From NCBI GenBank assembly GCA_028688015.1, contig JAQTZB010000001.1, forward strand, positions 475,663 to 539,662: a stretch of DNA of 64,000 nt. The letters run 5' to 3'. This stretch comes from Elusimicrobiales bacterium (GTDB taxonomy: Bacteria > Elusimicrobiota > Elusimicrobia > Elusimicrobiales > UBA9959). Both the position numbers and the translations under genes were made by a program. This document shows, piece by piece, positions 1 to 64,000 of this stretch (positions are counted from its first letter, which is position 1; each line of letters begins with the position of its first letter). Below the pieces are notes generated by a model. That model saw nothing but the letters and a program-made list of their open reading frames with translations. It had not been told where the DNA came from and did no database searches.

Positions 1-290
1 TCGTAGCGGAGCACGGCGAATCCGGCCCGGGCCAGGCCTTGCGCGAGCAGGATCGCGGAGCCGTTCTTTCCGGGCAGCAGGCGAGAGTTCCAATCCCTGT
101 CCGTCGGTCCACTGCCGGCGACAAAGACGACGGCAGGGTGCGGCCCCGGCGCGGCCGGCAGGGTGAGCGTGGCGGAGACCGTGGTGGCGTCGATGTTCCA
201 GGAGACAGTTTCGGAAACGGGCTGAGGCTGCGCCGAGAGCGCGGCCGGAGTCAGGAGTACGGCAAAAACCGCAGAGGCAGCAATTTTCAT
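1..290 (-). CDS. Secreted alpha/beta-hydrolase-like protein (3' part outside window)
   Basis: Reading leftwards from ATG at 290, 96 codons stay open to the window edge, so the C-terminal part is missing. The first ~20 residues form a signal peptide (Lys at 2, hydrophobic AVFAVLLTPAALSA, then AQP), so the protein is exported. Around residues 50-60 there is VVFVAGSGPTDRDWNS, the strand and oxyanion-hole region of the alpha/beta-hydrolase group that includes secreted dienelactone-hydrolase/prolyl-oligopeptidase-like enzymes; the visible end, AGFAVLRYD, matches the next strand of that fold. The catalytic Ser, Asp and His would lie outside the window. It follows etfA on the same strand after a 19 bp gap. 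Substrate cannot be told. Confidence 0.75.
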   Translation of the reverse strand, partial: MKIAASAVFAVLLTPAALSAQPQPVSETVSWNIDATTVSATLTLPAAPGPHPAVVFVAGSGPTDRDWNSRLLPGKNGSAILLAQGLARAGFAVLRY

Positions 291-309
291 GATGTTCCCC
301 CCGGCGCGG

Positions 310-1509
310 TCACTTGTTAAGGGCGCGCTTGAATTCCCTGGTAAGCGCCGGGACGATCTCGGTCGCGTCTCCGACGATGCCGTAAGTGGCCACCTTGAAG
401 ATGGGCGCGTCCGGGTCCCTGTTGACGGCGACGATGGTCTTAGACGACTGCATTCCTATCAGATGCTGGATCTGGCCCGAGATGCCGCAGGCGATATAGA
501 GCTTGGGCACCACGGTCTTGCCGGTCTGGCCCACCTGGTGCGAGTACGGGATCCAGTCCGCGTCCACGGCGCTGCGGCTGGCGCCGACAGCGCCGCCCAG
601 CACTTTGGCCAGTTCTTCGAGCAGCGCGAAGTTTTCTTTGCTGCCCATACCGCGGCCCCCGGCCACTATGATGTCGGCTTCGGAGATGTTCACGGTGTTC
701 GACAGCTCCTCGACTATGTCGAGCAGCCTGGTGCGGGAGGCGAAAGTCTCCTCCGGGTAGGCCTTGCAGACGACCTCGGCAGTGCGCCCCGGCTGTTTAG
801 CGGCTTCCTGCATGACCTTGTGGCGCACGGTGGCCATCTGCGGCCGGTGGTTGGGGGCTATGATGGTGGCCATGATGTTGCCGCCGAAGGCGGGGCGCGT
901 CTGCAGCAGCAGCCGCTCCTTGGTGTCGACGTCGAGGCCGGTGCAGTCCGCCGTCAGGCCGGCGCCGGTCTTGATGGCCACTCGCGAGATGAGGCTGCGG
1001 CCTATGGTGGTGGCGCCGCAGAGCAATACTTCGGGCTTGTATTCCTCGACGAGGTTGACGAGGACGGCGGTATAGGGGTCGTCCTGGTAGGACTTGAGGG
1101 CGGGATGGTCGACGAGGTAGACTTTGTCGGCGCCGCGCTCGCCCAGCTTGTGCGCGGCGTCTTCCAGACCGTGGCCCAGCAGGACGGCGGCCAGTTTTAC
1201 GCCCAGCTTGTCGGCCAGCTTGCGGCCCTCGCCGAGCAGCTCGAAGGAGATGGACTGGATGGCGCCTCTCTTCTGCTCGCAGAAAACCCAGACGTCCTTG
1301 TAGGCGGAGAGGTCCTTTTTGGGGCCCCCGGCTTTCTCTATCTCTATTGCGGAGAACTTGCAGGCGGCCACGCAGGCGCCGCACAGGGTGCACTTGGCCA
1401 TGTCTATGACGGCCTTGCGCTCGTTCATGTGGATGGCGCCGAAGGCGCAGGCTTTGACGCACAGGGTGCAGCCGGTGCACTTCTCGAGATGTACTTTTAT
1501 GGAGGCCAT
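310..1509 (-). CDS. etfA: Electron transfer flavoprotein alpha subunit with N-terminal ferredoxin domain
   Basis: 399 residues. Residues 1-60 are a two-cluster ferredoxin domain, with Cys at 11, 14, 17, 21 and 40, 43, 46, 50 in two CxxCxxCxxxC sets, so two [4Fe-4S] clusters are expected. The remainder is EtfA: the alpha-domain and a C-terminal FAD domain with GASRSAVDADWIPYSHQVGQ and VNRDPDAPIFKVATYGIVGD. With EtfB it forms a soluble flavoprotein that passes electrons from acyl-CoA dehydrogenase. Known EtfA proteins with such ferredoxin extensions occur in anaerobes, often in electron-bifurcating Etf. The start ATG overlaps the etfB stop by 1 bp, so translation is coupled. Whether this Etf bifurcates cannot be read with certainty from sequence. 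Confidence 0.95.
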   Translation of the reverse strand: MASIKVHLEKCTGCTLCVKACAFGAIHMNERKAVIDMAKCTLCGACVAACKFSAIEIEKAGGPKKDLSAYKDVWVFCEQKRGAIQSISFELLGEGRKLADKLGVKLAAVLLGHGLEDAAHKLGERGADKVYLVDHPALKSYQDDPYTAVLVNLVEEYKPEVLLCGATTIGRSLISRVAIKTGAGLTADCTGLDVDTKERLLLQTRPAFGGNIMATIIAPNHRPQMATVRHKVMQEAAKQPGRTAEVVCKAYPEETFASRTRLLDIVEELSNTVNISEADIIVAGGRGMGSKENFALLEELAKVLGGAVGASRSAVDADWIPYSHQVGQTGKTVVPKLYIACGISGQIQHLIGMQSSKTIVAVNRDPDAPIFKVATYGIVGDATEIVPALTREFKRALNK

Positions 1510-2291
1510 TACACTACCTCCCCTTTGAGCAGTTCGACTAGCTCTTTGGCTACCTCGGCGCAGGTGCCGGAGATGATCTCTCCGCCCTTGCGGGGCTCCG
1601 GGGTGAATATTTTAACGACGCGCGTGGGCGAGCCGTCCAGGCCCAGGGCGGCCGGGTCGGCCTCCAGGTCGGCGGCGGTCCACTTGGCTATCTTGGCTGA
1701 CTTTGCGCGCATCAGGCCTTTGAGGGACGGCATGCGCGGGGTGTTTATTTCCTTTACGACTGTGAAGAGGCAGGGCAGCGGGGTCTCCACCACGTCGTAG
1801 CCTTCCTCGGTCATGCGCTCCACTTTCGCGCTCTTGTCGTTTATCTCGGAGATCTTCTTGACGTAGGTGACCTGGGGGATATCGAGGTGGGTGGAGATGC
1901 CGGGGCCCACCTGGGCGGTGTCGCCGTCGGAGGCCTGCTTGCCGGTTAGGATGACGTCGTAGGCGTCCAGTTTCTCTATGGCGCAGGCGAGGGTATAGCT
2001 GGTGGCCCAGGTGTCGGAGCCGGCGAACTTGCGGTCGCTGACCAGGACGCCCTCGTCACAGCCGAGGCCGATGGCCTCTCTGAGGGCGTTCTCGGCCTGG
2101 GGCGGGCCCATGGTGATGGCGGTGACCTTGCCGCCGCAGCGCTCCTTGATGCGCACGGCCTCCTCGATGGCGTAGGCGTCGAAGGGGTTGATGACGCTCT
2201 CGACGCCGTCGCGGATGAGGGTGTTGGTTACCGGGTCTATCCTGACGTCGGTGGTATTGGGTACCTGCTTGATGCAGACGATTATGTTCAT
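1509..2291 (-). CDS. etfB: Electron transfer flavoprotein beta subunit
   Basis: 260 residues, normal length for EtfB. The N-terminus MNIIVCIKQVPNT and the segment VINPFDAYAIEEAVRIKE are family hallmarks, followed by the nucleotide-binding stretch DVILTGKQASDGDTAQVGP. It partners with the downstream ferredoxin-EtfA; the genes overlap by 1 bp. The acyl-CoA dehydrogenase gene lies upstream on the same strand, separated by 154 bp that contain a palindromic element. Electrons from acyl-CoA oxidation (or, running in reverse, to enoyl-CoA reduction) would go through this Etf in the cytoplasm. Absence of an Etf:quinone oxidoreductase in the window leaves the final acceptor open. Confidence 0.95.
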   Translation of the reverse strand: MNIIVCIKQVPNTTDVRIDPVTNTLIRDGVESVINPFDAYAIEEAVRIKERCGGKVTAITMGPPQAENALREAIGLGCDEGVLVSDRKFAGSDTWATSYTLACAIEKLDAYDVILTGKQASDGDTAQVGPGISTHLDIPQVTYVKKISEINDKSAKVERMTEEGYDVVETPLPCLFTVVKEINTPRMPSLKGLMRAKSAKIAKWTAADLEADPAALGLDGSPTRVVKIFTPEPRKGGEIISGTCAEVAKELVELLKGEVV

Positions 2292-2310
2292 GAATTCTCT
2301 CGCTCTTGCC

Positions 2311-2433
2311 TTCCGGACGGGGCATTACCCCTCTCACCCTGGACTGCAGGGAACCGTTGCGCGGTTCCCCCCCGAAGCGGGGCCCCCCTTCCCCAAAGGG
2401 TTCGAGGGGCAACGCCCCGCCCGGCAGGCGGGC
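2311..2433. repeat. Palindromic intergenic element, copy 1
   Basis: Between the acyl-CoA dehydrogenase stop and etfB. The outer arms 2311-2342 and 2394-2426 are imperfect inverted repeats of about 30 nt (for example ACCCCTCTCACCCT against AGGGTTCGAGGGGC). A central hairpin has arms GGGAACC (2349-2355) and GGTTCCC (2363-2369), and a small GC hairpin ends at about 2433. It aligns in order with the element at 12318-12520, and the outer-arm differences between the copies keep pairing. No coding potential was recognised. It could be a mobile repeat, a structured RNA or a terminator/processing signal. Confidence 0.7.
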
Positions 2434-2445
2434 GCTCGGGGCGCG

Positions 2446-3600
2446 TTACTTCTTGAGGGTTTCCTTGATCATGTTGGCGGCGACGACGTTGCGCTGGATC
2501 TGGTTGGTGCCTTCGTAGATCTGGGTGATCTTGGCGTCGCGCATGTACTTTTCCACCGGGTAATCGCGCATGTAGCCGTAGCCGCCGAGGATCTGGACGG
2601 CGTCGACGGCCACTTTCATGGCGGTGTCGCTGGCGAAGAGCTTTGCCATCGCGGATTCCTTCGACACCGATTTGGCGCCGGAGTCTACCAGTTTGGCTAC
2701 GGAGTAAGTCAGGGCGCGGGCGGCCTCGATCTGGGTGCCCATGTCGGCCAGCATGTGCTGGATGGCCTGGAAGGAGGAGATCGGAGCGCCGAACTGCACG
2801 CGCGTGCGGGCGTAGTCCAGCGCGTGGTCCAATGCGCCCTGGGCGATGCCCACGGCCTGCGCCGCCACGCCGGGGCGGGAGGTGTCGAGGGTTTTGAGGG
2901 CGACGATGAAGCCCATGCCTTCGCGGGAGATCAGGTTGGCGGCCGGTACTTCGCAGTCGGTGAAGATGACTTCGCGCGTCGCGCTGGCGCGAATGCCCAT
3001 CTTCTTCTCTTTCTTGCCGAACTCCATGCCCTTTGTCCCTTTTTCCACTATGAAGGCGCTGGCGCCGCGGATGCCCTTGGATTTGTCGGTGAGGGCTATC
3101 ACGGTGTAGATCTCGGCCTCGCCGGCGTTGGTGATCCACTGCTTGACGCCGTTGAGGATGTACTTGTCGCCCTCCTTACGGGCGGTGGTTTTTATGTTCC
3201 CGGCGTCGGAGCCCGCCTCGGCCTCGGTGAGGCAGAAGGCGGCCAGGCGCCGGCCGGCGGCGATGTCGGGCAGGTATTTCTTTTTCTGCTCGTCGGAGCC
3301 GTGCAGGGCTATCGGCAGTGCGCCCAGCGCGGAGCCGGCGAAGCCCAGGGCTATGCCGCCGCAGGCGCGGGACAGTTCCTCGGTCACGAGGCACATGTCG
3401 AAGATGCCCCCGCCCAGGCCGCCGTACGCCTCGGGCAGGTAGATGCCGAACAGGTCGCTCTCGCCCAGGATCTTCATGATCGGCCAGGCGAACTCCTCGC
3501 TTTCGTCGTACTGCGCCGCTACGGGCTTGATCTTTTCCTGGGCTATCTTGCGCGCCAGGTCCCGTATCATCGCCTGCTGTTCGGTCAGTAAGTAGTCCAT
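2446..3600 (-). CDS. Acyl-CoA dehydrogenase
   Basis: 384 residues, the usual length of short/medium-chain acyl-CoA dehydrogenases. Flavin and substrate segments are clear: AFCLTEAEAGSDAGNIKT near residue 125, KQWITNAGEA, and the C-terminal QILGGYGYMRDYPVEKYMRD. The catalytic base is Glu363 in YEGTNQIQRN. It oxidises acyl-CoA to enoyl-CoA (or works as an enoyl-CoA reductase in butyryl-CoA dehydrogenase/Etf complexes) and exchanges electrons with the EtfAB encoded just downstream. A good AGGAG ribosome site lies 8 nt before the ATG. Butyryl-CoA dehydrogenase is a likely specific identity given ferredoxin-fused EtfA, but chain-length specificity is inference. Confidence 0.93.
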   Translation of the reverse strand: MDYLLTEQQAMIRDLARKIAQEKIKPVAAQYDESEEFAWPIMKILGESDLFGIYLPEAYGGLGGGIFDMCLVTEELSRACGGIALGFAGSALGALPIALHGSDEQKKKYLPDIAAGRRLAAFCLTEAEAGSDAGNIKTTARKEGDKYILNGVKQWITNAGEAEIYTVIALTDKSKGIRGASAFIVEKGTKGMEFGKKEKKMGIRASATREVIFTDCEVPAANLISREGMGFIVALKTLDTSRPGVAAQAVGIAQGALDHALDYARTRVQFGAPISSFQAIQHMLADMGTQIEAARALTYSVAKLVDSGAKSVSKESAMAKLFASDTAMKVAVDAVQILGGYGYMRDYPVEKYMRDAKITQIYEGTNQIQRNVVAANMIKETLKK

Positions 3601-3737
3601 TCGTAATGCTCCTGTTGCAAAAAAATCGCGCCCCTCCGCTGTTTTTCGGGCGTTGCTGATATAAATGGTATCAAAATCTAAAATGGCCGCGCAATTTTAT
3701 ATTATATATATGCAAAAATTCGGTAACATGGCCGCGG

Positions 3738-3790
3738 TAGAATAATAAGGCCGCGGCTTACCCTTTTCGCGCGGCGGTCTTTTTTTGGAG
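3738..3790 (+). promoter_or_regulatory. Putative motA promoter and leader
   Basis: A TAGAAT -10-like hexamer is at 3738-3743 in an AT-rich gap and the ribosome site GGAG is at 3787-3790, nine bases before the motA ATG. The leader in between has a short GCCGCG/CGCGGC hairpin (3750-3755 with 3770-3775) followed by a T run, which could act as a weak attenuator. No convincing -35 was seen. The 199 bp between the divergent acyl-CoA dehydrogenase and motA genes holds nothing else that I recognise. Confidence 0.35.
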
Positions 3791-3799
3791 AATTTAATT

Positions 3800-4570
3800 A
3801 TGGATATAATGACACTGATAGGTTTCCTCCTCGGCGCCGCGGTAGTGGCGTGGGGCGCCGTCTCCTCCGGCGTCGGAGACAAGCTGCTCAACACGCACGG
3901 CATCGTGATAGTGCTGGGCGGCACGCTGGCGGCCATCTTCATCAACACCTCCTACAAGCGCTTCCTGGCCGGCCTGAAGGCCCTGGGCGAGACTTTCGCC
4001 TCGCCCAAGATCCCTTCCGTGGAGGAGGCGGTGCGCACGCTGGTCGGCATGGCCGAGACGGCGCAGAAGCAGGGCGGCATCATGGCCCTGACCAACACCG
4101 ACCCCGCCTTCGCCGGCGGCTTTCTCAAGCGCGCGGTCGCCGTGGCCATGATCAGCGCCGAGTCCCGCGAGACACGGAACATCCTGGAAGAGGAGATCCG
4201 CCGCCGCCGCCTGGACGTGCAGGAGGACTCGAACCTGTACCGCACGGCCGGCGTGCTGAGCCCGATGTTCGGCCTGATCGGCACGCTGTTCGGCATCATC
4301 CAGACGCTGAGCAATATTTCCGATCCCACGGCGATCGGCCGCTCTATGGCCGTGGCCATCACCTCGGCCCTGTTCGGCATCGGCTTCTCCAACATGTTCT
4401 GCGTGCCGGTGGCAAACAAGATCCGCCTGCGCGCCATGGAGGAGACCCTGGTGCTGCAGCTCATCCTCGAGGGTGTGATAGACATCATGTCGGGCAAGAC
4501 CCCCCACCTGATAGAGATGCACCTGCGCGGCTACCAGCCGACGGACGCCTCCGGCGCGAAGGCCAGATAA
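3800..4570 (+). CDS. motA: MotA-like stator subunit
   Basis: 256 residues from ATG 3800 (GGAG nine bases upstream; an upstream in-frame TTG at 3785 would overlap that site and is not favoured). Four membrane spans are visible at about 3-23, 34-50, 148-170 and 180-203, with a charged cytoplasmic region at 60-145. GVLSPMFGLIGTLFGIIQTL and the following SMAVAITSALFGIGFSN match the MotA/PomA pore region, including its conserved prolines. In the inner membrane MotA5MotB2 couples ion flow to torque. The next gene is motB, 6 bp away. No flagellar structural gene is in the window, so a non-flagellar motor, as in gliding or Tol/Exb-type systems, is possible. Confidence 0.9.
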   Translation: MDIMTLIGFLLGAAVVAWGAVSSGVGDKLLNTHGIVIVLGGTLAAIFINTSYKRFLAGLKALGETFASPKIPSVEEAVRTLVGMAETAQKQGGIMALTNTDPAFAGGFLKRAVAVAMISAESRETRNILEEEIRRRRLDVQEDSNLYRTAGVLSPMFGLIGTLFGIIQTLSNISDPTAIGRSMAVAITSALFGIGFSNMFCVPVANKIRLRAMEETLVLQLILEGVIDIMSGKTPHLIEMHLRGYQPTDASGAKAR

Positions 4571-4576
4571 GGATTT

Positions 4577-5203
4577 ATGCGCTTCTACGAACGCGAGGAC
4601 GAACTGGAGAACGAGCTCAACCGCGGCGCGCTGTGGGCCATCACCTACGGCGACATGATGAGCTACCTCATGATCTTCTTCATGATCCTGTTCGCTTTCT
4701 ACAGCTCCAAGAGCATCACCTCGCAGTTCTCGCAGAAAGCCATCGAGGAGACCTTCGGCCGGGATACGCAGGTGGCCAGCACCCTGTTCTCCAAGCACGG
4801 CATCCAGCAGATAGCCCAGGTGGAGATCTCCGCCAACAAGATCAGCATCAATTTTTCGGACCCGATCCTCTTCGCGCCAGGCAGCGACGTGCTGAAGGAA
4901 TCCTCCTACCCCCACCTGCGGCGCCTGACGGCCGTCTTCAAGGACCTGCCCAACCCGATCCAGATAGAGGGACACACCGACAACCGCCCGCTGGGCAAGG
5001 GCACGCGCTTCCGCTCCAACTGGGAGCTCTCCTCCGCCCGCGCCTTCACGGTGCTGCAGTTCTTCGTCAAAGAGGGCGTAGCCCCCGAAAAGCTTTCCGC
5101 CGTAGGCTACGGCGAGTTCAAGCCGGTGCAGTCCAACGAGACCCCCGAGGGGCGGTCCAAGAACCGGCGCATCGAGATCAACATCGTGCGCCACGAGATC
5201 TGA
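4577..5203 (+). CDS. motB: MotB-like stator subunit with OmpA domain
   Basis: 208 residues. A short cytoplasmic N-terminus is followed by one membrane span (about 19-44) that carries Asp26 in ITYGDMMSYLMIFF, the position of the ion-binding aspartate of MotB. The C-terminal half is an OmpA/MotB peptidoglycan-binding domain: IEGHTDNRPL at about 133-142, SSARAFTVLQFF, and AVGYGEFKPV followed by NRRIEINIV. It anchors the stator to the cell wall. It is shorter than enteric MotB (about 310) and closer to compact stators. The gene follows motA by 6 bp and is followed by a kinase gene 4 bp later, suggesting one transcript. Confidence 0.92.
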   Translation: MRFYEREDELENELNRGALWAITYGDMMSYLMIFFMILFAFYSSKSITSQFSQKAIEETFGRDTQVASTLFSKHGIQQIAQVEISANKISINFSDPILFAPGSDVLKESSYPHLRRLTAVFKDLPNPIQIEGHTDNRPLGKGTRFRSNWELSSARAFTVLQFFVKEGVAPEKLSAVGYGEFKPVQSNETPEGRSKNRRIEINIVRHEI

Positions 5204-5207
5204 CGCC

Positions 5208-7328
5208 ATGAAACTGACTACGAGGTTCCTGCTGATCCTGCTGGGCATAGCGGTGCTGCCGCTGGTGCTGGCCGTCGGCTGGAACGTCTACCAGTACAAC
5301 TCCTCTGTGGGCAGCTACTTCGAACTGCACAAGGGCCTCTCGCGCCTCTCCGCCGCCAACGTGGACGAGTGGTTCCTCAATACCAACCGCAACCTGGCCT
5401 TCCTCTACGAGCTGGAGAACCCGCTGCGCGGCCGCACCGTGGACGAAACCCAGGTGATCCGGCAGGCCGCCCGCATAAATTCCGACATCATGTCGCTGAG
5501 CGTGCTCGATAAGAACGGCAAGGAACTGTTCTTCCTGCAGAGCGAGAAAGTGAAGGAGAAGAAGTCCCTGGCAGCCTACGCGGTGGAGCTGGCCACGCGC
5601 GCCAGCGAATCCGGAGTTGTCGCCAGCGGGGACGTTATCTGTCTGAAAGGCCAGGCCTATTTCCCCCTCGCCTACCCGCTGGTGGACGGCCGCGTGGTGC
5701 TCTTCCATTTCTCGATGGACAAGCTGCTGGGCAAGATCAATTCCCAGCAGGCCGGCCGCACCGGCCGCGTCTTCATCTCGGACGGCCAGGGCCGGCCGCT
5801 CCCCTGCCAGGACATGAAGGGCCTGGATTACGTGCCGGCAGAGCTGAAAAAAACCTTCCGGAGCGGCGGCCGCACCGGCACGCTGGCCAAGTTCCAATTC
5901 TCGGGGGAGGACTATTCGGGCGCCTACGCCGCCATAGACAAGCTGGACTGGGCCGCCGTGTCGGTGCAGTCCGAGGACGAGCTCTACGGCAAGCAGCGCA
6001 AGTCCATCGCGGTCTTCTCTTTCCTCGCCGTCGCCATTTTCGTCATCACTATGGTGGTGGTATTCATGGTCTCGGCCCGCATCATACGCCCCGTGAACAA
6101 CATGGTGAACGGCGTGAAGCAGTTCCTTAAGACCCAGCACCTCGACCAGGTGATAGCGTCCGAGGGCTGGCCGGAGATCAAGACGCTGGTCGGCATCCTG
6201 AACCGGCTGATGCTGGAGCTGCAGGCCTACCGCGCCTTCCAGCTTAACCAGATCGTGGAGGAGAAGGGCAAGGCGCAGGCGCTGATAGACACCATCTCCG
6301 ACGGAGTGCTGCTGATAGACGACCGCGGCTCGCTGATCTACTCCAATAATACCGCCCTGCGCCTGCTGGGCATCCCCAAGATCTCGCCCGAGGTGGGCGT
6401 GCCCCGCTCGGTCAAGAACGAGGCTTTCTTCAAGGCGCTCACCGATATGCTGGCCGTCAAGGAGAAATACCTCAAGCAGGAGGTCGACGCGCCGCTCTCC
6501 AACGAGGGCGCCAGCGTGATCAAGAGTTTCCGCATCATCTCCAACCAGTTCCTGCTCGCCACGCTCAAGCGCCCGGGCCGGGTCATCATCATCCGCGACA
6601 TCACGAGCGAGAAGGAGATAGAGAAGGCCAAGGAAGACTTCTTCCACATGATCACGCACGACATGCGCGCCCCGCTCTCTACGCTGCAGGGCTATACCGA
6701 ACTGCTGATGAAGAAGATCGGCCCGTCACCCGCCACCGACAAGTACCTCCAGAGCATGCTCTACTCGTCGCGCCGCCTGCGCGGCATGATCGACGACATT
6801 CTCAACGTCACCAAGCTTGAACGCGGCACGATGGCGCTGCAGCTGGGGCCGGTGGATGCCGCGGCCCTTATAATGCGGATCAAAGATAACCATGAACCGG
6901 TGGCCGGGCCGAAGAATATCAAGCTGCTGGTGTCAGCCCCGCCCGCGAAGCTCGAGTTTACGGCGGACCAGATCCTGCTCGAGCGCGTCATCACCAATCT
7001 GATGGGCAACTCGCTGAAGTTCACCCCCGGCGGCGGCACTATCACCCTGTCGGCGTGGGAGGACGCGCAGAAGGTGTTCTTCGCAGTGGAGGACACCGGG
7101 CCCGGCATCCCCGAGGCCAAGCGCAAGGAGATCTTCGAGAAGTACTCGCAGATGGAGGAGCACAAGAGCCAGGGCTTCGGCCTGGGCCTGGCGATGTGCC
7201 AGATGACGGTGCAGCTCCACAAGGGCGACATCTGGGTGGAGTCGGAGGTGGGCAAAGGCAGCAAGTTCATCTTCACGGTCGCCAAGTCCATGGCCGCCCC
7301 GCCGCCGCCCATCCCTTCCCCCTCTTGA
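5208..7328 (+). CDS. Membrane sensor histidine kinase (extracytoplasmic sensor-HAMP-PAS-HisKA-HATPase)
   Basis: 706 residues. Span 1 is at about 5-27, a large periplasmic sensor region runs to about 265, span 2 is at about 268-288, then HAMP (IIRPVNNMVNGVKQFL), a PAS-like domain (ALIDTISDGVLLIDDRGSLIYSN is its start, quoted in part: DTISDGVLLIDDRG), HisKA and HATPase. The phosphoacceptor is His484 in FFHMITHDMRAPLSTLQ. ATP-site motifs are NLMGNSLKFTP, DTGPGIP and GFGLGLAMC. The C-terminus ends in a Pro-rich tail. It lies 4 bp after motB and upstream of three regulator genes, so it probably signals to them and perhaps controls the stator. The ligand is unknown. Confidence 0.93.
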   Translation: MKLTTRFLLILLGIAVLPLVLAVGWNVYQYNSSVGSYFELHKGLSRLSAANVDEWFLNTNRNLAFLYELENPLRGRTVDETQVIRQAARINSDIMSLSVLDKNGKELFFLQSEKVKEKKSLAAYAVELATRASESGVVASGDVICLKGQAYFPLAYPLVDGRVVLFHFSMDKLLGKINSQQAGRTGRVFISDGQGRPLPCQDMKGLDYVPAELKKTFRSGGRTGTLAKFQFSGEDYSGAYAAIDKLDWAAVSVQSEDELYGKQRKSIAVFSFLAVAIFVITMVVVFMVSARIIRPVNNMVNGVKQFLKTQHLDQVIASEGWPEIKTLVGILNRLMLELQAYRAFQLNQIVEEKGKAQALIDTISDGVLLIDDRGSLIYSNNTALRLLGIPKISPEVGVPRSVKNEAFFKALTDMLAVKEKYLKQEVDAPLSNEGASVIKSFRIISNQFLLATLKRPGRVIIIRDITSEKEIEKAKEDFFHMITHDMRAPLSTLQGYTELLMKKIGPSPATDKYLQSMLYSSRRLRGMIDDILNVTKLERGTMALQLGPVDAAALIMRIKDNHEPVAGPKNIKLLVSAPPAKLEFTADQILLERVITNLMGNSLKFTPGGGTITLSAWEDAQKVFFAVEDTGPGIPEAKRKEIFEKYSQMEEHKSQGFGLGLAMCQMTVQLHKGDIWVESEVGKGSKFIFTVAKSMAAPPPPIPSPS

Positions 7329-7353
7329 AAACGCGGGCGAATTGACATATACT
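7325..7353 (+). promoter_or_regulatory. Promoter for a leaderless regulator gene
   Basis: TTGAAA (7325-7330), a 17 bp spacer and TATACT (7348-7353) form a good sigma-70-type promoter overlapping the kinase stop codon. Only eight bases separate the -10 from the ATG at 7362, so the transcript should start at or next to the start codon. There is no Shine-Dalgarno sequence in that gap. The regulator genes may therefore be made independently of the motAB-kinase transcript. Confidence 0.6.
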
Positions 7354-7361
7354 AAACCTCT

Positions 7362-7748
7362 ATGGAACCCAAAAAGAACCAGATGCTGATCATAGACGAC
7401 AATGTCGAGTTCCGCACTATGGTCTGCGACTACTTCACCGACCTCGGCTTTGCCGTGGACATCGCGGAGAACGGGCGCGAGGGCCTGGCCAAGGCCAAGC
7501 TGATCCGCCCCGACGTCATCCTCTGCGACGTCATGATGCCGGACATCGGCGGCATAGAGGTCATCCGCAACCTGCAGGTCGACGACGATACGCGCGCCAT
7601 CCCGGTCCTCGTCATCACCGGCTCTTTTTTCGACAAGAACATGAGCGAGCTGTTCCGCCAGGAAGCCAACTGCCGCGAATTCATGAGCAAGACCGTGGAG
7701 CTGTCCTACCTGGAAAAGAAAGTTCTGGCGCTGCTCCCCCAAAAATGA
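7362..7748 (+). CDS. CheY-like response regulator 1
   Basis: 128 residues, a lone receiver domain. The acidic pair is Asp12-Asp13, the phosphorylation site Asp56 (ILCDVMMPDIGG), the switch Thr86 and the conserved Lys110 (EFMSK), so all catalytic residues are present. There is no output domain, so it should act by binding a partner, possibly the motor or a kinase. It follows the membrane kinase by 33 bp with its own promoter in the gap, and its stop overlaps the next start (ATGA). Being encoded beside motAB and near a FliG-domain protein, a CheY-like action on the rotor is attractive but unproven. Confidence 0.93.
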   Translation: MEPKKNQMLIIDDNVEFRTMVCDYFTDLGFAVDIAENGREGLAKAKLIRPDVILCDVMMPDIGGIEVIRNLQVDDDTRAIPVLVITGSFFDKNMSELFRQEANCREFMSKTVELSYLEKKVLALLPQK

Positions 7749-8122
7749 CCCCCCGCCCCCGCGTGCTCGTAGTTGACGACGAGCCGGACTACCTCCGCAT
7801 CGCCGCCCGCATCGCCGCAAAGGCCGGCTGCGCGGTGGCCACGGCGCCGGCCGCGCTGCCCGGGCTGAAGCTGGCCGCCGACGAGCCGCCCGACCTGATC
7901 CTGCTCGACGTGGGCCTGCCCGATATCAGCGGCTTCGAGGCCGCGCGGCGCCTGCGCAGGGTGCCGGCGCTGGCCAGGGTCCCGATCATCTTTTTTACCG
8001 TCCGCTCGGAACTGGACATGGTTTCCGAGGGCCTTAAGCTCGGGGCCGCAGGCTACGTGCTCAAGCCCTTCGATCCCGACGAGCTGCTGCGGCGCATAAA
8101 GGCCGCGGTCTTCCCCGCATGA
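7745..8122 (+). CDS. CheY-like response regulator 2
   Basis: 125 residues, a second lone receiver. Asp11-Asp12, phospho-Asp55 (LILLDVGLPDISGFEA), Thr85 and Lys107 (GYVLKPFDPDELL) are all intact. It overlaps regulator 1 upstream and the winged-helix regulator downstream by 4 bp each, so all three are translationally coupled. Two intact receivers between a sensor kinase and a degenerate receiver protein suggest a relay or branched signal, but the wiring cannot be read from sequence alone. Confidence 0.93.
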   Translation: MTPRPRVLVVDDEPDYLRIAARIAAKAGCAVATAPAALPGLKLAADEPPDLILLDVGLPDISGFEAARRLRRVPALARVPIIFFTVRSELDMVSEGLKLGAAGYVLKPFDPDELLRRIKAAVFPA

Positions 8123-8799
8123 AAAAGCCGGCCGCGGCCTGCGTGGGCTCGCCGGCCCTCGGCGCCTTCCTGGCCAAGGCCCTGCCCGGCTTCTCCCTTA
8201 AAATCTATTCCTCGGCCGCGTCCTTCCTGAAGGCCCCGGCCCGCGCGCGCCTCGCAGTGATAGAGGCGGCCCTGCCCGATATGTCCGGGCGGGACCTCGT
8301 TGCCGTGCTGCGCGGCGGGAAGGCCACGGCGGGGCTGCTGCTGGTGCTGACGGGCGCTGGGCCCTATTCCCCCGCGGCAGCTGCCCTCTCCCTGGAGAAC
8401 GGGGCCGACGAATATTTCTCTTTCCCGCCAGAGCCCGCGCTGTTCCGGGCCCGCCTGCTGAACCTGCTGGCCCGCTCCGCCGCGGGCGCCGCGCCGCCCG
8501 CCAAGCCGTCCGAGTACGCCTTCGGGGCGCTGACGGTCTCGCCGGAGGCGCGCACCGCCGCGGTAGGCGGCGCCAGGGTGCGCCTGACGGCCCTGGAGTT
8601 CGACCTGCTGCTCTATTTTCTGCGCAACCCGGGGCGCGTGGTCGCCCGGACCGTGCTGCTCGAGCAGGTCTGGAAACTGGGCACGGAGGCGGGGACGCGC
8701 GCCGTGGACAAGCGCATAGAGGCCCTGCGCTCAAAGCTGGGCCGCTTCGGCTCCAAGATAAGGACTGTGTTCGGGTTGGGCTACATCTTCAAACTGTAA
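8119..8799 (+). CDS. OmpR-type winged-helix regulator with degenerate receiver
   Basis: 226 residues: receiver-like domain 1-115 and an OmpR/PhoB winged helix at about 130-226 (LTALEFDLLLYFLRNPGRVV, VDKRIEALRSKLG, IRTVFGLGYIF). The receiver lacks the N-terminal acidic pair (ACVGSP instead), has Glu49 in place of the phospho-Asp (LAVIEAALPDMSGRDL) and Phe where the Lys before Pro should be (YFSFPPEP). It therefore cannot be phosphorylated in the standard way and may be constitutive or ligand-controlled. Residues 116-128 are an Ala/Pro linker. It ends 6 bp from the convergent kinase gene; no clear terminator lies between. Confidence 0.9.
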   Translation: MKKPAAACVGSPALGAFLAKALPGFSLKIYSSAASFLKAPARARLAVIEAALPDMSGRDLVAVLRGGKATAGLLLVLTGAGPYSPAAAALSLENGADEYFSFPPEPALFRARLLNLLARSAAGAAPPAKPSEYAFGALTVSPEARTAAVGGARVRLTALEFDLLLYFLRNPGRVVARTVLLEQVWKLGTEAGTRAVDKRIEALRSKLGRFGSKIRTVFGLGYIFKL

Positions 8800-8805
8800 A
8801 TTCTT

Positions 8806-10788
8806 TCACGGCGCCGCGTTTCCCAGCGGCAGCCGCACTTCCACCACCGCCCCGCGTTCCGGCTTGTTGGCTACGCTCAGCGTGCCGCCGTGCTTTTCGG
8901 CTATGCGGCGCGCCACCGCCAGGCCGATGCCGGCCTTGCCTTTGTCCGTGGTGTTGAAAGGGGCGAAAAGCTTGTCCAGCGCTTCGCGGGCGAAGCCGGG
9001 CCCCGTGTCCTCGAAGGCGATCAGGGCTTCTCTCCCGTCCTCGGAACTTTTCAGGGTAACGCGCAGGCTGCCGCCCTGCTGCAGCCGCTCGTAGGCGTTC
9101 TTCACGAGCTGGTAGAACAGCATCTTCAGCCTCTCCGGTGAGAGGCGGGCGCGCAGGCGAGGGTTCAGGATGGCGGCGGAGACGGAGATCTTGCGCTGCT
9201 TGAAGGCGCGCTCCCACTTGTCGGTTTCCACCCGCACGAAGCCGGACAGGTCCGTTTCCTCCAGCTCCGGGGTTTCCGGGTCCAGGTATTCCTGCCAGCC
9301 CTTCAGCAAGTTAACCGAGCCCAGCAGGTTCTTGAGGCCCGGCTCCAGCGCCTTGCGCTCTGCGGCCGGGATGCGCAGGTTGAAAGCTTTCAGGTCGCGG
9401 GCCGTTTTCTCCAGGGAGGCCAGCATTTTGGCGGTGAAGTCGGCCTGCTCGCGCAGCAGCAGGCCGCTGAACTTGATATTTTTCCGGCGCAGGTCCTCGT
9501 TCTCCAGTTCCACTTCCGGGATGCGCTTGAGGTCCTTGTGCAGCGCGGCTATCTGCTGGTCGCGCGCCTCTATGGCCTTCAGCAGCCGGGAGGAATAGTC
9601 GTCGGAGGCGGCGAGCCTGGCCTTGAGCCCTTCCAGGTCGTTCTCCAGCGCCTTTATCTTAAGGGCCGCGCGCCGGGAGACCTCTTTTTCCTGTCCCCCC
9701 GCCAGTTTGGCTTCGCGCAGCAGGCCGTTGACTTTTTCTATGTCGGCGTCACGCTGCTTCAGCTCCGCCGAGAGTGCGCCCGCCTGTTCCTGGGCGGCCG
9801 CCAGGGCGCTCTTCAGCTCCGAGGCGCGCTTCTGCAGGTCGAAAACCTGGGTTACCGCCCCGGTAAAATTGTGGCGCTGTTCCTGCGCGCTCTGCGCGTG
9901 CTCGTCCGCGGCCTGCCGCAGGCGCTGCGCTTCCAGCTTGGAGGCGTCCAGGGCGCTCCGCAGCGCGGCGCAGTCTTTCAGCGCGGCGCCCAGCGAGCGC
10001 TCTTTCTCTTCCAGCGCGGCGCCCAGCGCTGCCGCGCGGGCCCGCAGCGCGGCCCGCTCCCCTGCGGAGAGGTTCTCTTTAGCGGAGGCTTCGGTCAGGG
10101 CGGCCTCGAGCGAAGCCAGCCCCTGGCGCTTGATTGCCAGCTCGGCGCGGAGGCCCGAAAGTTCGTTCTCGGAGACGGCGAGGGACGCCTTGGCGGCAGC
10201 TTCGCGCTCGGCGGCGGCGGCCAGTTCCGCGGCGGCATGCTGCGCCTCGCGGCGGTTTGTTTCCAGGCTGCCGAGGAGGTACTCGTAGACGGACTTCTGC
10301 TTGCCGGAGGCGCGGGAATCTTCTTTGAGGGTTTTCGCTATCTCCGGCAGCGAGGTGATGCCGGCGATCTGCTGCTTGAAAGTCTCTATGGCGGCTTCGC
10401 GGGCCGTCAGAGCCTCGCGCAGGCTGGCGGTCTCGGCGCGCAGGCCCTGCAGTTCGGCGTCGAGCAGGGCGCTCTCGTTCTCTTTCCTGCGCAGCTGCGT
10501 CTGCAGCTCCGAGGCGGCCAGCGCTTTGCCGGCAGCGCGGGAGAGGGTGTCCTCGTCCTTCCTGGCCGCTTCCCTGAGGTTTTCCGCTTCCGCTTTGAGC
10601 TGCCGCTCGCGGGCCCTGCTTTCGGCCAGCTGCCGCTCCAGGTGGCCGGCTTTCGAGGCTGCCAGTTCAAGGGCGTGGCGGGCTTCCGCGCGCTCTTTCT
10701 CCGAGCGGGCGGAGGCGTCCTGGGCGTCGCCTACGGCGCGCCAGAGGTAATCCATTTCCGAGTTGAACGCGTCGGAGGGGCGGCTCAC
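8806..10788 (-). CDS. Coiled-coil histidine-kinase-like ATPase without a recognisable phosphoacceptor
   Basis: 660 residues from GTG 10788, chosen because AAGGAGGG lies just upstream and the start overlaps the stop of the FliF-FliG gene (GTGA); ATG 10755 is an alternative. Residues ~15-490 are a nearly unbroken Ala/Glu/Lys/Leu-rich coiled coil. Residues ~545-655 are a HATPase_c domain: N box FYQLVKNAYERL (Asn564), FEDTGPGF (594-598 region), LFAPFNTTDKGKAGIGLAVA and EKHGGTLSV. The segment before it has no His in an H-box context, so it may pass signals by an unusual route or be a GHKL ATPase. There is no signal peptide or span, so it should be cytoplasmic, next to the FliG part of the neighbour. 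Confidence 0.85.
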   Translation of the reverse strand: MSRPSDAFNSEMDYLWRAVGDAQDASARSEKERAEARHALELAASKAGHLERQLAESRARERQLKAEAENLREAARKDEDTLSRAAGKALAASELQTQLRRKENESALLDAELQGLRAETASLREALTAREAAIETFKQQIAGITSLPEIAKTLKEDSRASGKQKSVYEYLLGSLETNRREAQHAAAELAAAAEREAAAKASLAVSENELSGLRAELAIKRQGLASLEAALTEASAKENLSAGERAALRARAAALGAALEEKERSLGAALKDCAALRSALDASKLEAQRLRQAADEHAQSAQEQRHNFTGAVTQVFDLQKRASELKSALAAAQEQAGALSAELKQRDADIEKVNGLLREAKLAGGQEKEVSRRAALKIKALENDLEGLKARLAASDDYSSRLLKAIEARDQQIAALHKDLKRIPEVELENEDLRRKNIKFSGLLLREQADFTAKMLASLEKTARDLKAFNLRIPAAERKALEPGLKNLLGSVNLLKGWQEYLDPETPELEETDLSGFVRVETDKWERAFKQRKISVSAAILNPRLRARLSPERLKMLFYQLVKNAYERLQQGGSLRVTLKSSEDGREALIAFEDTGPGFAREALDKLFAPFNTTDKGKAGIGLAVARRIAEKHGGTLSVANKPERGAVVEVRLPLGNAAP

Positions 10789-12221
10789 AGGCCCTCCTTG
10801 ATGACGATGCGCCCTTTGGCGTTGAGCTCGATGGCGGCGGAAATAATCCTGGCCCTGGCGCCGATGACCTTCTCCTCTTCGGGGCGGGTGGCCAGCATGT
10901 CCTTGACCACCAGGCGCACGTCTTCCGGCAGCAGGCGCAGCACGTTGCCCGCGGGCGTCTCGCCGGCGCCGTAGAGCGCCGCGGCCCACTCCGCGTAGGG
11001 CAGTGATACCACCAGCGGGCGCAGGTTCTTGTCGTCGAGGCGGCACAGGTCTTCGAAGGTGACCATCTTGCGGCGCAGCTCCTCGGAGCCCTTGGGATTG
11101 GCGCGAGCGAGGTTGTCCATGATCTCGCTGCGGGCGCCCTCGTCCACCAGGGACAGCAGGCGGCCCAGCTTCTCCGCGCCCTTCAGGCTTTTCTCGAGCT
11201 TCAGGCGCAGGTCGTTCTCTATCTCGTAGACGCGCTCGGGCTCGGCCTGCTTGAGGCCCAGCAAATGCGCCGAGACCGATTGCTTCTTGGCGGGCGGCAG
11301 GGCGAGCAGGATCTTGGAGGAGATGTGGGGCCTGCGGTCGGCCAGGTTGGCTATGATGATGGCGGCGTCCTCGTCGGGCAGGTCGGCGAGCAGCTCCGCG
11401 CCCTCGGCGGGCGGCAGCTTCTCCATGAATTCGAAGGCGGAGCCGGCCGTCAGCAGGCCCCCGCCGCCCGCCGCGCGGGCTTCCACGTCGATGATCTCGC
11501 CCATCTCCCCCCCGGGCCCTTCCAGGCCGGCGGTAGCGCCGCCGGGGCCGCCGCCGGCGGGGGCTGCGGGCGAAGGGGCGTTGATGCGGGCGTAGTCCAC
11601 GAAGCCTGACAGCAGTTTGGAAGCGAGGATGTAGCCGAGCACGAACAGCACGGCCAGGGCTAGCGCGCCGAAGGCGGCGGCCACCAGCACCGGCCGGATC
11701 TCCGGGGCTTCCAGGGCGTTCTTCCACCAGGGCAGCATCTCGGACTTGTCGCTTATGATGGTGTCGCCGCGGGCCTCGTTGACGCGCAGCACCTGCGCGA
11801 TCAGCAGTTTTATCGCGTTGGCGCGGGCGTCGGGGATGGACCTGTCAAAGACCAGGGAGACGGTTAGTTTCTTGACGCGGAATTCGGTGGTTTTCTGGCT
11901 TTCCTCGCGCTGCTGCTTTATGAACTCGCCGGTCTTTTCCAGGATGTTGACCGAGTTGTACCCGGGCAGGGTGAGGTTCTCCTCGGGTGTGGGGCCCGAT
12001 TCGCTCTTGCTCTTTAGGACGACCTCCCCCTCTACGGAGACGAAAGCCTGGGAGCGGCCCCGGCCGACCAGCTGCTCGAGCAGGCCGGAGACGTCGGCCT
12101 GCATGCGCGCCGACAGCTCGGCGGCCTGGGCGCTGGGCGAGGGCGCGGGCTGTTCCTGCGCGCCCGCGCTGACGGCGAAGCAAAAGACGAGAATGGCGAA
12201 AAGGCGTGAAATCGGGTTCAT
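10785..12221 (-). CDS. FliF-FliG fusion protein (minimal MS-ring/rotor)
   Basis: 478 residues. After a signal peptide or first span (1-21), residues ~38-165 match the C-terminal periplasmic part of FliF: LLEQLVGRGRSQAFVSVEGE, VKKLTVSLVFDRS and RVNEARGDTIIS (the RGD of FliF). One membrane span follows at about 176-203, then a Gly/Pro/Ala linker (~214-260). Residues ~262-478 are FliG middle plus C-terminal domains, with ELRRKMVTFEDLCRLDDKNL (382-401) and the ending IELNAKGRIVIKEGL. The FliF N-terminal ring-building motifs, the FliF tail and FliG_N are absent. The topology places FliG in the cytoplasm. It is co-transcribed with the coiled-coil kinase and faces the motAB operon. Confidence 0.85.
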   Translation of the reverse strand: MNPISRLFAILVFCFAVSAGAQEQPAPSPSAQAAELSARMQADVSGLLEQLVGRGRSQAFVSVEGEVVLKSKSESGPTPEENLTLPGYNSVNILEKTGEFIKQQREESQKTTEFRVKKLTVSLVFDRSIPDARANAIKLLIAQVLRVNEARGDTIISDKSEMLPWWKNALEAPEIRPVLVAAAFGALALAVLFVLGYILASKLLSGFVDYARINAPSPAAPAGGGPGGATAGLEGPGGEMGEIIDVEARAAGGGGLLTAGSAFEFMEKLPPAEGAELLADLPDEDAAIIIANLADRRPHISSKILLALPPAKKQSVSAHLLGLKQAEPERVYEIENDLRLKLEKSLKGAEKLGRLLSLVDEGARSEIMDNLARANPKGSEELRRKMVTFEDLCRLDDKNLRPLVVSLPYAEWAAALYGAGETPAGNVLRLLPEDVRLVVKDMLATRPEEEKVIGARARIISAAIELNAKGRIVIKEGL

Positions 12222-12317
12222 AGTTCTCTTTAATTCTATATAACGCAGGTTACAAAGTTATTACGGCGAAGTTAACGCCGCGTACCGCAGAGCCGCGAGA
12301 AGCAAAGTCGGGGGCCT

Positions 12318-12520
12318 GGCAGGGGTACTACCCCCCGAACCCTGGAAGATGGGAACCCTTGCGTCGGTTCCCCCCCGCACTGCGGATTTAGTCATGCAAA
12401 GTGTTTTCGCTTTCACGCTCGCCGGAGAAAATCCCGCTAACCCTACCAGTAATATCTAGATGAAATCCTCGGTGCGGGGCCCCCCCCTCCGCAAAGGGTT
12501 CGGGGGGCAGCACCCCTGCC
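12318..12520. repeat. Palindromic intergenic element, copy 2, with internal insertion
   Basis: Outer arms 12318-12343 and 12495-12520 pair over 26 positions with two mismatches (GGCAGGGGTACTACCCCCCG against CGGGGGGCAGCACCCCTGCC). The central hairpin is GGGAACC (12351-12357) with GGTTCCC (12366-12372). The order of blocks matches copy 1 at 2311-2433. Compared with that copy, about 95 bp are inserted near 12377-12475, bounded by a 13 nt imperfect inverted repeat (GCACTGCGGATTT and AAATCCTCGGTGC). Confidence 0.7.
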
Positions 12521-12570
12521 ACCCCTCCGTATGTTTGTTCAATGTTGTTACAGCGAGACACCAGCGGAGA

Positions 12571-12688
12571 CCGCAGGGGGTAGGGTTAGCAAAACCCTCA
12601 TGAGCCCGAGGCTTGCGTAGCGCCGAGGGCGAATGCGGAGCGAGCGCACGGTGTGCGCGAGCGCGTTTTGCGTTCCTACCCCCTGCGG
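12571..12688. repeat. Large inverted repeat, third palindrome
   Basis: Perfect 14 bp arms CCGCAGGGGGTAGG (12571-12584) and CCTACCCCCTGCGG (12675-12688). Inside them GCAAAAC and GTTTTGC pair again, and the centre has GCGCAC-GGT-GTGCGC. It is unlike the other two elements in sequence but similar in being a long GC-rich hairpin. Function unknown; a repeat-associated or terminator-like role is possible. Confidence 0.65.
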
Positions 12689-12781
12689 TAGGCCGCCAAC
12701 CACGAGCGCCCCCGGAGAAGGCATACCCTCGCCGGCCTATAATGCTTGGCGCTCCTCTCGCCCGCGGTATCCCGCCAAACT

Positions 12782-14098
12782 TCAGTTGCTCGAGGGTATT
12801 TCGATCCAGAAGAGGGCGCCGCCGCCGGGGGCCGGGGCGCAGCCGGCGGAGCCTTTGTGGAGCTCGGCGATGGATTTGACCAGGGCGAGGCCGAGGCCGG
12901 TGCCGCCGTGGCCGGGGGCGGCTGAGCCCTGCGAGAAGGGCGCGAAGAGCTTGTCGGGCTCGCCTTCTTTGAGCCCGGGGCCGGTGTCCTGCACCTCTAC
13001 GCGGAACTTGCCGCCGCCCAGCCGGGCGCGCACCGTTACTGCGCCCCCCTCCGGCGTGAATTTAATGGCGTTGGAGAGCAGGTTGGTGAGCGCGTGGGTC
13101 AACAGCTCGCGGTCCAGCAGGGCTTCGCCGGCCCCGGCGGCTTCCACCGCGAGAGTCAGCCCCTTCTCTTCGGCCTTGGGGCGCAGGAAATCGGCCGCGT
13201 CCCGCGCGAGGGCCAGGGGGTCTTCGCGGGCCGCGCGCAGTTCCATCTTGCCGCGCTCGATCTTGGCGAGGTCGAGCATCGCGGTGACGAAATTGGCCAG
13301 GCGGCCGGCGTTCTCTTTTATGCGCGTGAAGACCTCGAGGTCTTCGGGACGGAAATTCTCCTTCTCCTTGAGCAGCAGGGCCGCGTAGGTCTCTATCACG
13401 CCCAGCGGCGAGCGGAGTTCGTGCGTGACCGAGGCCGTAAAATTCTTTTTCATCGTCTCCAGCTCCAGCAGTCGGTCCGACATGGCGTTCAGAGCGGCGG
13501 CCAGCTCGGCCACCTCATCGGAGCCTGAGGCGTCCGTCTTTGCGCCGAACTTTCCCTCCCCCACCTCGGCGGCCTCGGCGGCCAGCCTCCGCAGCCTCCT
13601 GGTGAGCCTGCGGGCCAGCAGCAGCCCCAGCAAGGCGGCCACAGCCATGGCGACCAGGAAGGCGGCGGCCAGGTCGTGCCCCACTCCTGCCAGGGCCCCC
13701 CGCCGCTCCTCCTCGAGGGCCTGGACCGAGAAGTATATGCGGGCCGAAAACTTCTTCCCGCGGATTTCCTTCGGGATTACAAACTCTTTCTTGTGCGGGG
13801 CTGTCTTGCCGGCCGTGCGCACCGGGCGCGGGCCGCGGCCGATATCCACGTCGCACCAGGCGACCTCCTGCTTGGACGAGCAGACTCCGGACAGATAGTC
13901 CACCGCCATCAGCGGGTCGCCGGCGAGCTCGGCCTCGCCCAGCATCGCCGAGACGGACTGCGCCAGCGCGTCCAGCCGCGCCTGCTGCGCGGCCCGGACG
14001 GTACGGTTCTGGAAGCTGAAGAAGATAGCCGAAAGCAGCAGCGCCGCCGCCAAGGCGGCGGCCATCAGGGCCGCGCTGAGCTTGTGGAAGAGTTTCAT
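12782..14098 (-). CDS. Membrane sensor histidine kinase
   Basis: 438 residues. Span 1 at about 8-28, a periplasmic region 30-140 with two Cys (73 and 82), span 2 at about 144-163, HAMP to about 215, then HisKA with His226 in NFTASVTHELRSPLGVIET and a HATPase domain (LLSNAIKFTP, DTGPGL, LFAPFSQGS, GTGLGLALVKSI). Complete and standard. It starts 7 bp after the PorV-TPR gene on the same strand, so it is probably co-transcribed with it and may sense the envelope. No regulator gene is adjacent on this strand; the receivers at 7.4-8.8 kb are candidates for partners. Confidence 0.93.
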   Translation of the reverse strand: MKLFHKLSAALMAAALAAALLLSAIFFSFQNRTVRAAQQARLDALAQSVSAMLGEAELAGDPLMAVDYLSGVCSSKQEVAWCDVDIGRGPRPVRTAGKTAPHKKEFVIPKEIRGKKFSARIYFSVQALEEERRGALAGVGHDLAAAFLVAMAVAALLGLLLARRLTRRLRRLAAEAAEVGEGKFGAKTDASGSDEVAELAAALNAMSDRLLELETMKKNFTASVTHELRSPLGVIETYAALLLKEKENFRPEDLEVFTRIKENAGRLANFVTAMLDLAKIERGKMELRAAREDPLALARDAADFLRPKAEEKGLTLAVEAAGAGEALLDRELLTHALTNLLSNAIKFTPEGGAVTVRARLGGGKFRVEVQDTGPGLKEGEPDKLFAPFSQGSAAPGHGGTGLGLALVKSIAELHKGSAGCAPAPGGGALFWIEIPSSN

Positions 14099-14105
14099 GG
14101 CCGCG

Positions 14106-16073
14106 TCACCGCGACAGCCGTATAATTCGCTCCAGGGCCTTCTTGGCCTGCGTGTTCTGCGGGTCCAGCGTCAGGATCCTGCGGAAGGCGTCCGCCGCCT
14201 TGCCGTACTCGCCCTTCGCGTAGTAATCCGCGCCGGCCTGGTAGATCTTCTCTATCTCGCGGGCGTCGGCGCTCTTGCCCGAGGCGGCCTCGGGTTCGGG
14301 CTCGGGCGCGCCGGGCTGCGGGCCGCCGGGCTCCCAGCTGGCGCCTGCGCTCTTGCTCTTGGCCTCGTCGGACATCTTGCCCAGCCTGGCCTTCTCGGCG
14401 TTGTCGGGCTCGTAGCGCAGCGCGCGGTCCCAGGCGCCGGCCGCGCGGGCGAAGTTGCCCAGCATGTAGTTGCAGGAGCCGCTTTTCTTTAGCGCCATCA
14501 GGTGGTTGGGCTCAATTTCCAGCAGTTCCTCCAGCTTGCGCAGCGCCTCGTTATAGCGCTTCTTGGCGTAGAAGTCGTCCGATTCCGCCAGCTTGAACTC
14601 CGCCCAGCCGCGGCTGAAGTCCGACGGCACCCTGTCGGGCGCCACGCGGGTCAGCTCGCCCGCACGGTCGAGGAAGTTTGAGAGGGCGGAATCCTGCTGA
14701 TTGAGGCTCTGGGCGTAGGCCAGCTGCTTCATGGCGCGCAGGTCCGCGCCGGCTATCAGGTCGCGGGCGCCTCCGGACAGCAGTTCCTCCCAGCGGGCCT
14801 TCTGGCGGTTCTCCACGGCCAGCGACGGGAAGAAGGCCGCCACCGCCGAGAGGCGCCTGGTCAGGTTGACCACCGAAGAATCCGGCAGCAACTCGTTGGC
14901 ACGCTCGAGCAGGAGCTTGTTGGCCGCGTAGTAATTCTCTTTTCGCACCTGCTCTTTAACCTCGGCGAGGCGCGGATCGTTGAGGCTGGCGGTATCGCGC
15001 GGGCTCTTGTAGTTCTGGGCCTCGCGCAGGCGCTTGAACTGGTCCAGCAGCTCGGTCTCGGCCAGCTCGGTCTGAGTGGGCGCGCCGAAGTGGTAGGAGA
15101 GGGCCACCTTGTGGTTGCCCGCCGTCTCCTTCACGGTGCCGAGCGGCAGCGCGAAGCCGTAGTCTATCTGGATGCGCTGGACCTTGTAGGTGAGCCCCAG
15201 CGTGGCCTGCTTGAATTCGCGGTCGCCCGCGCCCAGCGAGCCGCGCACGCCGATGTCGCCCTTGTCCAGGCTGGGGAAGATCTTTTCAGCCGCCACCACC
15301 ACCTGCTTGTCCAGGCTGCCGTCGGGCGCCTTCTGAAAGCGCGCTTCGGCCGACAGCAGCAGCCAGAGGCTCTTGTAGGAGGCCCCCAGCCGCGTCTTCA
15401 TGGGGACCCGGTCCTTGCCCGAGTCGGTAAAGGAGACGTTGGCCTGCATGGCGTTGAGCAGCGCGGCGCCCAGCGTCCAGCGCCGGGTCAGGCGGTAGAG
15501 CGCGCCCAGGTCGGCGTCCAGCGCGGAGCGCGTGTTCGCCCCGGCCAGCACCGGGTCGGTGGCGCCGTTCTGGCCCAGGTTGCTCTCCACGGCGTTGTAG
15601 GTCTCGTCCAGGCGGGTGAAGCCGTGGCTCAGGTATTTAAGGGAGCCGCCGACCGAGAGGTTGCTGTACTTGGACCCCTTGTCGAACTTGTACCCCCAGC
15701 CTACCTGCCCCGTCTTCTCGAAATAGATCCCCGAGAGCGAGAACTGCTGCCAGGCTACGCCCAGGGTGCCGTTGCGCCCGCTTCCTATCGGCACGGCCAG
15801 GGCGGCCACGCTGAGCCCCAGGTTGGAGCCGTCGCTGAGGCCGGTATAGAACAGCGAATGGGAGGCGAGCACCTTGGTGCGCTCGATGCTCGAGAGCCCG
15901 GCGGGGTTGTAGTAGACCGCGGAGATGTCGTCGGCCACGCCGGTGAAGGCGTCGCCCAGGCCGGGCGCGCGCGCGCCGAAGCCGAGGTCCTCGAACGCGG
16001 CGCGGGCGGGCGCGGCCAGCCACGCGCAGAGCGCGAGGGCCGGCAGCAGTTTCTGGTTCTTCAAGGCGTTCAT
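14106..16073 (-). CDS. PorV/PorQ-like outer-membrane barrel fused to TPR domain
   Basis: 655 residues. A signal peptide (about 1-25, ending APARA) precedes a ~310-residue region that begins with the PorV/PorQ signature: FGARAPGLGDAFTGVADDIS and AVYYNPAGLSSIERTKV. Alternating hydrophobic strands in it suit an outer-membrane beta-barrel. From about 340 to the end the protein is helical with TPR-like units, e.g. KRYNEALRKLEELLEIEPNH, ARAAGAWDRALRYEPDN and KAADAFRRILTLDPQN, broken by an acidic Pro-rich stretch near 570-590. PorV-type proteins shuttle or anchor type IX secretion substrates in Bacteroidetes; the adjacent proteins with sorting-like C-termini fit that. The TPR part would be periplasmic. 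Confidence 0.85.
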   Translation of the reverse strand: MNALKNQKLLPALALCAWLAAPARAAFEDLGFGARAPGLGDAFTGVADDISAVYYNPAGLSSIERTKVLASHSLFYTGLSDGSNLGLSVAALAVPIGSGRNGTLGVAWQQFSLSGIYFEKTGQVGWGYKFDKGSKYSNLSVGGSLKYLSHGFTRLDETYNAVESNLGQNGATDPVLAGANTRSALDADLGALYRLTRRWTLGAALLNAMQANVSFTDSGKDRVPMKTRLGASYKSLWLLLSAEARFQKAPDGSLDKQVVVAAEKIFPSLDKGDIGVRGSLGAGDREFKQATLGLTYKVQRIQIDYGFALPLGTVKETAGNHKVALSYHFGAPTQTELAETELLDQFKRLREAQNYKSPRDTASLNDPRLAEVKEQVRKENYYAANKLLLERANELLPDSSVVNLTRRLSAVAAFFPSLAVENRQKARWEELLSGGARDLIAGADLRAMKQLAYAQSLNQQDSALSNFLDRAGELTRVAPDRVPSDFSRGWAEFKLAESDDFYAKKRYNEALRKLEELLEIEPNHLMALKKSGSCNYMLGNFARAAGAWDRALRYEPDNAEKARLGKMSDEAKSKSAGASWEPGGPQPGAPEPEPEAASGKSADAREIEKIYQAGADYYAKGEYGKAADAFRRILTLDPQNTQAKKALERIIRLSR

Positions 16074-16081
16074 AGTCCGCG

Positions 16082-16456
16082 CTACCTTATTACTATTACC
16101 GTTCCCTTATAGACCTTGGTTTCCACCCTGACCTGGTAGATGTAGACCCCGCCTTCCGCTTTTCCCGAGGCGTTGGGATTCCATTCGTAGTCGTAATAAA
16201 AATCCGTGGTGCCGATGTTCTTAACGCGCATCACCGCTATTTCCCTGCCCGCCAGGTCGAAGATCTTGGCGTCGATGCCCGAGTCGCGGGGGTTGTGGCA
16301 GCGGAAGACGAAGGTGTCGTTGAGCCCGTCCCCGTTGGGCGTGACGAGCCGGTTCAGGACCCGCGACTGCCCCAGCGCCGACGCTGCGCAGAAGGCCGCG
16401 GCGGGCGCCAGCAGCGCCGCCGCCGCGAGCGCGGCGAAATACCTTAAGGCTTTCAT
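16082..16456 (-). CDS. Mini exported protein consisting of a gliding/type IX-like C-terminal domain
   Basis: 124 residues: signal peptide 1-28 (Ala-rich) and then only one domain, from LNRLVTPNGDGLNDTFVFRC (about 35-54) through KIFDLAGREIAVMRV to GGVYIYQVRVETKVYKGTVI at the end. This is the FlgD-Ig/gliding-motility C-terminal fold used as a sorting signal on type IX-like substrates. It has no cargo part. It is closely similar to the C-terminus of the divergent gene at 16575. It lies upstream of the PorV-like gene on the same strand with an 8 bp gap. A TAGAAT hexamer sits eight bases before its ATG. Confidence 0.85.
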   Translation of the reverse strand: MKALRYFAALAAAALLAPAAAFCAASALGQSRVLNRLVTPNGDGLNDTFVFRCHNPRDSGIDAKIFDLAGREIAVMRVKNIGTTDFYYDYEWNPNASGKAEGGVYIYQVRVETKVYKGTVIVIR

Positions 16457-16464
16457 ACAGGATA

Positions 16465-16470
16465 ATTCTA
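16465..16470 (-). promoter_or_regulatory. Putative -10 hexamer for the mini C-terminal-domain gene
   Basis: TAGAAT on the minus strand (plus-strand ATTCTA) ends eight bases before the ATG at 16456. A transcript from it would have almost no 5' leader. No good -35 was found at the expected distance. Confidence 0.4.
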
Positions 16471-16561
16471 GTTTTCAATTGTGACTGTTTTGTTGCGGAT
16501 TTATGGAATTAACGGCGGGGAAACGCAACCTCTTTGTAATATTTTAGTCGCACGGGCCCGC

Positions 16562-16567
16562 TATAAT
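16562..16567 (+). promoter_or_regulatory. Putative -10 hexamer for the fibronectin-III protein gene
   Basis: TATAAT ends seven bases before the GTG start at 16575, with no Shine-Dalgarno sequence between. Together with the mini-gene promoter on the other strand it makes this 118 bp gap a divergent promoter region. The -35 is not evident. Confidence 0.45.
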
Positions 16568-16574
16568 TTAATTC

Positions 16575-18188
16575 GTGAACCACAGGCTGACCATTTCCCT
16601 GCTGCCGGCCGCCCTCCTTCTCTGGGCGGGGCCCCTCTTTGCGGCCAGGCTGTCTTCGCCGAGTTTCTCCGACCTCAGCGGGGCGTACGGTTTCGGCTCC
16701 GCCTCCATGGTCTCGGCCAACTTCGAGGGCGACGGCAACGTGCAGGAGGTCTCGGTCTCCACGCAGGAGTCCCCCTCCTTCTCGCAGCGCAGCGGCAAAC
16801 TCTCGTTTTTCCCCGCCCCGTCCCCGGTTTCCGACCTGGCGCTGGTCATCGTTTCCAGCTCCGGCCTCCGCATCACCTGGACGGCCCCGTACGCCGACGC
16901 CCGGCGGCAGTACGGAGAGGCGGACGACTATATCCTGCGCTACACCACCGCCGGCTACATCACCACCGACGAGCAGTTCAACGCTGCCTCCCCGTACGCG
17001 CAGTCCTGGACGCCGCTCGGGGCGGGCATGACTGAAACCAGGCTGCTCGAAGGGTTCAACGCCGGAACCACCTATTATTTCGCCGTGGAAGCCGTGAATT
17101 CCCACGCCCTCCGCTCCGAGCTCTCCAACCAGGTGGCCTCGTTCGCGCTGGTGCCGCTGGCGCCGATGAACTTCCAGATCACCAGGGCCGGCAACTCCGT
17201 GACGATGACCTGGATCCCGCCGGCCGGCTTCCAGAACCGCATCCCCTTCAACGACCGGTTCAGCCCGGCCTATCCCTACGAGATAAAGAAGTACGCCCTC
17301 TACCGCGCCACGGCGCCCGCTGCCGCCGACTGGGAATTTATCGGTGAGACTTCTTCCAGCACGCTCAGCTGGACCGACATAATCGGGGCCAGCGACGTTT
17401 ATTACTACCATGCGCGGTCAGTGAACCAGGCGGGTGAATCCATCCCCTCCTACGGGCGCGGCAGCACGCCCGGCGGCCTGTACTTCCTGGCGCCCGACAA
17501 CCAGAGCATGCTGGAAGTGCCGGCCGAGGCAGGCGGGGCCTTCTATTCGGCCTCCGGCGACCCCATGGATTCCTACACCATCGAGATCTCCTCCCACGCC
17601 GAGGACCTGGGCGGGCGCGTGATGAAGTCCGTGGAATTCTCCGCCTTCCGCGGGGGCATCCAGGCGGACACCGCCTTCAAGCTCGCGAAGAGCGGCACGC
17701 TTAAACTTTTTTACGCCAAGGCCGGAGGCGCCATAACCCCCTCCGTGGCCGCGGACGGCAAGGCGCTGAGCATGTTCTACCATAACGGCTCCCGCTGGCT
17801 GCAGCTGTACGGCAAAGTCAACGAGGGAGAGCGCAGCGTGCAGCTGGAGACCAGCCTGCTGGGCCGCTACCAGCTGCGCACCACCGAGCGCAGCGGCAGC
17901 TTCGCCGCAGACAAGGCCGGGCTGCTGAACCGCCTGATAACGCCTAATGGCGACGGCAAAAATGATACGATGGTTTTTATTTTCGATAACCCGCAGGACA
18001 AGCAGGTCAAAGGGCGCATCTACGACCTGCGCGGCGCCCAGGTGGCCGCGATGAAGACCGGGCCGGTCTCCAACTCGCTTACCTGGGACGCCAAGGCCGG
18101 CGGGCAGACGGTGCCCGGCGGCGTCTATATCTACCAGCTCGAAGCTGACGGCACCGTCTATAACGGCACCGTCGTAGTGATAAAGTAG
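16575..18188 (+). CDS. Exported fibronectin-III protein with gliding/type IX-like C-terminal domain
   Basis: 537 residues from GTG 16575, chosen because it begins an ideal signal peptide (NHRLTISLLPAALLLWAGPLFA). Two fibronectin type III-like domains span about 70-190 and 190-300 (DDYILRYTTAGYITT, LEGFNAGTTYYFAVEAVNS). A middle beta-rich region follows. Residues ~445-537 are the sorting-like domain: LNRLITPNGDGKNDTMVF, RIYDLRGAQVAAMK and PGGVYIYQLEADGTVYNGT. It is probably secreted or surface-attached. The next gene starts 10 bp later behind a GGAGG site, so the two exported proteins form an operon. Confidence 0.85.
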   Translation: MNHRLTISLLPAALLLWAGPLFAARLSSPSFSDLSGAYGFGSASMVSANFEGDGNVQEVSVSTQESPSFSQRSGKLSFFPAPSPVSDLALVIVSSSGLRITWTAPYADARRQYGEADDYILRYTTAGYITTDEQFNAASPYAQSWTPLGAGMTETRLLEGFNAGTTYYFAVEAVNSHALRSELSNQVASFALVPLAPMNFQITRAGNSVTMTWIPPAGFQNRIPFNDRFSPAYPYEIKKYALYRATAPAAADWEFIGETSSSTLSWTDIIGASDVYYYHARSVNQAGESIPSYGRGSTPGGLYFLAPDNQSMLEVPAEAGGAFYSASGDPMDSYTIEISSHAEDLGGRVMKSVEFSAFRGGIQADTAFKLAKSGTLKLFYAKAGGAITPSVAADGKALSMFYHNGSRWLQLYGKVNEGERSVQLETSLLGRYQLRTTERSGSFAADKAGLLNRLITPNGDGKNDTMVFIFDNPQDKQVKGRIYDLRGAQVAAMKTGPVSNSLTWDAKAGGQTVPGGVYIYQLEADGTVYNGTVVVIK

Positions 18189-18198
18189 CGGAGGACCT

Positions 18199-21100
18199 AT
18201 GACTTCAGCAAGAACCCTGTTCACCTGCGGCCGCGCGGCGCTGCTCGCCTCGCTGGCGCTCTTCCCCCTTTTCTCCGGCCGCGCGGAGGCCGTCATCGCG
18301 CCCACCATCAACTACCAGGGCTTCCTGCTCAGCAAGGTCACCAACCAGGCGGTGGATACCCCCCAGGACCTCAAGTTCGCGATCTACGCCACGGCGACGG
18401 GCGGCGCCCCGCTCTTCACCGAGGAACGCTGCAACCTGCGCGTCAGCAAGGGCCGCTACGACGTGGAGATCGGGTCCTCCACCCCCGGCGGCATACCCGG
18501 CGACCTCTTCATGGACTACACCGCGCTCTGGCTGGAGGTGCAGGTGGATTCCGAGAACGACTGCGCCGGCGCCTACGAGCCAATGACGCCCCGCGTCAAG
18601 CTGCAGGCCTCGCCCTACGCCTTCAACTCGCTCTACGCCTCCACGGCCTCGGCCGCCACCACTAACTTCAGGGCCGACATCATCGGCGCGCTGCCGAACA
18701 CCACCTACGGCGCCATCACCATTTCCACCAACCTGTTCGTGCAGGGCGGCATCTCCGTCGGCAGCATTTCGCCCGGCCAGAAGCTGGCCGTGGCCGGCGT
18801 GGTGGAGAGCACCGGCAACTGGCCCAGCTGCGCCGACGCCCCCAACTACACCTGCGGCTTTAAGTTCCCCGACGGCTCCGTGCAGGTCAAGGCGGCCGCC
18901 CTGACCATGTGGGACGTGCTCGGCATAAACCTCTATACCATCAACGAAGGCAACACGAACATAGGCGGCGGCATTACCTCCCCGCTCGCCCGCCTGCACA
19001 TCTCCTCGGCCCCGGGCGCTGGCGACATGCTGCTGATCTCCACCGGACCCACCCCCGCCGCCCAGGCCCAGCTGTTCCGGGTCAACGCCGACGGACAGGC
19101 GTACGCCAACTCTTTCCACGGCGACGGCTCCACGCTGAGCAACATCGTGCGCAAGGCCGGCGACACCATGACCGGGCAACTGACGCTGAGCAACTCCAGC
19201 TTCACCGTCGCTTCCCCGCTGGGCGCCGCCTCGCCGAAATTGAGGCTGGCCCCCGGCGTGGAGATCTCTTCTTCCGCGTTGCCCGCGGCCAGGGGAGGCA
19301 TCTTCCTGAGCTCGCACGTCTACCTCGCTCCCGGCGCCACCTATTACGGCGACGGCAGCGGCCTCACCAACCTGATCACCCAGGACAGTTCCAAGGTACT
19401 GAAGGCCGGGGATACGATGACCGGCCAGCTCACCCTGCACAACTCCACCCTGACCGTCACCGGAGACGCCTTCTCGGTCACCGGCTCCACGTTCTCCGTC
19501 TTCGGCGGCAGCGTGGCGGTCGGCGGCTTCGCCTATCCGGCGCGCCTGTCCGTTACGGGCGATATCCGGGCCACTACGGATATAACGGCCCTGGGCTCAC
19601 TGTACGCCGCGGGCGTGAATTCCGCGGCCGGAGTCGGCACGTTCAGGAACGTGACGGCGGCCACCGCAACTTTCTGGGGCTGGGATAATGTCGGCGCAGG
19701 GTACACCGTGGACACGGCCAGCGGCATCAAGGTTCGCGCCGGCATTGTGGACGCCCCGTACTTCGTGGGCAACGGCTCGCTGCTGACGGCCGTCCAGGGC
19801 ACGGACAACACCCGCCTGCTCAAGGGCGGTGACACCATGACCGGGAACCTGCGGCTCTCCAATTCCAGCGTCACCATAGCCGACAACGGCGCGCACTACT
19901 ACGCGCTCACCGTAGCCACGGCGGTCGTCGTCAATAATTACAGCCTGGCCGTGACCACCGGCGGGCGCGTGGGCGTGCAGGTCAACAACCCCTCCGCTCC
20001 GCTGGAGGTGAACGAGTGGATGAAGATCTCCAATCTTGTCGGTATGGCTCACCTGGATTTTGAAAGTTTCGCCGGGACAAATTACCTGAGCTGGAAGAAC
20101 ACCCTGCTCACGGCCAACGGGCCCGCCCAGGGCGCGCTGGGATATCCTACGACGTTCGGAAGGGAGCGCGACCTTGTTTACAGGGCCATGGGTACCAGCC
20201 CTGAAAGCGGCGGACAGGAGGCGTTCCGCGTCACTTCGGACGACTTCGCCAGCTGGCGCTTCGGCATAGGCACGGCCGATCCTTCGGAGCGCTTCCATGT
20301 GGCCGGCAACGTGCTGTTCAGCACCGCGGCTACCAACCCCATCTTCTTCGTCAGCACGACCACCGACAGGGTGGGCATCCGCACGCTGGCCCCGACGCAC
20401 GCCCTGGCTGTCAACGGCGGCATCAGCGCGGTCTCCTCCATAACAGCGCAGGGCGGCTTCTTCGGCAGCGGAGCCGGCTTGACCAACCTTTCCGCCTCGG
20501 CCATACCGCAGACGATCGCGGTGGGCTCCATCACCGCCATCGCCGGAGGCTCTTATGACGGCGTGGTCGTTTCGACGGTGATCTACGCCGCGTCCCAGGT
20601 GTATATCGGGCCGGTTACCGATCCCCTGTCGGACCCTTACTCAGTGCCTACGGCCGCGCTCCATGTGCGCGGCTCGGTGCGCATTGACCAGAGAGGCGGC
20701 GAGGATATGCAGATGCAGTTTTACCCCAATCCTAACTCCAACGGAAACGCGTATATCAGCTGGAGCGACGCTTTCGTCGGCGGGGCCGGCGCGCTGGGAC
20801 TGGAAGGCGCTACGCACGACCTCGTCTTCAGGACCGGCACCGGCAGCCTCGGCGGCGGCTCAGAGATCTTCCGCGTCAAGTTCAACGGCGGGATGACCAT
20901 CGGCGCGGCGGGCCCGGATTACGCCGCCCCGGAGCCCCTGCGCGTGCTGACCAATATGGCCGTCGCGGCAGCCGGCGCTGCGCCGGTACTGTTCGCCTCT
21001 CCCGGCACCGGCGGCTGGGTAGGCGTCAGCACCGGCACGCCCAAAGAGCGCTTCCACGTCGGGTCCAGTTTGCTGGTCGGCGGCGACCGCGCTACGGCCG

Positions 21101-21669
21101 CCTTCTACGTGAGCACGCAGACCGGCGCCGCCTACACCGGCGTGGCCACCGGTTCTCCGGTGGAAGGCCTGCACTCCGCGGCCAGTTTCCTCGTGGGCAT
21201 CGACCGCAATACTGCCCCGGCGCTTTACGTCAGCACCCGCAGCGGCTACACCGGCATAGGTACCGGCTACCCTAACGCTAAGCTGGACGTGAACGGTTAC
21301 ACCAGTATCGGCTCTTCGCTGACCATAAGCGGCAACAGCGTGGGCGGCACCGAGGCCCTGCTCAACGTCAAGAGCGGCGCGCTGCTGGTGCGCAACGACG
21401 GGCGCGTTGGCATAGGCGCGGCCGCCCCGGCGGCCATGCTGGACGTTAACGGCGCGGCCCAGTTCGGCTCGGGCGTGACCAAGTCAACGGTAACCGCCGA
21501 AGGCTATTTCGTCCCCCGCGCCATGACCTCGGCCGCCCTGCAGCTCGCCACCCCGCCTTCTCTCGGCGCGGTGGTCTATAACTCGGATATAGCTAATATC
21601 TGCTTCTCCACCGGCACGGCGGCGGCCGGGCAGTGGGCCGTGGCCGGGACTAAGGCTGATTGCTTCTAG
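18199..21669 (+). CDS. Large exported fibre-like protein with GDTMTG repeats
   Basis: 1156 residues, with a signal peptide 1-32. The N-terminal ~130 residues (INYQGFLLSKVTN to VKLQASPYAFNSLYAS) form a beta domain seen on such exported proteins. GDTMTG occurs at 321-326, 404-409 and 544-549, each with a downstream NSS/NST-TV strand, and GDGS/GNGS-LTN-type motifs precede them; this repeat style is that of phage tail fibres and trimeric adhesins. The C-terminal third repeats IGTGYPNAKLDVNG-like units. The extreme C-terminus (ICFSTGTAAAGQW) lacks the sorting domain of its neighbour. It is likely a surface fibre or adhesin. Low-complexity Ser/Thr/Gly composition limits further inference. Confidence 0.75.
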   Translation: MTSARTLFTCGRAALLASLALFPLFSGRAEAVIAPTINYQGFLLSKVTNQAVDTPQDLKFAIYATATGGAPLFTEERCNLRVSKGRYDVEIGSSTPGGIPGDLFMDYTALWLEVQVDSENDCAGAYEPMTPRVKLQASPYAFNSLYASTASAATTNFRADIIGALPNTTYGAITISTNLFVQGGISVGSISPGQKLAVAGVVESTGNWPSCADAPNYTCGFKFPDGSVQVKAAALTMWDVLGINLYTINEGNTNIGGGITSPLARLHISSAPGAGDMLLISTGPTPAAQAQLFRVNADGQAYANSFHGDGSTLSNIVRKAGDTMTGQLTLSNSSFTVASPLGAASPKLRLAPGVEISSSALPAARGGIFLSSHVYLAPGATYYGDGSGLTNLITQDSSKVLKAGDTMTGQLTLHNSTLTVTGDAFSVTGSTFSVFGGSVAVGGFAYPARLSVTGDIRATTDITALGSLYAAGVNSAAGVGTFRNVTAATATFWGWDNVGAGYTVDTASGIKVRAGIVDAPYFVGNGSLLTAVQGTDNTRLLKGGDTMTGNLRLSNSSVTIADNGAHYYALTVATAVVVNNYSLAVTTGGRVGVQVNNPSAPLEVNEWMKISNLVGMAHLDFESFAGTNYLSWKNTLLTANGPAQGALGYPTTFGRERDLVYRAMGTSPESGGQEAFRVTSDDFASWRFGIGTADPSERFHVAGNVLFSTAATNPIFFVSTTTDRVGIRTLAPTHALAVNGGISAVSSITAQGGFFGSGAGLTNLSASAIPQTIAVGSITAIAGGSYDGVVVSTVIYAASQVYIGPVTDPLSDPYSVPTAALHVRGSVRIDQRGGEDMQMQFYPNPNSNGNAYISWSDAFVGGAGALGLEGATHDLVFRTGTGSLGGGSEIFRVKFNGGMTIGAAGPDYAAPEPLRVLTNMAVAAAGAAPVLFASPGTGGWVGVSTGTPKERFHVGSSLLVGGDRATAAFYVSTQTGAAYTGVATGSPVEGLHSAASFLVGIDRNTAPALYVSTRSGYTGIGTGYPNAKLDVNGYTSIGSSLTISGNSVGGTEALLNVKSGALLVRNDGRVGIGAAAPAAMLDVNGAAQFGSGVTKSTVTAEGYFVPRAMTSAALQLATPPSLGAVVYNSDIANICFSTGTAAAGQWAVAGTKADCF

Positions 21670-21684
21670 CGGGCCGCAAAGTTG

Positions 21685-21690
21685 TATAAT
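21685..21690 (+). promoter_or_regulatory. Putative -10 of the riboflavin operon
   Basis: TATAAT at 21685-21690, just after the stop of the fibre-like gene and about 9 bases before the first paired base of the FMN riboswitch, so transcription should begin at the aptamer. No clear -35 was found. Confidence 0.6.
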
Positions 21691-21698
21691 GTCCCTGT

Positions 21699-21810
21699 AG
21701 TTCTTCAGGGCGGGGCGCAATTCCCCACCGGCGGTAAAGCCCGCAAGCTCTCACGAGCAGATCCGGTGTGATTCCGGGGCCGACGGTACAGTCCGGATGA
21801 AAGAAGAACT
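21699..21810 (+). ncRNA. FMN riboswitch (RFN element)
   Basis: The conserved core is intact: AGGGCGGGGCGCAATTCCCC, ACCGGCGGTAAAGCCCGC, GATCCGGTGTGATTCCGGGG and CCGACGGTACAGTCCGGATG. P1 is AGTTCTTC (21699-21706) with GAAGAACT (21803-21810). It senses FMN and controls the riboflavin genes that follow. An intrinsic terminator at 21850-21878 is the expression platform. Its 5' arm is complementary to the P1 5' strand, so without FMN the two can pair instead. Confidence 0.97.
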
Positions 21811-21849
21811 CAACGCATAGGAACGGCGGCGCCGTTCTCCGTGCTATAA

Positions 21850-21878
21850 AGCCCTGAAGACAGCTTCAGGGCTTTTTT
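21850..21878 (+). terminator. Riboswitch-controlled terminator abutting the ribBA start codon
   Basis: AGCCCTGAAG (21850-21859) pairs with CTTCAGGGCT (21864-21873), followed by six T at 21873-21878; the ribBA ATG is the next base (21879). GCCCTGAAGA also complements TCTTCAGGGC of the riboswitch P1 5' strand, giving an antiterminator. The hairpin also holds the only purine-rich stretch before the ATG (CAGGG), so it may block ribosome binding too. Confidence 0.9.
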
Positions 21879-23099
21879 ATGGCAAAAAAACTCTTCTCAC
21901 CCATCGAAGATATAATCGCGGACATCAAGCGCGGCCGGATGGTGGTCATCACCGACGACGAGGGCCGCGAGAACGAGGGCGACCTGCTGATGGCGGGCCG
22001 CTTCGCCACGCCGGAGAAAATTAACTTCATGGCCAGGCACGGCCGCGGCCTCATCTGCGCCCCGCTTACCGCCGACCGCGCCGCCGCGCTGGACCTCTTC
22101 CAGATGGAGCGCGAGAACAAGGACCCTTTCAAGACCAACTGGCTGATCTCCGTGGACGCCGCGAAAGGCGTGACTACCGGTATTTCCGCCGCCGACCGGG
22201 CCCGCACGATCAAGATCCTCGCCAACCCGGGCGCCCTGCCCGGGGACCTCACCCGCCCAGGCCACGTCTTCCCCCTCAAGGCGCGCCCCGGCGGCGTGCT
22301 GGCCCGCGCCGGCCACACCGAGGCCTGCACCGACCTGGTGCGCCTGGCCGGCCTCACCGGGGCCGGCGTCATCTGCGAGATCATGAACCCCGACGGCACC
22401 ATGGCCCGGCTGCCGCAGCTTGTCCGTTTTGCCGCCAAGCACAAGCTCAAGGTGGCCACCATCGCGGACCTGATAGCCTACCGCCGCCGCAAAGAGTCGC
22501 TGGTGGAGAAAATGTCCTCTTCCACCCTGCCCACGGAATTCGGCACCTTCACCATTTCGGTATATAAGGAGCGCCTGACCGGCTTGGAACACGCCGCGCT
22601 GACCTACGGCAAGATCGGCGACCCGGCGCTGGTGCGCGTGCATTCGGAATGCCTCACCGGCGACGTGTTCGGCTCGCGCCGCTGCGACTGCGGCCCCCAG
22701 CTGCACGCCGCCATGCGCCTGATAGCAAAGGAAGGCGCCGGCGCCATACTGTACATGCGCCAGGAAGGCCGCGGCATAGGCCTTGGCAACAAGATCAAAG
22801 CCTACAGCCTGCAGGACAAGGGCTACGATACCGTCACCGCCAACGAGGCGCTGGGGTTCCCCGCCGACCTGCGCGACTACGGGATAGGCGCGCAGATCCT
22901 CTGCGACCTGGGCCTCCACCGCCTGCGGCTGATAACCAACAACCCTAAGAAGCTGGCGGGCCTCTCCGGCTACGGCCTGCAGATCGCCGGCCGGGTGCCG
23001 CTGGTCATCCACCCCAACCAGCACAACGCGCGCTATTTGAAGACCAAAAAAGACAAGATGGGCCACCTGCTCGGCGTTAAACCCGGGCTGGAAGGCTAA
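21879..23099 (+). CDS. ribBA: Bifunctional DHBP synthase / GTP cyclohydrolase II
   Basis: 406 residues. The N-terminal half is 3,4-dihydroxy-2-butanone 4-phosphate synthase ([33 protein letters not shown]); the C-terminal half is GTP cyclohydrolase II ([20 protein letters not shown] with the zinc Cys residues, [13 protein letters not shown]). Together they make both precursors of riboflavin, from ribulose 5-phosphate and GTP. First gene of the rib operon behind the FMN riboswitch; ribH follows after 11 bp with an AAGGAG site. Length is normal for RibBA fusions. Confidence 0.97.
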
Positions 23100-23110
23100 G
23101 GAGAATAATA

Positions 23111-23569
23111 ATGAAAACCATAGAAGGCGGTTTCAAGGCCGACAAGCTTAAGTTCGCGATCATTGTTTCCCGGTTCAACGATTTCATCACCGGGCGCCTG
23201 CTCGACGGGGCTGTGGATTCCCTGAAGCGCCATGGCGCCGACGAGAAGGACATTACCGTCGTGAAGACCCCCGGCGCCTACGAGATCCCGGTGGTCTGCG
23301 AAAAGCTCGCCTCCGGCCCCTACGACGCCATCATCTGCCTGGGCGCGGTCATCAAGGGCGACACCCCGCACTTCGACTTCGTCGCGCAGGAGACCGCCAA
23401 GGGCATAGCGGCCGTCTCCATGAAGCACAAGGTCCCGGTGGCCTTCGGCATTATCACCGCCGACAACCTGGAGCAGGCCATAGAGCGCGCCGGCGTGAAG
23501 CACGGCAACAAGGGCGCCGAGGCCGCGGTGAGCGCCATAGAGATGGCGAACCTGTTCAAACACCTGTAA
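23111..23569 (+). CDS. ribH: 6,7-dimethyl-8-ribityllumazine synthase
   Basis: 152 residues, the normal length. Motifs: [42 protein letters not shown] (with the catalytic-region His) and [19 protein letters not shown]. It condenses the ribBA product with the pyrimidine made by RibD to give lumazine, usually in a capsid-like cytoplasmic assembly. Ribosome site AAGGAG lies upstream; the stop TAA overlaps the ribD ATG by one base, so translation is coupled. Confidence 0.97.
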
Positions 23570-24660
23570 TGACCCGGCATGAGGCCTACATGGCCCGCGC
23601 CCTGGAACTGGCCGGGCGCGGGCGCTACACCACCCATCCCAACCCGATGGTTGGCGCCGTGCTGGTAAAGGGCGGCAGGATCATCGCCGAAGGGGCCCAC
23701 CTGCGCTACGGCGGGCCGCACGCCGAGGTGAATGCCCTGCGCTCCTGCAAAGTGAACCCTGCCGGGGCGGCCATTTATGTGACCCTCGAGCCCTGTTCCA
23801 CCTACGGCAAGACGCCGCCGTGCACCGAGCTGCTGATCAAGTCGGGGATAAAGGAAGTCTATTACGGGGCAAAAGACGTGAACCCGGCGCACAGCGGCCG
23901 CGGAGCGGCCATCCTGCGCCGCGCCGGCATCAAGGTGACGGCGGGAGTGCTGGTCAAAGAGTGCGAGGCGCTGAACCCGGCTTTCAGCAAGTTCATGCGC
24001 ACCGGCCTGCCTTATGTGACCGTTAAAATAGCGCAGAGCCTCGACGGCCGCATCGCGGACGCAGCCGGGCGCTCGCGCTGGATCTCTTCCCCACAGTCGC
24101 GGCTGGAGGCGCACAAACTGCGCGCCGAGTCCGACGCCGTACTGGCCGGTATCGGCACGGTGCTGGCCGACGACCCGCTGCTCAACGTGCGCGGCGTAAA
24201 GGTGCTGCGGCAGCCCTGGATAGTGGCGCTGGATTCCTCTTTCCGCGTGCCGCGCCGTGCGCAGATCTTCAGGAACGAGCGCGTGATAATAGCCACTACG
24301 CACAAGGCCTCGGTCACGGCCATGAAGAAATTCCCCCACAGCGCTAAAATAATGGTGCTGCCTTCGGAGAAAGGCCGGGTTTCGCTCAAGGCGCTGCTCA
24401 AAGAACTCGGAAAATTGGGCATAGCCCACGTGCTGGTGGAGGGCGGCGGCCGGGTGGCCGGCTCTTTCATCAGCGAGGGCCTGGCCGACAGGTTCATCTG
24501 CTTCGTGGCGCCGATGCTGATCGGCGGCACGGAATCCAAGAATTCCATGGTCTGGCCCGACGAGCTTAACGCCGCGAAGAAAGAATTGGGGATCAGGCCC
24601 CGTCTGGCCGCGGTGACCAGGGCCGGCCCCGACCTGATGCTGGACCTGAGGTTCGACTGA
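23569..24660 (+). CDS. ribD: Bifunctional pyrimidine deaminase/reductase
   Basis: 363 residues. The deaminase domain (1-145) has the zinc motifs HAEVNAL and PCSTYGKTPPC; the reductase domain (about 146-363) has KIAQSLDGRIAD and VEGGGRVAGSFI. It carries out the second and third steps of the GTP branch of riboflavin synthesis. The order ribBA-ribH-ribD-ribE puts ribD third rather than first, a small variation on the common order. It overlaps ribH by one base and its TGA overlaps the ribE ATG. Confidence 0.96.
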   Translation: MTRHEAYMARALELAGRGRYTTHPNPMVGAVLVKGGRIIAEGAHLRYGGPHAEVNALRSCKVNPAGAAIYVTLEPCSTYGKTPPCTELLIKSGIKEVYYGAKDVNPAHSGRGAAILRRAGIKVTAGVLVKECEALNPAFSKFMRTGLPYVTVKIAQSLDGRIADAAGRSRWISSPQSRLEAHKLRAESDAVLAGIGTVLADDPLLNVRGVKVLRQPWIVALDSSFRVPRRAQIFRNERVIIATTHKASVTAMKKFPHSAKIMVLPSEKGRVSLKALLKELGKLGIAHVLVEGGGRVAGSFISEGLADRFICFVAPMLIGGTESKNSMVWPDELNAAKKELGIRPRLAAVTRAGPDLMLDLRFD

Positions 24661-25262
24661 TGTTTACAGGGATTATAGAGGCGGTGGAGAAGGTAAGAGC
24701 GGTTTCCTCAGGGAAACTGGAAGTCTCCGTGCCTGCCGGCTGGGCGCTCTCCGACGGGGAAAGCGTGGCCGTCAACGGCGCCTGCCTGACCGTGACCGCC
24801 CATGAGCCCGGCCTGGCTGGCTTTGCCGTCAGCCCGGAGAGTCTCTTTCGCACCACGCTGGGCCGCCTAAAGCCCGGCTCCGTGGTCAACCTGGAGCGCG
24901 CGCTGGCCGTGGGAGCCAGACTGGGGGGCCACTTTGTTACCGGGCATATAGACGGCACGGCCCGGCTGCTGGCCGTGAAGGACGAAGGGAACAGCCGTAT
25001 TCTCACGGTTGAGCGGGCCGAGGGTTCGGTTATGGTAGAGAAGGGCTCTGTCGCCCTGGACGGCATCAGTTTGACCGTTTATGACCTTACCCCGACTTCC
25101 TTTAAAGCGGCAGTCATTCCTCATACTTGGACTAATACGGCCCTGAAAGGCCTAAAACCGGGTTCCCTGCTTAACATAGAATACGACATCCTTGGAAAAT
25201 ACGCCGCAGCCAAAGCCCCCGGCATAACCGCGGATTTTCTTAAAGAGAACGGCTTCCTTTAA
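24660..25262 (+). CDS. ribE: Riboflavin synthase alpha chain
   Basis: 200 residues with two tandem lumazine-binding barrels: MFTGIIEAVEKV at the start, VNGACLTV and FAVSPESLFRTTLG in the first, HFVTGHIDGTARL and LDGISLTVYDL in the second. It dismutates two lumazines to riboflavin. Last gene of the operon; a strong terminator follows 10 bp later. No ribF (FAD synthetase) is nearby. Confidence 0.96.
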   Translation: MFTGIIEAVEKVRAVSSGKLEVSVPAGWALSDGESVAVNGACLTVTAHEPGLAGFAVSPESLFRTTLGRLKPGSVVNLERALAVGARLGGHFVTGHIDGTARLLAVKDEGNSRILTVERAEGSVMVEKGSVALDGISLTVYDLTPTSFKAAVIPHTWTNTALKGLKPGSLLNIEYDILGKYAAAKAPGITADFLKENGFL

Positions 25263-25271
25263 CGTCTAAAC

Positions 25272-25305
25272 AAACAGCCGGTGGGAAATCCACCGGCTGT
25301 TTGTT
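25272..25305. terminator. Bidirectional terminator between rib and nuo operons
   Basis: AAACAGCCGGTGG (25272-25284) pairs perfectly with CCACCGGCTGTTT (25290-25302) around a 5 nt loop; T-rich sequence follows on the plus strand (TTTGTTTG) and on the minus strand. It lies between the convergent ribE and nuoN genes and can end transcription from both sides. Confidence 0.9.
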
Positions 25306-25354
25306 TGTAAATGATTGTATGTATAAATACAAATAGTTGTAGACTAACGTAGAT

Positions 25355-26770
25355 TTACATCCATTTAGCTGCCTCTGACGCCAAGGCCAGTAACGGGCGC
25401 GAGAACAGGCCCGCGGCCAGTACGCCGGCGGCCATCAGGAAGACTATGGCCTCGGCCAAGCCTGCCGGCTGTGTTTTGACGGTGGCTTCGGTGGCGGGTT
25501 TCATGTACATTACCACCGTGACGCGCAGGTAGTAGAAGATGGACACGGCGCTCATGACTACTGCTATGACCACCAGGCTGGTATAGCCCCCCTCCACCGC
25601 GCCGGCGAAGGCGTAGAACTTGGCGAAGAAGCCCGCCAGCGGCGGGACGCCGGCCAGCGAGAACATGAAGGCCGCCATCGCGGCCGCGAGCCACGGCCTG
25701 GTCCTGGCTAGGCCGGCCAGGTCGTCTATCTTAGGGCCCTTCTCTTCCTTCTCAAGTATCAAGGTAACGCCGAAGGCGCCTATGGTGGCCATGGCGTAGA
25801 CGGGCAGGTAATAGAGCACGGCCTCCCACCCCCGGTTACCGCCGAAGAAGGCCACGGCGATGTAGCCGGCGTGGGCTACGCTGGAATAGGCCAGCAGGCG
25901 TTTGAGGCCGCTCTGCGCCAGGGCCGCCAGGTTGGCGAACACCGCCGTGATGGCGGTCAGCCACCAGAAGATCTCGCGCACCGGACCGCCGCCGAAGAGG
26001 GAGAACACCCGCCACAGCAGCACCACGCCGCCGGCTTTTACCGCCGCGCCCATGAAGGCCGATACCTGCGTGGGGGCGCCCTCGTAGGCGTCGGGCACCC
26101 ACATGTGGAAGGGCACCAGCGCCGTCTTGAAAGCGAAGCCGGAGAGCACCAGCAGGAAGCCGGCCAGCGCCAGCGGCCCGGCGGGCGCGGCGGCTTTCAG
26201 CGCCGCGAAATCCAGCGACGGGTAAAGGGCGTTCAGCACCGCTATGCCCATCACCGTCATGCCGGAACCGAAGGCGCCCAGCATGAAATATTTGTAGGAG
26301 GCTTCGATGCCCGGCTTGCTGCGGCGTATGCCCGCCAGCGCGTAGACCGGCAGGCTGAGCAGCTCCAGCGCGATGAAAGCAGTGAACAGGTCCCCGGCGG
26401 CCATCATGACCAGCAGGCCGATAGTGGCCATGAAGGCCAGGAAATAGTATTCCCCCTCGCTGCCTTCCGGCGCGGGCGGGCGGGCCAGCGACAGCGCGAA
26501 GAAGAGGGCCAGCACGCCGAGGGCGAAGGCCCACAGGTAGGACGAGAGCGGAGAGATCTGCAGGGCCCCGCTGAACAGGCCCAGCTGCGCCGCCGGCGCC
26601 TGCCTGAAGAAGGCCAGCACCACCAGCACGGCGCCCAGCGCTATCATGCCTTGCGCGCCGCGCAGCGCTTTGAAGAACAGCGGCAGCAGCAGGCAGCCGA
26701 AGGCGGCCAGCACCAGCAGCAGGGGGCCCGCCAGTGCGGCGGCGGCGTAGGCTACGGGGTCGAAAGTCAT
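25355..26770 (-). CDS. nuoN: NADH-quinone oxidoreductase subunit N
   Basis: 471 residues, about 14 membrane spans, an antiporter-like proton-pumping subunit of complex I. Characteristic segments include FKTALVPFHMWVPDAYEGAP and LLAYSSVAHAGYIAVA, with the buried lysines of the Mrp-type fold. The last gene of nuoA-N; its start overlaps the nuoM stop by 4 bp (ATGA). A terminator lies about 50 bp downstream. Confidence 0.95.
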   Translation of the reverse strand: MTFDPVAYAAAALAGPLLLVLAAFGCLLLPLFFKALRGAQGMIALGAVLVVLAFFRQAPAAQLGLFSGALQISPLSSYLWAFALGVLALFFALSLARPPAPEGSEGEYYFLAFMATIGLLVMMAAGDLFTAFIALELLSLPVYALAGIRRSKPGIEASYKYFMLGAFGSGMTVMGIAVLNALYPSLDFAALKAAAPAGPLALAGFLLVLSGFAFKTALVPFHMWVPDAYEGAPTQVSAFMGAAVKAGGVVLLWRVFSLFGGGPVREIFWWLTAITAVFANLAALAQSGLKRLLAYSSVAHAGYIAVAFFGGNRGWEAVLYYLPVYAMATIGAFGVTLILEKEEKGPKIDDLAGLARTRPWLAAAMAAFMFSLAGVPPLAGFFAKFYAFAGAVEGGYTSLVVIAVVMSAVSIFYYLRVTVVMYMKPATEATVKTQPAGLAEAIVFLMAAGVLAAGLFSRPLLALASEAAKWM

Positions 26771-28311
26771 TTCCGCTCCTCCCTGCCGACGGCTATGCTG
26801 ACGGCGGGCGCCGGAGGGGCCGGCTGCTGCCGCGACAGGGCTATGTAATTATTCGCGGCGGGCAGGATGCGCCGCAGGAAAGGGTTGGGCCACACGCCGA
26901 TGAGCACTATGAAACCCAGCAGCGGCAGCAGGTACAGCCACTCGCGCAGGTCCAGGTCCTTGAGGATCTTGTTCTCGGTGTGGCGCAGCGGGCCGAACAC
27001 CACCTGTTGGTACATGCCGAGCATATACACGGCGGAGAGTATAACTCCGGCCACGGCCGCGCCGGCCAGCCAGGGGTACACGCGGAAAGAGCCGAACAGC
27101 ACCAGCACTTCGCCGATGAAGCCGTTGAGGCCGGGCAGGCCGACCGAAGAAAGCGTAACGATCATGAACACGGCCGCGAAGCCGGGCATTACCTTGGCGA
27201 GCCCGCCGTAATCCTCTATCAGGCGCGTGTGGCGGCGCTCGTAGAGCACGCCTACCAGCAGGAACAGCGCGCCGGTGGACAGCCCGTGGTTGACCATCTG
27301 CAGCGCGGCTCCGGAGACCGCGGCCGGCTCGAAAGCCATGGCGCCCAGCATCACGGTGCCCAGGTGCGCCACCGACGAGTAGGCCACCATCTTCTTCATG
27401 TCCTTCTGGCTCCAGGCCACCAGCGAGCCGTAAATGACGCCGATTACGCCGAGGCCCGCCAGCCAAGGGGCGAAGGTTTGCGCGGCCTGCGGGAACAGCG
27501 GCACCGCGAGCCGCAGGTAGCCGTAGACGCCCATCTTCAGCAGCACGCCGGCCAGCAGCACCGAGCCCGCCGTCGGGGCTTCCACGTGCGCGTCGGGCAG
27601 CCAGGTGTGGAAAGGGAACAGCGGCACTTTGACCGCGAAGGCCAGCGCGAAGGCCGCGAACAGCCAGAACTGGGCCTGCACCGTCAAGGCGCCTGCGTAG
27701 AGGGCCGGGATATTAAAGGTCCAGGCGCCCGTCGCGGTATGGTGCGCGGCTACTATCCACAGGATAGCCGCCAGCATCAGCACCGAGCCGGCCATGGTGT
27801 AGATGAAGAACTTGAGGGCGGCGTAAATGCGGCGCGGCCCGCCCCAGACGCCGATGAGGAAGTACATCGGTATCAGCATGGCCTCCCAGAACAGGTAGAA
27901 GACGAACAGGTCCGCCGCGGCGAACACGCCGACCATCCCCGCTTCGAGGAACAGCAGGCAGGCGTAATAGGCCCGCTGGCCTTCCTTGATATAGCTGAAC
28001 GAGGCCAGCACCGAGATCGGCATCAGGAAAGTGGTCAGCAGAACCATCAGCAGGCTGATGCCGTCGAGACCTACCGAGTAGCTGATGCCGAAGGACGGCA
28101 GCCACGGCATGTCGAGCGCGAACTGCATGGCCGCCAGGTCCGGATTGAAGCCGGCCCAGAGGCGCAGCGAGAGCGCGAAGATAACCAGGGAGGCGGCCAG
28201 GGCGTAGCCCTTCAGCGCGGCGGCGTGTTCCCGCGGGATGGCGAAGATGCCCAGCCCCGCCAGGGCGGGCAGCAGTACGGTCAGGGAAAGCGGGTTGTTA
28301 AGCAGTTCCAT
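26767..28311 (-). CDS. nuoM: NADH-quinone oxidoreductase subunit M
   Basis: 514 residues, about 14 spans. Typical motifs: LPSFGISYSVGLDGISLLMV, FYLFWEAMLIPMYFLIGVWG (with the essential membrane Glu), FPFHTWLPDAHVEAPTAGSV and MVAYSSVAHLGTVMLG. Second antiporter-like subunit of the proton-pumping arm. Overlaps nuoN by 4 bp and nuoL by 1 bp (TGATG), which implies coupled translation. Confidence 0.96.
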   Translation of the reverse strand: MELLNNPLSLTVLLPALAGLGIFAIPREHAAALKGYALAASLVIFALSLRLWAGFNPDLAAMQFALDMPWLPSFGISYSVGLDGISLLMVLLTTFLMPISVLASFSYIKEGQRAYYACLLFLEAGMVGVFAAADLFVFYLFWEAMLIPMYFLIGVWGGPRRIYAALKFFIYTMAGSVLMLAAILWIVAAHHTATGAWTFNIPALYAGALTVQAQFWLFAAFALAFAVKVPLFPFHTWLPDAHVEAPTAGSVLLAGVLLKMGVYGYLRLAVPLFPQAAQTFAPWLAGLGVIGVIYGSLVAWSQKDMKKMVAYSSVAHLGTVMLGAMAFEPAAVSGAALQMVNHGLSTGALFLLVGVLYERRHTRLIEDYGGLAKVMPGFAAVFMIVTLSSVGLPGLNGFIGEVLVLFGSFRVYPWLAGAAVAGVILSAVYMLGMYQQVVFGPLRHTENKILKDLDLREWLYLLPLLGFIVLIGVWPNPFLRRILPAANNYIALSRQQPAPPAPAVSIAVGREERK

Positions 28312-30203
28312 CAGATGATCCAGAAAAGCATGGCGGCCACGCCAAGGGCGAAGACCAGCGCGTACATGTCCAGGCGGCCGCCCTGAACCCTGGCCAGGGC
28401 CTTGCCGGCGCTGTACGAGGCCTTGGCCGTGCCGTTCACCAGCAGGCCGTCTATAAGCCCGGCGTCCACCAGCGCGAACAGTACTTTGTCCGCGGCGTAG
28501 CGCAGCGGCTTAATGATCAGCAGGCCGTAGAGTTCGTCGACGTAAAATTTATTGAACACAAGCGCGTGCGCGCGCGGCAGGGCGGCCTTCATGGCGGCCG
28601 CCGGTCCCGGCAGGGTCAGGAAGAAGGCGGTCGCTATGCCCGCGACGCCGGCGGCGACGGAGATCATCATCAGGCGGGCCGCCTCGTGCGTGTGCTCCGG
28701 CGCAACGAAGGCCGGGTCCAGGAAGATGAACAGCCGCTCTTTAAGGAAGAAGCCGCCGCCTACCGCCAGCAGCGCGAGCGCTGCCATGGGCAGCGTCATG
28801 GAGAGCGGCGACTCGTGGGCGTGGCCGTGGCCGCGCTTGGTCCGCAGGAAGGCCAGCACGAACAGGCGCGTGGTGTAGAAGGCGGTCAGGCCGGCTGTCA
28901 GCACGCCTATGGCCCAGACGAACCTGCCGCCGTGCTCGAAAACTTTTTCCAGGATCAGGTCCTTGGAGTAGAAGCCGGACAGGCCGGGTACGCCGGCGAT
29001 GGCCAGCCAGCCGGCGGCCACCAGGAGGAAGGTGAAGGGCATTTCCTTCTTCAGCCCGCCCATCTTGGACAGGTCCTGCTCGCCGCTCATCCCGTGTATC
29101 ACCGAGCCCGCGCCGAGGAACAGCAGCGCCTTGAAGAAAGCGTGCGTGGCCAGGTGGAAGACGGACGCGGCGTAAGCGCCGGCCCCGGCGGCCATGAACA
29201 TGTAGCCCAGCTGGCTGACGGTGGAATAGGCCAGTACCTTCTTGATGTCCTTCTGGACCAGGCCGATGACGGCCGCGAAGAAAGCGGTGAAACACCCGAC
29301 GAGGAGCACCACTTCGAGCGCCCGCGGGGCCAGCTCGTAGAGGAAGCTCAGGCGCGCGAGCATGTAGACGCCGGCGGTGACCATGGTGGCGGCGTGGATC
29401 AGCGCGGAGACCGGCGTGGGGCCGGCCATGGCATCGGGCAGCCAGACGTAGAGCGGGAACTGGGCGGACTTGCCGGTGGCGCCGAAGAACAGCAGCAGGC
29501 AGATCAGCGTGGCGGCCCCCACGCCGAAGAAACTGTAGCCGGTAAGCAGGGAGGCGGAGGCCTTGAGCGTCTCGAAGTCGAGGCCGACGACGTTGTTGGC
29601 GGCGAGCAGGGCCGACAGCAGCATCAGGCCGAGCAGGAAGCCGGCGTCTCCGACGCGGTTGGTGATGAAGGCTTTCTTTCCGGCCGCGGCCTTCTCCGGG
29701 TCCTCGTACCAGAAACCGATGAGCAGGTACGAACACAGGCCGACCCCTTCCCACCCGACGAACATGACGAGCGGGTTGTCGGCCAGCACCAGGGTCAGCA
29801 TGAAGAACACGAAGAGGTTGAGGTAGGCGAAGTAGCGGTTGTAGCCGGCGTCGGCCTTCATGTAGCCGGTGGAATAGACGTGGATCAGGAAGCTGACGCC
29901 GGTGACTATCAGCGCCATCACGGCCGACAGCGGGTCGAACCGGAAGGCGGCGTCCACGGTGAAGGTGCCGGCCGAGATCCAGTTGAACAGCGTATCGCGC
30001 AGCAGGCGGTGCTCGGGCGGCAGGTTCAGCAGGTCGGAGAAGGACAGGGCCGCGAAGAGGAAGGAGACCAGGATGGCCAGCGAGCCCGCTATCCCCCCGG
30101 CCTTCTCGCCCAGGAATTTCTTCCCGAGTAAACCGTTGAGCAGGAAGCCGGCCAGCGGGGCGGCCAGGATCCATTTAAGGAGCGGGTAGTAGTTTCCTTC
30201 CAT
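28311..30203 (-). CDS. nuoL: NADH-quinone oxidoreductase subunit L
   Basis: 630 residues, about 16 spans, the distal pumping subunit of complex I. Motifs: FVGWEGVGLCSYLLIGFWYE, SAQFPLYVWLPDAMAGPTPV, SALIHAATMVTAGVYML and VLAYSTVSQLGYMFMA. The C-terminal ~90 residues give the long lateral helix region and a final span. Length is normal. It shares one base with each neighbour gene. Confidence 0.96.
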   Translation of the reverse strand: MEGNYYPLLKWILAAPLAGFLLNGLLGKKFLGEKAGGIAGSLAILVSFLFAALSFSDLLNLPPEHRLLRDTLFNWISAGTFTVDAAFRFDPLSAVMALIVTGVSFLIHVYSTGYMKADAGYNRYFAYLNLFVFFMLTLVLADNPLVMFVGWEGVGLCSYLLIGFWYEDPEKAAAGKKAFITNRVGDAGFLLGLMLLSALLAANNVVGLDFETLKASASLLTGYSFFGVGAATLICLLLFFGATGKSAQFPLYVWLPDAMAGPTPVSALIHAATMVTAGVYMLARLSFLYELAPRALEVVLLVGCFTAFFAAVIGLVQKDIKKVLAYSTVSQLGYMFMAAGAGAYAASVFHLATHAFFKALLFLGAGSVIHGMSGEQDLSKMGGLKKEMPFTFLLVAAGWLAIAGVPGLSGFYSKDLILEKVFEHGGRFVWAIGVLTAGLTAFYTTRLFVLAFLRTKRGHGHAHESPLSMTLPMAALALLAVGGGFFLKERLFIFLDPAFVAPEHTHEAARLMMISVAAGVAGIATAFFLTLPGPAAAMKAALPRAHALVFNKFYVDELYGLLIIKPLRYAADKVLFALVDAGLIDGLLVNGTAKASYSAGKALARVQGGRLDMYALVFALGVAAMLFWII

Positions 30204-30493
30204 CAGCCTTTCAGTTCCTTTATGTTCTCGGCCTGCAGCGTCTTGAAATTGGCTGACAGCGTTATCAGCATGGCCAGGCCAACGCCGGCCTCAGCCGCGG
30301 CGATGGCGAACAGCATGACGGCGTAGGCCTGGGAGGCGGGCTGCGGGTTCAGGGCTACCAGCGCCAGGTTGGCCGCGTTGAGCATCAGCTCAAGGAACAT
30401 CAGCATGCGCACCAGCGAGCCGCAGGTCAGGAAGCCGGCGGCGGCCAGCGCGAAGAGCAGGAAGCTCAGGGCCGCCAGGTTGTAAGCGCTCAT
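30203..30493 (-). CDS. nuoK: NADH-quinone oxidoreductase subunit K
   Basis: 96 residues with three membrane spans (MLMFLELMLNAANLALVAL holds the conserved Glu of span 2; AIAAAEAGVGLAMLITL the second). Small membrane subunit of the proton channel region of complex I, homologous to MrpC. Start overlaps the nuoJ stop (ATGA). Confidence 0.95.
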   Translation of the reverse strand: MSAYNLAALSFLLFALAAAGFLTCGSLVRMLMFLELMLNAANLALVALNPQPASQAYAVMLFAIAAAEAGVGLAMLITLSANFKTLQAENIKELKG

Positions 30494-30984
30494 GCGTCCC
30501 TCCGCTTGGCGGCCAGCGCCACGGCGCCTACGATGGAGGCCAGGATCACCAGCGACAGCAGTTCGAACTGGAAAGCGAAGCGGCCGAACAGCTGCTGCGC
30601 CAGGGCCAGGGTGCCGGTCTCCGCGAAACTGTCCGGCCGGACGACGGACTTAAGCGCGGCGGCGGCCTGGACCAGCTCGGTCAGGATAACGGCCGCCGCG
30701 GCCAGGCCCAGCACTTTCATGAAGGGCGCGCGGGCGGGGTGGTCGCGCCAGGCCTGCGGCAGCACCGTCAGCGCTATGATGAAAAGCGTCATGATGGCGC
30801 CCGCGTAGAGGATGATCTGCAGCGCTGCCAGCAGCTGCGCGCTGAGCGCCAGATAAATGCCCGCGGTAGCCAGCAGCGCGGTCAGCATCAGCATGGCGGC
30901 CTTAACCGCGTTGCGCTGGAACAGCATCAGCAGCGTGGCCAGCGCGGCCACGGCTCCGAAGAAGTAGACGGCGGCGGCTGTCAT
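30490..30984 (-). CDS. nuoJ: NADH-quinone oxidoreductase subunit J
   Basis: 164 residues from ATG 30984, chosen because it overlaps the nuoI stop (ATGA) and starts with a membrane span (AAAVYFFGAVAALATLLMLF). Five spans; the helix with ALQIILYAGAIMTLFIIAL corresponds to the conserved pi-bulge region. Membrane subunit of complex I between nuoI and nuoK. An upstream extension in the same frame reads through nuoI and is not real. Confidence 0.94.
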   Translation of the reverse strand: MTAAAVYFFGAVAALATLLMLFQRNAVKAAMLMLTALLATAGIYLALSAQLLAALQIILYAGAIMTLFIIALTVLPQAWRDHPARAPFMKVLGLAAAAVILTELVQAAAALKSVVRPDSFAETGTLALAQQLFGRFAFQFELLSLVILASIVGAVALAAKRRDA

Positions 30985-31535
30985 TTCTTGCCCTCCAGGT
31001 AGTCGTTGGCCAGGCGGTTGGAGGCGCCCAGCTCCGAGGGCTCGCCGGGGAGGTTGCGCAGCAGGTCTTCCTTGGTCAGCAGCATCTCCCCCCGCGTCAG
31101 GGCGCCGCCGGGGATCTCGCGCGTGTCCATGGCTATGGCGTCCTCGGGGCAGGCCTCCACGCACATGGCGCACATCACGCAGCGCGAGAGATCGATGTCG
31201 AAGACGGCGGGATATTTTTCCACGGAGTTCTCCGCGTATTCGGCCGCTTCGATGCGGATGCAGTACGCCGGGCAGGCGGTCTGGCACATGAAGCAGGCCA
31301 CGCACTTGGGTGAGCCGTCCGCGCGCAGCTTGAGGCGGTGGCGGGTGCGCTGGTTGGCGGCCCCTGGCAGCGGGCTGGCCTGTTCCGGATACCGCACCGT
31401 AATTATGTTTTTGGGACGGAAGAGGTTGGTGAAGAAATGCCTAGCGGTGACGGCGATGCCGCGGACGATCTCGGGGAGGTAGATCCTCTCCAGGAAGTTC
31501 AGCGGCCTGTTATTTACTTTCTTCACGCTTATCAT
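30981..31535 (-). CDS. nuoI: NADH-quinone oxidoreductase subunit I (ferredoxin-like)
   Basis: 184 residues from ATG 31535, which overlaps the nuoH stop. Two [4Fe-4S] motifs, CVACFMCQTACPAYCIRI and CVMCAMCVEACPEDAI, give clusters N6a and N6b. It links the hydrophilic arm to NuoB near the quinone site. The C-terminal ~50 residues carry the usual tail after the second cluster. An in-frame upstream extension into nuoH was rejected. Confidence 0.96.
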   Translation of the reverse strand: MISVKKVNNRPLNFLERIYLPEIVRGIAVTARHFFTNLFRPKNIITVRYPEQASPLPGAANQRTRHRLKLRADGSPKCVACFMCQTACPAYCIRIEAAEYAENSVEKYPAVFDIDLSRCVMCAMCVEACPEDAIAMDTREIPGGALTRGEMLLTKEDLLRNLPGEPSELGASNRLANDYLEGKK

Positions 31536-32650
31536 AGCTTTCCTAAAAGCAGCAGTACGGCGCCGGTGACCAGGATATTGACCAGGGCCAGCGGCAGCAG
31601 GGCCTTCCAGCACAGCGTCATCAGCTGGTCGAAGCGGAAGCGCGGCAGCGTCCAGCGGATTATCAGCAGGAACCAGGAGAAGAAGACGACCTTGACCGTG
31701 AACGCGCCCACCTGCAGCGCCGAGACGAGATAATGGTTAAGGGGGATGGCCCTGCCGCCCGGCAGGGTGAAGCCGGCCTCGTAGAGGTAAGGTACCTGCC
31801 AGCCCCCGAAGAAGAGGGTGGTGAGCAGCATGGCTATCACTATCATTTCCAGAAATTCCGCGAACATGAAGCCCGCGAAGCGCATGGAACTGTATTCCAT
31901 GAAGTAGCCGATGATCTCGGACTCGCCCTCGACGAGATCGAACGGGGTGCGCTTGTTCTCGGCGATAGCGGCGACGAGGAAGAGGATAAAGGCGAATGGC
32001 TGGAGCACCACGCCCCAGGCCGGGATGAAGCCCAGCAGCAGCGCGCCCTGGGCGCGCACGATCTCCTGCAGGCCGGCCGTGCCGTAGATCATCATCAGCC
32101 CGACGAGGGTCAGGCCGAGCGTCACCTCGTAGGAGATCATCTGCGCGGCGCCGCGCATGGCGCCCAGCAGCGCGAAGTTGTTTTTTGAGGCCCAGCCGGC
32201 GAGGAAGGTGCCGTAGATGGCCAGGCCCGAGAGGGCCAGGATGAAGAACAGCGCCAGCGGCAGGTCCGCTATCTGCAGATCCACGCGGTAACCGAGCACT
32301 GTCACGTAGTCGCCGAAAGGGATGAAGGCGAACAGCGCTATCACCGGCGCTATCGCGAAGAACGGGGCGAGCGTGAACAGCAGCTTTTCGGCCTTCGCGG
32401 GCACGAAATCTTCCTTGAAGATCATTTTGAGCGCGTCTGCAATGGGGTGGAACAAGCCGTTGAACGCGAAGCCGAAGACAGAGGCGCGGTTGGGCCCGAC
32501 GCGGTCCTGCATCAGGGCGCTGACCTTGCGCTCGGCCAGCGTCAGCAGGGCGGCGAAAGTCATCACGCCGCCCATGAAGATCAGCACTTTGGCCAGGCCG
32601 ACTCCGGAGAAGAGCAGGAGCTCCTGATGGGCGTAAAGGAAGGGCGTCAT
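31532..32650 (-). CDS. nuoH: NADH-quinone oxidoreductase subunit H
   Basis: 372 residues, eight or nine spans. The quinone-chamber signature is clear: ERKVSALMQDRVGPNRAS near 42-59, and the acidic loop FDLVEGESEIIGYFMEYSSM. It forms the membrane floor of the quinone cavity. Starts 4 bp inside the nuoG stop (ATGA). Confidence 0.96.
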   Translation of the reverse strand: MTPFLYAHQELLLFSGVGLAKVLIFMGGVMTFAALLTLAERKVSALMQDRVGPNRASVFGFAFNGLFHPIADALKMIFKEDFVPAKAEKLLFTLAPFFAIAPVIALFAFIPFGDYVTVLGYRVDLQIADLPLALFFILALSGLAIYGTFLAGWASKNNFALLGAMRGAAQMISYEVTLGLTLVGLMMIYGTAGLQEIVRAQGALLLGFIPAWGVVLQPFAFILFLVAAIAENKRTPFDLVEGESEIIGYFMEYSSMRFAGFMFAEFLEMIVIAMLLTTLFFGGWQVPYLYEAGFTLPGGRAIPLNHYLVSALQVGAFTVKVVFFSWFLLIIRWTLPRFRFDQLMTLCWKALLPLALVNILVTGAVLLLLGKL

Positions 32651-34119
32651 TTCTTTTTCAGCCCCTTCATGGCGTCGTCAGCCGAATCCAGGCGCAGCAG
32701 GACGCCGCTGTAGGCGCCCAGCTTGTTGATCACGGCCCAGAGCGGCTTTACGCCTTCGGGGGCGGTCACTACGGGCTCGAGCCTGCGTTCCAGGCCCTGG
32801 TAATTGATGAAGGTTCCGGCCGACTCGAAATAGGAGGCGTAGGGCAGGGTGGCGTAGGCGCCGGCCGGGATCTCGGCCTTGTTTGCTGCGAAGGTTATCA
32901 GCCTGGCCCCGGAAGCTTTGAGGGCGTCCTTGATGAGCCCCGCGGCCCTGGCCTCTGCCAGCACGACCTTTATCTCGCCGGCAGCCACCTTCCCGGCGAA
33001 AGCTTCCAGAGTCAGGCCGCCCCGGGCGGTTTTTACCCTGGCGGCGCCGGCGGCGTTGGGCGAGGGATCCTTGTTGACCAGGATGCCGTCGGAGATGCCG
33101 GTCTCGAACTTGAAATCGAAACAGAAATTCCCGGTCTTCATCCCGTCCGCCAGGAGCGCCAGAGCGGCGTTGTCCTCCACGGACAGCCAGGGCGAGCCCA
33201 GCACGCCGACGGCGGCCTTGGCCTCGTCTATGCGGGAGGCGGCCTCGCGCAGGGCGGGCTCCAGGTCTATCAGGCCGTTCTTGATGACGCCCTTGGCCAG
33301 GCGGTCGCCGGCCAGCACGGCCTTGTAGGTCATGCGGCCGCGGTCGCACAGCCAGGTGTTGGTTTCGGCGTTGGGGCGCGGCATCAGGCGGTAAATAACG
33401 TTGTCGTCGTGGTGGGCTTCCATCAGGCAGCCGGTGGCGCAGCCCAGGCAGACGGCCGGGGCCTTCTTCAGGAACCACACGCGCCGTTTGAAGCGGAAGT
33501 CGCGCGAGGTCCAGGCCCCCACCGGGCAGAGGTCGGCGATGTTAAGGGTGTAGCCGTTGTCCAGGGCTTTGCCCTCTTTCAAGTCTATAAAGGAATGGTC
33601 GGTGCGCTCCATGACCTCCAGCTCGGAGGTTTTGGTGACCTCGGAGCAGAAGCGCACGCAGCGGGTGCAGAGGATGCAGCGCTCGTTGTCGAGCACCAGG
33701 TGCGGGCCCAGGACCCGGCGCTTCTGGCGGCGCACCTTGTCTTCGGCCGGGAAGCGGCTCTTCGCGCGGCTGTGCTCCATGTAGTAGTCCTGCAGGCCGC
33801 ATTCCCCCGCCTGGTCGCAGATGGGGCAGTCGAGCGGGTGGTTGATCAGCAGGAACTCCAGCACGTCGCGGCGGGCGGCCTTCACCTTGTCGCTGTCGGT
33901 GCGCACCACCATGCCGTCGGCGGCCTCGGTGGAACACGCCGTCAGCAGCTTGGGGGATTTCTCCGCCTCGACGAGGCACATGCGGCAGTTGCCGGAAACG
34001 GAAAGCTTCGGGTGGTAGCAGTAGCGCGGGATGTAGACGCCGAGCTGCTGGGCCGCCTCGAGGACCGAGGTGCCTTTCGCCACTTCCAGCGTTTTTCCGT
34101 CTATGGTTATCTTCGGCAT
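32647..34119 (-). CDS. nuoG: NADH-quinone oxidoreductase subunit G, compact form
   Basis: 490 residues from ATG 34119, which overlaps the nuoF stop by one base. [2Fe-2S] ferredoxin domain (YIPRYCYHPKLSVSGNCRMC), the His-containing 4Fe motif (HPLDCPICDQAGECGLQD), NERCILCTRCVRFCSEV, and the molybdopterin-domain entry CLGCATGCLMEAHHD with WLCDRGRMTYK. After that only about 230 residues remain, whereas NuoG is usually 700-900, so the molybdopterin-like domain is strongly reduced. All electron-carrying Cys residues that matter are kept, so it should work in complex I. Confidence 0.93.
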   Translation of the reverse strand: MPKITIDGKTLEVAKGTSVLEAAQQLGVYIPRYCYHPKLSVSGNCRMCLVEAEKSPKLLTACSTEAADGMVVRTDSDKVKAARRDVLEFLLINHPLDCPICDQAGECGLQDYYMEHSRAKSRFPAEDKVRRQKRRVLGPHLVLDNERCILCTRCVRFCSEVTKTSELEVMERTDHSFIDLKEGKALDNGYTLNIADLCPVGAWTSRDFRFKRRVWFLKKAPAVCLGCATGCLMEAHHDDNVIYRLMPRPNAETNTWLCDRGRMTYKAVLAGDRLAKGVIKNGLIDLEPALREAASRIDEAKAAVGVLGSPWLSVEDNAALALLADGMKTGNFCFDFKFETGISDGILVNKDPSPNAAGAARVKTARGGLTLEAFAGKVAAGEIKVVLAEARAAGLIKDALKASGARLITFAANKAEIPAGAYATLPYASYFESAGTFINYQGLERRLEPVVTAPEGVKPLWAVINKLGAYSGVLLRLDSADDAMKGLKKK

Positions 34120-35384
34120 CAGCGTTTTACCGGAGCGTCGGGCGGGCAGTACTTCCCGGCGGCGTGCGCCTCGAACTCGGACCGGAATTTCTTCACAAAA
34201 CTTAGCACGGGCATGGCCATTGCGTCGGCGAGCGGGCAGATGGTGCGCCCGGTCATCCCCTCCGCTATCGAGACGAGGGTGTCTATATCTTTCTTCGTGC
34301 CGCGCCCTCCCTCCAGGCGGTTTAAAAGCTTTTCTATCCAGCCGCAGCCCTCGCGGCACGGCGTACACTGGCCGCAGGATTCGTGGTGGTAGAAGCGGGC
34401 CAGCACCTGCAGCAGCTTCACCATGCACTGGCTCTCGTCGATGACTATCACCGCCCCGGAGCCCAGCATGGAGCCGGCCGTGGCGAGGGATTCGTAGTCC
34501 AGCTTGACGGCCCAGGCTTCCTCGGCTGTCAGGACCGGCGTGGAGGAGCCGCCGGGGATCACGGCCTTGAGGCGCTTGCCTTCTTTCAGCCCGCCGCAGC
34601 TCTTTTCCAGCAGGTCGCGGAAGGTGACACCCAGCGGCAGCTCGTAGACGCCCGGCTTGTTGACGGGGCCGCTGACGCAAAAAAGCTTGGTGCCCGTGCT
34701 CTTGGGGGTGCCGATGGCGGCGTACCACTCGCCCCCCTTTTCGATGATGGCCGGCACGGCGGCCAGCGTCTCGACGTTGTTGATCACAGTGGGCGAGGCG
34801 AACAGGCCCTTCACCGCAGGGAACGGCGGCTTCAGGCGCGGCTGGCCTTTGAAGCCCTCGAGGGATTCCAGCAGGGCCGTCTCCTCGCCGCAGATATAGG
34901 CGCCGGCGCCGCGGTGCACGTGCAGTTCGAAATTAAAGCCGGAGCCGAGGATGTTGCTCCCGATGAAGCCCTTGGCGCGGGCCGAAAAGATCTCGCGCTC
35001 GAGCAGCTCGGCCTCTGCGGCGAACTCGCCGCGGATGTAGATGTAGCCCGTCCCGGCGCCGATGGCGTAGGCGGCTATGGCCATGCCCTCTATCAGCGCG
35101 TGCGGGTTCTTCAGGATCAGTTCGCGGTCCTTGAACGTGCCGGGCTCGCCCTCGTCGGCGTTGCAGACAAGGTAGCGCGGGCCGGAGGCGTCCTTCGGTA
35201 TGAAGGACCACTTCAGGCCGGCCGGAAAACCGGCGCCGCCGCGGCCGCGCAGGCCGGACTTCTTTACTTCTTCTATAACGTCGGCGGGCTGCAGCCCCAG
35301 CGCCTTCTTGAGGGGCTTGTAGCCTCCCGCGGCGAAATAGCCGGGCAGGTCGCAGACTTTGTCTTTCAGCAGTATGTTGTCCAT
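34119..35384 (-). CDS. nuoF: NADH-quinone oxidoreductase subunit F
   Basis: 421 residues from ATG 35384. NADH/FMN-binding motifs [35 protein letters not shown] and [19 protein letters not shown]; [4Fe-4S] N3 motif [15 protein letters not shown]. It oxidises NADH with FMN and passes electrons to NuoE/NuoG. Its presence with NuoE and NuoG means this complex is a true NADH dehydrogenase, not a ferredoxin-only 11-subunit type. It starts 2 bp after the nuoE stop. Confidence 0.96.
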
Positions 35385-35386
35385 CT

Positions 35387-35883
35387 TTAACGGCCGGCCA
35401 CGCGGCGGCCGTGGCGCAGGTCGTCCAGCAGCGCGTCCAGCTTGGCCTCGTCGAGCCTCTCGAAATATTCCTCGTTCACCTGCATCACGGGGGCGGCGCC
35501 GCAGGCGCCCAGACATTCCACCGCGGAGAGCGTGAAGAGCCCGTCTTTGGTGGTCTCCCCCTCCGCTATCCCCAGCTTCTCGCGCAGGCGGCTCAGCAGG
35601 CCGGGAGCTCCCGCCATGTGACAGGAGATGTTGCGGCAGACCTGCAGGTGATATTTGCCGGCGGGCTCGCGGTCGAACATCGTGTAAAAAGTGACCACCG
35701 CCTTCACCCGGGAGTAGGGCAGCCCCAGGAAACCGGCCAGTTCGTCCATGGCTTCCTCCGCCACATAGCCCGCCTTCCCCTGCAGCTCCTGCAGCAGCGG
35801 TATCAGCGCGGCGTCGCGGCGCGGGTATTTGGCGCAGACCTTTTCGGCCTTGGCCTTGAAGTCGCCGGTCAGTTTGAAGGCCA

Positions 35884-35884
<1 letters not shown>
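35387..35884 (-). CDS. nuoE: NADH-quinone oxidoreductase subunit E
   Basis: 165 residues from ATG 35884, overlapping the nuoD stop by one base (TAATG). Thioredoxin-like [2Fe-2S] protein with Cys in [11 protein letters not shown] and [18 protein letters not shown]. Normal length. An in-frame extension upstream reads into nuoD and was rejected. Confidence 0.95.
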
Positions 35885-37101
<1,217 letters not shown>

Positions 37102-37107
37102 CAAAGC

Positions 37108-37581
37108 TTAATCCCTGTGCGCGATGCGCGGCTGCCGCTTCTTCAACGGGTAATCCTTGCGCAGCGGGTGGCCTTCGAAGCCGTCGTACATCAGGATGCG
37201 GCGCAGGTCGGGGTGCCCCAGGAACTTGAGGCCGAACATGTCGTAGGCCTCGCGCTCGAACCAGTTGGCCCCGGCCCAGACCCCGGTCAGGGAATGTACC
37301 AGCGGGTCGGCGCCGTCCACCGGGCATTTCAGGCGCAGACGGTAATTGTGCCTGGACGAGTAAAGGTGGCAGACCAGTTCGAAGCGCGGTTCGCGCGGCA
37401 GGTAATCCACGGCGGTCAGGTCCATCAGGAAATCGAACCCCAGCTCGTCGCGGAGGTAGGAAGCGGCTTTTACGAGCGCCTCCTTCCTTATCGTAACGGT
37501 CTCGTCGCCGCGGAAGGCGTGCGTCTCCAGCGTGTCGTCGGGGAACTTGGCCCTGAAAGCGTCCAGCAGGTAGCTGTTCAT
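37108..37581 (-). CDS. nuoC: NADH-quinone oxidoreductase subunit C
   Basis: 157 residues from ATG 37581, overlapping the nuoB stop (ATGA). 30-kDa subunit signature WFEREAYDMFGLKFLGHPDL and RRILMYDGFEGHPLRKDYPL. Connects NuoD to the peripheral arm. Not fused to nuoD. Confidence 0.95.
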   Translation of the reverse strand: MNSYLLDAFRAKFPDDTLETHAFRGDETVTIRKEALVKAASYLRDELGFDFLMDLTAVDYLPREPRFELVCHLYSSRHNYRLRLKCPVDGADPLVHSLTGVWAGANWFEREAYDMFGLKFLGHPDLRRILMYDGFEGHPLRKDYPLKKRQPRIAHRD

Positions 37582-38063
37582 TTGTATTTGCGGTCCAGGA
37601 CCGATTCCCGGCCTACCTTTTCCTGCAGTTTTACCAGCGCGTCGAGGATGGCCTCGGGCCGCGGCGGGCAGCCGGGGATATAGATGTCCACCGGTATGAT
37701 CTTGTCGATGCCCTGAACGGTGGCGTAGTTGTCGTAGAAGCCGCCGGAGGTGGCGCAGACGCCGAAGGAGACCACCCACTTGGGCTCGCACATCTGGTCG
37801 TAGACGCGCTTGAGCACCGGGGCCAGCTTCTCGTTTACCGTGCCCACCACGAACAGCACGTCGGCCTGGCGCGGCGAGAAGCGCGGGTATTCCGCGCCGA
37901 AGCGGGCTATGTCGTAGGTGGAGGCCCAGACGGACATGAACTCCATGCCGCAGCAGGCGGTGACGAACGGGTACTGGAAGAAGGAGTACTTGCGGCCCCA
38001 GTTGACGGCCTCGTCGAGGCGGGTGGTGAGGTAGGAATGCCCGAAGACGGTCTCTAATCCCAT
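37578..38063 (-). CDS. nuoB: NADH-quinone oxidoreductase subunit B
   Basis: 161 residues from ATG 38063, inside the end of nuoA (10 bp overlap). Cluster N2 ligands are in VTACCGMEFM, SFGVCATSGG and YIPGCPPRPEAILDAL. It donates electrons to quinone. Normal length. Confidence 0.96.
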   Translation of the reverse strand: MGLETVFGHSYLTTRLDEAVNWGRKYSFFQYPFVTACCGMEFMSVWASTYDIARFGAEYPRFSPRQADVLFVVGTVNEKLAPVLKRVYDQMCEPKWVVSFGVCATSGGFYDNYATVQGIDKIIPVDIYIPGCPPRPEAILDALVKLQEKVGRESVLDRKYK

Positions 38064-38407
38064 TCCAGGGCTCCTTTCTTTACGGCGTAGACCAGCCCCG
38101 CGAACAGTACCGCCAGAAAACCGGTCATAGCGTAGAATGCGGAGGGCCCGAGCTGCCTGAAGGAAACGGCCCACGGGTAGAGGAAGACGATTTCGATATC
38201 GAACATCACGAACAGGATGGCGACCAGGTAAAAGTTCACCCGCGCCATGCCCCGCGGCTCCATGGCCGGCGGCATGCCGCATTCGAAGGGCTCCTGCTTT
38301 ACCGGGGTCTTCTTGCCAGGCCCGAAGAGGATGGAGAGCGCGATCATGCCCCCCGCCACGGCGAGGCCGAAGGCGGCGGTAAAAAGGAAGGGCAGGTACT
38401 GGCGCAT
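38054..38407 (-). CDS. nuoA: NADH-quinone oxidoreductase subunit A
   Basis: 117 residues, three membrane spans, with the conserved loop PFECGMPPAMEPRG (Cys and acidic residues next to the quinone entrance) and FVMFDIEIVFLYPWAV. First gene of the 14-gene operon nuoABCDEFGHIJKLMN on the minus strand. Its ATG is only seven bases from a -10 hexamer, so the operon transcript should be leaderless. Confidence 0.96.
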   Translation of the reverse strand: MRQYLPFLFTAAFGLAVAGGMIALSILFGPGKKTPVKQEPFECGMPPAMEPRGMARVNFYLVAILFVMFDIEIVFLYPWAVSFRQLGPSAFYAMTGFLAVLFAGLVYAVKKGALEWD

Positions 38408-38414
38408 CAGTTAA

Positions 38415-38443
38415 ATTCTACCAAAATTGTCCGATTATGTTAA
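38415..38443 (-). promoter_or_regulatory. nuo operon promoter (leaderless nuoA)
   Basis: On the minus strand, TTAACA (38443-38438), a 17 bp spacer and TAGAAT (38420-38415) make a near-consensus promoter. The nuoA ATG begins at 38407, seven bases after the -10, about where transcription should start. There is no Shine-Dalgarno sequence. Confidence 0.65.
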
Positions 38444-38482
38444 CCCCGCAGCGGCCCGCGCGGCGGGCTTCTTGGCATATTA

Positions 38483-38488
38483 TATAAT
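38483..38488 (+). promoter_or_regulatory. Putative -10 of the NDUFA9-like gene
   Basis: TATAAT ends ten bases before the ATG at 38499; no Shine-Dalgarno site is present at a usable distance. It shares the 91 bp gap with the divergent nuoA promoter, so the two genes may be co-regulated. Confidence 0.45.
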
Positions 38489-38498
38489 TTAAACCGGA

Positions 38499-39326
38499 AT
38501 GAAGATATTTGTCGCTGGGGCCGGCGGTTTCGTGGGCGGGGCGCTGCTGAAGCGCCTGGCCGGCCATGACCTGGTGCTGCCCTCGCGGGCGCCGGGAAAA
38601 TTCCGGCGCGCCGGCGTAAAGGGGGAGTTCCCCCAGTTCAGCGAAGACCTGGCCGGCCTGGCGGCCGCCGCCGCGCCCGAGGTGGTGATAAACCTGCTGG
38701 GCGTAATCCGCGAAACCCCCGGGGCCGGCTTTTCCCTGGTGCACGAAGAATATACCCGCCGCCTGCTCGCAGGGGCGCGCGCGGCCGGCGTAAAAAAATT
38801 CATCCAGATGTCGGCCCTCGGCGCGGCGCCGGACTCCCCCTCCGCCTACCAGCGCAGCAAGTACGCCGGGGAGGAGGCCGTGCGTGCCTCAGGCCTTCCT
38901 TACGTGATCTTCCGGCCATCCTTTATAACCGGGGAAGGCCAGCGCCTCACCGCGGACCTGAAAGCCCTGTCCCGCTACCTCCCGTTTTTTGCCGCCCCCT
39001 CGGACGCCTACGCCGCCCCGGTGAGGGCCGACAGAGTGGCAGCATGCTTCGCCAGGGCCGCGGAAGATCCCGCGGTAAAGAACGAGCTCTTCGAGCTCGG
39101 CGGCGACCGGGTGGTCAGTTTCCGGGACCTGCTGGCAAACGCCCTGGCCGAAGCCGGAGTACGCCGGCCGGTGCTGGGGCTGCCTCGCCGCTTCTTCCTG
39201 CCGCTGCTGCCGTTGTTCGCCCTCCTCCCGGAACCCCCGATGACGCGCGAACAATATCTGATGCTCGCGCGGCCCAACGTGCCGTCCGGCGCTTTCAGGG
39301 GCGTGAAGGACCTCCTGGGGCCCTGA
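38499..39326 (+). CDS. NDUFA9-like NAD(P)-binding short-chain dehydrogenase
   Basis: 275 residues. Rossmann start MKIFVAGAGGFVGGALLKRL (GxGGxxG), then VVINLLGVIRET, KKFIQMSALGA with the Ser, SAYQRSKYAGEEAV with YxxxK, and VIFRPSFITGEG. This atypical SDR/epimerase group includes the complex I accessory protein NDUFA9 and ubiquinone- or lipid-related reductases. It lies divergent from nuoA with a shared 91 bp promoter gap, supporting a complex I link. The C-terminal ~70 residues are Leu/Pro-rich. A sugar-epimerase role is less likely. Exact function unknown. Confidence 0.8.
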   Translation: MKIFVAGAGGFVGGALLKRLAGHDLVLPSRAPGKFRRAGVKGEFPQFSEDLAGLAAAAAPEVVINLLGVIRETPGAGFSLVHEEYTRRLLAGARAAGVKKFIQMSALGAAPDSPSAYQRSKYAGEEAVRASGLPYVIFRPSFITGEGQRLTADLKALSRYLPFFAAPSDAYAAPVRADRVAACFARAAEDPAVKNELFELGGDRVVSFRDLLANALAEAGVRRPVLGLPRRFFLPLLPLFALLPEPPMTREQYLMLARPNVPSGAFRGVKDLLGP

Positions 39327-39329
39327 CGT

Positions 39330-40043
39330 TTATTTTTCTTTCAGCAGGAGCTTGAGCGCGGTCATCGCGCCCTTGGTGAGGCGGGCGTCCAGCAGGGCCT
39401 GGCGGATCTCGCGCAGCTGGGCGCTGCCCGCCCAGTGCTCAGCCCCTTCCCGGCACAATTTCGCGGAGATCAGGTCCGCCACGCGGGCGAGTTCAGCCGG
39501 CGGGGCGGGCGGGGCGGCCTTGCGGGCTGCGCGCGGCTCGGGGCGGGCTCTGCCCGACAGCTCGTAGCAGGCCACGGCTACCGCCTGGCCCAGGTTCATG
39601 GACGGCTGGTTCGGGAGGGTCTGGATGTTCACTACGGCGGAGCAGTAAGAGAGCTCTTCGCGGGTGAGGCCTGTCTTTTCAGCGCCGAAAAGCAGCGCGA
39701 CTTTTTCCGCGCCGCGCCCGGCGGCGAAAGCCGCGGCGTCCTTCAGCAGGACCACGTCCCGCTCCGGGTTGAGGAAGTGCAGCGAGGAGGTGCCTAGCAG
39801 CAGGTCGCAGCCCTCGGCGGCTTCCGGGACCGAGGTGCAGAGGCGGGCGGCGTTCACCACGTCCATCGCGCCTATCGCCGAGACCGAGGCCTCGGCCCGC
39901 CAGGTGCGCACGGCCTCCCCCCAGTCGTTGGCAAAGGCGTTAACCAGGGCGAGCTCCGTCAGGCCGAAATTGGCCATCGCGCGGGCCGCCGCGCCGATAT
40001 TGTCGGGGTTGCGGGGCCTGGCCAGGATGACGCGGAACTCCAC
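39330..40043 (-). CDS. trmJ: TrmJ/SpoU-type RNA 2'-O-methyltransferase
   Basis: 237 residues from GTG 40043, two bases after the HAD-gene stop. SPOUT fold motifs: VILARPRNPDNIGAAARAMA at the start, ALLFGAEKTGLTREEL and VVNIQTLPNQPSMNLGQAVA (knotted SAM site), then CYEL. Closest in style to TrmJ, which methylates nucleotide 32 of tRNA, although other SpoU enzymes are possible. A C-terminal extension of ~75 residues is typical of TrmJ. Ends 3 bp from the convergent NDUFA9-like gene. Confidence 0.85.
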   Translation of the reverse strand: MEFRVILARPRNPDNIGAAARAMANFGLTELALVNAFANDWGEAVRTWRAEASVSAIGAMDVVNAARLCTSVPEAAEGCDLLLGTSSLHFLNPERDVVLLKDAAAFAAGRGAEKVALLFGAEKTGLTREELSYCSAVVNIQTLPNQPSMNLGQAVAVACYELSGRARPEPRAARKAAPPAPPAELARVADLISAKLCREGAEHWAGSAQLREIRQALLDARLTKGAMTALKLLLKEK

Positions 40044-40045
40044 GG

Positions 40046-40783
40046 TTACTTGAAGTCCTTTATGCGGGCTATGCCCGCGGCCAGCGCCGGGGCGCCGGGC
40101 CGGTGCTGCGTCTCTACGAAGAACGAGGCCGCCGCAGGGAAGCGCGCGTGCAGGATATTGGAGTTGGCCGGCTCGTTTTCGAAGACCGCCGCCACCTCTC
40201 CCAGGCGGTCTATATATTCGCTGACTTCCTTTTTGAAGAGCTCGTCGTCCTGCTCGAACTCCTTTTTAACGATAGTCATCGTGCCGGCCACGCCCACCGG
40301 GAAGCCGTAGAGGCGCAGCACCTCGGTGGTGCCCACCAGCATGCGGCCCACGTCGCGGCCGGTCAGGTAGATGACCGTGGCGCCGGCCTTGTGCACGCGC
40401 TCCACGTAGGCTTTGGCGCCGGGCAGCGGCATGTCGTACTTCTGGTACTCGTCGGAGAAAAAGCGCCTGGCCCACTCCTGCTTGATGAACTCTATCTCCA
40501 GGCGGGCCTTCACGCCCAGGCGGGCCAGCGTCACATCGAGACTGTAATCCACTATGGACAGGTTGCGGAACTTGCAGAAAGCGGCGGCCAGCGCCGGCAC
40601 GCGGCTGTCGAACTTCTCGGAGATCTCGCGCAGGATGAAGATGGTGCGGGTGCGGTTGTCGAACAGCGTCCCGTCGAGGTCGAAGATGGCCAGGGTGGAG
40701 CGTTTCTCGGCTGTCCTCTTCTCTACGAATTTAACGACTCCTGCGAGCCCGGGCGCTCTTGTCTTTTGTCCTGCTGCTTTCAT
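40046..40783 (-). CDS. HAD-superfamily phosphatase
   Basis: 245 residues. Motif I is FDLDGTLFDNRTRT (nucleophile Asp and general acid Asp two later), motif II VIYLTGRDVG, and motif III/IV region FKKEVSEYIDRLGEVAAVFE with NEPANSN instead of the usual DD. Residues 75-130 form a helical cap. The N-terminal ~30 residues are basic and may be extra. Between a secreted Cys-rich protein gene and trmJ on the same strand. Substrate unknown. Confidence 0.85.
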   Translation of the reverse strand: MKAAGQKTRAPGLAGVVKFVEKRTAEKRSTLAIFDLDGTLFDNRTRTIFILREISEKFDSRVPALAAAFCKFRNLSIVDYSLDVTLARLGVKARLEIEFIKQEWARRFFSDEYQKYDMPLPGAKAYVERVHKAGATVIYLTGRDVGRMLVGTTEVLRLYGFPVGVAGTMTIVKKEFEQDDELFKKEVSEYIDRLGEVAAVFENEPANSNILHARFPAAASFFVETQHRPGAPALAAGIARIKDFK

Positions 40784-40793
40784 AGGTCCCTCT

Positions 40794-41873
40794 CTATTTC
40801 CCCGTTTTTACGTCCACCGGCACCGGCTGGCCGGTGTTGGCGTCCACATAGAACTTTCTGGAGCCGCAGTTTACGGTCCAGAGCTGGCTGCGGCCGGCCG
40901 CCGGCGAGTGCCCCGCCTTGTAGTTGGCGAGTTTCATGGAGATGGTCGGGTGCGCGCCCACGCAGTCCTTCGGCACCTGGGCCAGCGCGGCGTCGCTGTC
41001 CCTGAAAGGCAGGATGATAGTGTCGAGCGCGTTCAGGTCTACGGAATGCTTGTTGTCGAAATCCGTCATTTCCACCGAGGTCTTGCCGCGGCAGCCGCCG
41101 AAGACGGAGACGCCCGCCGTGCGGGAGGCGAAAATAAAAGACCACCCGTCCTTCGGGTCTATGCATTTGGCGCTGCCGGTGCGGTCGGCGAGCGCTTCCA
41201 CCAGGACCAGCCTGGAGCCCGGCACTTTCTTTCCCATGTAGTCCACGGCCAGGCTGGCGTAGCGGCCGGCCGTATCCTTGCCTTTTACCGCCGGCTGCAG
41301 CGCGCCGCCCGCGGCTTTGGCCTTCCCGGCCGGCGCGGTTATCTTCCAGGCCTGCTCCGCCGCGCAATCGGTTAGCGCCCTGGCTTTGCCCTGGGAGACG
41401 GTCCAGTAGCAGCCGGCGGGCCGCCCTGACTTCTCGGGGAGCATCCGCGCCTTAAGCTGGATGTCGCGGCTGAACGGGTTGGGCTCGGGGGTAAAAAGGC
41501 CGTCGTCTTTAAGCTTCTTGAGCACGGCCGCCGGCGCGGCCAAGGCGTGCGGCAGTTCCTTGTCCGGCTCGTCGGCTTTCATGTACGGAAAATGCTTGGC
41601 CGCGTTTATAAACGAGTCGCCGCAGGCGTTGACTATCAGCCATTCTCCGGAGCCGGGGAGGTAGAACTTGTAGTGCCAGGCGTTGGAGAAGGACTTGCCC
41701 CGGCAGGGGATGTCGCCGTCGGGAGCGACGAAGCCCTCTATCTCCACCAGCTCGGCTCCCGGCGCCCGCAGTTCCGCTTCTGCCGCGGCGGTCGGCCTGC
41801 CGTCCAGGGGGCCGGCGGCGGGAACTGGGGCGGGCGCCAGGCACAGGGCGGCCAGCAGGAGCGCGGTTTTCAT
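40794..41873 (-). CDS. Exported Cys-containing protein with internal duplication, function unknown
   Basis: 359 residues with a signal peptide (1-19, cut after PAA). Two halves look related: the first has DGDIPCRGKSFSNAWHYKFY, a Cys in VNACGDSF, then KLKDDGLFTPEPNPFS and CYWTVSQGKARALTDC; the second has AKCIDPKDGWSFIFASR, FGGCRGKTS, QVPKDCVGAHPTISMKL and LWTVNCGSRKFYVDANTG. Each half combines a Trp-Ser-F beta unit, a helix and a W-T-V strand. Cys residues could form disulphides, fitting the thioredoxin-like gene 2 bp upstream. I do not recognise the family. Probably periplasmic. Confidence 0.75.
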   Translation of the reverse strand: MKTALLLAALCLAPAPVPAAGPLDGRPTAAAEAELRAPGAELVEIEGFVAPDGDIPCRGKSFSNAWHYKFYLPGSGEWLIVNACGDSFINAAKHFPYMKADEPDKELPHALAAPAAVLKKLKDDGLFTPEPNPFSRDIQLKARMLPEKSGRPAGCYWTVSQGKARALTDCAAEQAWKITAPAGKAKAAGGALQPAVKGKDTAGRYASLAVDYMGKKVPGSRLVLVEALADRTGSAKCIDPKDGWSFIFASRTAGVSVFGGCRGKTSVEMTDFDNKHSVDLNALDTIILPFRDSDAALAQVPKDCVGAHPTISMKLANYKAGHSPAAGRSQLWTVNCGSRKFYVDANTGQPVPVDVKTGK

Positions 41874-41874
41874 C

Positions 41875-42219
41875 TTATTTCCCCCGTCCCTTCGCGGCGC
41901 AGGCGGCCACGAAGGCGCGCAGGCCGTCGGCGCCGAGGCCGCGGCCCAGCGCGCCGTCCAGGCGGCGCGCCAGCTTGCCGTCCTTGAAATAAAGCACGGT
42001 GGGCACCACCTCGACCGAAAAGCGGTCCTCCAGCTCGGGCAGGTCGTCGGTGCAAACCTTCAGGAACTCGGCCCCGCCTGCCGCCGCCTCGCCGTCGTAG
42101 GCGGGCATGAAACTGGTGCAGAACGGGCACCAGGCTGAATAGAAAAGCGCGAAGCGGCCCTCGCCCGCCTTGAGCTCGGCCTCGAACACCTCCCGCGTCT
42201 TGATGTTTTTGGTTCCCAT
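41875..42219 (-). CDS. Thioredoxin-like protein
   Basis: 114 residues, a thioredoxin fold with the active site YSAWCPFCTSF at about 28-38 and cis-Pro segment VEVVPTVLYFKDGKL. No signal peptide, so cytoplasmic as annotated, although the WCPFC site is unlike the WCGPC of housekeeping thioredoxin. It lies between a pentapeptide-repeat protein gene (upstream) and the Cys-rich exported protein gene (downstream), which it might help fold only if exported. Likely a thiol-disulphide oxidoreductase. Confidence 0.88.
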   Translation of the reverse strand: MGTKNIKTREVFEAELKAGEGRFALFYSAWCPFCTSFMPAYDGEAAAGGAEFLKVCTDDLPELEDRFSVEVVPTVLYFKDGKLARRLDGALGRGLGADGLRAFVAACAAKGRGK

Positions 42220-42229
42220 AGGTCCCCCC

Positions 42230-42844
42230 TTACTCTATCTTGATGTCCATGCAGTAGAGCAGCGCCATGGCTTCGGGCAGGGCGAACTTCGCCCCCTTCA
42301 GTTTGTTCTCGGCCGCGCGGATGGCGTAATTGCGGGCGCCGCGGAGGTCCGCGCCGGAGAGGTTGGTGCCGCCGAAGAGCGCCCCGGAGAAGTCCGTGCG
42401 CGTGAGGTCGGCCTGCTCCAGGTCCGCCTCGCGAAAGTCGGCGCCTTTGGCCAGGCAGCCGGCGAAGACCGCCTCCCTGAGGTTCAGGCCCAGGAAACAG
42501 GCGTCGGAGAGGACGCAGTCTTCGAACTTCAGCAGGGCGGGCAGCTTGAGGCGCGGCCAGGCGGCCTCGGTCCAGTTCACGCCGGTCAGCTTGGAGCTCC
42601 TGAAGGAGAGGGCGGAGAGCGCGGTGCGCGGCAGGCGCAGCAGGCTGAGGTTGCAGCTCTCGAAGGCGCAGTCCGTGAACCGGCAGTCGCGGAACTCGGC
42701 GCCGGTGAGATCGCAGTTCCTGAACAGGCAGCCGTCGAAGCGGAGCCCCGAGGCGGCCCCCGCGTACTTCAGGCCCCCGAACTCGGCGTCGGAGAGCTCC
42801 CCGCTGCCGGGGAAGGGTGCGCTCTGCCGGGCTTTCGTCGTCAT
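42230..42844 (-). CDS. Pentapeptide-repeat protein
   Basis: 204 residues with many A(D/N)Lxx/F-type five-residue repeats, e.g. FRNCDLTGAEFRDCRFTDCA, READLEQADLTRTDFSGALF and TNLSGADLRGARN. This folds as a right-handed four-sided beta-helix. Many Cys residues sit at repeat positions. No signal peptide. Pentapeptide proteins include DNA-gyrase-protecting mimics, but most have no known function. It follows rnc by 7 bp. Confidence 0.88.
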   Translation of the reverse strand: MTTKARQSAPFPGSGELSDAEFGGLKYAGAASGLRFDGCLFRNCDLTGAEFRDCRFTDCAFESCNLSLLRLPRTALSALSFRSSKLTGVNWTEAAWPRLKLPALLKFEDCVLSDACFLGLNLREAVFAGCLAKGADFREADLEQADLTRTDFSGALFGGTNLSGADLRGARNYAIRAAENKLKGAKFALPEAMALLYCMDIKIE

Positions 42845-42851
42845 AGCCGTT

Positions 42852-43538
42852 TCAGATCTCGTGCTTGTGGATTTCGTGCGTGGCCAGGTAGTCCATGGCG
42901 TTCTTGGCGGCGGCCTGCTGCGCTTCCTTCTTGGTCTTGCCGGAGCCCAGGCCGAGGGTTTTCTTGCCCAGGTAGGCGCGCACCGTGAAGAGGCGCTCGT
43001 GGGCCGGGCCTGACTCGGACAGCAGCTCGTAGTCGGGCGGGCGCTTGTGGCGCTTCTGGATCAGTTCCTGCAGCGCTTTTTTGTGGTTAACCGCCAGCGC
43101 TTCGAAGGCCTGAGTCTCCAGCCAGGGGATGACGAGTTTTTCCACGTGCTCCAACCCGCCGTCCAGGTAAACCGCGCCCAGCAGGGCTTCCATGGCGTCG
43201 GACAGGATGGTCTGGGAGCGGCTGCCGCCGCTGAGGTGCTCGCCCGCGCCCAGGCGCAGGTGGCGGCCCAGGCCGAGGCTTTCTGCCCAGCGGGCCTGGT
43301 TGGCGCCGGAGACTATCGCGGCCTTGGTGTCAGAAAGAAACCCCTCGTTTTCCGAGGGGTTCTTAAGGAACAGATAATAGGACACGACCAGGCCCAGCAC
43401 GCTGTCGCCCAGGAACTCAAGGCGCTCGTTGTGCCGCGGAGACCCGCTCTCGTTCGCGTGAGACGTGTGCGTGAGGGCTTCCGCCAGCAACTCTTTGTCC
43501 TTGAATCTGTAGCCTATTACTTCTTCAAGGGAAGACAC
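42852..43538 (-). CDS. rnc: Ribonuclease III
   Basis: 228 residues from GTG 43538. The catalytic signature is NERLEFLGDSVLGLVVSYYL with the metal-binding acidic residues and, further on, DAMEALLGAVYLDGG. The C-terminal ~70 residues are a double-stranded-RNA-binding domain (KALQELIQKRHKRPPDYELL, KKEAQQAAAKNAMDYL). It processes rRNA and structured mRNAs. The gene follows acpP by 6 bp, the common acpP-rnc pairing. Confidence 0.96.
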   Translation of the reverse strand: MSSLEEVIGYRFKDKELLAEALTHTSHANESGSPRHNERLEFLGDSVLGLVVSYYLFLKNPSENEGFLSDTKAAIVSGANQARWAESLGLGRHLRLGAGEHLSGGSRSQTILSDAMEALLGAVYLDGGLEHVEKLVIPWLETQAFEALAVNHKKALQELIQKRHKRPPDYELLSESGPAHERLFTVRAYLGKKTLGLGSGKTKKEAQQAAAKNAMDYLATHEIHKHEI

Positions 43539-43544
43539 GGGAGT

Positions 43545-43799
43545 TTAGTCTTTCTTCCCGGATTTTTCCTTGATGTAGTCTATGGCCATGCCGACGGTGC
43601 GGATCTTCTCGGCGTCCTCGTCCGGGATCTCGATGTCGAATTCCTCTTCAAGGGCCATGACCAGTTCGACGGTGTCGAGGGAGTCCGCGCCGAGGTCCTG
43701 CACGAACTGGGCCTGCGGGGTGACTTCGGCCGCGTCCACGGCCAGCTGCTCGGTGATTATCTTCTTAACTCTCTCTTCCAGGTTTTCGGTGACTGCCAT
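43545..43799 (-). CDS. acpP: Acyl carrier protein
   Basis: 84 residues, acidic and helical. Phosphopantetheine attaches to Ser40 in [18 protein letters not shown]. Carries growing fatty acyl chains for FabG and PlsX, whose genes lie just upstream on the same strand. The C-terminal GKKD tail is normal. Confidence 0.97.
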
Positions 43800-43834
43800 T
43801 GCGTTTCCCTCCTGCTTAGTTTGAATCCGCTAAA

Positions 43835-44581
43835 TCACATGTACAGCCCGCCGTTGACGGCGAGCACCTGCCCGGTGATGTAGGCCGAATCGTCGCCGGC
43901 CAGGAACAGGGCGGCTTTGGCCACCTCGCCGGGCTCGCCCATGCGGCCCAGCGGTATCATCTCCGAGATCTTCGCTTTCGCCTCGTCCTTGAGGCCGTCG
44001 GTCATGCGCGTGCGTATAAAGCCGGGCGCCACCGCGTTGACCAGCACCTGCCGCGGGGCGAACTCGCGCGCCAGCGACTTCGTGAGCCCGATCAGCCCGG
44101 CCTTGGAGGCCGAGTAGTTGGCCTGCCCCGCCTGCCCGCTCTGGCCTACGACGGAGGAGATATTGATTATCCGCCCGGCGCGGGCCTTGAGCATCAGCTT
44201 AGAGGCGGCCTTGGCCATCAGGAAGGCTCCCTTCAGGTTGACGCTGATGACCGCGTCGAAATCCGTCTCTTTCATGCGCAGCACTAAATTGTCCTTGGTG
44301 ATGCCTGCGTTGTTGACGAGGATATCCACCTTGCCGAAGGCCTTCTCGGTTTCCGCGAGGGCCCGCTCGCAGTCGGCCTCTTTCGTGACGTCGAGGCCGA
44401 GGCCGATGGCCCGCGCGCCGGTTTTCGCGGCTATCTCCGCGGCCGCGGCGGCGCTCTCTTCCAGGGACAGGTCCGCAACCGCCACGGCGGCGCCCTCGGC
44501 GGCGAAGGCCGCCGCTATCTCCAGGCCTATGCCGCGGGCGGCCCCGGTCACCAGCGCGGCTTTCCCCTCCAGGCGCTTCAT
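43835..44581 (-). CDS. fabG: 3-oxoacyl-ACP reductase
   Basis: 248 residues, classical SDR: TGAARGIGLEIAAAFA, NNAGITKDNLVLRM, INISSVVGQSGQAGQANYSA with the Ser and the YSASK Tyr-Lys pair, and the end ITGQVLAVNGGLYM. NADPH-dependent reduction of 3-oxoacyl-ACP. Overlaps the plsX stop by 4 bp. fabD and fabH, often found between plsX and fabG, are missing here. Confidence 0.96.
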   Translation of the reverse strand: MKRLEGKAALVTGAARGIGLEIAAAFAAEGAAVAVADLSLEESAAAAAEIAAKTGARAIGLGLDVTKEADCERALAETEKAFGKVDILVNNAGITKDNLVLRMKETDFDAVISVNLKGAFLMAKAASKLMLKARAGRIINISSVVGQSGQAGQANYSASKAGLIGLTKSLAREFAPRQVLVNAVAPGFIRTRMTDGLKDEAKAKISEMIPLGRMGEPGEVAKAALFLAGDDSAYITGQVLAVNGGLYM

Positions 44582-45606
44582 GCTTCCTGCTCCTTGGCTT
44601 CCGAGATCTTGTCTTTCACCTGCTCCATCCGCTTCTTGATGTGCGTTACCATGCCTGCGGACGCCAGTTCTCCGCAGACGCGCACTGAGTTGTAGACCGC
44701 GTTGGGAGTGATCTTGCCGTGGCAGACCATCACCACGCCGTTGACGCCGAGCAGCGGCGCCCCGCCGTAGATATCCACGCTCATCTTGGTCTTCAGTTCA
44801 GTGAAGACCTTGCGCATCAGCATCGCCCCTATCTTGTAGGTGAACTTGCGCATGATCTGCTCTTTGAGCATCTTGAAAACCGTTTTCGCTGTGCCCTCGT
44901 AGAGCTTCAGCGCGACGTTGCCGGTGAAACCGTCGGCGACCACCACGTCGGTGAGCCCCTCCGGGATGTCGCGCCCCTCCACCGGGCCGTAGAAATTGAC
45001 GCCCATGTTTTTGATCAGCGGGAGCGTCTCCTGCACCAGGGCGTCGCCCTTGGTCTCTTCCTCGCCGATGGAGAGCAGCCCCACGGTGGGGTTCTCGATC
45101 TTGAAAAGAGATTCCATGTAGACCGAGCCCATCACGGCGAACTGCGCCAGGTGCCAGGGCTTGCAGTCCATGTTGGCGCCGGCGTCCAGCAGGATCGTGG
45201 TGCCCTTCAGCGTAGGCAGCGGGGCCGCCAACGCGGGCCGGATCACGCCCGGGATGCGCTTGAGCTTCAGCATCGCGGCCACCATCACCGCGCCGGAGTT
45301 GCCGGCGGAGATGAAGGCGTCGGCCTTGCCCTCGTGCACCAGTCCCGCCCCGATCATCAGCGAAGAGTCCGGCTTGGAGCGGCATTCGGCCACCGGCTCC
45401 CCGGCCATGTCCACCGTGTGCGGGGCGTGCACTATGCGGATCCGCTCCGGGTCGGCCGCGCCGAGACGGCGCAGTTCTTCCCGGATCTCGGGGTCGCGGC
45501 CTACGAGGATAACCTCGTGGGCCAGCTTTTTGGCGGCGAGCAGGGCGCCCTCTATATTGGGCTTCAGGCCGAAATCCCCGCCGTGAGCGTCAAGTGCTAT
45601 TCGCAT
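44578..45606 (-). CDS. plsX: Phosphate acyltransferase PlsX
   Basis: 342 residues. MRIALDAHGGDFGLKPNIEG at the start (D-x-x-GGD motif), SAGNSGAVMVAAMLKLKRIP and VVADGFTGNVALKLYEGTAK are typical of PlsX, which makes acyl-phosphate from acyl-ACP for phospholipid synthesis. Same-strand order DUF177-rpmF-plsX-fabG-acpP-rnc is a widely conserved set linking lipid synthesis, ribosome and RNA processing. Confidence 0.96.
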   Translation of the reverse strand: MRIALDAHGGDFGLKPNIEGALLAAKKLAHEVILVGRDPEIREELRRLGAADPERIRIVHAPHTVDMAGEPVAECRSKPDSSLMIGAGLVHEGKADAFISAGNSGAVMVAAMLKLKRIPGVIRPALAAPLPTLKGTTILLDAGANMDCKPWHLAQFAVMGSVYMESLFKIENPTVGLLSIGEEETKGDALVQETLPLIKNMGVNFYGPVEGRDIPEGLTDVVVADGFTGNVALKLYEGTAKTVFKMLKEQIMRKFTYKIGAMLMRKVFTELKTKMSVDIYGGAPLLGVNGVVMVCHGKITPNAVYNSVRVCGELASAGMVTHIKKRMEQVKDKISEAKEQEA

Positions 45607-45621
45607 TTGCTCCCCGGCGGC

Positions 45622-45834
45622 TTATTTCTGCTCTTTTCCCTCTTCGCCTTTCGGGGCTTTCTGGGCCACTTCGATCTTGCCGTTGTAGGAGCCGCAGGAA
45701 GGGCAGACGCGGTGGGGCAGGCGGAGCGCGCCGCACTGGCCGCAGGGCGACAGGGACTTCACCTCGAGCTTCCAGTTCTGCGCGCGGCGCTTGTCGCGGC
45801 GCATCGGTGTGTGTTTACGTTTAGGGTTAGGCAT
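45622..45834 (-). CDS. rpmF: Ribosomal protein L32
   Basis: 70 residues. Starts MPNPKRKHTPMRRDKRRAQN and has a zinc ribbon CGQCGALRLPHRVCPSC. The C-terminus is a Lys/Glu-rich tail. Located as usual between the DUF177 gene and plsX. Zinc form of L32. Confidence 0.97.
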   Translation of the reverse strand: MPNPKRKHTPMRRDKRRAQNWKLEVKSLSPCGQCGALRLPHRVCPSCGSYNGKIEVAQKAPKGEEGKEQK

Positions 45835-45854
45835 GGTTGCACCTCGTTAATATA

Positions 45855-46349
45855 CTAAAGCTTCTTTTTTCCGCCGGGCTTGCCCGGCTTGAAATCCTTG
45901 AGCGCCTCGAAAGAGCCGGCCTTCTCCTGCCTGCACCCGCAGGCCTTGCTGTTGCGGTTGGCCCCGCAGACCAGGCAGCGGCCCTTGCAGTCCTCGGCGC
46001 ATAAAACCTTGATAGGCGCGAGGAGGCCGGCCGTCTCCCGTATAACTTCGCGCGTATCTATATATTCTACTGTATCCGGATAGACCTCGTCAAAAGCGTC
46101 CTCAAAGGTGCGGGTCACCGGCTCGCCGCAGCGGGAGCAGTCCAGCTGCAGGCCGGCCCTGACCACGCCCTCCAGCAGCACCGAGTCCCCGCCGACGGAG
46201 AAATTAAGTTCTATCTCCAGCTTCTTCAGGGACGCCGGTTTCTCGAAGGCGTCGGCGAAGAGGGCCGGTTCGGGCGCAAGATTGGCGTTGAGGCCGCCAG
46301 CGGCCACGATGTCTTCGTACTTGAAAATAAAAGGGTCCTTCTCCTGCAT
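45855..46349 (-). CDS. DUF177/YceD-family protein with Cys clusters
   Basis: 164 residues. The DUF177 (YceD) core includes VLLEGVVRAGLQLDCSRCGE and a C-terminal Cys-rich region, ALCAEDCKGRCLVCGANRNS continuing to KACGCR with quoted part LCAEDCKGRCLVCG, likely a zinc-binding site. Members are encoded upstream of rpmF and act in 23S rRNA or ribosome accumulation in some bacteria and plastids. First gene of this operon; TATCTT nine bases before the ATG may be its -10. Confidence 0.88.
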   Translation of the reverse strand: MQEKDPFIFKYEDIVAAGGLNANLAPEPALFADAFEKPASLKKLEIELNFSVGGDSVLLEGVVRAGLQLDCSRCGEPVTRTFEDAFDEVYPDTVEYIDTREVIRETAGLLAPIKVLCAEDCKGRCLVCGANRNSKACGCRQEKAGSFEALKDFKPGKPGGKKKL

Positions 46350-46445
46350 AAGACCAATAAGATATCAAATTGGGGGCGCCGATTCCTAATTGTACAAGGT
46401 TGCCGGCGCGGAAAAAGGTGCGGATGATGCAGGAATCAGCGTTCC

Positions 46446-47399
46446 CTAAGGCGCGGTCTGTCCCGCTTCCTCGGCCACAGTGTAGGGCGGGCGGCGGTTT
46501 GAACTGTGGTAGGTGCGGATCAGCACTTCGGCCAGCAGGCCCAGCGCGGCGAACTGCACCGCCACCAGCGCGAAGAAGATGGCCAGCAGGAACAGCGGCT
46601 GGTCCTTGACGAAGACATGGTGGGCGAACTTGTTGTAGAGCGTGTAGCCGGCCATCAGGGCCGAGGCGGCCAGCAGCGCCAGGCTCAGGCCGCCGAACAG
46701 GTAGATGGGCTTGGTGATGAAATCGCCCATGAATTTTACGGTCAGCAGGTCCAGCACCACTTTGAACGTGCGGAAGAGGCCGTACTTGGACCGCCCTGCC
46801 CGGCGGGGACGGTGGTTGACCTCCAGTTCGGTTACCGAAGCCCCGGCGTAGGCCAGGATGGCTGGCAGGAAGCGGTGCATCTCGCCGTAGAGGTCGGCCG
46901 CCTTCAGCAGGGATGCGCGGTAGACCTTCAGCGTGCAGCCGAAGTCGTGCAGCTTCAGGCCCGTCACGGCGGAGATGACGGCGTTGGCCGCGCGCGAGGG
47001 CAGGATGCGCGTGAAGAAGGCGTCGCGCCGGTTCTTGCGCCAGCCGCTGACCACGTCGGGGCCGGCGGCGGCCGCCGCCAGCAGGCGCGCGATGTCGTCC
47101 GGGTCGTTCTGCCCGTCGGCGTCGAGCGTTACGATCCATTCGCCTTTAGCCGCGGCGATGCCGGCTGCCAGCGCCGCGGTCTGCCCGTAGTTCTTGGAGA
47201 GGCGCAGCGCCCGCTGCCCGGGCTTGAGCGCGAACTGCCGCAGGCGGGCGAAGGAGCCGTCCGTGCTGCCGTCGTCCACCCAGATCACTTCGCAGGGCCG
47301 CTTGAGCCCGGCGAGCGCGGCGGAGAGTTCCGCCTCCAGGCCGGCGAGGTTCTCTTCCTCGTTGAAAACGGGTATGACGGCGGAGACGTGGATGGTCAT
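46446..47399 (-). CDS. Family 2 glycosyltransferase (DPM1/ArnC-like) with two C-terminal spans
   Basis: 317 residues from ATG 47399, which overlaps the upstream GT4 stop. GT-A motifs: VSAVIPVFNEEENLAGLE, IWVDDGSTDGSF and VTLDADGQNDPDDI (the DxD equivalent), NYGQTAALAAGI. Two membrane helices lie at about 230-255 and 266-290. Homologous to enzymes that put sugars on polyprenyl phosphate (ArnC, GtrB). Likely inner membrane, in lipid-carrier sugar transfer. The C-terminal ~25 residues are soluble. Confidence 0.92.
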   Translation of the reverse strand: MTIHVSAVIPVFNEEENLAGLEAELSAALAGLKRPCEVIWVDDGSTDGSFARLRQFALKPGQRALRLSKNYGQTAALAAGIAAAKGEWIVTLDADGQNDPDDIARLLAAAAAGPDVVSGWRKNRRDAFFTRILPSRAANAVISAVTGLKLHDFGCTLKVYRASLLKAADLYGEMHRFLPAILAYAGASVTELEVNHRPRRAGRSKYGLFRTFKVVLDLLTVKFMGDFITKPIYLFGGLSLALLAASALMAGYTLYNKFAHHVFVKDQPLFLLAIFFALVAVQFAALGLLAEVLIRTYHSSNRRPPYTVAEEAGQTAP

Positions 47400-48541
47400 T
47401 GTTTGAGCCCCTTGGCGGCCAGGAGTTCCGAGTAGAGCGCTTCCTGCTGCCGCACCATGAAATCGATGTCGAATTCCGCAAGGTCCGCGGCGGCGGCCGC
47501 GGCGGCCAGGCGGGCCCGCAGCGGCCCGTCGCCGAGCAGGCGCCCCAGCGCGGCGCAGAAAGCGTCCAGGTCGCCCTGCGGCACGCAAAAGCCGTTCTCC
47601 CCGTCCTTGAGTATGTCGGTGACGCCGTCGGTGGCGTAGCAGACGGAGGGTAAGCCCGTCTTCATCGCTTCAACCAGCGCGCGGGGCAGCCCTTCCCAGA
47701 GCGAGACGAGGGCGAAGATGTCGGCCGCGGCCAGCAGGTCCGCCGAATCGGCGCGCCAGCCGGTGAAGAGGCAGATCTTCTCCAGTCCCCGCGCGCGGGC
47801 CTGCGCGCGCAGGTCCTCCAGCGCTTCCCCCCCGCCCACGAAGACGAAGCGGGCGGCCGGGAAGGCCGGCGCCAGGCGGGCCGCGGCCTCCAGGAACTGC
47901 CCCGGGTTCTTCTGCGGCTTCGCGTTGCCGATGCTGAGCACGACCAGGGCGTCCGGCGGCAGGCCCAATCCGGCGCGCAGGGCCGCCCGGTCCGCCTTCG
48001 CCGGGTAGGAAGCGAGCTTCACCCCGCTGCGGATCAGGCGGTAAGTTCCCGGCTCACCGATGCCGGCGTCGCGGGCCGTACGCTGGTTGGAGCGCGAAAC
48101 GAAGATCAGAGCGGCGCTGAGCGGCGCGCAGAGCCGCTCCAGCAGGACGTAGAGGCCCCGCTTCAGGAAATTCTGCAGCGGGTGGAACCCGAAGCCGTGA
48201 AAGGTGTGGACGATCACCGGCACGCCGGCGGAGGCAGCCGCGAGCCGCCCCAGGATGCCGGCTTTGGAGGAATGGGTGTGCACTATCTCGGGCTTCAGCC
48301 TTTTAAGCAGGGCGCGGAGCTCGAAAAAAGCCGCGAGATCTTTCAGCGGGCTGACCGGCCTGACGAGGTGCTCGGCGAAGACGACGCGGCCCGGGTCGGC
48401 CCGGTCCTCCAGCGCACCGCCGCGCCCCGTTATGATCAGGGCGTCGAAGCGGGATCTGTCCAGGTGCGCCGCTGTGTAGAGCGTGTTGCCCTGGGCGCCG
48501 CCGAAATCCAGGCGGGTGATGATGTGTACGGCTTTCGCCAT
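47396..48541 (-). CDS. Family 4 glycosyltransferase
   Basis: 381 residues, GT-B fold. N-terminal HIITRLDFGGAQGNTLYTA, donor-domain motifs VVLSIGNAKPQKNPGQFLEA, ICLFTGWRADSADLLAAADI and LWEGLPRALVEAMKTGLP with the conserved E-x7-E type region. Transfers a sugar from a nucleotide donor, probably in surface polysaccharide or lipopolysaccharide assembly. Co-transcribed with the polyprenyl-sugar GT2 and follows a SpoIID-domain gene by 3 bp. Confidence 0.93.
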   Translation of the reverse strand: MAKAVHIITRLDFGGAQGNTLYTAAHLDRSRFDALIITGRGGALEDRADPGRVVFAEHLVRPVSPLKDLAAFFELRALLKRLKPEIVHTHSSKAGILGRLAAASAGVPVIVHTFHGFGFHPLQNFLKRGLYVLLERLCAPLSAALIFVSRSNQRTARDAGIGEPGTYRLIRSGVKLASYPAKADRAALRAGLGLPPDALVVLSIGNAKPQKNPGQFLEAAARLAPAFPAARFVFVGGGEALEDLRAQARARGLEKICLFTGWRADSADLLAAADIFALVSLWEGLPRALVEAMKTGLPSVCYATDGVTDILKDGENGFCVPQGDLDAFCAALGRLLGDGPLRARLAAAAAAADLAEFDIDFMVRQQEALYSELLAAKGLKQ

Positions 48542-48544
48542 CGT

Positions 48545-50584
48545 TCAGCGCGCCTTCCCTACCTTATATAAAGGAAAGTAGTGGCGCAGGATCTCGCGGT
48601 ATTTGGCGCCGCGCGCCTTGGCCAGGCCGCCGGCGCCCAGCAGGCAGAGCCCGGCGCCGTCGCCGGTGCCGGCGCCCCGCACCACGAAGAAGCGGGGATA
48701 CTTACCTTTATAAAGGGGCCTTATGACGAACAGGTCCGAGCGCAGGGTGCCGGCCCCGAGCGCGGCGGAGATGGCCTGCGCGCCCTCGAGCACGACCGTG
48801 CCGGCGGTGCCTTCCGCCCGCAGGGTTTTGACCTTGCCGTCGGCGCCGCGGCGCAGCGGCACCAGGGCCTTAAGATAACCGATCTTGTGCTCGCGGTTCA
48901 GGCGGTTCTCTATCCACTTCGGCTCCAGCAGGAGCGTCCAGTAGACGTCCGAGCTGACCGTCTTGTCTTCGCTGAGGCACAGCAGTCCGTCCGGCGGGCC
49001 TTTGAGGAGGTGGGTGTAGAGGTTGAAGGGGGTCAGGCGCGGCAGCGGCCTGCCGCCGTCGCTGACTCCGGAGGCGGTGAAGCCGCCGCAGGCGCGGTGG
49101 AAATCGGCCGGGGCCAGGGCGTCGCCGAGCAGCAGCGTCTCGCCGCGGGTTTCCGCGGCGGCCGTACCGGCGGGGCCGCTTTCTGCCTGCAGGCCGGCGA
49201 AGGGCACGCAGTGGGCCGAATCGCAGAGGCTGTATTCCCGGCTTTCGTGGGAGAGCAGGCGGGCGAGGCGCGTCAGGCGGGTGCGCACCGTCACCGCCAC
49301 GGCCTTGAGGTGCTCCGGCAGGCGCGAGCCGTCGGCCAGCCCGGCCGCGACCGGGCCTACCATGTGCTCGATCTGGGTCTCGTTGATCAGCCAGAAGCCC
49401 TTCTCGCGCACAAGCGCCAGGAGCTCTCCGGAAACTTCCTTGTCGCCGCGGTTAATCCCGTGCGCGGCCGACAGCTCCGGGTTCTTTATAAGGATGACGC
49501 CGCCGGGCACCTTGGGGATTATGCGGATACTGTTGGTGGTGGCGTGGGCCGCGGAGCCGAGGCTGTCGCGGATCTCGTAGATGCGGTTCATCTCGTCGTA
49601 AGCCACCGTCCACTGCATGCCGCTGCGGCCGGCGGCGATCTGCCCGAGGCGCGTGTCCACCAGCATAAAATCCGTGGCGCAGATGAAGCTGAAACTTTTC
49701 ACCAGGGACGGGACCCCCGCCCTGTCGGCGTAGAGCCCGACCTTGACCCGGGGGCCGCCGGAGTCCGGCAGCGGGTCGCGGTGGGCGGGCCAGGCCATGC
49801 GCGCCCAGTAGAGCAGGTTGTCGAGCCGGCCCTTCACGTATTTGCGGAGTTTCTTCTCTTTATCGCTGAAGAAGGTTTCGGCCGGGTCCAGGTCGGAGAG
49901 GGTGTAGTAGGTCTGCCAGGCCGGAACGTAGAAGTCCGATTCCTCGTACAGGCGGGCCAGGTCCAGTTCGGCCTGGATGTTGCGGGAATCGTAGTTAAGC
50001 GCTTCCTTAATGAAGTTGACGGCGTGCGGGCGCTTCTTGAGCCGCTCCAGGTTGGCGCTGATCAACTGCGCCGAGGGCGAGAGCAGGTAAGGGTAGCGGC
50101 TGTAGACCGAGCGCAGGTCTTCGATGGCCGCGGCCGGGCCGCCGAGTTCGGCCTCGGCCAGCGCCAGCGCGAAGCGCGCCTGGTTGGCCAGGTCCTGGTC
50201 GACCGTCAGCGTGAGGGCCCGCTCGAAAGCGGCGCGCGCGTCCTGGTGCTTCTCAAGGCTCAGCAGGTTCCAACCCTTCTCGTAGTGGATGTGGAAGTCT
50301 TCGGGGGCGAGCATCTCGCCCTTGGCCAGGTAGGCCAGCGCCTCTGCGTTCTTTCCGGCTTCGGCGAAGAGCGCGGCGAGGTCGCGCAGGGCGGCGGCGT
50401 TGAGGACCTGGTCGGAGGAACGGTAGACCACGTATTTCAGCGCGCCCGCGGCGTCTTCCGGCCGGCCGTCCAGCCACTGCAGCGAGGCGTCCGAATAAAT
50501 TTTGGCGAGGTCTTCGGCGGCGCGCGCCGGAGGCGCGGCGGCGGCCAGGAGCAGACAGACGGCGGCTATTTTTACCTTCGGCAT
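48545..50584 (-). CDS. Exported TPR protein with SpoIID/LytB domain
   Basis: 679 residues from ATG 50584 (GGGA six bases upstream; a longer in-frame start lacks one). Signal peptide 1-21. Residues ~25-240 are TPR-like helices (AYLAKGEMLAPEDFHIHYEK). The SpoIID domain lies in the C-terminal half: LPEHLKAVAVTVRTRLTR, LCDSAHCVPFAGLQ and DFHRACGGFTASGVSD, the CDS-HC and ACGG hallmarks. SpoIID enzymes trim peptidoglycan glycan strands. Here it may be a periplasmic lytic enzyme assembled on TPR scaffolds. A TATAAT for the minus strand is at 50601-50606. Confidence 0.88.
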   Translation of the reverse strand: MPKVKIAAVCLLLAAAAPPARAAEDLAKIYSDASLQWLDGRPEDAAGALKYVVYRSSDQVLNAAALRDLAALFAEAGKNAEALAYLAKGEMLAPEDFHIHYEKGWNLLSLEKHQDARAAFERALTLTVDQDLANQARFALALAEAELGGPAAAIEDLRSVYSRYPYLLSPSAQLISANLERLKKRPHAVNFIKEALNYDSRNIQAELDLARLYEESDFYVPAWQTYYTLSDLDPAETFFSDKEKKLRKYVKGRLDNLLYWARMAWPAHRDPLPDSGGPRVKVGLYADRAGVPSLVKSFSFICATDFMLVDTRLGQIAAGRSGMQWTVAYDEMNRIYEIRDSLGSAAHATTNSIRIIPKVPGGVILIKNPELSAAHGINRGDKEVSGELLALVREKGFWLINETQIEHMVGPVAAGLADGSRLPEHLKAVAVTVRTRLTRLARLLSHESREYSLCDSAHCVPFAGLQAESGPAGTAAAETRGETLLLGDALAPADFHRACGGFTASGVSDGGRPLPRLTPFNLYTHLLKGPPDGLLCLSEDKTVSSDVYWTLLLEPKWIENRLNREHKIGYLKALVPLRRGADGKVKTLRAEGTAGTVVLEGAQAISAALGAGTLRSDLFVIRPLYKGKYPRFFVVRGAGTGDGAGLCLLGAGGLAKARGAKYREILRHYFPLYKVGKAR

Positions 50585-50651
50585 ATTCCCAAATTTAGCA
50601 ATTATACGGCCGCAAGGGAAGGCCCGCACCGCCGGACCTGTAAAAAATATT

Positions 50652-50679
50652 TTGGTTTTTTTGTCGGTTTATGTATAAT
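50652..50679 (+). promoter_or_regulatory. tRNA-Lys promoter
   Basis: TTGGTT (50652-50657), 16 bp, TATAAT (50674-50679); the tRNA begins eight bases later. It shares the gap with the divergent SpoIID gene. Confidence 0.6.
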
Positions 50680-50687
50680 ATTTACGC

Positions 50688-50759
50688 GGGCCATTAGCTC
50701 AACGGTAGAGCAGGCGCCTCTTAAGCGCAAGGTTACAGGTTCGAATCCCGTATGGCCCA
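50688..50759 (+). tRNA. tRNA-Lys (anticodon CTT)
   Basis: Cloverleaf: acceptor GGGCCAT/ATGGCCC is perfect, D arm GCTC/GAGC, anticodon arm GGCGC-CTCTTAA-GCGCA giving anticodon CTT (codon AAG), and T arm ACAGG-TTCGAAT-CCCGT. There is one mismatch in the T stem and one at the top of the anticodon stem. CCA is not encoded. Confidence 0.92.
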
Positions 50760-50777
50760 CACAGATTTCAACGCAGC

Positions 50778-50858
50778 GGAGTAATGAGTAGTCGGCGAGT
50801 AAAAGGGCGAAGGCGCGTACCTCCCCGGAACTCAGAACTCATTACTCCTTTTTTATTT
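50778..50858 (+). terminator. Intrinsic terminator between the two tRNA genes
   Basis: A perfect 12 bp stem GGAGTAATGAGT (50778-50789) with ACTCATTACTCC (50837-50848), followed at once by TTTTTTATTTT. The loop is long (47 nt) and may form its own fold. It should end tRNA-Lys transcription. Confidence 0.75.
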
Positions 50859-50877
50859 TGTAGCGCGCAGGTACCGG

Positions 50878-50964
50878 GTCGGGATGGCGGAATTGGCAGA
50901 CGCGCATGGCTTAGGACCATGTGGGGTAATTCCCGTCGGGGTTCAAGTCCCCGTCCCGACACCA
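50878..50964 (+). tRNA. tRNA-Leu (anticodon TAG)
   Basis: Class II tRNA: acceptor GTCGGGA/TCCCGAC, anticodon arm CATGG-CTTAGGA-CCATG with anticodon TAG (codon CTA), long variable arm (TGGGGTAATTCCCGT), T arm CGGGG-TTCAAGT-CCCCG. CCA is encoded at 50962-50964, unlike the tRNA-Lys next to it. Confidence 0.95.
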
Positions 50965-50992
50965 GAGCTTAAACTACTTCATCGGAGGAAAC

Positions 50993-52258
50993 ATGAATAT
51001 CGCCCTCGGCTTCGGAGACAAGATCAAAAAGATAAAGCAGGACGGCTGCGTGCACCTGTTCGGCGTCACGCTGGACGCCAAGGTCCTGACCGAGGCCTCG
51101 CAGGAGGCGCTGGTGCGCCTGCAGAGCGTGGTCAGCCTGCCCGGTTTCCGCGTCGGCAAGGTGCCGCTCGCGATGATCAAGGAACAGTTCCCCTCCATGG
51201 TGAAGGACGAGGTGCTCGACATCGCCGCCAAGTCCGCGCTGCCCGAGATCCTGAAGGCCTCCGGCCTCAACCCGGTGGTCTCCCCGCTGCTTAAGAACGT
51301 CAGCTATGAGCCCGCCAAGTCCCTTTATTTCGAGATCCAGTTCGAGTGCTCCCCGGTCCTCGAGCCCAAGGGCTACGAGAAGATAGCCGCCACGCGCAAG
51401 GTTCACAAGGTTAGCGACGCCGACGTCGAGAAATATATAAACCAGGTGCGCGAATACAACGCCTACCTGAAGCCCGCCGGCGACGGCGAAGCCGCGGCGA
51501 AAGAACACTTCGTCATAGTGGATTACGAGACGTTCGAGAACGGCGCCCCGGTTGAAGGCGGCTCCGCGAAGGGCGAGATCGTCGACCTGTCCAGCCCGCA
51601 GACCATAGCCGGCCTGGCCGACGCCGTCATGGGCGCCAAGAAGGGCGAGAGCCGCGAGTTCGACGCCCCGGCCGGCGACAAGAAGATGCATTTCAAGGTG
51701 ACCGTCAACGAGATCAAAAAGAAGGTGGTCCCGGAGCTCGACGAGAATTTTCTGAAGGAAGCCGGGGTTAAGACCGCAGAAGAACTGAAGGCCAACGTGC
51801 GCAAACTGCTGGAGCAGGGCGCCTCCGAGAAGACCGAGAAGGACATGCTGGGGCAGCTGGAGGACGCGCTGCTCAAGAATAACCCGCTCGCCCTCCCCCC
51901 GACGCTGGTCAAGGAAGAGGCGCAGGAACTGCTGGAGCTGTTCAAGAAGCGCGCGCCGATGGAGCAGCACCTCCCGGACGAGGCCATGCTGGAGCGCCTG
52001 AAGCCAGTGGCCGAGCGCAACCTGTCCCTTACCTATATATTGCACCACATCGCCAAGAAGGAGAAGATCGAGGCTACCGACGCGGAGCTCGACGCCGAGC
52101 TGCAGAAGGTGATGGCGCGGCTGAACACCGAGGAAGAGAAGGCCAAGGGCCGCGAGCTTTTCGAGAAGCGCAAGGAATACATCCGGGCTTCCATGGTGGA
52201 GAGCAAGACCATGGCGCTCGTGAAGGACAAGGCCGTAGTCAAGGAAGAGACCAACTAA
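50993..52258 (+). CDS. tig: Trigger factor
   Basis: 421 residues. N-terminal ribosome-binding domain with [18 protein letters not shown] at about 51-68 (the GFRxGK signature), a PPIase-like middle domain (about 150-235), and a helical C-terminal arm domain. First chaperone to meet nascent chains. Ribosome site GGAGG is seven bases upstream. In many bacteria tig is followed by clpP-clpX-lon; here clpX is missing. The middle domain looks shortened in the PPIase active region. Confidence 0.95.
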
Positions 52259-52277
52259 CAGGCAGACCGGAGGGAAA

Positions 52278-52886
52278 ATGCTGATACCGACGATTATCGA
52301 AACCTGGAAAGGCGCGGGCGCTATGGTGGGGTACGACATCTACTCCCGCCTGCTGCGCGACCGCATTATCTTCATCGGCGACCAGGAAGGCGGGGTTTCC
52401 ACCGCCTCCGCAAACAACGTTATCGCCCAGTTGTTGTACCTCGACGCCGAGGACCCGGAAAAAGAAATAAACCTCTACATCAATTCCCCCGGCGGCATGG
52501 TGACGGCCGGCCTCGCCATGTACGATACGATGCAGTTCATCAAGGCCCCGATCTCCACGATCTGCATGGGCATGGCCATGAGCTTCGGCGCCGTGATCCT
52601 GGCGGCCGGTTCCCCCGGGAAGCGCTACGCGCTGCCGAACTCCCGCATCATGATCCACCAGCCCCTTATCTACGGCGGCGGCATCTCCGGCCAGGCCACC
52701 GACATCGAGATCGAGAGCAAAGAGATGCAGGAGAACAAGACCCGGCTTATCGAGATCATGGCCAAGCATACCGGCAAGACGGCCGAGCGGGTCCGCGAGG
52801 ACATGGAACGCAACAAGTACCTCTCCGCCGCGCAGGCCAAGGAATACGGCATCATAGACGCCGTGCTAGAGCACCGCAAGAAGTAA
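52278..52886 (+). CDS. clpP: ATP-dependent Clp protease proteolytic subunit
   Basis: 202 residues. Catalytic triad Ser102 ([16 protein letters not shown]), His127 ([10 protein letters not shown]) and Asp175 ([10 protein letters not shown]). The Ser context AMSFGA differs slightly from the usual [23 protein letters not shown] is the strand/handle motif. It forms the 14-subunit degradation barrel and needs ClpX or ClpA, not encoded here. Lies 19 bp after tig and 90 bp before lon. Confidence 0.96.
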
Positions 52887-52897
52887 GCGTTCCTCCC

Positions 52898-52929
52898 GCG
52901 CCCGCCCGCCCCCTCCGGGGCGGGGGCGC
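52898..52929 (+). other. GC-rich hairpin between clpP and lon
   Basis: GCGCCC-gc-CCGCCCC (52898-52912) pairs with GGGGCGGGGGCGC (52917-52929), a 13 bp stem with a 2 nt bulge and CTCC loop. A short T stretch (ATTTT) follows eight bases later, too weak for a classical terminator. It may attenuate or stabilise the clpP transcript ahead of lon. Confidence 0.6.
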
Positions 52930-52976
52930 GGCCGTATTTTGGGGGCAGCAATTTCCGCTTACCAGGACCACCGAAC

Positions 52977-55349
<2,373 letters not shown>

Positions 55350-55357
55350 GGAGGAAC

Positions 55358-57136
55358 ATGTCCCACGCTATATTCAGCGCGCTCGCGCTGTTCTGCCTTT
55401 GCGCGGCGCCTGCCCGCGCCTACGAGGACCGCCTTACCACCGAGGAGATGCAGGGCACCCTCGAGAACACCAAGCTGCGCGAGGTCTTCGACCAGTACCT
55501 CGCCACGATCCAGATGTACGACCCCGAGCGGGCCACTCGCATGGGCCTGCACGGCTCCGACGCCTGGCTTACCCCGCGCACCCAGGAGCGGGTGACCAAG
55601 GAACTGGACGCCCTCAAGCGCCTGCGCGCGAAACTCCTGGAGATCCAGAAGGACACCATGTACCCGGCGCTGCGCGTCGACTACGAGGCGCTGGACCACA
55701 TGCTCGAGGTCGATATCTACGAGATGGAGCAGCTGGGCTTCCTTGCCCGCCGCCCCCAGCAGTACCTGGAGCCCCTGTTCCTCGTCTACCAGATGATGAG
55801 CAAGGACTACGAGGATTACAACACCCGGGCCGCCAACGCCATCTCCCGCCTCAAGCAGTTTCCCGCCATGCTGGAGCAGGCCGAACGCAACCTGGCGCAC
55901 CCGCCGGAGATCTGGACGCGCCAGGCCATCAGGCAGGCCAACGACGCGCTGAACAGCTTCGTGGGCGACTCGGCCCAGGTCTTCCGCGGCTATACCCGCT
56001 ACGACCCCATCCTGAAGGCGCAGGTGGAAGACACGATGGACAAGGTGAAGGCCGCGCTCGCCCGCTACGCGGACTTCCTGCAAAAGGACGTGCTGCCCAA
56101 CTCCACCGGCGAGTTCCGCACCGGCGTCTACACCTACGGTTTTTACCTCGAGCGCCTGCACGCGCTGGACATGACGCCCGGCTCGGCCTACAGCTATTCC
56201 AAGAGCGCCTTCAAGAAGGCCGTTAACGAGCTCGAGAAAGAGGCGCGGAGCATCGACGCTATCGCGGCCAAGGACAAGGGCTGGCCTGGCGTGATGGACA
56301 AACTGCCCAAGGATCACCCGGCCGCCGGCGAGGTCCTTAACCTCTTCCAGACGGAGATGGACCGCGCCTACCAGCACTTCGACGAGCACAAGGTGGTGGA
56401 GTTCCCCCGCCAGCGCCTGCTGATCAAGCGCATGCCCGGTTTCATGGCCGCCGTACTGCCCTACGTGCACTACACGCCCTCCTTCTCTCTCGACGACACC
56501 CGCATCTCGGAGCTGTTCGTGCTGCTGCCGTCGGATTCGCTGCCCGAAGCCTCCCGCGAGAAGATCCTGGCCGCCGGCTTCAACTACTCGCAGACGGAGC
56601 TGCTGACCGCGTACTCCATCATGCCCGGCCTGCACCTGCGCAGCTTCGCGGCGTCCTCCAACCCCTCCCGCATCCGCCGCGTCTCCCGCCAGCCGGTGGT
56701 CACCAACGGCTGGGCCTGCTACGCGGAGCTGCTCGCGGAGGAGATGGGATACTACTCCTCCTACTGGTCGCGCTTCCTGCGCCTCTACGTGCGCGCGCTG
56801 CGAGCCGGGCGCGCCTACGCCGACTCGGCCCTGCACACCGGCCGCTGGACGGCCGCCGACGCCTCCAAATTCTTCCAGGACAAGCTGAACATGACCAAGG
56901 CCCAGGCGGACAACGAAGTTCTTAAGCTGTCCCTGGCTCCGACCGACGGCTTCACCTACATCTACGGCCTGGACCGCATCCTCGAGATGCGCCGGTATTA
57001 CCAGCGCACCGAGGCCAAGTACTTCGACCTGCGCAAGTTCCACAGCCTCTTCCTGAAGCTCGGCGAGATCCCTATCGACCGCATCGCCGAAGAGCTGCGG
57101 CGCGTGAAAAAAGAGGAGGGCAAGATCGTAAGATGA
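55358..57136 (+). CDS. Exported DUF885-family protein with lost metallopeptidase motif
   Basis: 592 residues from ATG 55358 (GAGGAGG four bases upstream; an in-frame GTG at 55346 is too close to it). Signal peptide 1-20. The DUF885 architecture is clear, with LHTGRWTAADASKFFQDKL and a C-terminal LDRILEMRRYYQ. But the active-site motif HExxPGH reads YSIMPGLH, and the EGWAxYAE motif reads NGWACYAELLAEEMGYY. The zinc-binding His and Glu, and the second Glu, are therefore replaced. It is probably a non-catalytic member, periplasmic or a lipoprotein-like envelope protein. Overlaps the ABC gene by 4 bp. Confidence 0.85.
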   Translation: MSHAIFSALALFCLCAAPARAYEDRLTTEEMQGTLENTKLREVFDQYLATIQMYDPERATRMGLHGSDAWLTPRTQERVTKELDALKRLRAKLLEIQKDTMYPALRVDYEALDHMLEVDIYEMEQLGFLARRPQQYLEPLFLVYQMMSKDYEDYNTRAANAISRLKQFPAMLEQAERNLAHPPEIWTRQAIRQANDALNSFVGDSAQVFRGYTRYDPILKAQVEDTMDKVKAALARYADFLQKDVLPNSTGEFRTGVYTYGFYLERLHALDMTPGSAYSYSKSAFKKAVNELEKEARSIDAIAAKDKGWPGVMDKLPKDHPAAGEVLNLFQTEMDRAYQHFDEHKVVEFPRQRLLIKRMPGFMAAVLPYVHYTPSFSLDDTRISELFVLLPSDSLPEASREKILAAGFNYSQTELLTAYSIMPGLHLRSFAASSNPSRIRRVSRQPVVTNGWACYAELLAEEMGYYSSYWSRFLRLYVRALRAGRAYADSALHTGRWTAADASKFFQDKLNMTKAQADNEVLKLSLAPTDGFTYIYGLDRILEMRRYYQRTEAKYFDLRKFHSLFLKLGEIPIDRIAEELRRVKKEEGKIVR

Positions 57137-57870
57137 CGGCCTCCGCGGTATCTTTCTCCGGAGTCGAGAAAACCTACAAGCGCCCCCGCCTGCTGGGGGC
57201 GGACTACCACACGGCCGTGAAGGACCTCTCCTTCGAGCTGCCGCCCGGCTGCGTGACCGGGCTGCTGGGCCTCAACGGCGCAGGCAAGACCACCATCATG
57301 AAACTCATCACCGGCCTGCTCTTCCCGACCGCGGGCAAGGTGCGCGTCTTCGGGCATTCCCCGGCGGACGGGGCCGCCAAGGCCAAGGTCGGCTTCCTGC
57401 CGGAGCTGCCGTATTTCCCGCCGCAGGTCAGGCCCGGCGAGGCGCTGGCCTACTACGGCCGCCTTTCAGGGCTTTCCGGGGCCGCCCTGGCCCGCGCGGC
57501 GGAGTCCGCGATGGCGAAGACCGGCCTTGAGCCGCACGCGGGCAAGCGCGTATCCGAATTTTCCAAGGGCATGCTGCAGCGGCTGGGCCTCGCCCAGGCG
57601 CTGCTGCACGGCCCCGAACTGCTGGTGCTCGACGAGCCCGTCAGCGGCCTCGACCCGCTGGCCATCCACGACATCCGCGGGCTGCTGGCCGGCCTGAACG
57701 CCGAGGGCCGGGCCATCTTCCTGTCCTCGCACAGCATCTCCGAGGTTGAGAAGCTCTGCTCGCGGGTGCTGATCATGGTGAAGGGCCGCCTCTCGCGCTC
57801 CGTCGAGCGGGCCGAGTGGGAGGCCGCGCACGGCGGGCTGGAAAAGATCTTCGTGGAGGCCGTGCAATGA
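57133..57870 (+). CDS. ABC transporter ATP-binding protein
   Basis: 245 residues. Walker A LLGLNGAGKTTIMK, signature FSKGMLQRLGLAQALL, Walker B LLVLDEPVSGLDP and the switch His in FLSSHSISEV. Of the ABC-2/NatA type, with its permease encoded next (4 bp overlap). Typical partners of such pairs export lipids, polysaccharides or drugs. A basic insertion KRPRLLGADYHT near residue 14 is a little longer than usual. Cytoplasmic side. Confidence 0.95.
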   Translation: MTASAVSFSGVEKTYKRPRLLGADYHTAVKDLSFELPPGCVTGLLGLNGAGKTTIMKLITGLLFPTAGKVRVFGHSPADGAAKAKVGFLPELPYFPPQVRPGEALAYYGRLSGLSGAALARAAESAMAKTGLEPHAGKRVSEFSKGMLQRLGLAQALLHGPELLVLDEPVSGLDPLAIHDIRGLLAGLNAEGRAIFLSSHSISEVEKLCSRVLIMVKGRLSRSVERAEWEAAHGGLEKIFVEAVQ

Positions 57871-58628
57871 GGCGCTCCGCCCCCGTGGTTTTGGCCGTGG
57901 CGTACAACTCCTTCTTCGAGAGCGTCCGCAGCCGCTTCTTCACCCTGTTCGCGGTCTTCGCCTTCACGGCCGTCTACGCCTCAGTGCTGGCCGGCGTAAT
58001 GGCCGTGGACCAGGAGGCCCGCCTCCTGGCGGACTTCGGCCTCGCGCTGATAGAACTGACCGCGCTGGCCTACGCCCTCTTCGAGGCCTCTTCGGCGCTG
58101 CCCAGAGAAGCCGAGACCAAGACCATCTACCTGGTCTTCTCGCGACCCGTGCCCCGCTGGGCCTATCTGGCCGGCAAGCTCGGCGGCGCGCTGCTCACCG
58201 CGGCGCTCATGCTGGCCGTGATGGCACTGATCCACGTCAGCCTGCTGCGCTTCCGCGGCTTCGCCGTGCCGCCGGCCTATGCCTGGGCGCTGGCCGGGAC
58301 TTTCCTCAAACTGGCGGTGATAGTTTCCTTCGCCTTCTTTGTCTCGCTGTTCTCAACCTCGCCGGTTTCCACGCTGGTCATCTCCGGCATCATGTGGACG
58401 CTGGGCCATTTCTCCGCCGAAGCGCGCTTCCTGGCCGAGCGGGCCGAGGGGCTGAAAGGCTTCCTGCTGGGCGCGGCGCTCTGGCTGGTGCCCAACCTGC
58501 AGCTCTTCAACGTGCGCGACGGTGCCGCCGCGCTGCCGCTGGGCCTGCCCGCCTTTTTCTCGGCGGCGGCCTGGACCCTCTCCTCCTACCTTGGCGCCCT
58601 GTGGCTGCTTTCCAGGAAGGAATTCTGA
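57867..58628 (+). CDS. ABC-2-type transporter permease
   Basis: 253 residues from ATG 57867, overlapping the ATPase stop (ATGA). Six membrane spans: about 22-42, 57-77, 104-128, 138-163, 168-190 and 228-248, separated by short loops. The sequence YNSFFESVRSRFFTLFAVFA is the typical start of NatB/ABC-2 permeases. Its stop shares a base with the next ATG. It forms an exporter with the ATPase; cargo unknown, but its neighbours are envelope genes. Confidence 0.9.
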   Translation: MRRSAPVVLAVAYNSFFESVRSRFFTLFAVFAFTAVYASVLAGVMAVDQEARLLADFGLALIELTALAYALFEASSALPREAETKTIYLVFSRPVPRWAYLAGKLGGALLTAALMLAVMALIHVSLLRFRGFAVPPAYAWALAGTFLKLAVIVSFAFFVSLFSTSPVSTLVISGIMWTLGHFSAEARFLAERAEGLKGFLLGAALWLVPNLQLFNVRDGAAALPLGLPAFFSAAAWTLSSYLGALWLLSRKEF

Positions 58629-59386
58629 TGGCCGGCCGGTTCCTCCTGCCGGCCGCCGCGGTCCTCTGCTGGGGCGCCGCCGCGGTCTCCGCTTCGGCTT
58701 ACCGCAGCCCTTTCCCCCCTCCGTCTGAACTGCGCGCCCCGCTGGAGGGCGCAGCCGGCGATATGCTGGCGCTGGCCGCCGGCTCGCGGCGTCTTTTCGC
58801 TGACCTCTGGTTCGTGCGGCTGCTTCAGTACTACGGCACCAGGGAGGTGCGCGAAGAATCCGCCGAGCCCGGTCATGAGGGCCACGTCCACTCGCTGGAC
58901 GCGGGCGGGCACGAGCACTGCGATCACGGGGCGGATTACGGCAAGGGCGCTTATCCCCAGTTCCTGCCGCTTGCGCGCCACATCATAGAAGTGGACCCCT
59001 CTTTTACGGCAGGCGCGCTGTACGGCGCGGCTTCCCTGGCCTTCAACCTGGAGCGCCCCGCCGAGGCGGAGGAACTGCTGACTTACGGGCTTAAATATTC
59101 CCCCAGGGAGTGGCGCTACCTGACGGTGCTGGCCGCGATAGGCTACAGCAAGGCCAAGGACCCCGCCGCGGTGGCCGCCACTATAACGCCCCTGCTCAAG
59201 GACCCGGACTGCCCGGTGATGCTCAAGCAGCTGGCGGCTTTCCTGAACAAGAGGGCCGGCAATTACGGGGCGGCGGCGGCCATCTACTCGGATATAATCG
59301 CCACGTCCAAGGACGAGGCCTACGTGGCCAACGCCAACCGGGAGCTGCAGAAGCTGGCCGCCGGCGGGCCCGGGAAACCGAGATGA
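58628..59386 (+). CDS. Exported TPR protein with His-rich segment
   Basis: 252 residues from ATG 58628. Signal peptide or anchor 1-26 (LLPAAAVLCWGAAAVSASA). Residues ~82-101 contain a His-rich run, GHEGHVHSLDAGGHEHCDHG, with six His and one Cys, a likely metal-binding site. The C-terminal ~140 residues are TPR-like (AEELLTYGLKYSPREWRYL, YGAAAAIYSDIIATSKDEAY). It lies 1 bp after an ABC permease and overlaps a glycosyltransferase start by 4 bp. Function unknown; possibly an accessory for the exporter. Confidence 0.8.
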   Translation: MAGRFLLPAAAVLCWGAAAVSASAYRSPFPPPSELRAPLEGAAGDMLALAAGSRRLFADLWFVRLLQYYGTREVREESAEPGHEGHVHSLDAGGHEHCDHGADYGKGAYPQFLPLARHIIEVDPSFTAGALYGAASLAFNLERPAEAEELLTYGLKYSPREWRYLTVLAAIGYSKAKDPAAVAATITPLLKDPDCPVMLKQLAAFLNKRAGNYGAAAAIYSDIIATSKDEAYVANANRELQKLAAGGPGKPR

Positions 59387-60429
59387 ACATACTTAACGTC
59401 TGCGATTCTCCCGACTGGGACATAGTCTCCTACCAGGCGCTGCACACCGCCGCCAGGTTCTCCAAGCTGGGGCATAACGCGGCCGTCCACTGCCAGAAAG
59501 GCTCCCGCCTCTGGACCGAGTGCGAAAAGCTCAAGGTCAACGCCAAGCCGCTCTCGCTGAAGGCCAAACTGGGCTTCTACGAGACCGAAGGCTGGGAGAT
59601 AGTGAATTTTTACGATCCTTCGGTCCTGTCGCCGCTCTTCCTGAAGAAGGCGCACGCCCGCTCGAGGGTTTTCATCAGCCAGTTCAAACTGGGCAATCCG
59701 AAGACCTTCGCCCGCCTGGCGCAGCTGCAGCCCCATACCGACCTTTTTTTCGGAGCCTGCAATTCCGTGCAGGAGGAACTGATCTCCGCGGGCGTTGACC
59801 CGGGCCGCACCTTCATGGTGCCGCCCTGCATCAGCATCGGCCGCTGGGAGAGCGCCATGCTTATCAAGCCGGCCATGTTCCAGAAGCGCCCTTACCGGGT
59901 GGGCACGGTCAGCATGGACCTGACGCTGCGCGAGCAGGAGTTGTTCCTTATGATGGCGCGCGAAGTGCTGGAGGTCCTGCCCGACACCACCTTCATGCTG
60001 GTAGGCGTAAAGAGCGAGAAGCTGCGGGCTTTCGCGCGCAGTCTCGACATCAGCCACAAGGTGGATATCCTCTGGGAGCGCAACGACATCCCGGAGGTGA
60101 TGGCGATGATGCACATCTACGCCAAGACCTCGCGCCGCCCGGGGCTGTCGATGTCGCTGATAGAGGCTCAGGCTTCCGGCGTGACCTGCGTGCTGCCGCG
60201 CCTGAAGGGCCTTAGCGATTTTACGGTTAACGAGCGCAACGGGGTGATAGTGGAGCCCGAGGACGCGCTGGCCTGCGCGCGGGCTGTGATCCGCCTGATA
60301 GGCAACCCCGCCGTCTGCCACAACATGTCGAAGATGGCCTTCGACTACGTCAACAACAACATGTCCTCCACCGTGGTGGCCAACATCCTGCTGCGCCTCT
60401 ACGAGGACACGGCCCGCTCGGCCGCCTAG
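59383..60429 (+). CDS. Glycosyltransferase (GT-B, group 1-like)
   Basis: 348 residues from ATG 59383, overlapping the TPR gene stop. N-terminal MNILNVCDSPDWDIVSYQAL, then LRAFARSLDISHKVDILWER and, in the donor domain, SRRPGLSMSLIEAQASGVTC with the conserved E-Q-S-G pattern, plus NERNGVIVEPEDALACARAV. Family 4-like glycosyltransferase of the cytoplasm, probably polysaccharide-related. Its last bases overlap the end of the pseudopilin-like gene on the other strand. Confidence 0.88.
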   Translation: MNILNVCDSPDWDIVSYQALHTAARFSKLGHNAAVHCQKGSRLWTECEKLKVNAKPLSLKAKLGFYETEGWEIVNFYDPSVLSPLFLKKAHARSRVFISQFKLGNPKTFARLAQLQPHTDLFFGACNSVQEELISAGVDPGRTFMVPPCISIGRWESAMLIKPAMFQKRPYRVGTVSMDLTLREQELFLMMAREVLEVLPDTTFMLVGVKSEKLRAFARSLDISHKVDILWERNDIPEVMAMMHIYAKTSRRPGLSMSLIEAQASGVTCVLPRLKGLSDFTVNERNGVIVEPEDALACARAVIRLIGNPAVCHNMSKMAFDYVNNNMSSTVVANILLRLYEDTARSAA

Positions 60430-60815
60430 AACTCGCTCCAGAACCTGCCGCGCTCGTCCTTGTGGGCGCAATCTATGAAGACCAGCCCGAAAGCCGGGTC
60501 GGCCGGGTCGTTGACGTAGGCCCAGCCGCCGGTGTCTTTTATCTTCATAGACGGGTAATCGGCGACAGAGGAGGAGCCGAGATGGCCGCGCAGCTTCAGC
60601 TGCGGCGCCATCTCCAGCGTGCCCGCCCGCAGCGTCTCCGCGAAGGAGAGCGGCAGTTTCTTGTGCTGCTGCCGGTAAAGCTCCAGCGCGACCCGCAGGC
60701 CGGACAGTTTCCTCACCGCTTCGGCCGCGTCCATTCCGCCGCGCAGCCAGAGCAGCCACGCAGCCGCGGACGCCAGGACCGCGGCCGCAAGAAAATAAGT
60801 GAAAAACTTCCTCAT
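60426..60815 (-). CDS. Pseudopilin-like membrane protein
   Basis: 129 residues: a basic start (MRKFFTYF), a hydrophobic helix 6-24 and a soluble part with LRVALELYRQQHKKLPLSFA, GGWAYVNDPADPAFGLVFID and DERGRFWSEF. That pattern matches GspG/type IV pilin-like proteins, but the prepilin cleavage Gly-Phe-Thr-Leu-Ile-Glu motif is absent. GGAGG lies 10 bases before the ATG. Convergent with the glycosyltransferase; 4 bp overlap. Confidence 0.7.
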   Translation of the reverse strand: MRKFFTYFLAAAVLASAAAWLLWLRGGMDAAEAVRKLSGLRVALELYRQQHKKLPLSFAETLRAGTLEMAPQLKLRGHLGSSSVADYPSMKIKDTGGWAYVNDPADPAFGLVFIDCAHKDERGRFWSEF

Positions 60816-60838
60816 AAAAATGAATCCTCCGGAAAACG

Positions 60839-60862
60839 AACGGCCGTTTATTTTAGTAGAAT
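60839..60862 (+). promoter_or_regulatory. ackA upstream region: palindrome and -10-like hexamer
   Basis: A perfect palindrome AACGGCCGTT (60839-60848) lies next to TAGAAT (60857-60862) in the 111 bp divergent gap before ackA. The palindrome is a possible operator. Leader length to the ATG would be about 55 bases, with a GGGGA ribosome site. Confidence 0.35.
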
Positions 60863-60926
60863 AAGATTATAGAAAAACGGCAGGACCTGCTGTAACCTCC
60901 AAGGCCTGCACAAAAGGGGAACCTCA

Positions 60927-62279
60927 ATGAAAATACTCTGTCTCAACTGCGGCAGCTCTTCCGTGAAGTACCTGCTTTTCGACTGGCAGGCCAAGACCAC
61001 CGTCGCCTCCGGCCTAGTCGAGCGCGTCGGCATCGGCGGCTCCTTTATCAATATCGAGGCCCCTGGCCGCGAGAAGGTGACGGTCAACCAGGACTGCCCC
61101 ACCCACAAGGACGCCATCCAGCTGGTCATCACCACCCTGACCCACAAAGAGCACGGCGTCATAGACACCCTTTCCGGCATAACCGCGGTGGGCCACCGCG
61201 TGGTGCACGGCGGCGAGAAGTTCGTGAAGTCCGTCATCATCGACGACAAGGTCGTCGAGACTTTCCGCGAGCTTTCCTCGCTGGCCCCCCTTCACAACCC
61301 GCCCAACATCCAGGGCATAGAGGCCGCCCGCGCGCTGATGCCCAAGATCCCCCACATGGCTATCATGGACACCGCCTGGCACCAGACCATGCCCGAGGCG
61401 TCCTACATGTACGCCCTGCCGCGCGCCTGGTACGAGAAGTACGCCATCCGCCGCTACGGCTTCCACGGCACCTCGTTCCTCTACAACGCCAAGCGCGCCG
61501 CCTGTCTGCTCGGCAAGGACCCCTTCCAGACCAACCTGGTCATCTGCCACATCGGCAACGGCGCCTCTATCAACGCCGTGAAGAACGGCCTGTCCTACGA
61601 CACCAGCATGGGCTTCACCCCCCTGGAGGGCCTGGTGATGGGTACCCGCGCCGGCGACCACGACCCGGCCATCCCGCTCTACGTGATGGCCCGCGAGAGC
61701 ATGAACCCCGGCGAGATGGACGCCATCCTCAATAAGAAGTCCGGCAAGCTGGGCATCACCGGCAAGTACAGCGACGCCCGCGACGTGGAAGTGGCGGCCG
61801 AGCAGGGCGACGCCCGCAGCAAACTGGCGCTCGACATGGAGTCCAACCGCATCCGCAAGTACATCGGCGCCTACGCGGCGGCCGTCGGCGGGATAGACGC
61901 GGTGGTGTTCACCGCCGGCGTCGGCGAGATGGGCCCCATCACCCGCGAGGCCGCGCTGGGCGGCCTGGAGTTCATGGGGATCAAGCTGGACCGTGAACGC
62001 AACAATATCTCCAAGACCCGCAACGCCGAGACCGAGATCTCGTGCAAGACCTCCAAGGTGAAGGTGTTCGTGATCCCCACCGACGAGGAACGCGTGTTCG
62101 TAGAGGACGTGGTGGGCCTGCTGAACGGTTCTTACGACATCCATACCCGCTTCGACTACACCTTCCAGCACGCCGGCTACCGCAACAAGCTGCGCGACGA
62201 CGCCTTCGCCAAGCAGTGCGCGAAGAAGCCCGAGCTGGCCAAGGTGGCCGCTTCGCTGCCGGAAGGCGTAAAACCGTAA
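60927..62279 (+). CDS. ackA: Acetate kinase
   Basis: 450 residues. N-terminal CLNCGSSSVKYLLF (phosphate loop), VGHRVVHGGEKF, DTAWHQTMPEASYMYALP, the RRYGFHGTSF signature and IGNGASINAVKNG, then RAGDHDPAI and GVGEMGPI. It makes acetate and ATP from acetyl phosphate. A ~45-residue C-terminal extension (from YDIHTRFDYTFQHAGYRNKL) makes it longer than the usual ~400. No phosphotransacetylase gene is nearby. Butyrate or propionate kinase is a less likely reading. Confidence 0.95.
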   Translation: MKILCLNCGSSSVKYLLFDWQAKTTVASGLVERVGIGGSFINIEAPGREKVTVNQDCPTHKDAIQLVITTLTHKEHGVIDTLSGITAVGHRVVHGGEKFVKSVIIDDKVVETFRELSSLAPLHNPPNIQGIEAARALMPKIPHMAIMDTAWHQTMPEASYMYALPRAWYEKYAIRRYGFHGTSFLYNAKRAACLLGKDPFQTNLVICHIGNGASINAVKNGLSYDTSMGFTPLEGLVMGTRAGDHDPAIPLYVMARESMNPGEMDAILNKKSGKLGITGKYSDARDVEVAAEQGDARSKLALDMESNRIRKYIGAYAAAVGGIDAVVFTAGVGEMGPITREAALGGLEFMGIKLDRERNNISKTRNAETEISCKTSKVKVFVIPTDEERVFVEDVVGLLNGSYDIHTRFDYTFQHAGYRNKLRDDAFAKQCAKKPELAKVAASLPEGVKP

Positions 62280-62287
62280 AGCCGCCC

Positions 62288-63289
62288 ATGCGGGACCTGA
62301 AGAAAAAACTCCTGCATACCCTCGCGGTCCTGGTCGTGCTCTGCGCGGCCGGGACCGCGGGCTATGTGTTCATAGAGGGCTGGAATTTCCTGGACGGCCT
62401 CTACATGACCATCATCACGCTGGCTACCATCGGGTACGGCGAGACCAACCCGCTGGATACCTCGGGCAGGATCTTCACGATCTTCCTGATCATCGGCGGC
62501 ATCGGCGTGATGACCTATATCTTCACCAATATCGGGGAACTGCTGATGCAGGGCGGGCTTAGGGAAGCTTTCCGGAGGCTGAGAATGCAGGATAAAATTG
62601 AAAAGTTAAGCGGGCATTTCATAGTATGCGGGGCTTCCAGGCCGGGCTTGAGCATCTGCGAGGAACTGTCGAAGACCAACCGCCCTTTCGTGCTGGTGGT
62701 CCTCGAGGACGAGGAAGTAAAGAAATACATGAAGCAGGACTGGTGCGCCGTGGCCGGCGATGCGGCTTCCTGCGCCACGCTGGACGCCGCCGGCATAAAG
62801 CGGGCGGCCGGCATCTTCTGCGCGCTGTCGAGCGACAAGGACAACGCCCTCGTGGCGCTGACCGCTCGCGGCTGCAACCAGCCGGTCAAGATCATCACCG
62901 TGCAGAACGAACATGACGCCGAGATGCGGGACAAGCTGCTGCGGGCCGGCGCGGACATCGTGATAAACCCGTCGCATATCGGCGGGCTGCGCATGGCCTC
63001 AGAGATGGTGCGCCCCGCCACGGTGCAGTTTTTGGATTCAATGCTGCGCGGCCAGAAGTCCGGAGCGCGCTTCGAGGATATCGAGGCCGGCGCCGGCGCC
63101 GACGGGCGCGACCTGGCGGAGTTCAAGGGCGCCGATAGGAAGGGCGCGCTGGTGGTGGCCGTCCGTCAGCCCGGCGAGAACGCCTACGAGCTGAACCCGC
63201 TGCCCGGCCAGAAATTAAAAAAGGGCGACGTCCTGGTCGCCCTCGGCACTCCCGATCAGCTCAGGGAGCTTGCCGACCGGCTCGCCTGA
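62288..63289 (+). CDS. Potassium channel with RCK (TrkA-N) domain
   Basis: 333 residues from ATG 62288. Two membrane spans (about 8-28 and 60-83) flank the pore helix and filter TLATIGYGET (about 47-56). RCK-N domain begins FIVCGASRPGLSICEELSKT (the GxSxxG-like Rossmann loop), and an RCK-C domain ends the protein (GALVVAVRQPGENAYELNPL, LKKGDVLVALGTPDQLRELA). MthK/Kch-type ligand-gated potassium channel of the inner membrane. Its C-terminal 29 bp overlap the convergent methyltransferase gene. Confidence 0.93.
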   Translation: MRDLKKKLLHTLAVLVVLCAAGTAGYVFIEGWNFLDGLYMTIITLATIGYGETNPLDTSGRIFTIFLIIGGIGVMTYIFTNIGELLMQGGLREAFRRLRMQDKIEKLSGHFIVCGASRPGLSICEELSKTNRPFVLVVLEDEEVKKYMKQDWCAVAGDAASCATLDAAGIKRAAGIFCALSSDKDNALVALTARGCNQPVKIITVQNEHDAEMRDKLLRAGADIVINPSHIGGLRMASEMVRPATVQFLDSMLRGQKSGARFEDIEAGAGADGRDLAEFKGADRKGALVVAVRQPGENAYELNPLPGQKLKKGDVLVALGTPDQLRELADRLA

Positions 63290-64000
63290 ACGGCGGCCTC
63301 CAAACCAGCACCGCCTTGCGCGCCAGCGTCCGCTGGCGCACCCTGCCTCCGTGCGTGAAGGGCCTGATCAGTCTCCTGGCGAGCCCTTCGTCCAGCCGGG
63401 CCCCGTTGACGGCCATGCTCACCGCCAGTTCCCGCAGCGTATCTCCCACTGAAGCCGTCTTGGTCCAGTTGTCGCGCACCCTGACCACGCGCGGGCGGCG
63501 CCCCAGGGCTTTGAGAAGGCGGAGCGTCCGCTCCTCGCCCTCCGGTGCCCTGTACTCCAGCCCGTGCGCGGCGTAGACCTTCTCCAGCAGGGCGTTGCGC
63601 CGCAGGCCGGCCCAGCCGATGTAGACGCACAGCGGGGCCGCGGCCTCCATCTTGAGGATATCCGCGCGGGTCTTCACCGCCGCGGTCATGGAGGCGAAAG
63701 CGATGTCGAAGCGCCCTTTTACCCTGGCCGCCGGCAGGCCGGCCCACTCGGCGCGCAGGCAGGGCGCGTTCTTTATTCCCCTGGCGCGCCGCTCGGTCCG
63801 GTAGACGGCCAGCATGGCCGCGGAGGAGTCCACTCCCAGCACGCTCGCGGCGGTCTTGGCCAGCGGCAGCGCGTAGACGCCTGTGCCGCAGCCTATGTCG
63901 AGCAATCGCCTCCCGGCGAAGTCGACGCCCAGGCCGGCCAGCAGCCGCAGCATGCGGCGGGTCTTGCCCGCGTTGGACCGCCCGAACGGCCTCGGATAGT
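63261..64000 (-). CDS. Class I SAM-dependent methyltransferase (5' part outside window)
   Basis: At least 246 residues; the frame stays open to the window edge (YPRPFGRSNAGKTRR precedes the first Met at 63953), so the true start is beyond 64000. SAM motif I is RRLLDIGCGTGVYALPLA, followed by VLGVDSSAAML and FDIAFASMTAAV. Motif I is intact. C-terminal ~120 residues include basic patches. Substrate unknown. Convergent with the potassium-channel gene, with 29 bp overlap. Confidence 0.88.
   Translation of the reverse strand, partial: YPRPFGRSNAGKTRRMLRLLAGLGVDFAGRRLLDIGCGTGVYALPLAKTAASVLGVDSSAAMLAVYRTERRARGIKNAPCLRAEWAGLPAARVKGRFDIAFASMTAAVKTRADILKMEAAAPLCVYIGWAGLRRNALLEKVYAAHGLEYRAPEGEERTLRLLKALGRRPRVVRVRDNWTKTASVGDTLRELAVSMAVNGARLDEGLARRLIRPFTHGGRVRQRTLARKAVLVWRPPFRRAGRQAP

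Follow-up and report, generated by a model that had tools for sequence, protein, structure and literature searches.

To our knowledge, FliG is known as a motor part only from flagella. The protein described here, a FliF–FliG fusion encoded in a 64,000-nucleotide stretch of an Elusimicrobiales genome (hereafter the window), resembles the flagellar MS-ring/C-ring rotor and its MotAB stators in its RBM3, FliG_M and FliG_C folds and in the MotAB-family stator encoded nearby. It differs from the flagellar rotor in that RBM1, RBM2, the FliF tail and FliG_N are lacking and the remaining parts form one polypeptide; moreover, its genome gave no match for FliM/FliN, FlhA or rod proteins, and an outer-membrane barrel is encoded in the fusion cluster.

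Covalently linked FliF–FliG rotors have been engineered. Salmonella fusions are said in passages of PMC4768692 to assemble and rotate, and engineered Vibrio FliFG rings are known as well (PMC11481574; structures 8z4d and 8z4g). These rotors share the covalent link with the protein reported here, but they are laboratory constructs in flagellated cells and contain a far longer FliF part. For Chlamydiaceae, passages of PMC4768692 describe a natural FliF–FliG fusion that measures about 330 residues, comprises two RBMs plus the FliG M region and is encoded beside FlhA and an injectisome. Like the Elusimicrobiota fusion, it joins FliF and FliG parts in bacteria not considered flagellated. It is the one natural FliF–FliG fusion found in the published passages retrieved, and its architecture is another: the Elusimicrobiota protein combines RBM3, FliG_M and FliG_C, with MotAB nearby, as judged from the published description. 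GldLM, AglRQS, ExbBD and TolQR are ion-driven 5:2 motors that need no flagellum to work at the outer membrane or to drive gliding; no FliG-type rotor ring is described for them in the passages of PMC9389320. The literature passages retrieved contained no description of a non-flagellar FliF–FliG rotor of this form; this includes those of PMC7203096, and the string "Elusimicrob" was not found in those of a paper on MotAB evolution (PMC12505986). A 2019 study remarks that flagellar genes are clearly absent from the Elusimicrobia genomes shown in its figure (PMC7031533).

Architecture and Conservation of the Fusion Protein

The fusion gene (10785..12221, minus strand) encodes 478 amino acids and was assigned by profile, fold, orthologues and purifying selection. 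A putative signal peptide (residues 1–22; 12156..12221), placed by hydropathy and position, is followed by a periplasmic RBM3 (residues 23–163; 11733..12155) with a short disordered insert at residues 73–109. One membrane span (residues 173–209; 11595..11705) was indicated by hydropathy and by a helix at residues 175–214 of the predicted structure. A disordered Gly/Pro/Ala linker (residues 215–262; 11436..11579; pLDDT <50 over 219–262) leads to the FliG middle domain (residues 258–348; 11178..11450) and the FliG C-terminal torque domain (residues 370–474; 10800..11114), all on the minus strand.

FliG_M and FliG_C scored above the Pfam cut-off, matched 1lkv (5.5e-15) and agreed in fold. For the FliF part, comparison of the predicted structure revealed an RBM3 fold ahead of a C-terminal span; the FliF_C match by sequence was sub-threshold, so that the FliF assignment rests on relatives and fold. 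Among 42 proteins of the related long type, FliF_C was detected by sequence in only one. The Vibrio FliFG structures 8z4d and 8z4g matched the fusion by both sequence and fold. Against the full-length FliG equivalog TIGR00207 (cut-off 226.7 bits), the protein scored 49.6 bits, over residues 260–477 only, and no NCBIfam equivalog took it in. The sequence-only reading was upheld by profile and fold in what it had proposed: a FliF C-terminal periplasmic domain, a single span, a low-complexity linker and FliG_M/FliG_C, with the FliF tail and FliG_N both absent. Profile matches for both halves exist, that of the window protein's own FliF half being sub-threshold. The monomer models had pTM values of 0.35 and 0.33, which were counted against the rotor reading with regard to domain arrangement and ring formation.

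Near-full-length orthologues were present in 25 of 32 genomes of the genus, the source genome included. The reading frame is conserved among them, which speaks against a sequencing artefact, and dN/dS values of 0.08–0.21 indicated purifying selection. A tree of the FliG M–C domains, rooted with T. maritima, grouped the four window-type and C40-type sets; its deep nodes were poorly resolved, and two stand-alone FliG proteins of the phylum fell among the fusions. The fusion may have arisen once or repeatedly; this tree fits either.

Gene Neighborhood and Stator

On the plus strand lie motA (3800..4570), whose product matched MotA 9lu9 (6.5e-35) and PomA 8bri (6.0e-34), and motB (4577..5203), encoding MotB_plug and OmpA domains. 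In 11 of 12 genus loci, both genes accompany the fusion cluster; in one genome (G137), the cluster is kept without them beside it. The other neighbors recurred in all 12 genus loci. On the plus strand, these are a histidine kinase with dCache and PAS domains (5208..7328) and two receiver-domain proteins with one OmpR-type DNA-binding protein (7362..8799). On the minus strand, the fusion gene is followed by a gene for a long coiled coil with HATPase_c and no HisKA match (8806..10755); further genes on this strand encode a histidine kinase with HAMP, HisKA and HATPase_c domains (12782..14098), an outer-membrane-barrel-like protein with C-terminal TPR (14106..16073; TPR above cut-off, Toluene_X and UPF0164 below) and a small exported CHU_C protein (16082..16456). 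Divergent from this operon, on the plus strand, are genes for an exported protein with fn3 and CHU_C domains (16575..18188) and for a 1156-aa exported protein without Pfam match (18199..21669; some copies cut by the stretch end), a candidate surface filament or adhesin.

The window stator pair contains MotA_ExbB and MotB_plug plus OmpA domains, with the membrane Asp retained, and MotA scored far higher against flagellar MotA/PomA models than against TolQ and ExbB. Judged by eye, the membrane Asp is present in the five MotBs of the source genome that were inspected, and Thr stands at PomA position 158 in five of five MotAs. The charged torque interface of PomA comprises R88, K89, E96, E97 and E99. 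In an alignment that is gapped here, these positions are occupied by Q, K, T, D and A in the window MotA, so that most interface charges appear lost; the other copies of the genome vary.

On the FliG side, the acidic residue at the torque-helix position D288 was kept in 42/42 long-type and 24/25 window-type proteins, and the basic residue at R281 was replaced by Gly in 38/42 and by Asp in 24/25, respectively. The supposed reduction of charges in the FliG_C torque region held for basic residues (four K/R in the window protein against nine in T. maritima FliG) and not for acidic ones (seven D/E each) in the aligned stretch.

Paralogues, Flagellar Markers and Distribution

The source genome encodes five fusion-type proteins: that of the window, one each on contigs C40 and C44, and two on C51 (C51:160k and C51:807k). 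A membrane-anchored FliG_M/FliG_C protein is encoded on C50. For four of the five fusion-type genes, motA and motB lie nearby. These paralogues and the recurrence across the phylum had been missed by the sequence-only reading.

Searches of the source genome for FlhA (FHIPEP), FliM/FliN (FliMN_C, at E 0.1), the FliF N-terminal half (YscJ_FliF) and rod/hook proteins (Flg_bb_rod) gave no match; control genomes gave matches for each, four of them for the rod/hook proteins. With these four markers absent, a complete flagellum elsewhere in the genome, with separate fliF and fliG, was rejected. The injectisome markers FHIPEP and SctJ (YscJ_FliF) were likewise without match, as was CheW.

Among 340 Elusimicrobiota genomes, FliG_C was found in 151, FlhA in five and YscJ_FliF in five (four above cut-off); rod proteins occurred in three of 235 genomes of the class. 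FliG_C and MotB_plug were both present in 146 genomes, FliG_C alone in 5, MotB alone in 8 and neither in 181; the Fisher p-value of this co-occurrence (1e-78) is suggestive only, since the genomes share ancestry and vary in size. Beyond the phylum, 84,980 species genomes were scanned once, with a single peptide pattern of the long type. Of the 68 relatives found, 62 bear names of Elusimicrobiota groups and six are called only "bacterium"; other phyla may hold fusions.

A recurrent module of outer-membrane barrel with TPR, fusion, coiled coil, MotA and MotB emerged. In the 68 loci of the long, TPR-bearing type, a barrel was encoded in 62, the coiled coil in 59, FlbD in 46, MotA in 45 and MotB in 40. 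MotA was not seen in 23 loci, some of them cut by contig ends; in L067, L099, L110 and more, it was not seen despite full or long flanks.

FliG_C was found in 35 of 41 genomes with CheW and in 116 of 299 others, a difference that is suggestive only given relatedness and genome size. Chemotaxis genes lie 0–7 kb downstream of the fusion cluster in L067 and within 4–19 kb of a FliG_C match on the same contig in three genomes (G156, G167 and G322). As a general partner, chemotaxis was rejected: the source genome lacks CheW, and che genes occurred in the flanks of one of 68 long-type loci.

Discussion

The domains, their conservation, the gene order, the co-occurrence with MotB and the lack of flagellar-marker matches led us to read the fusion as the building block of a non-flagellar rotor that stands alone, is driven by MotAB and probably sets surface proteins in gliding-type motion or powers outer-membrane export. 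We put the probability of this reading at about 0.7; ring formation, rotation, stator contact, force direction and output are what we infer within it. Weighing against it are the altered torque residues on the FliG and MotA sides, the sub-threshold or missing FliF_C matches, the low pTM values, the G137 cluster without motAB, the genomes with only one of FliG_C and MotB, the long-type loci in which MotA was not seen, and the scarcity of chemotaxis genes. The earlier interpretation of the fusion as a minimal rotor is supported.

In such a machine, the N-terminus would be exported, and copies would assemble into an inner-membrane ring through the periplasmic RBM3. Suspended from this ring by the single span and its flexible linker, FliG_M/FliG_C would form the torque ring on the cytoplasmic side. 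The contact between FliF tail and FliG_N would be replaced by the covalent link. A FliM/FliN ring and an export gate would be dispensable. MotA5B2-type stators encoded nearby would be held on peptidoglycan via the MotB OmpA domain, and ion flow through them would push the FliG_C ring. The periplasmic face would most likely act, directly or via partners, on the barrel/TPR protein that the cluster encodes for the outer membrane, so that surface proteins are moved or their export is powered. Control may be exerted by the sensor kinases, joined in a few genomes by chemotaxis proteins.

The output could instead be export and surface attachment by a type IX-like outer-membrane route, without motility, the barrel/TPR protein being a PorV-like part and CHU_C/FlgD_ig domains sorting tails. 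CHU_C or FlgD_ig proteins beside the window, C51:160k, L044, L099 and L110 clusters speak for this. Two barrels of the source genome also match PorV and PorP_SprF weakly, but these scores lie below cut-off, and we consider the possibility rather unlikely. SprA_N was uninformative on type IX, since it gave no match in the source genome or in the control genomes. It is improbable that fusion and MotAB serve as a load or surface sensor, with stator–ring engagement read by the adjoining kinases and no useful mechanical work done. Three kinases, two receivers and a DNA-binding regulator do flank the fusion in all 12 genus loci, and the C40 cluster has a kinase too, but the long type has none between its conserved neighbors, and five paralogous clusters with barrels and MotAB resemble effectors.

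A functionless remnant of a lost flagellum, or a static scaffold, is very improbable. Changed torque residues and the few genomes of the phylum that still hold flagellar genes would fit it, but purifying selection (dN/dS 0.08–0.21), gene order conserved over the genus and over 68 long-type loci, and the near one-to-one occurrence of FliG_C with MotB argue against it; on selection and synteny, the flagellar remnant was rejected. That the machine belongs to a flagellum or injectisome hidden in assembly gaps is scarcely credible: the source assembly, a draft, comprises 58 contigs and has an estimated completeness of 97%, but FlhA is missing in 335/340 and rod proteins in 232/235 genomes, too many for gaps.

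Elusimicrobiota that apparently have no flagellum carry the fusion, often in several copies and usually close to genes for stator and outer-membrane proteins. This points to a so far undescribed rotary machine in the cell envelope. The odds appear about even that the MotAB-driven RBM3–FliG rotor represents a distinct class of envelope-spanning rotary machines that lacks rod, hook, filament, export gate and FliM/FliN, is widespread in one phylum, where a single genome may hold as many as five motors with different equipment, and drives outer-membrane barrels and surface proteins. If the rotor reading is true, FliG-based rotary motion exists outside the flagellum. A natural minimal rotor could reveal which parts torque generation needs and how a rotor runs without FliM/FliN. 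Whether rotor and stator form a module apart from the export apparatus would bear on the origin of the flagellum. Moreover, the finding predicts a form of motility or of powered export in a mostly uncultured phylum.

Domain Architecture and Conservation of the FliF-FliG Fusion

The reading frame proposed by the sequence-only reading at 10785–12221 is real, but its strand is minus (12221–10785). It encodes a protein of 478 aa that begins with what looks like a signal peptide and continues with a periplasmic domain, a single span (residues 173–209) and a low-complexity linker, followed by the FliG domains. In the profile search, FliG_M and FliG_C exceeded the Pfam cut-offs, and residues 264–477 matched T. 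maritima FliG (1lkv; 5.5e-15). The FliF match stayed below its cut-off in the window copy and passed it in three related fusions. Of the two claimed halves, FliG was recovered in the protein itself, and the FliF assignment is based on relatives and on fold.

In 25 of the 32 genus genomes, own included, an orthologue aligned with at least 97% of the fusion; the frame is conserved. Some match was found in all 32; in G142 the orthologue was split across two contigs. The dN/dS ratio was 0.08–0.21 (six pairs).

The minus-strand genes of the cluster encode a CHU_C protein, an outer-membrane-barrel-like protein with C-terminal TPR (barrel), a histidine kinase, the fusion and a coiled-coil HATPase protein. 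Facing them on the plus strand are motA, motB, a Cache/PAS kinase gene, two receiver genes and a gene for a DNA-binding regulator; two exported proteins are encoded on the other side of the fusion cluster. Of the 25 genomes whose orthologue is nearly full length, 12 were compared for gene content around it. Apart from motA/motB, the cluster genes were kept around the orthologue in all 12, and motA and motB lay beside it in 11 (absent in G137). The long coiled-coil protein (8806–10755) carries a C-terminal HATPase_c domain without a HisKA match. Its gene adjoins the fusion in 12/12 genus loci, and a link between rotor and signalling through this protein is possible.

Further Fusions in the Genome

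The draft assembly (3.34 Mb, 58 contigs) holds five fusion-type proteins: the window copy, C40:386k (501 aa), C44:91k (651 aa, with a TPR tail), C51:160k (482 aa) and C51:807k (L159:13943–15388; 482 codons, open at the right end of contig C51). The FliF part exceeded the Pfam cut-off in two of the five; for the C44 type and C51:807k it is based on fold or alignment. On contig C50 (locus L007:1852–3910), a 290-aa protein has a span and FliG_M/FliG_C, without a FliF part; a coiled-coil gene follows it, and neither motA nor motB occurred in the 19 kb fetched.

motA and motB lie within the C40, C44 and C51:160k clusters and about 6 kb away from the window fusion. MotA_ExbB matched at seven places, one of which (C51:309k) adjoins a TonB-like gene, as judged by eye. 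On contig C12, a motA-motB-motB-TPR cluster (L010:134–3182) begins 134 bases inside the left end; together with the C51:807k fusion, it may represent one cluster split by assembly. Directly before the C44 fusion lies the gene of a short divergent MotA-family protein (L006:17625–18083; 152 aa), whose MotA_ExbB match spans positions 41–121. Third-position GC of the C40 cluster (L005:8241–15349) was 0.52–0.57, as compared to at least 0.80 in flanking genes; the cluster looks as if acquired from elsewhere. Related fusions are present in the genus (L140–L143).

The Long Type

FliG_M, FliG_C and TPR were detected in 42/42 scanned members of the long, TPR-bearing C44 type, and YscJ_FliF_C in one. Its 68 loci, scored by BLAST above 45 bits and with several cut by contig ends, contained the barrel (62), coiled coil (59), FlbD (46), MotA (45), MotB (40) and a lipoprotein-like gene (36), usually in the order barrel-fusion-coiled coil-FlbD-MotA-MotB-lipoprotein. 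Some loci lacked MotA despite full flanks. FlbD, a small family associated with flagella, was matched strongly in the own long-type cluster (1.4e-24).

At one locus (L067), CheY-, CheW-, CheW-, CheR-, CheY-, CheB- and CheA-type genes follow the coiled coil; Pfam confirmed CheA and the first receiver, the others being assigned by eye and length. Across the 340 phylum genomes searched, CheW was found in 41 and had no match in the own genome. Among the matches listed, CheW and FliG_C were 4 kb apart in G156 and 5 kb apart in G167; in G322, CheW was 19 kb and CheA 10 kb from a FliG_C match.

Torque Interface and Stator

Torque positions (R281, D288 and D289) are named after E. coli FliG. In the alignment, the R281 position was Gly in 38/42 long-type and Asp in 24/25 window-type proteins. 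The acid at D288 was retained in 42/42 and 24/25, respectively, and D289 was mostly lost in the window type. The window MotA appears to lack most interface charges of PomA, in an alignment that is gapped in this stretch; MotB retained the membrane Asp. The OmpA match of MotB begins at residue 71 versus 109 in a solved MotB, thus its plug-linker is short. A joint change of rotor and stator is possible.

Distribution across the Phylum

FliG_C was found in 151/340 phylum genomes (95 of the 191 of good quality). Among 150 matches listed, 139 frames had at least 480 residues and thus exceed plain FliG length, which by itself is no proof of fusion; 11 were shorter, some being stand-alone FliG. Of 68 loci of relatives, 62 were labelled as Elusimicrobiota groups and 6 as 'bacterium' only. 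MotB_plug occurred in 154/340 genomes: 146 had both markers, 5 FliG_C only, 8 MotB only and 181 neither, although any p-value would be inflated by shared descent. In family f2, G082 was the sole member among the FliG_C positives listed; the small size of the 15 f2 negatives listed (1.2–1.6 Mb) suggests loss through genome reduction.

FlhA was detected in 5/340 genomes and was without match in 147 of the 151 FliG_C genomes. The FliF N-terminal half was found in 5 of the 340 (4 above cut-off) and rod proteins in 3/235 genomes of the class. G168 and G187 have FlhA without a rod match; in G168 the N-terminal half of FliF was matched as well, but neither FliG_C nor MotB, and this genome perhaps encodes an injectisome. 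In searches of the own genome, FlhA, FliM/FliN, the FliF N-terminal half and rod proteins had no match; by these four markers, no flagellar regulon was detected there.

Discussion

One natural FliF-FliG fusion was found in the literature, in Chlamydiaceae; it is described as combining two RBMs with only the M region of FliG (PMC4768692), whereas the window fusion has both FliG_M and FliG_C. Engineered FliF-FliG fusions of Salmonella are reported to rotate (PMC4768692). No description of the Elusimicrobiota proteins was found in the literature searched, with subscription papers and preprints lying mostly outside it.

Since the defining features of a flagellum that were tested failed, the machine is not classed as a flagellum. 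It is a variant of the flagellar rotor-stator engine and possibly a class of its own. The most likely reading, with a probability of about 0.7, is that MotAB would drive a ring built of RBM3-FliG subunits. As to the load driven, the neighboring genes, i.e., those for the outer-membrane barrel with TPR and the exported CHU_C/fn3 proteins of the cluster, suggest movement of surface proteins, hence gliding, or powered export.
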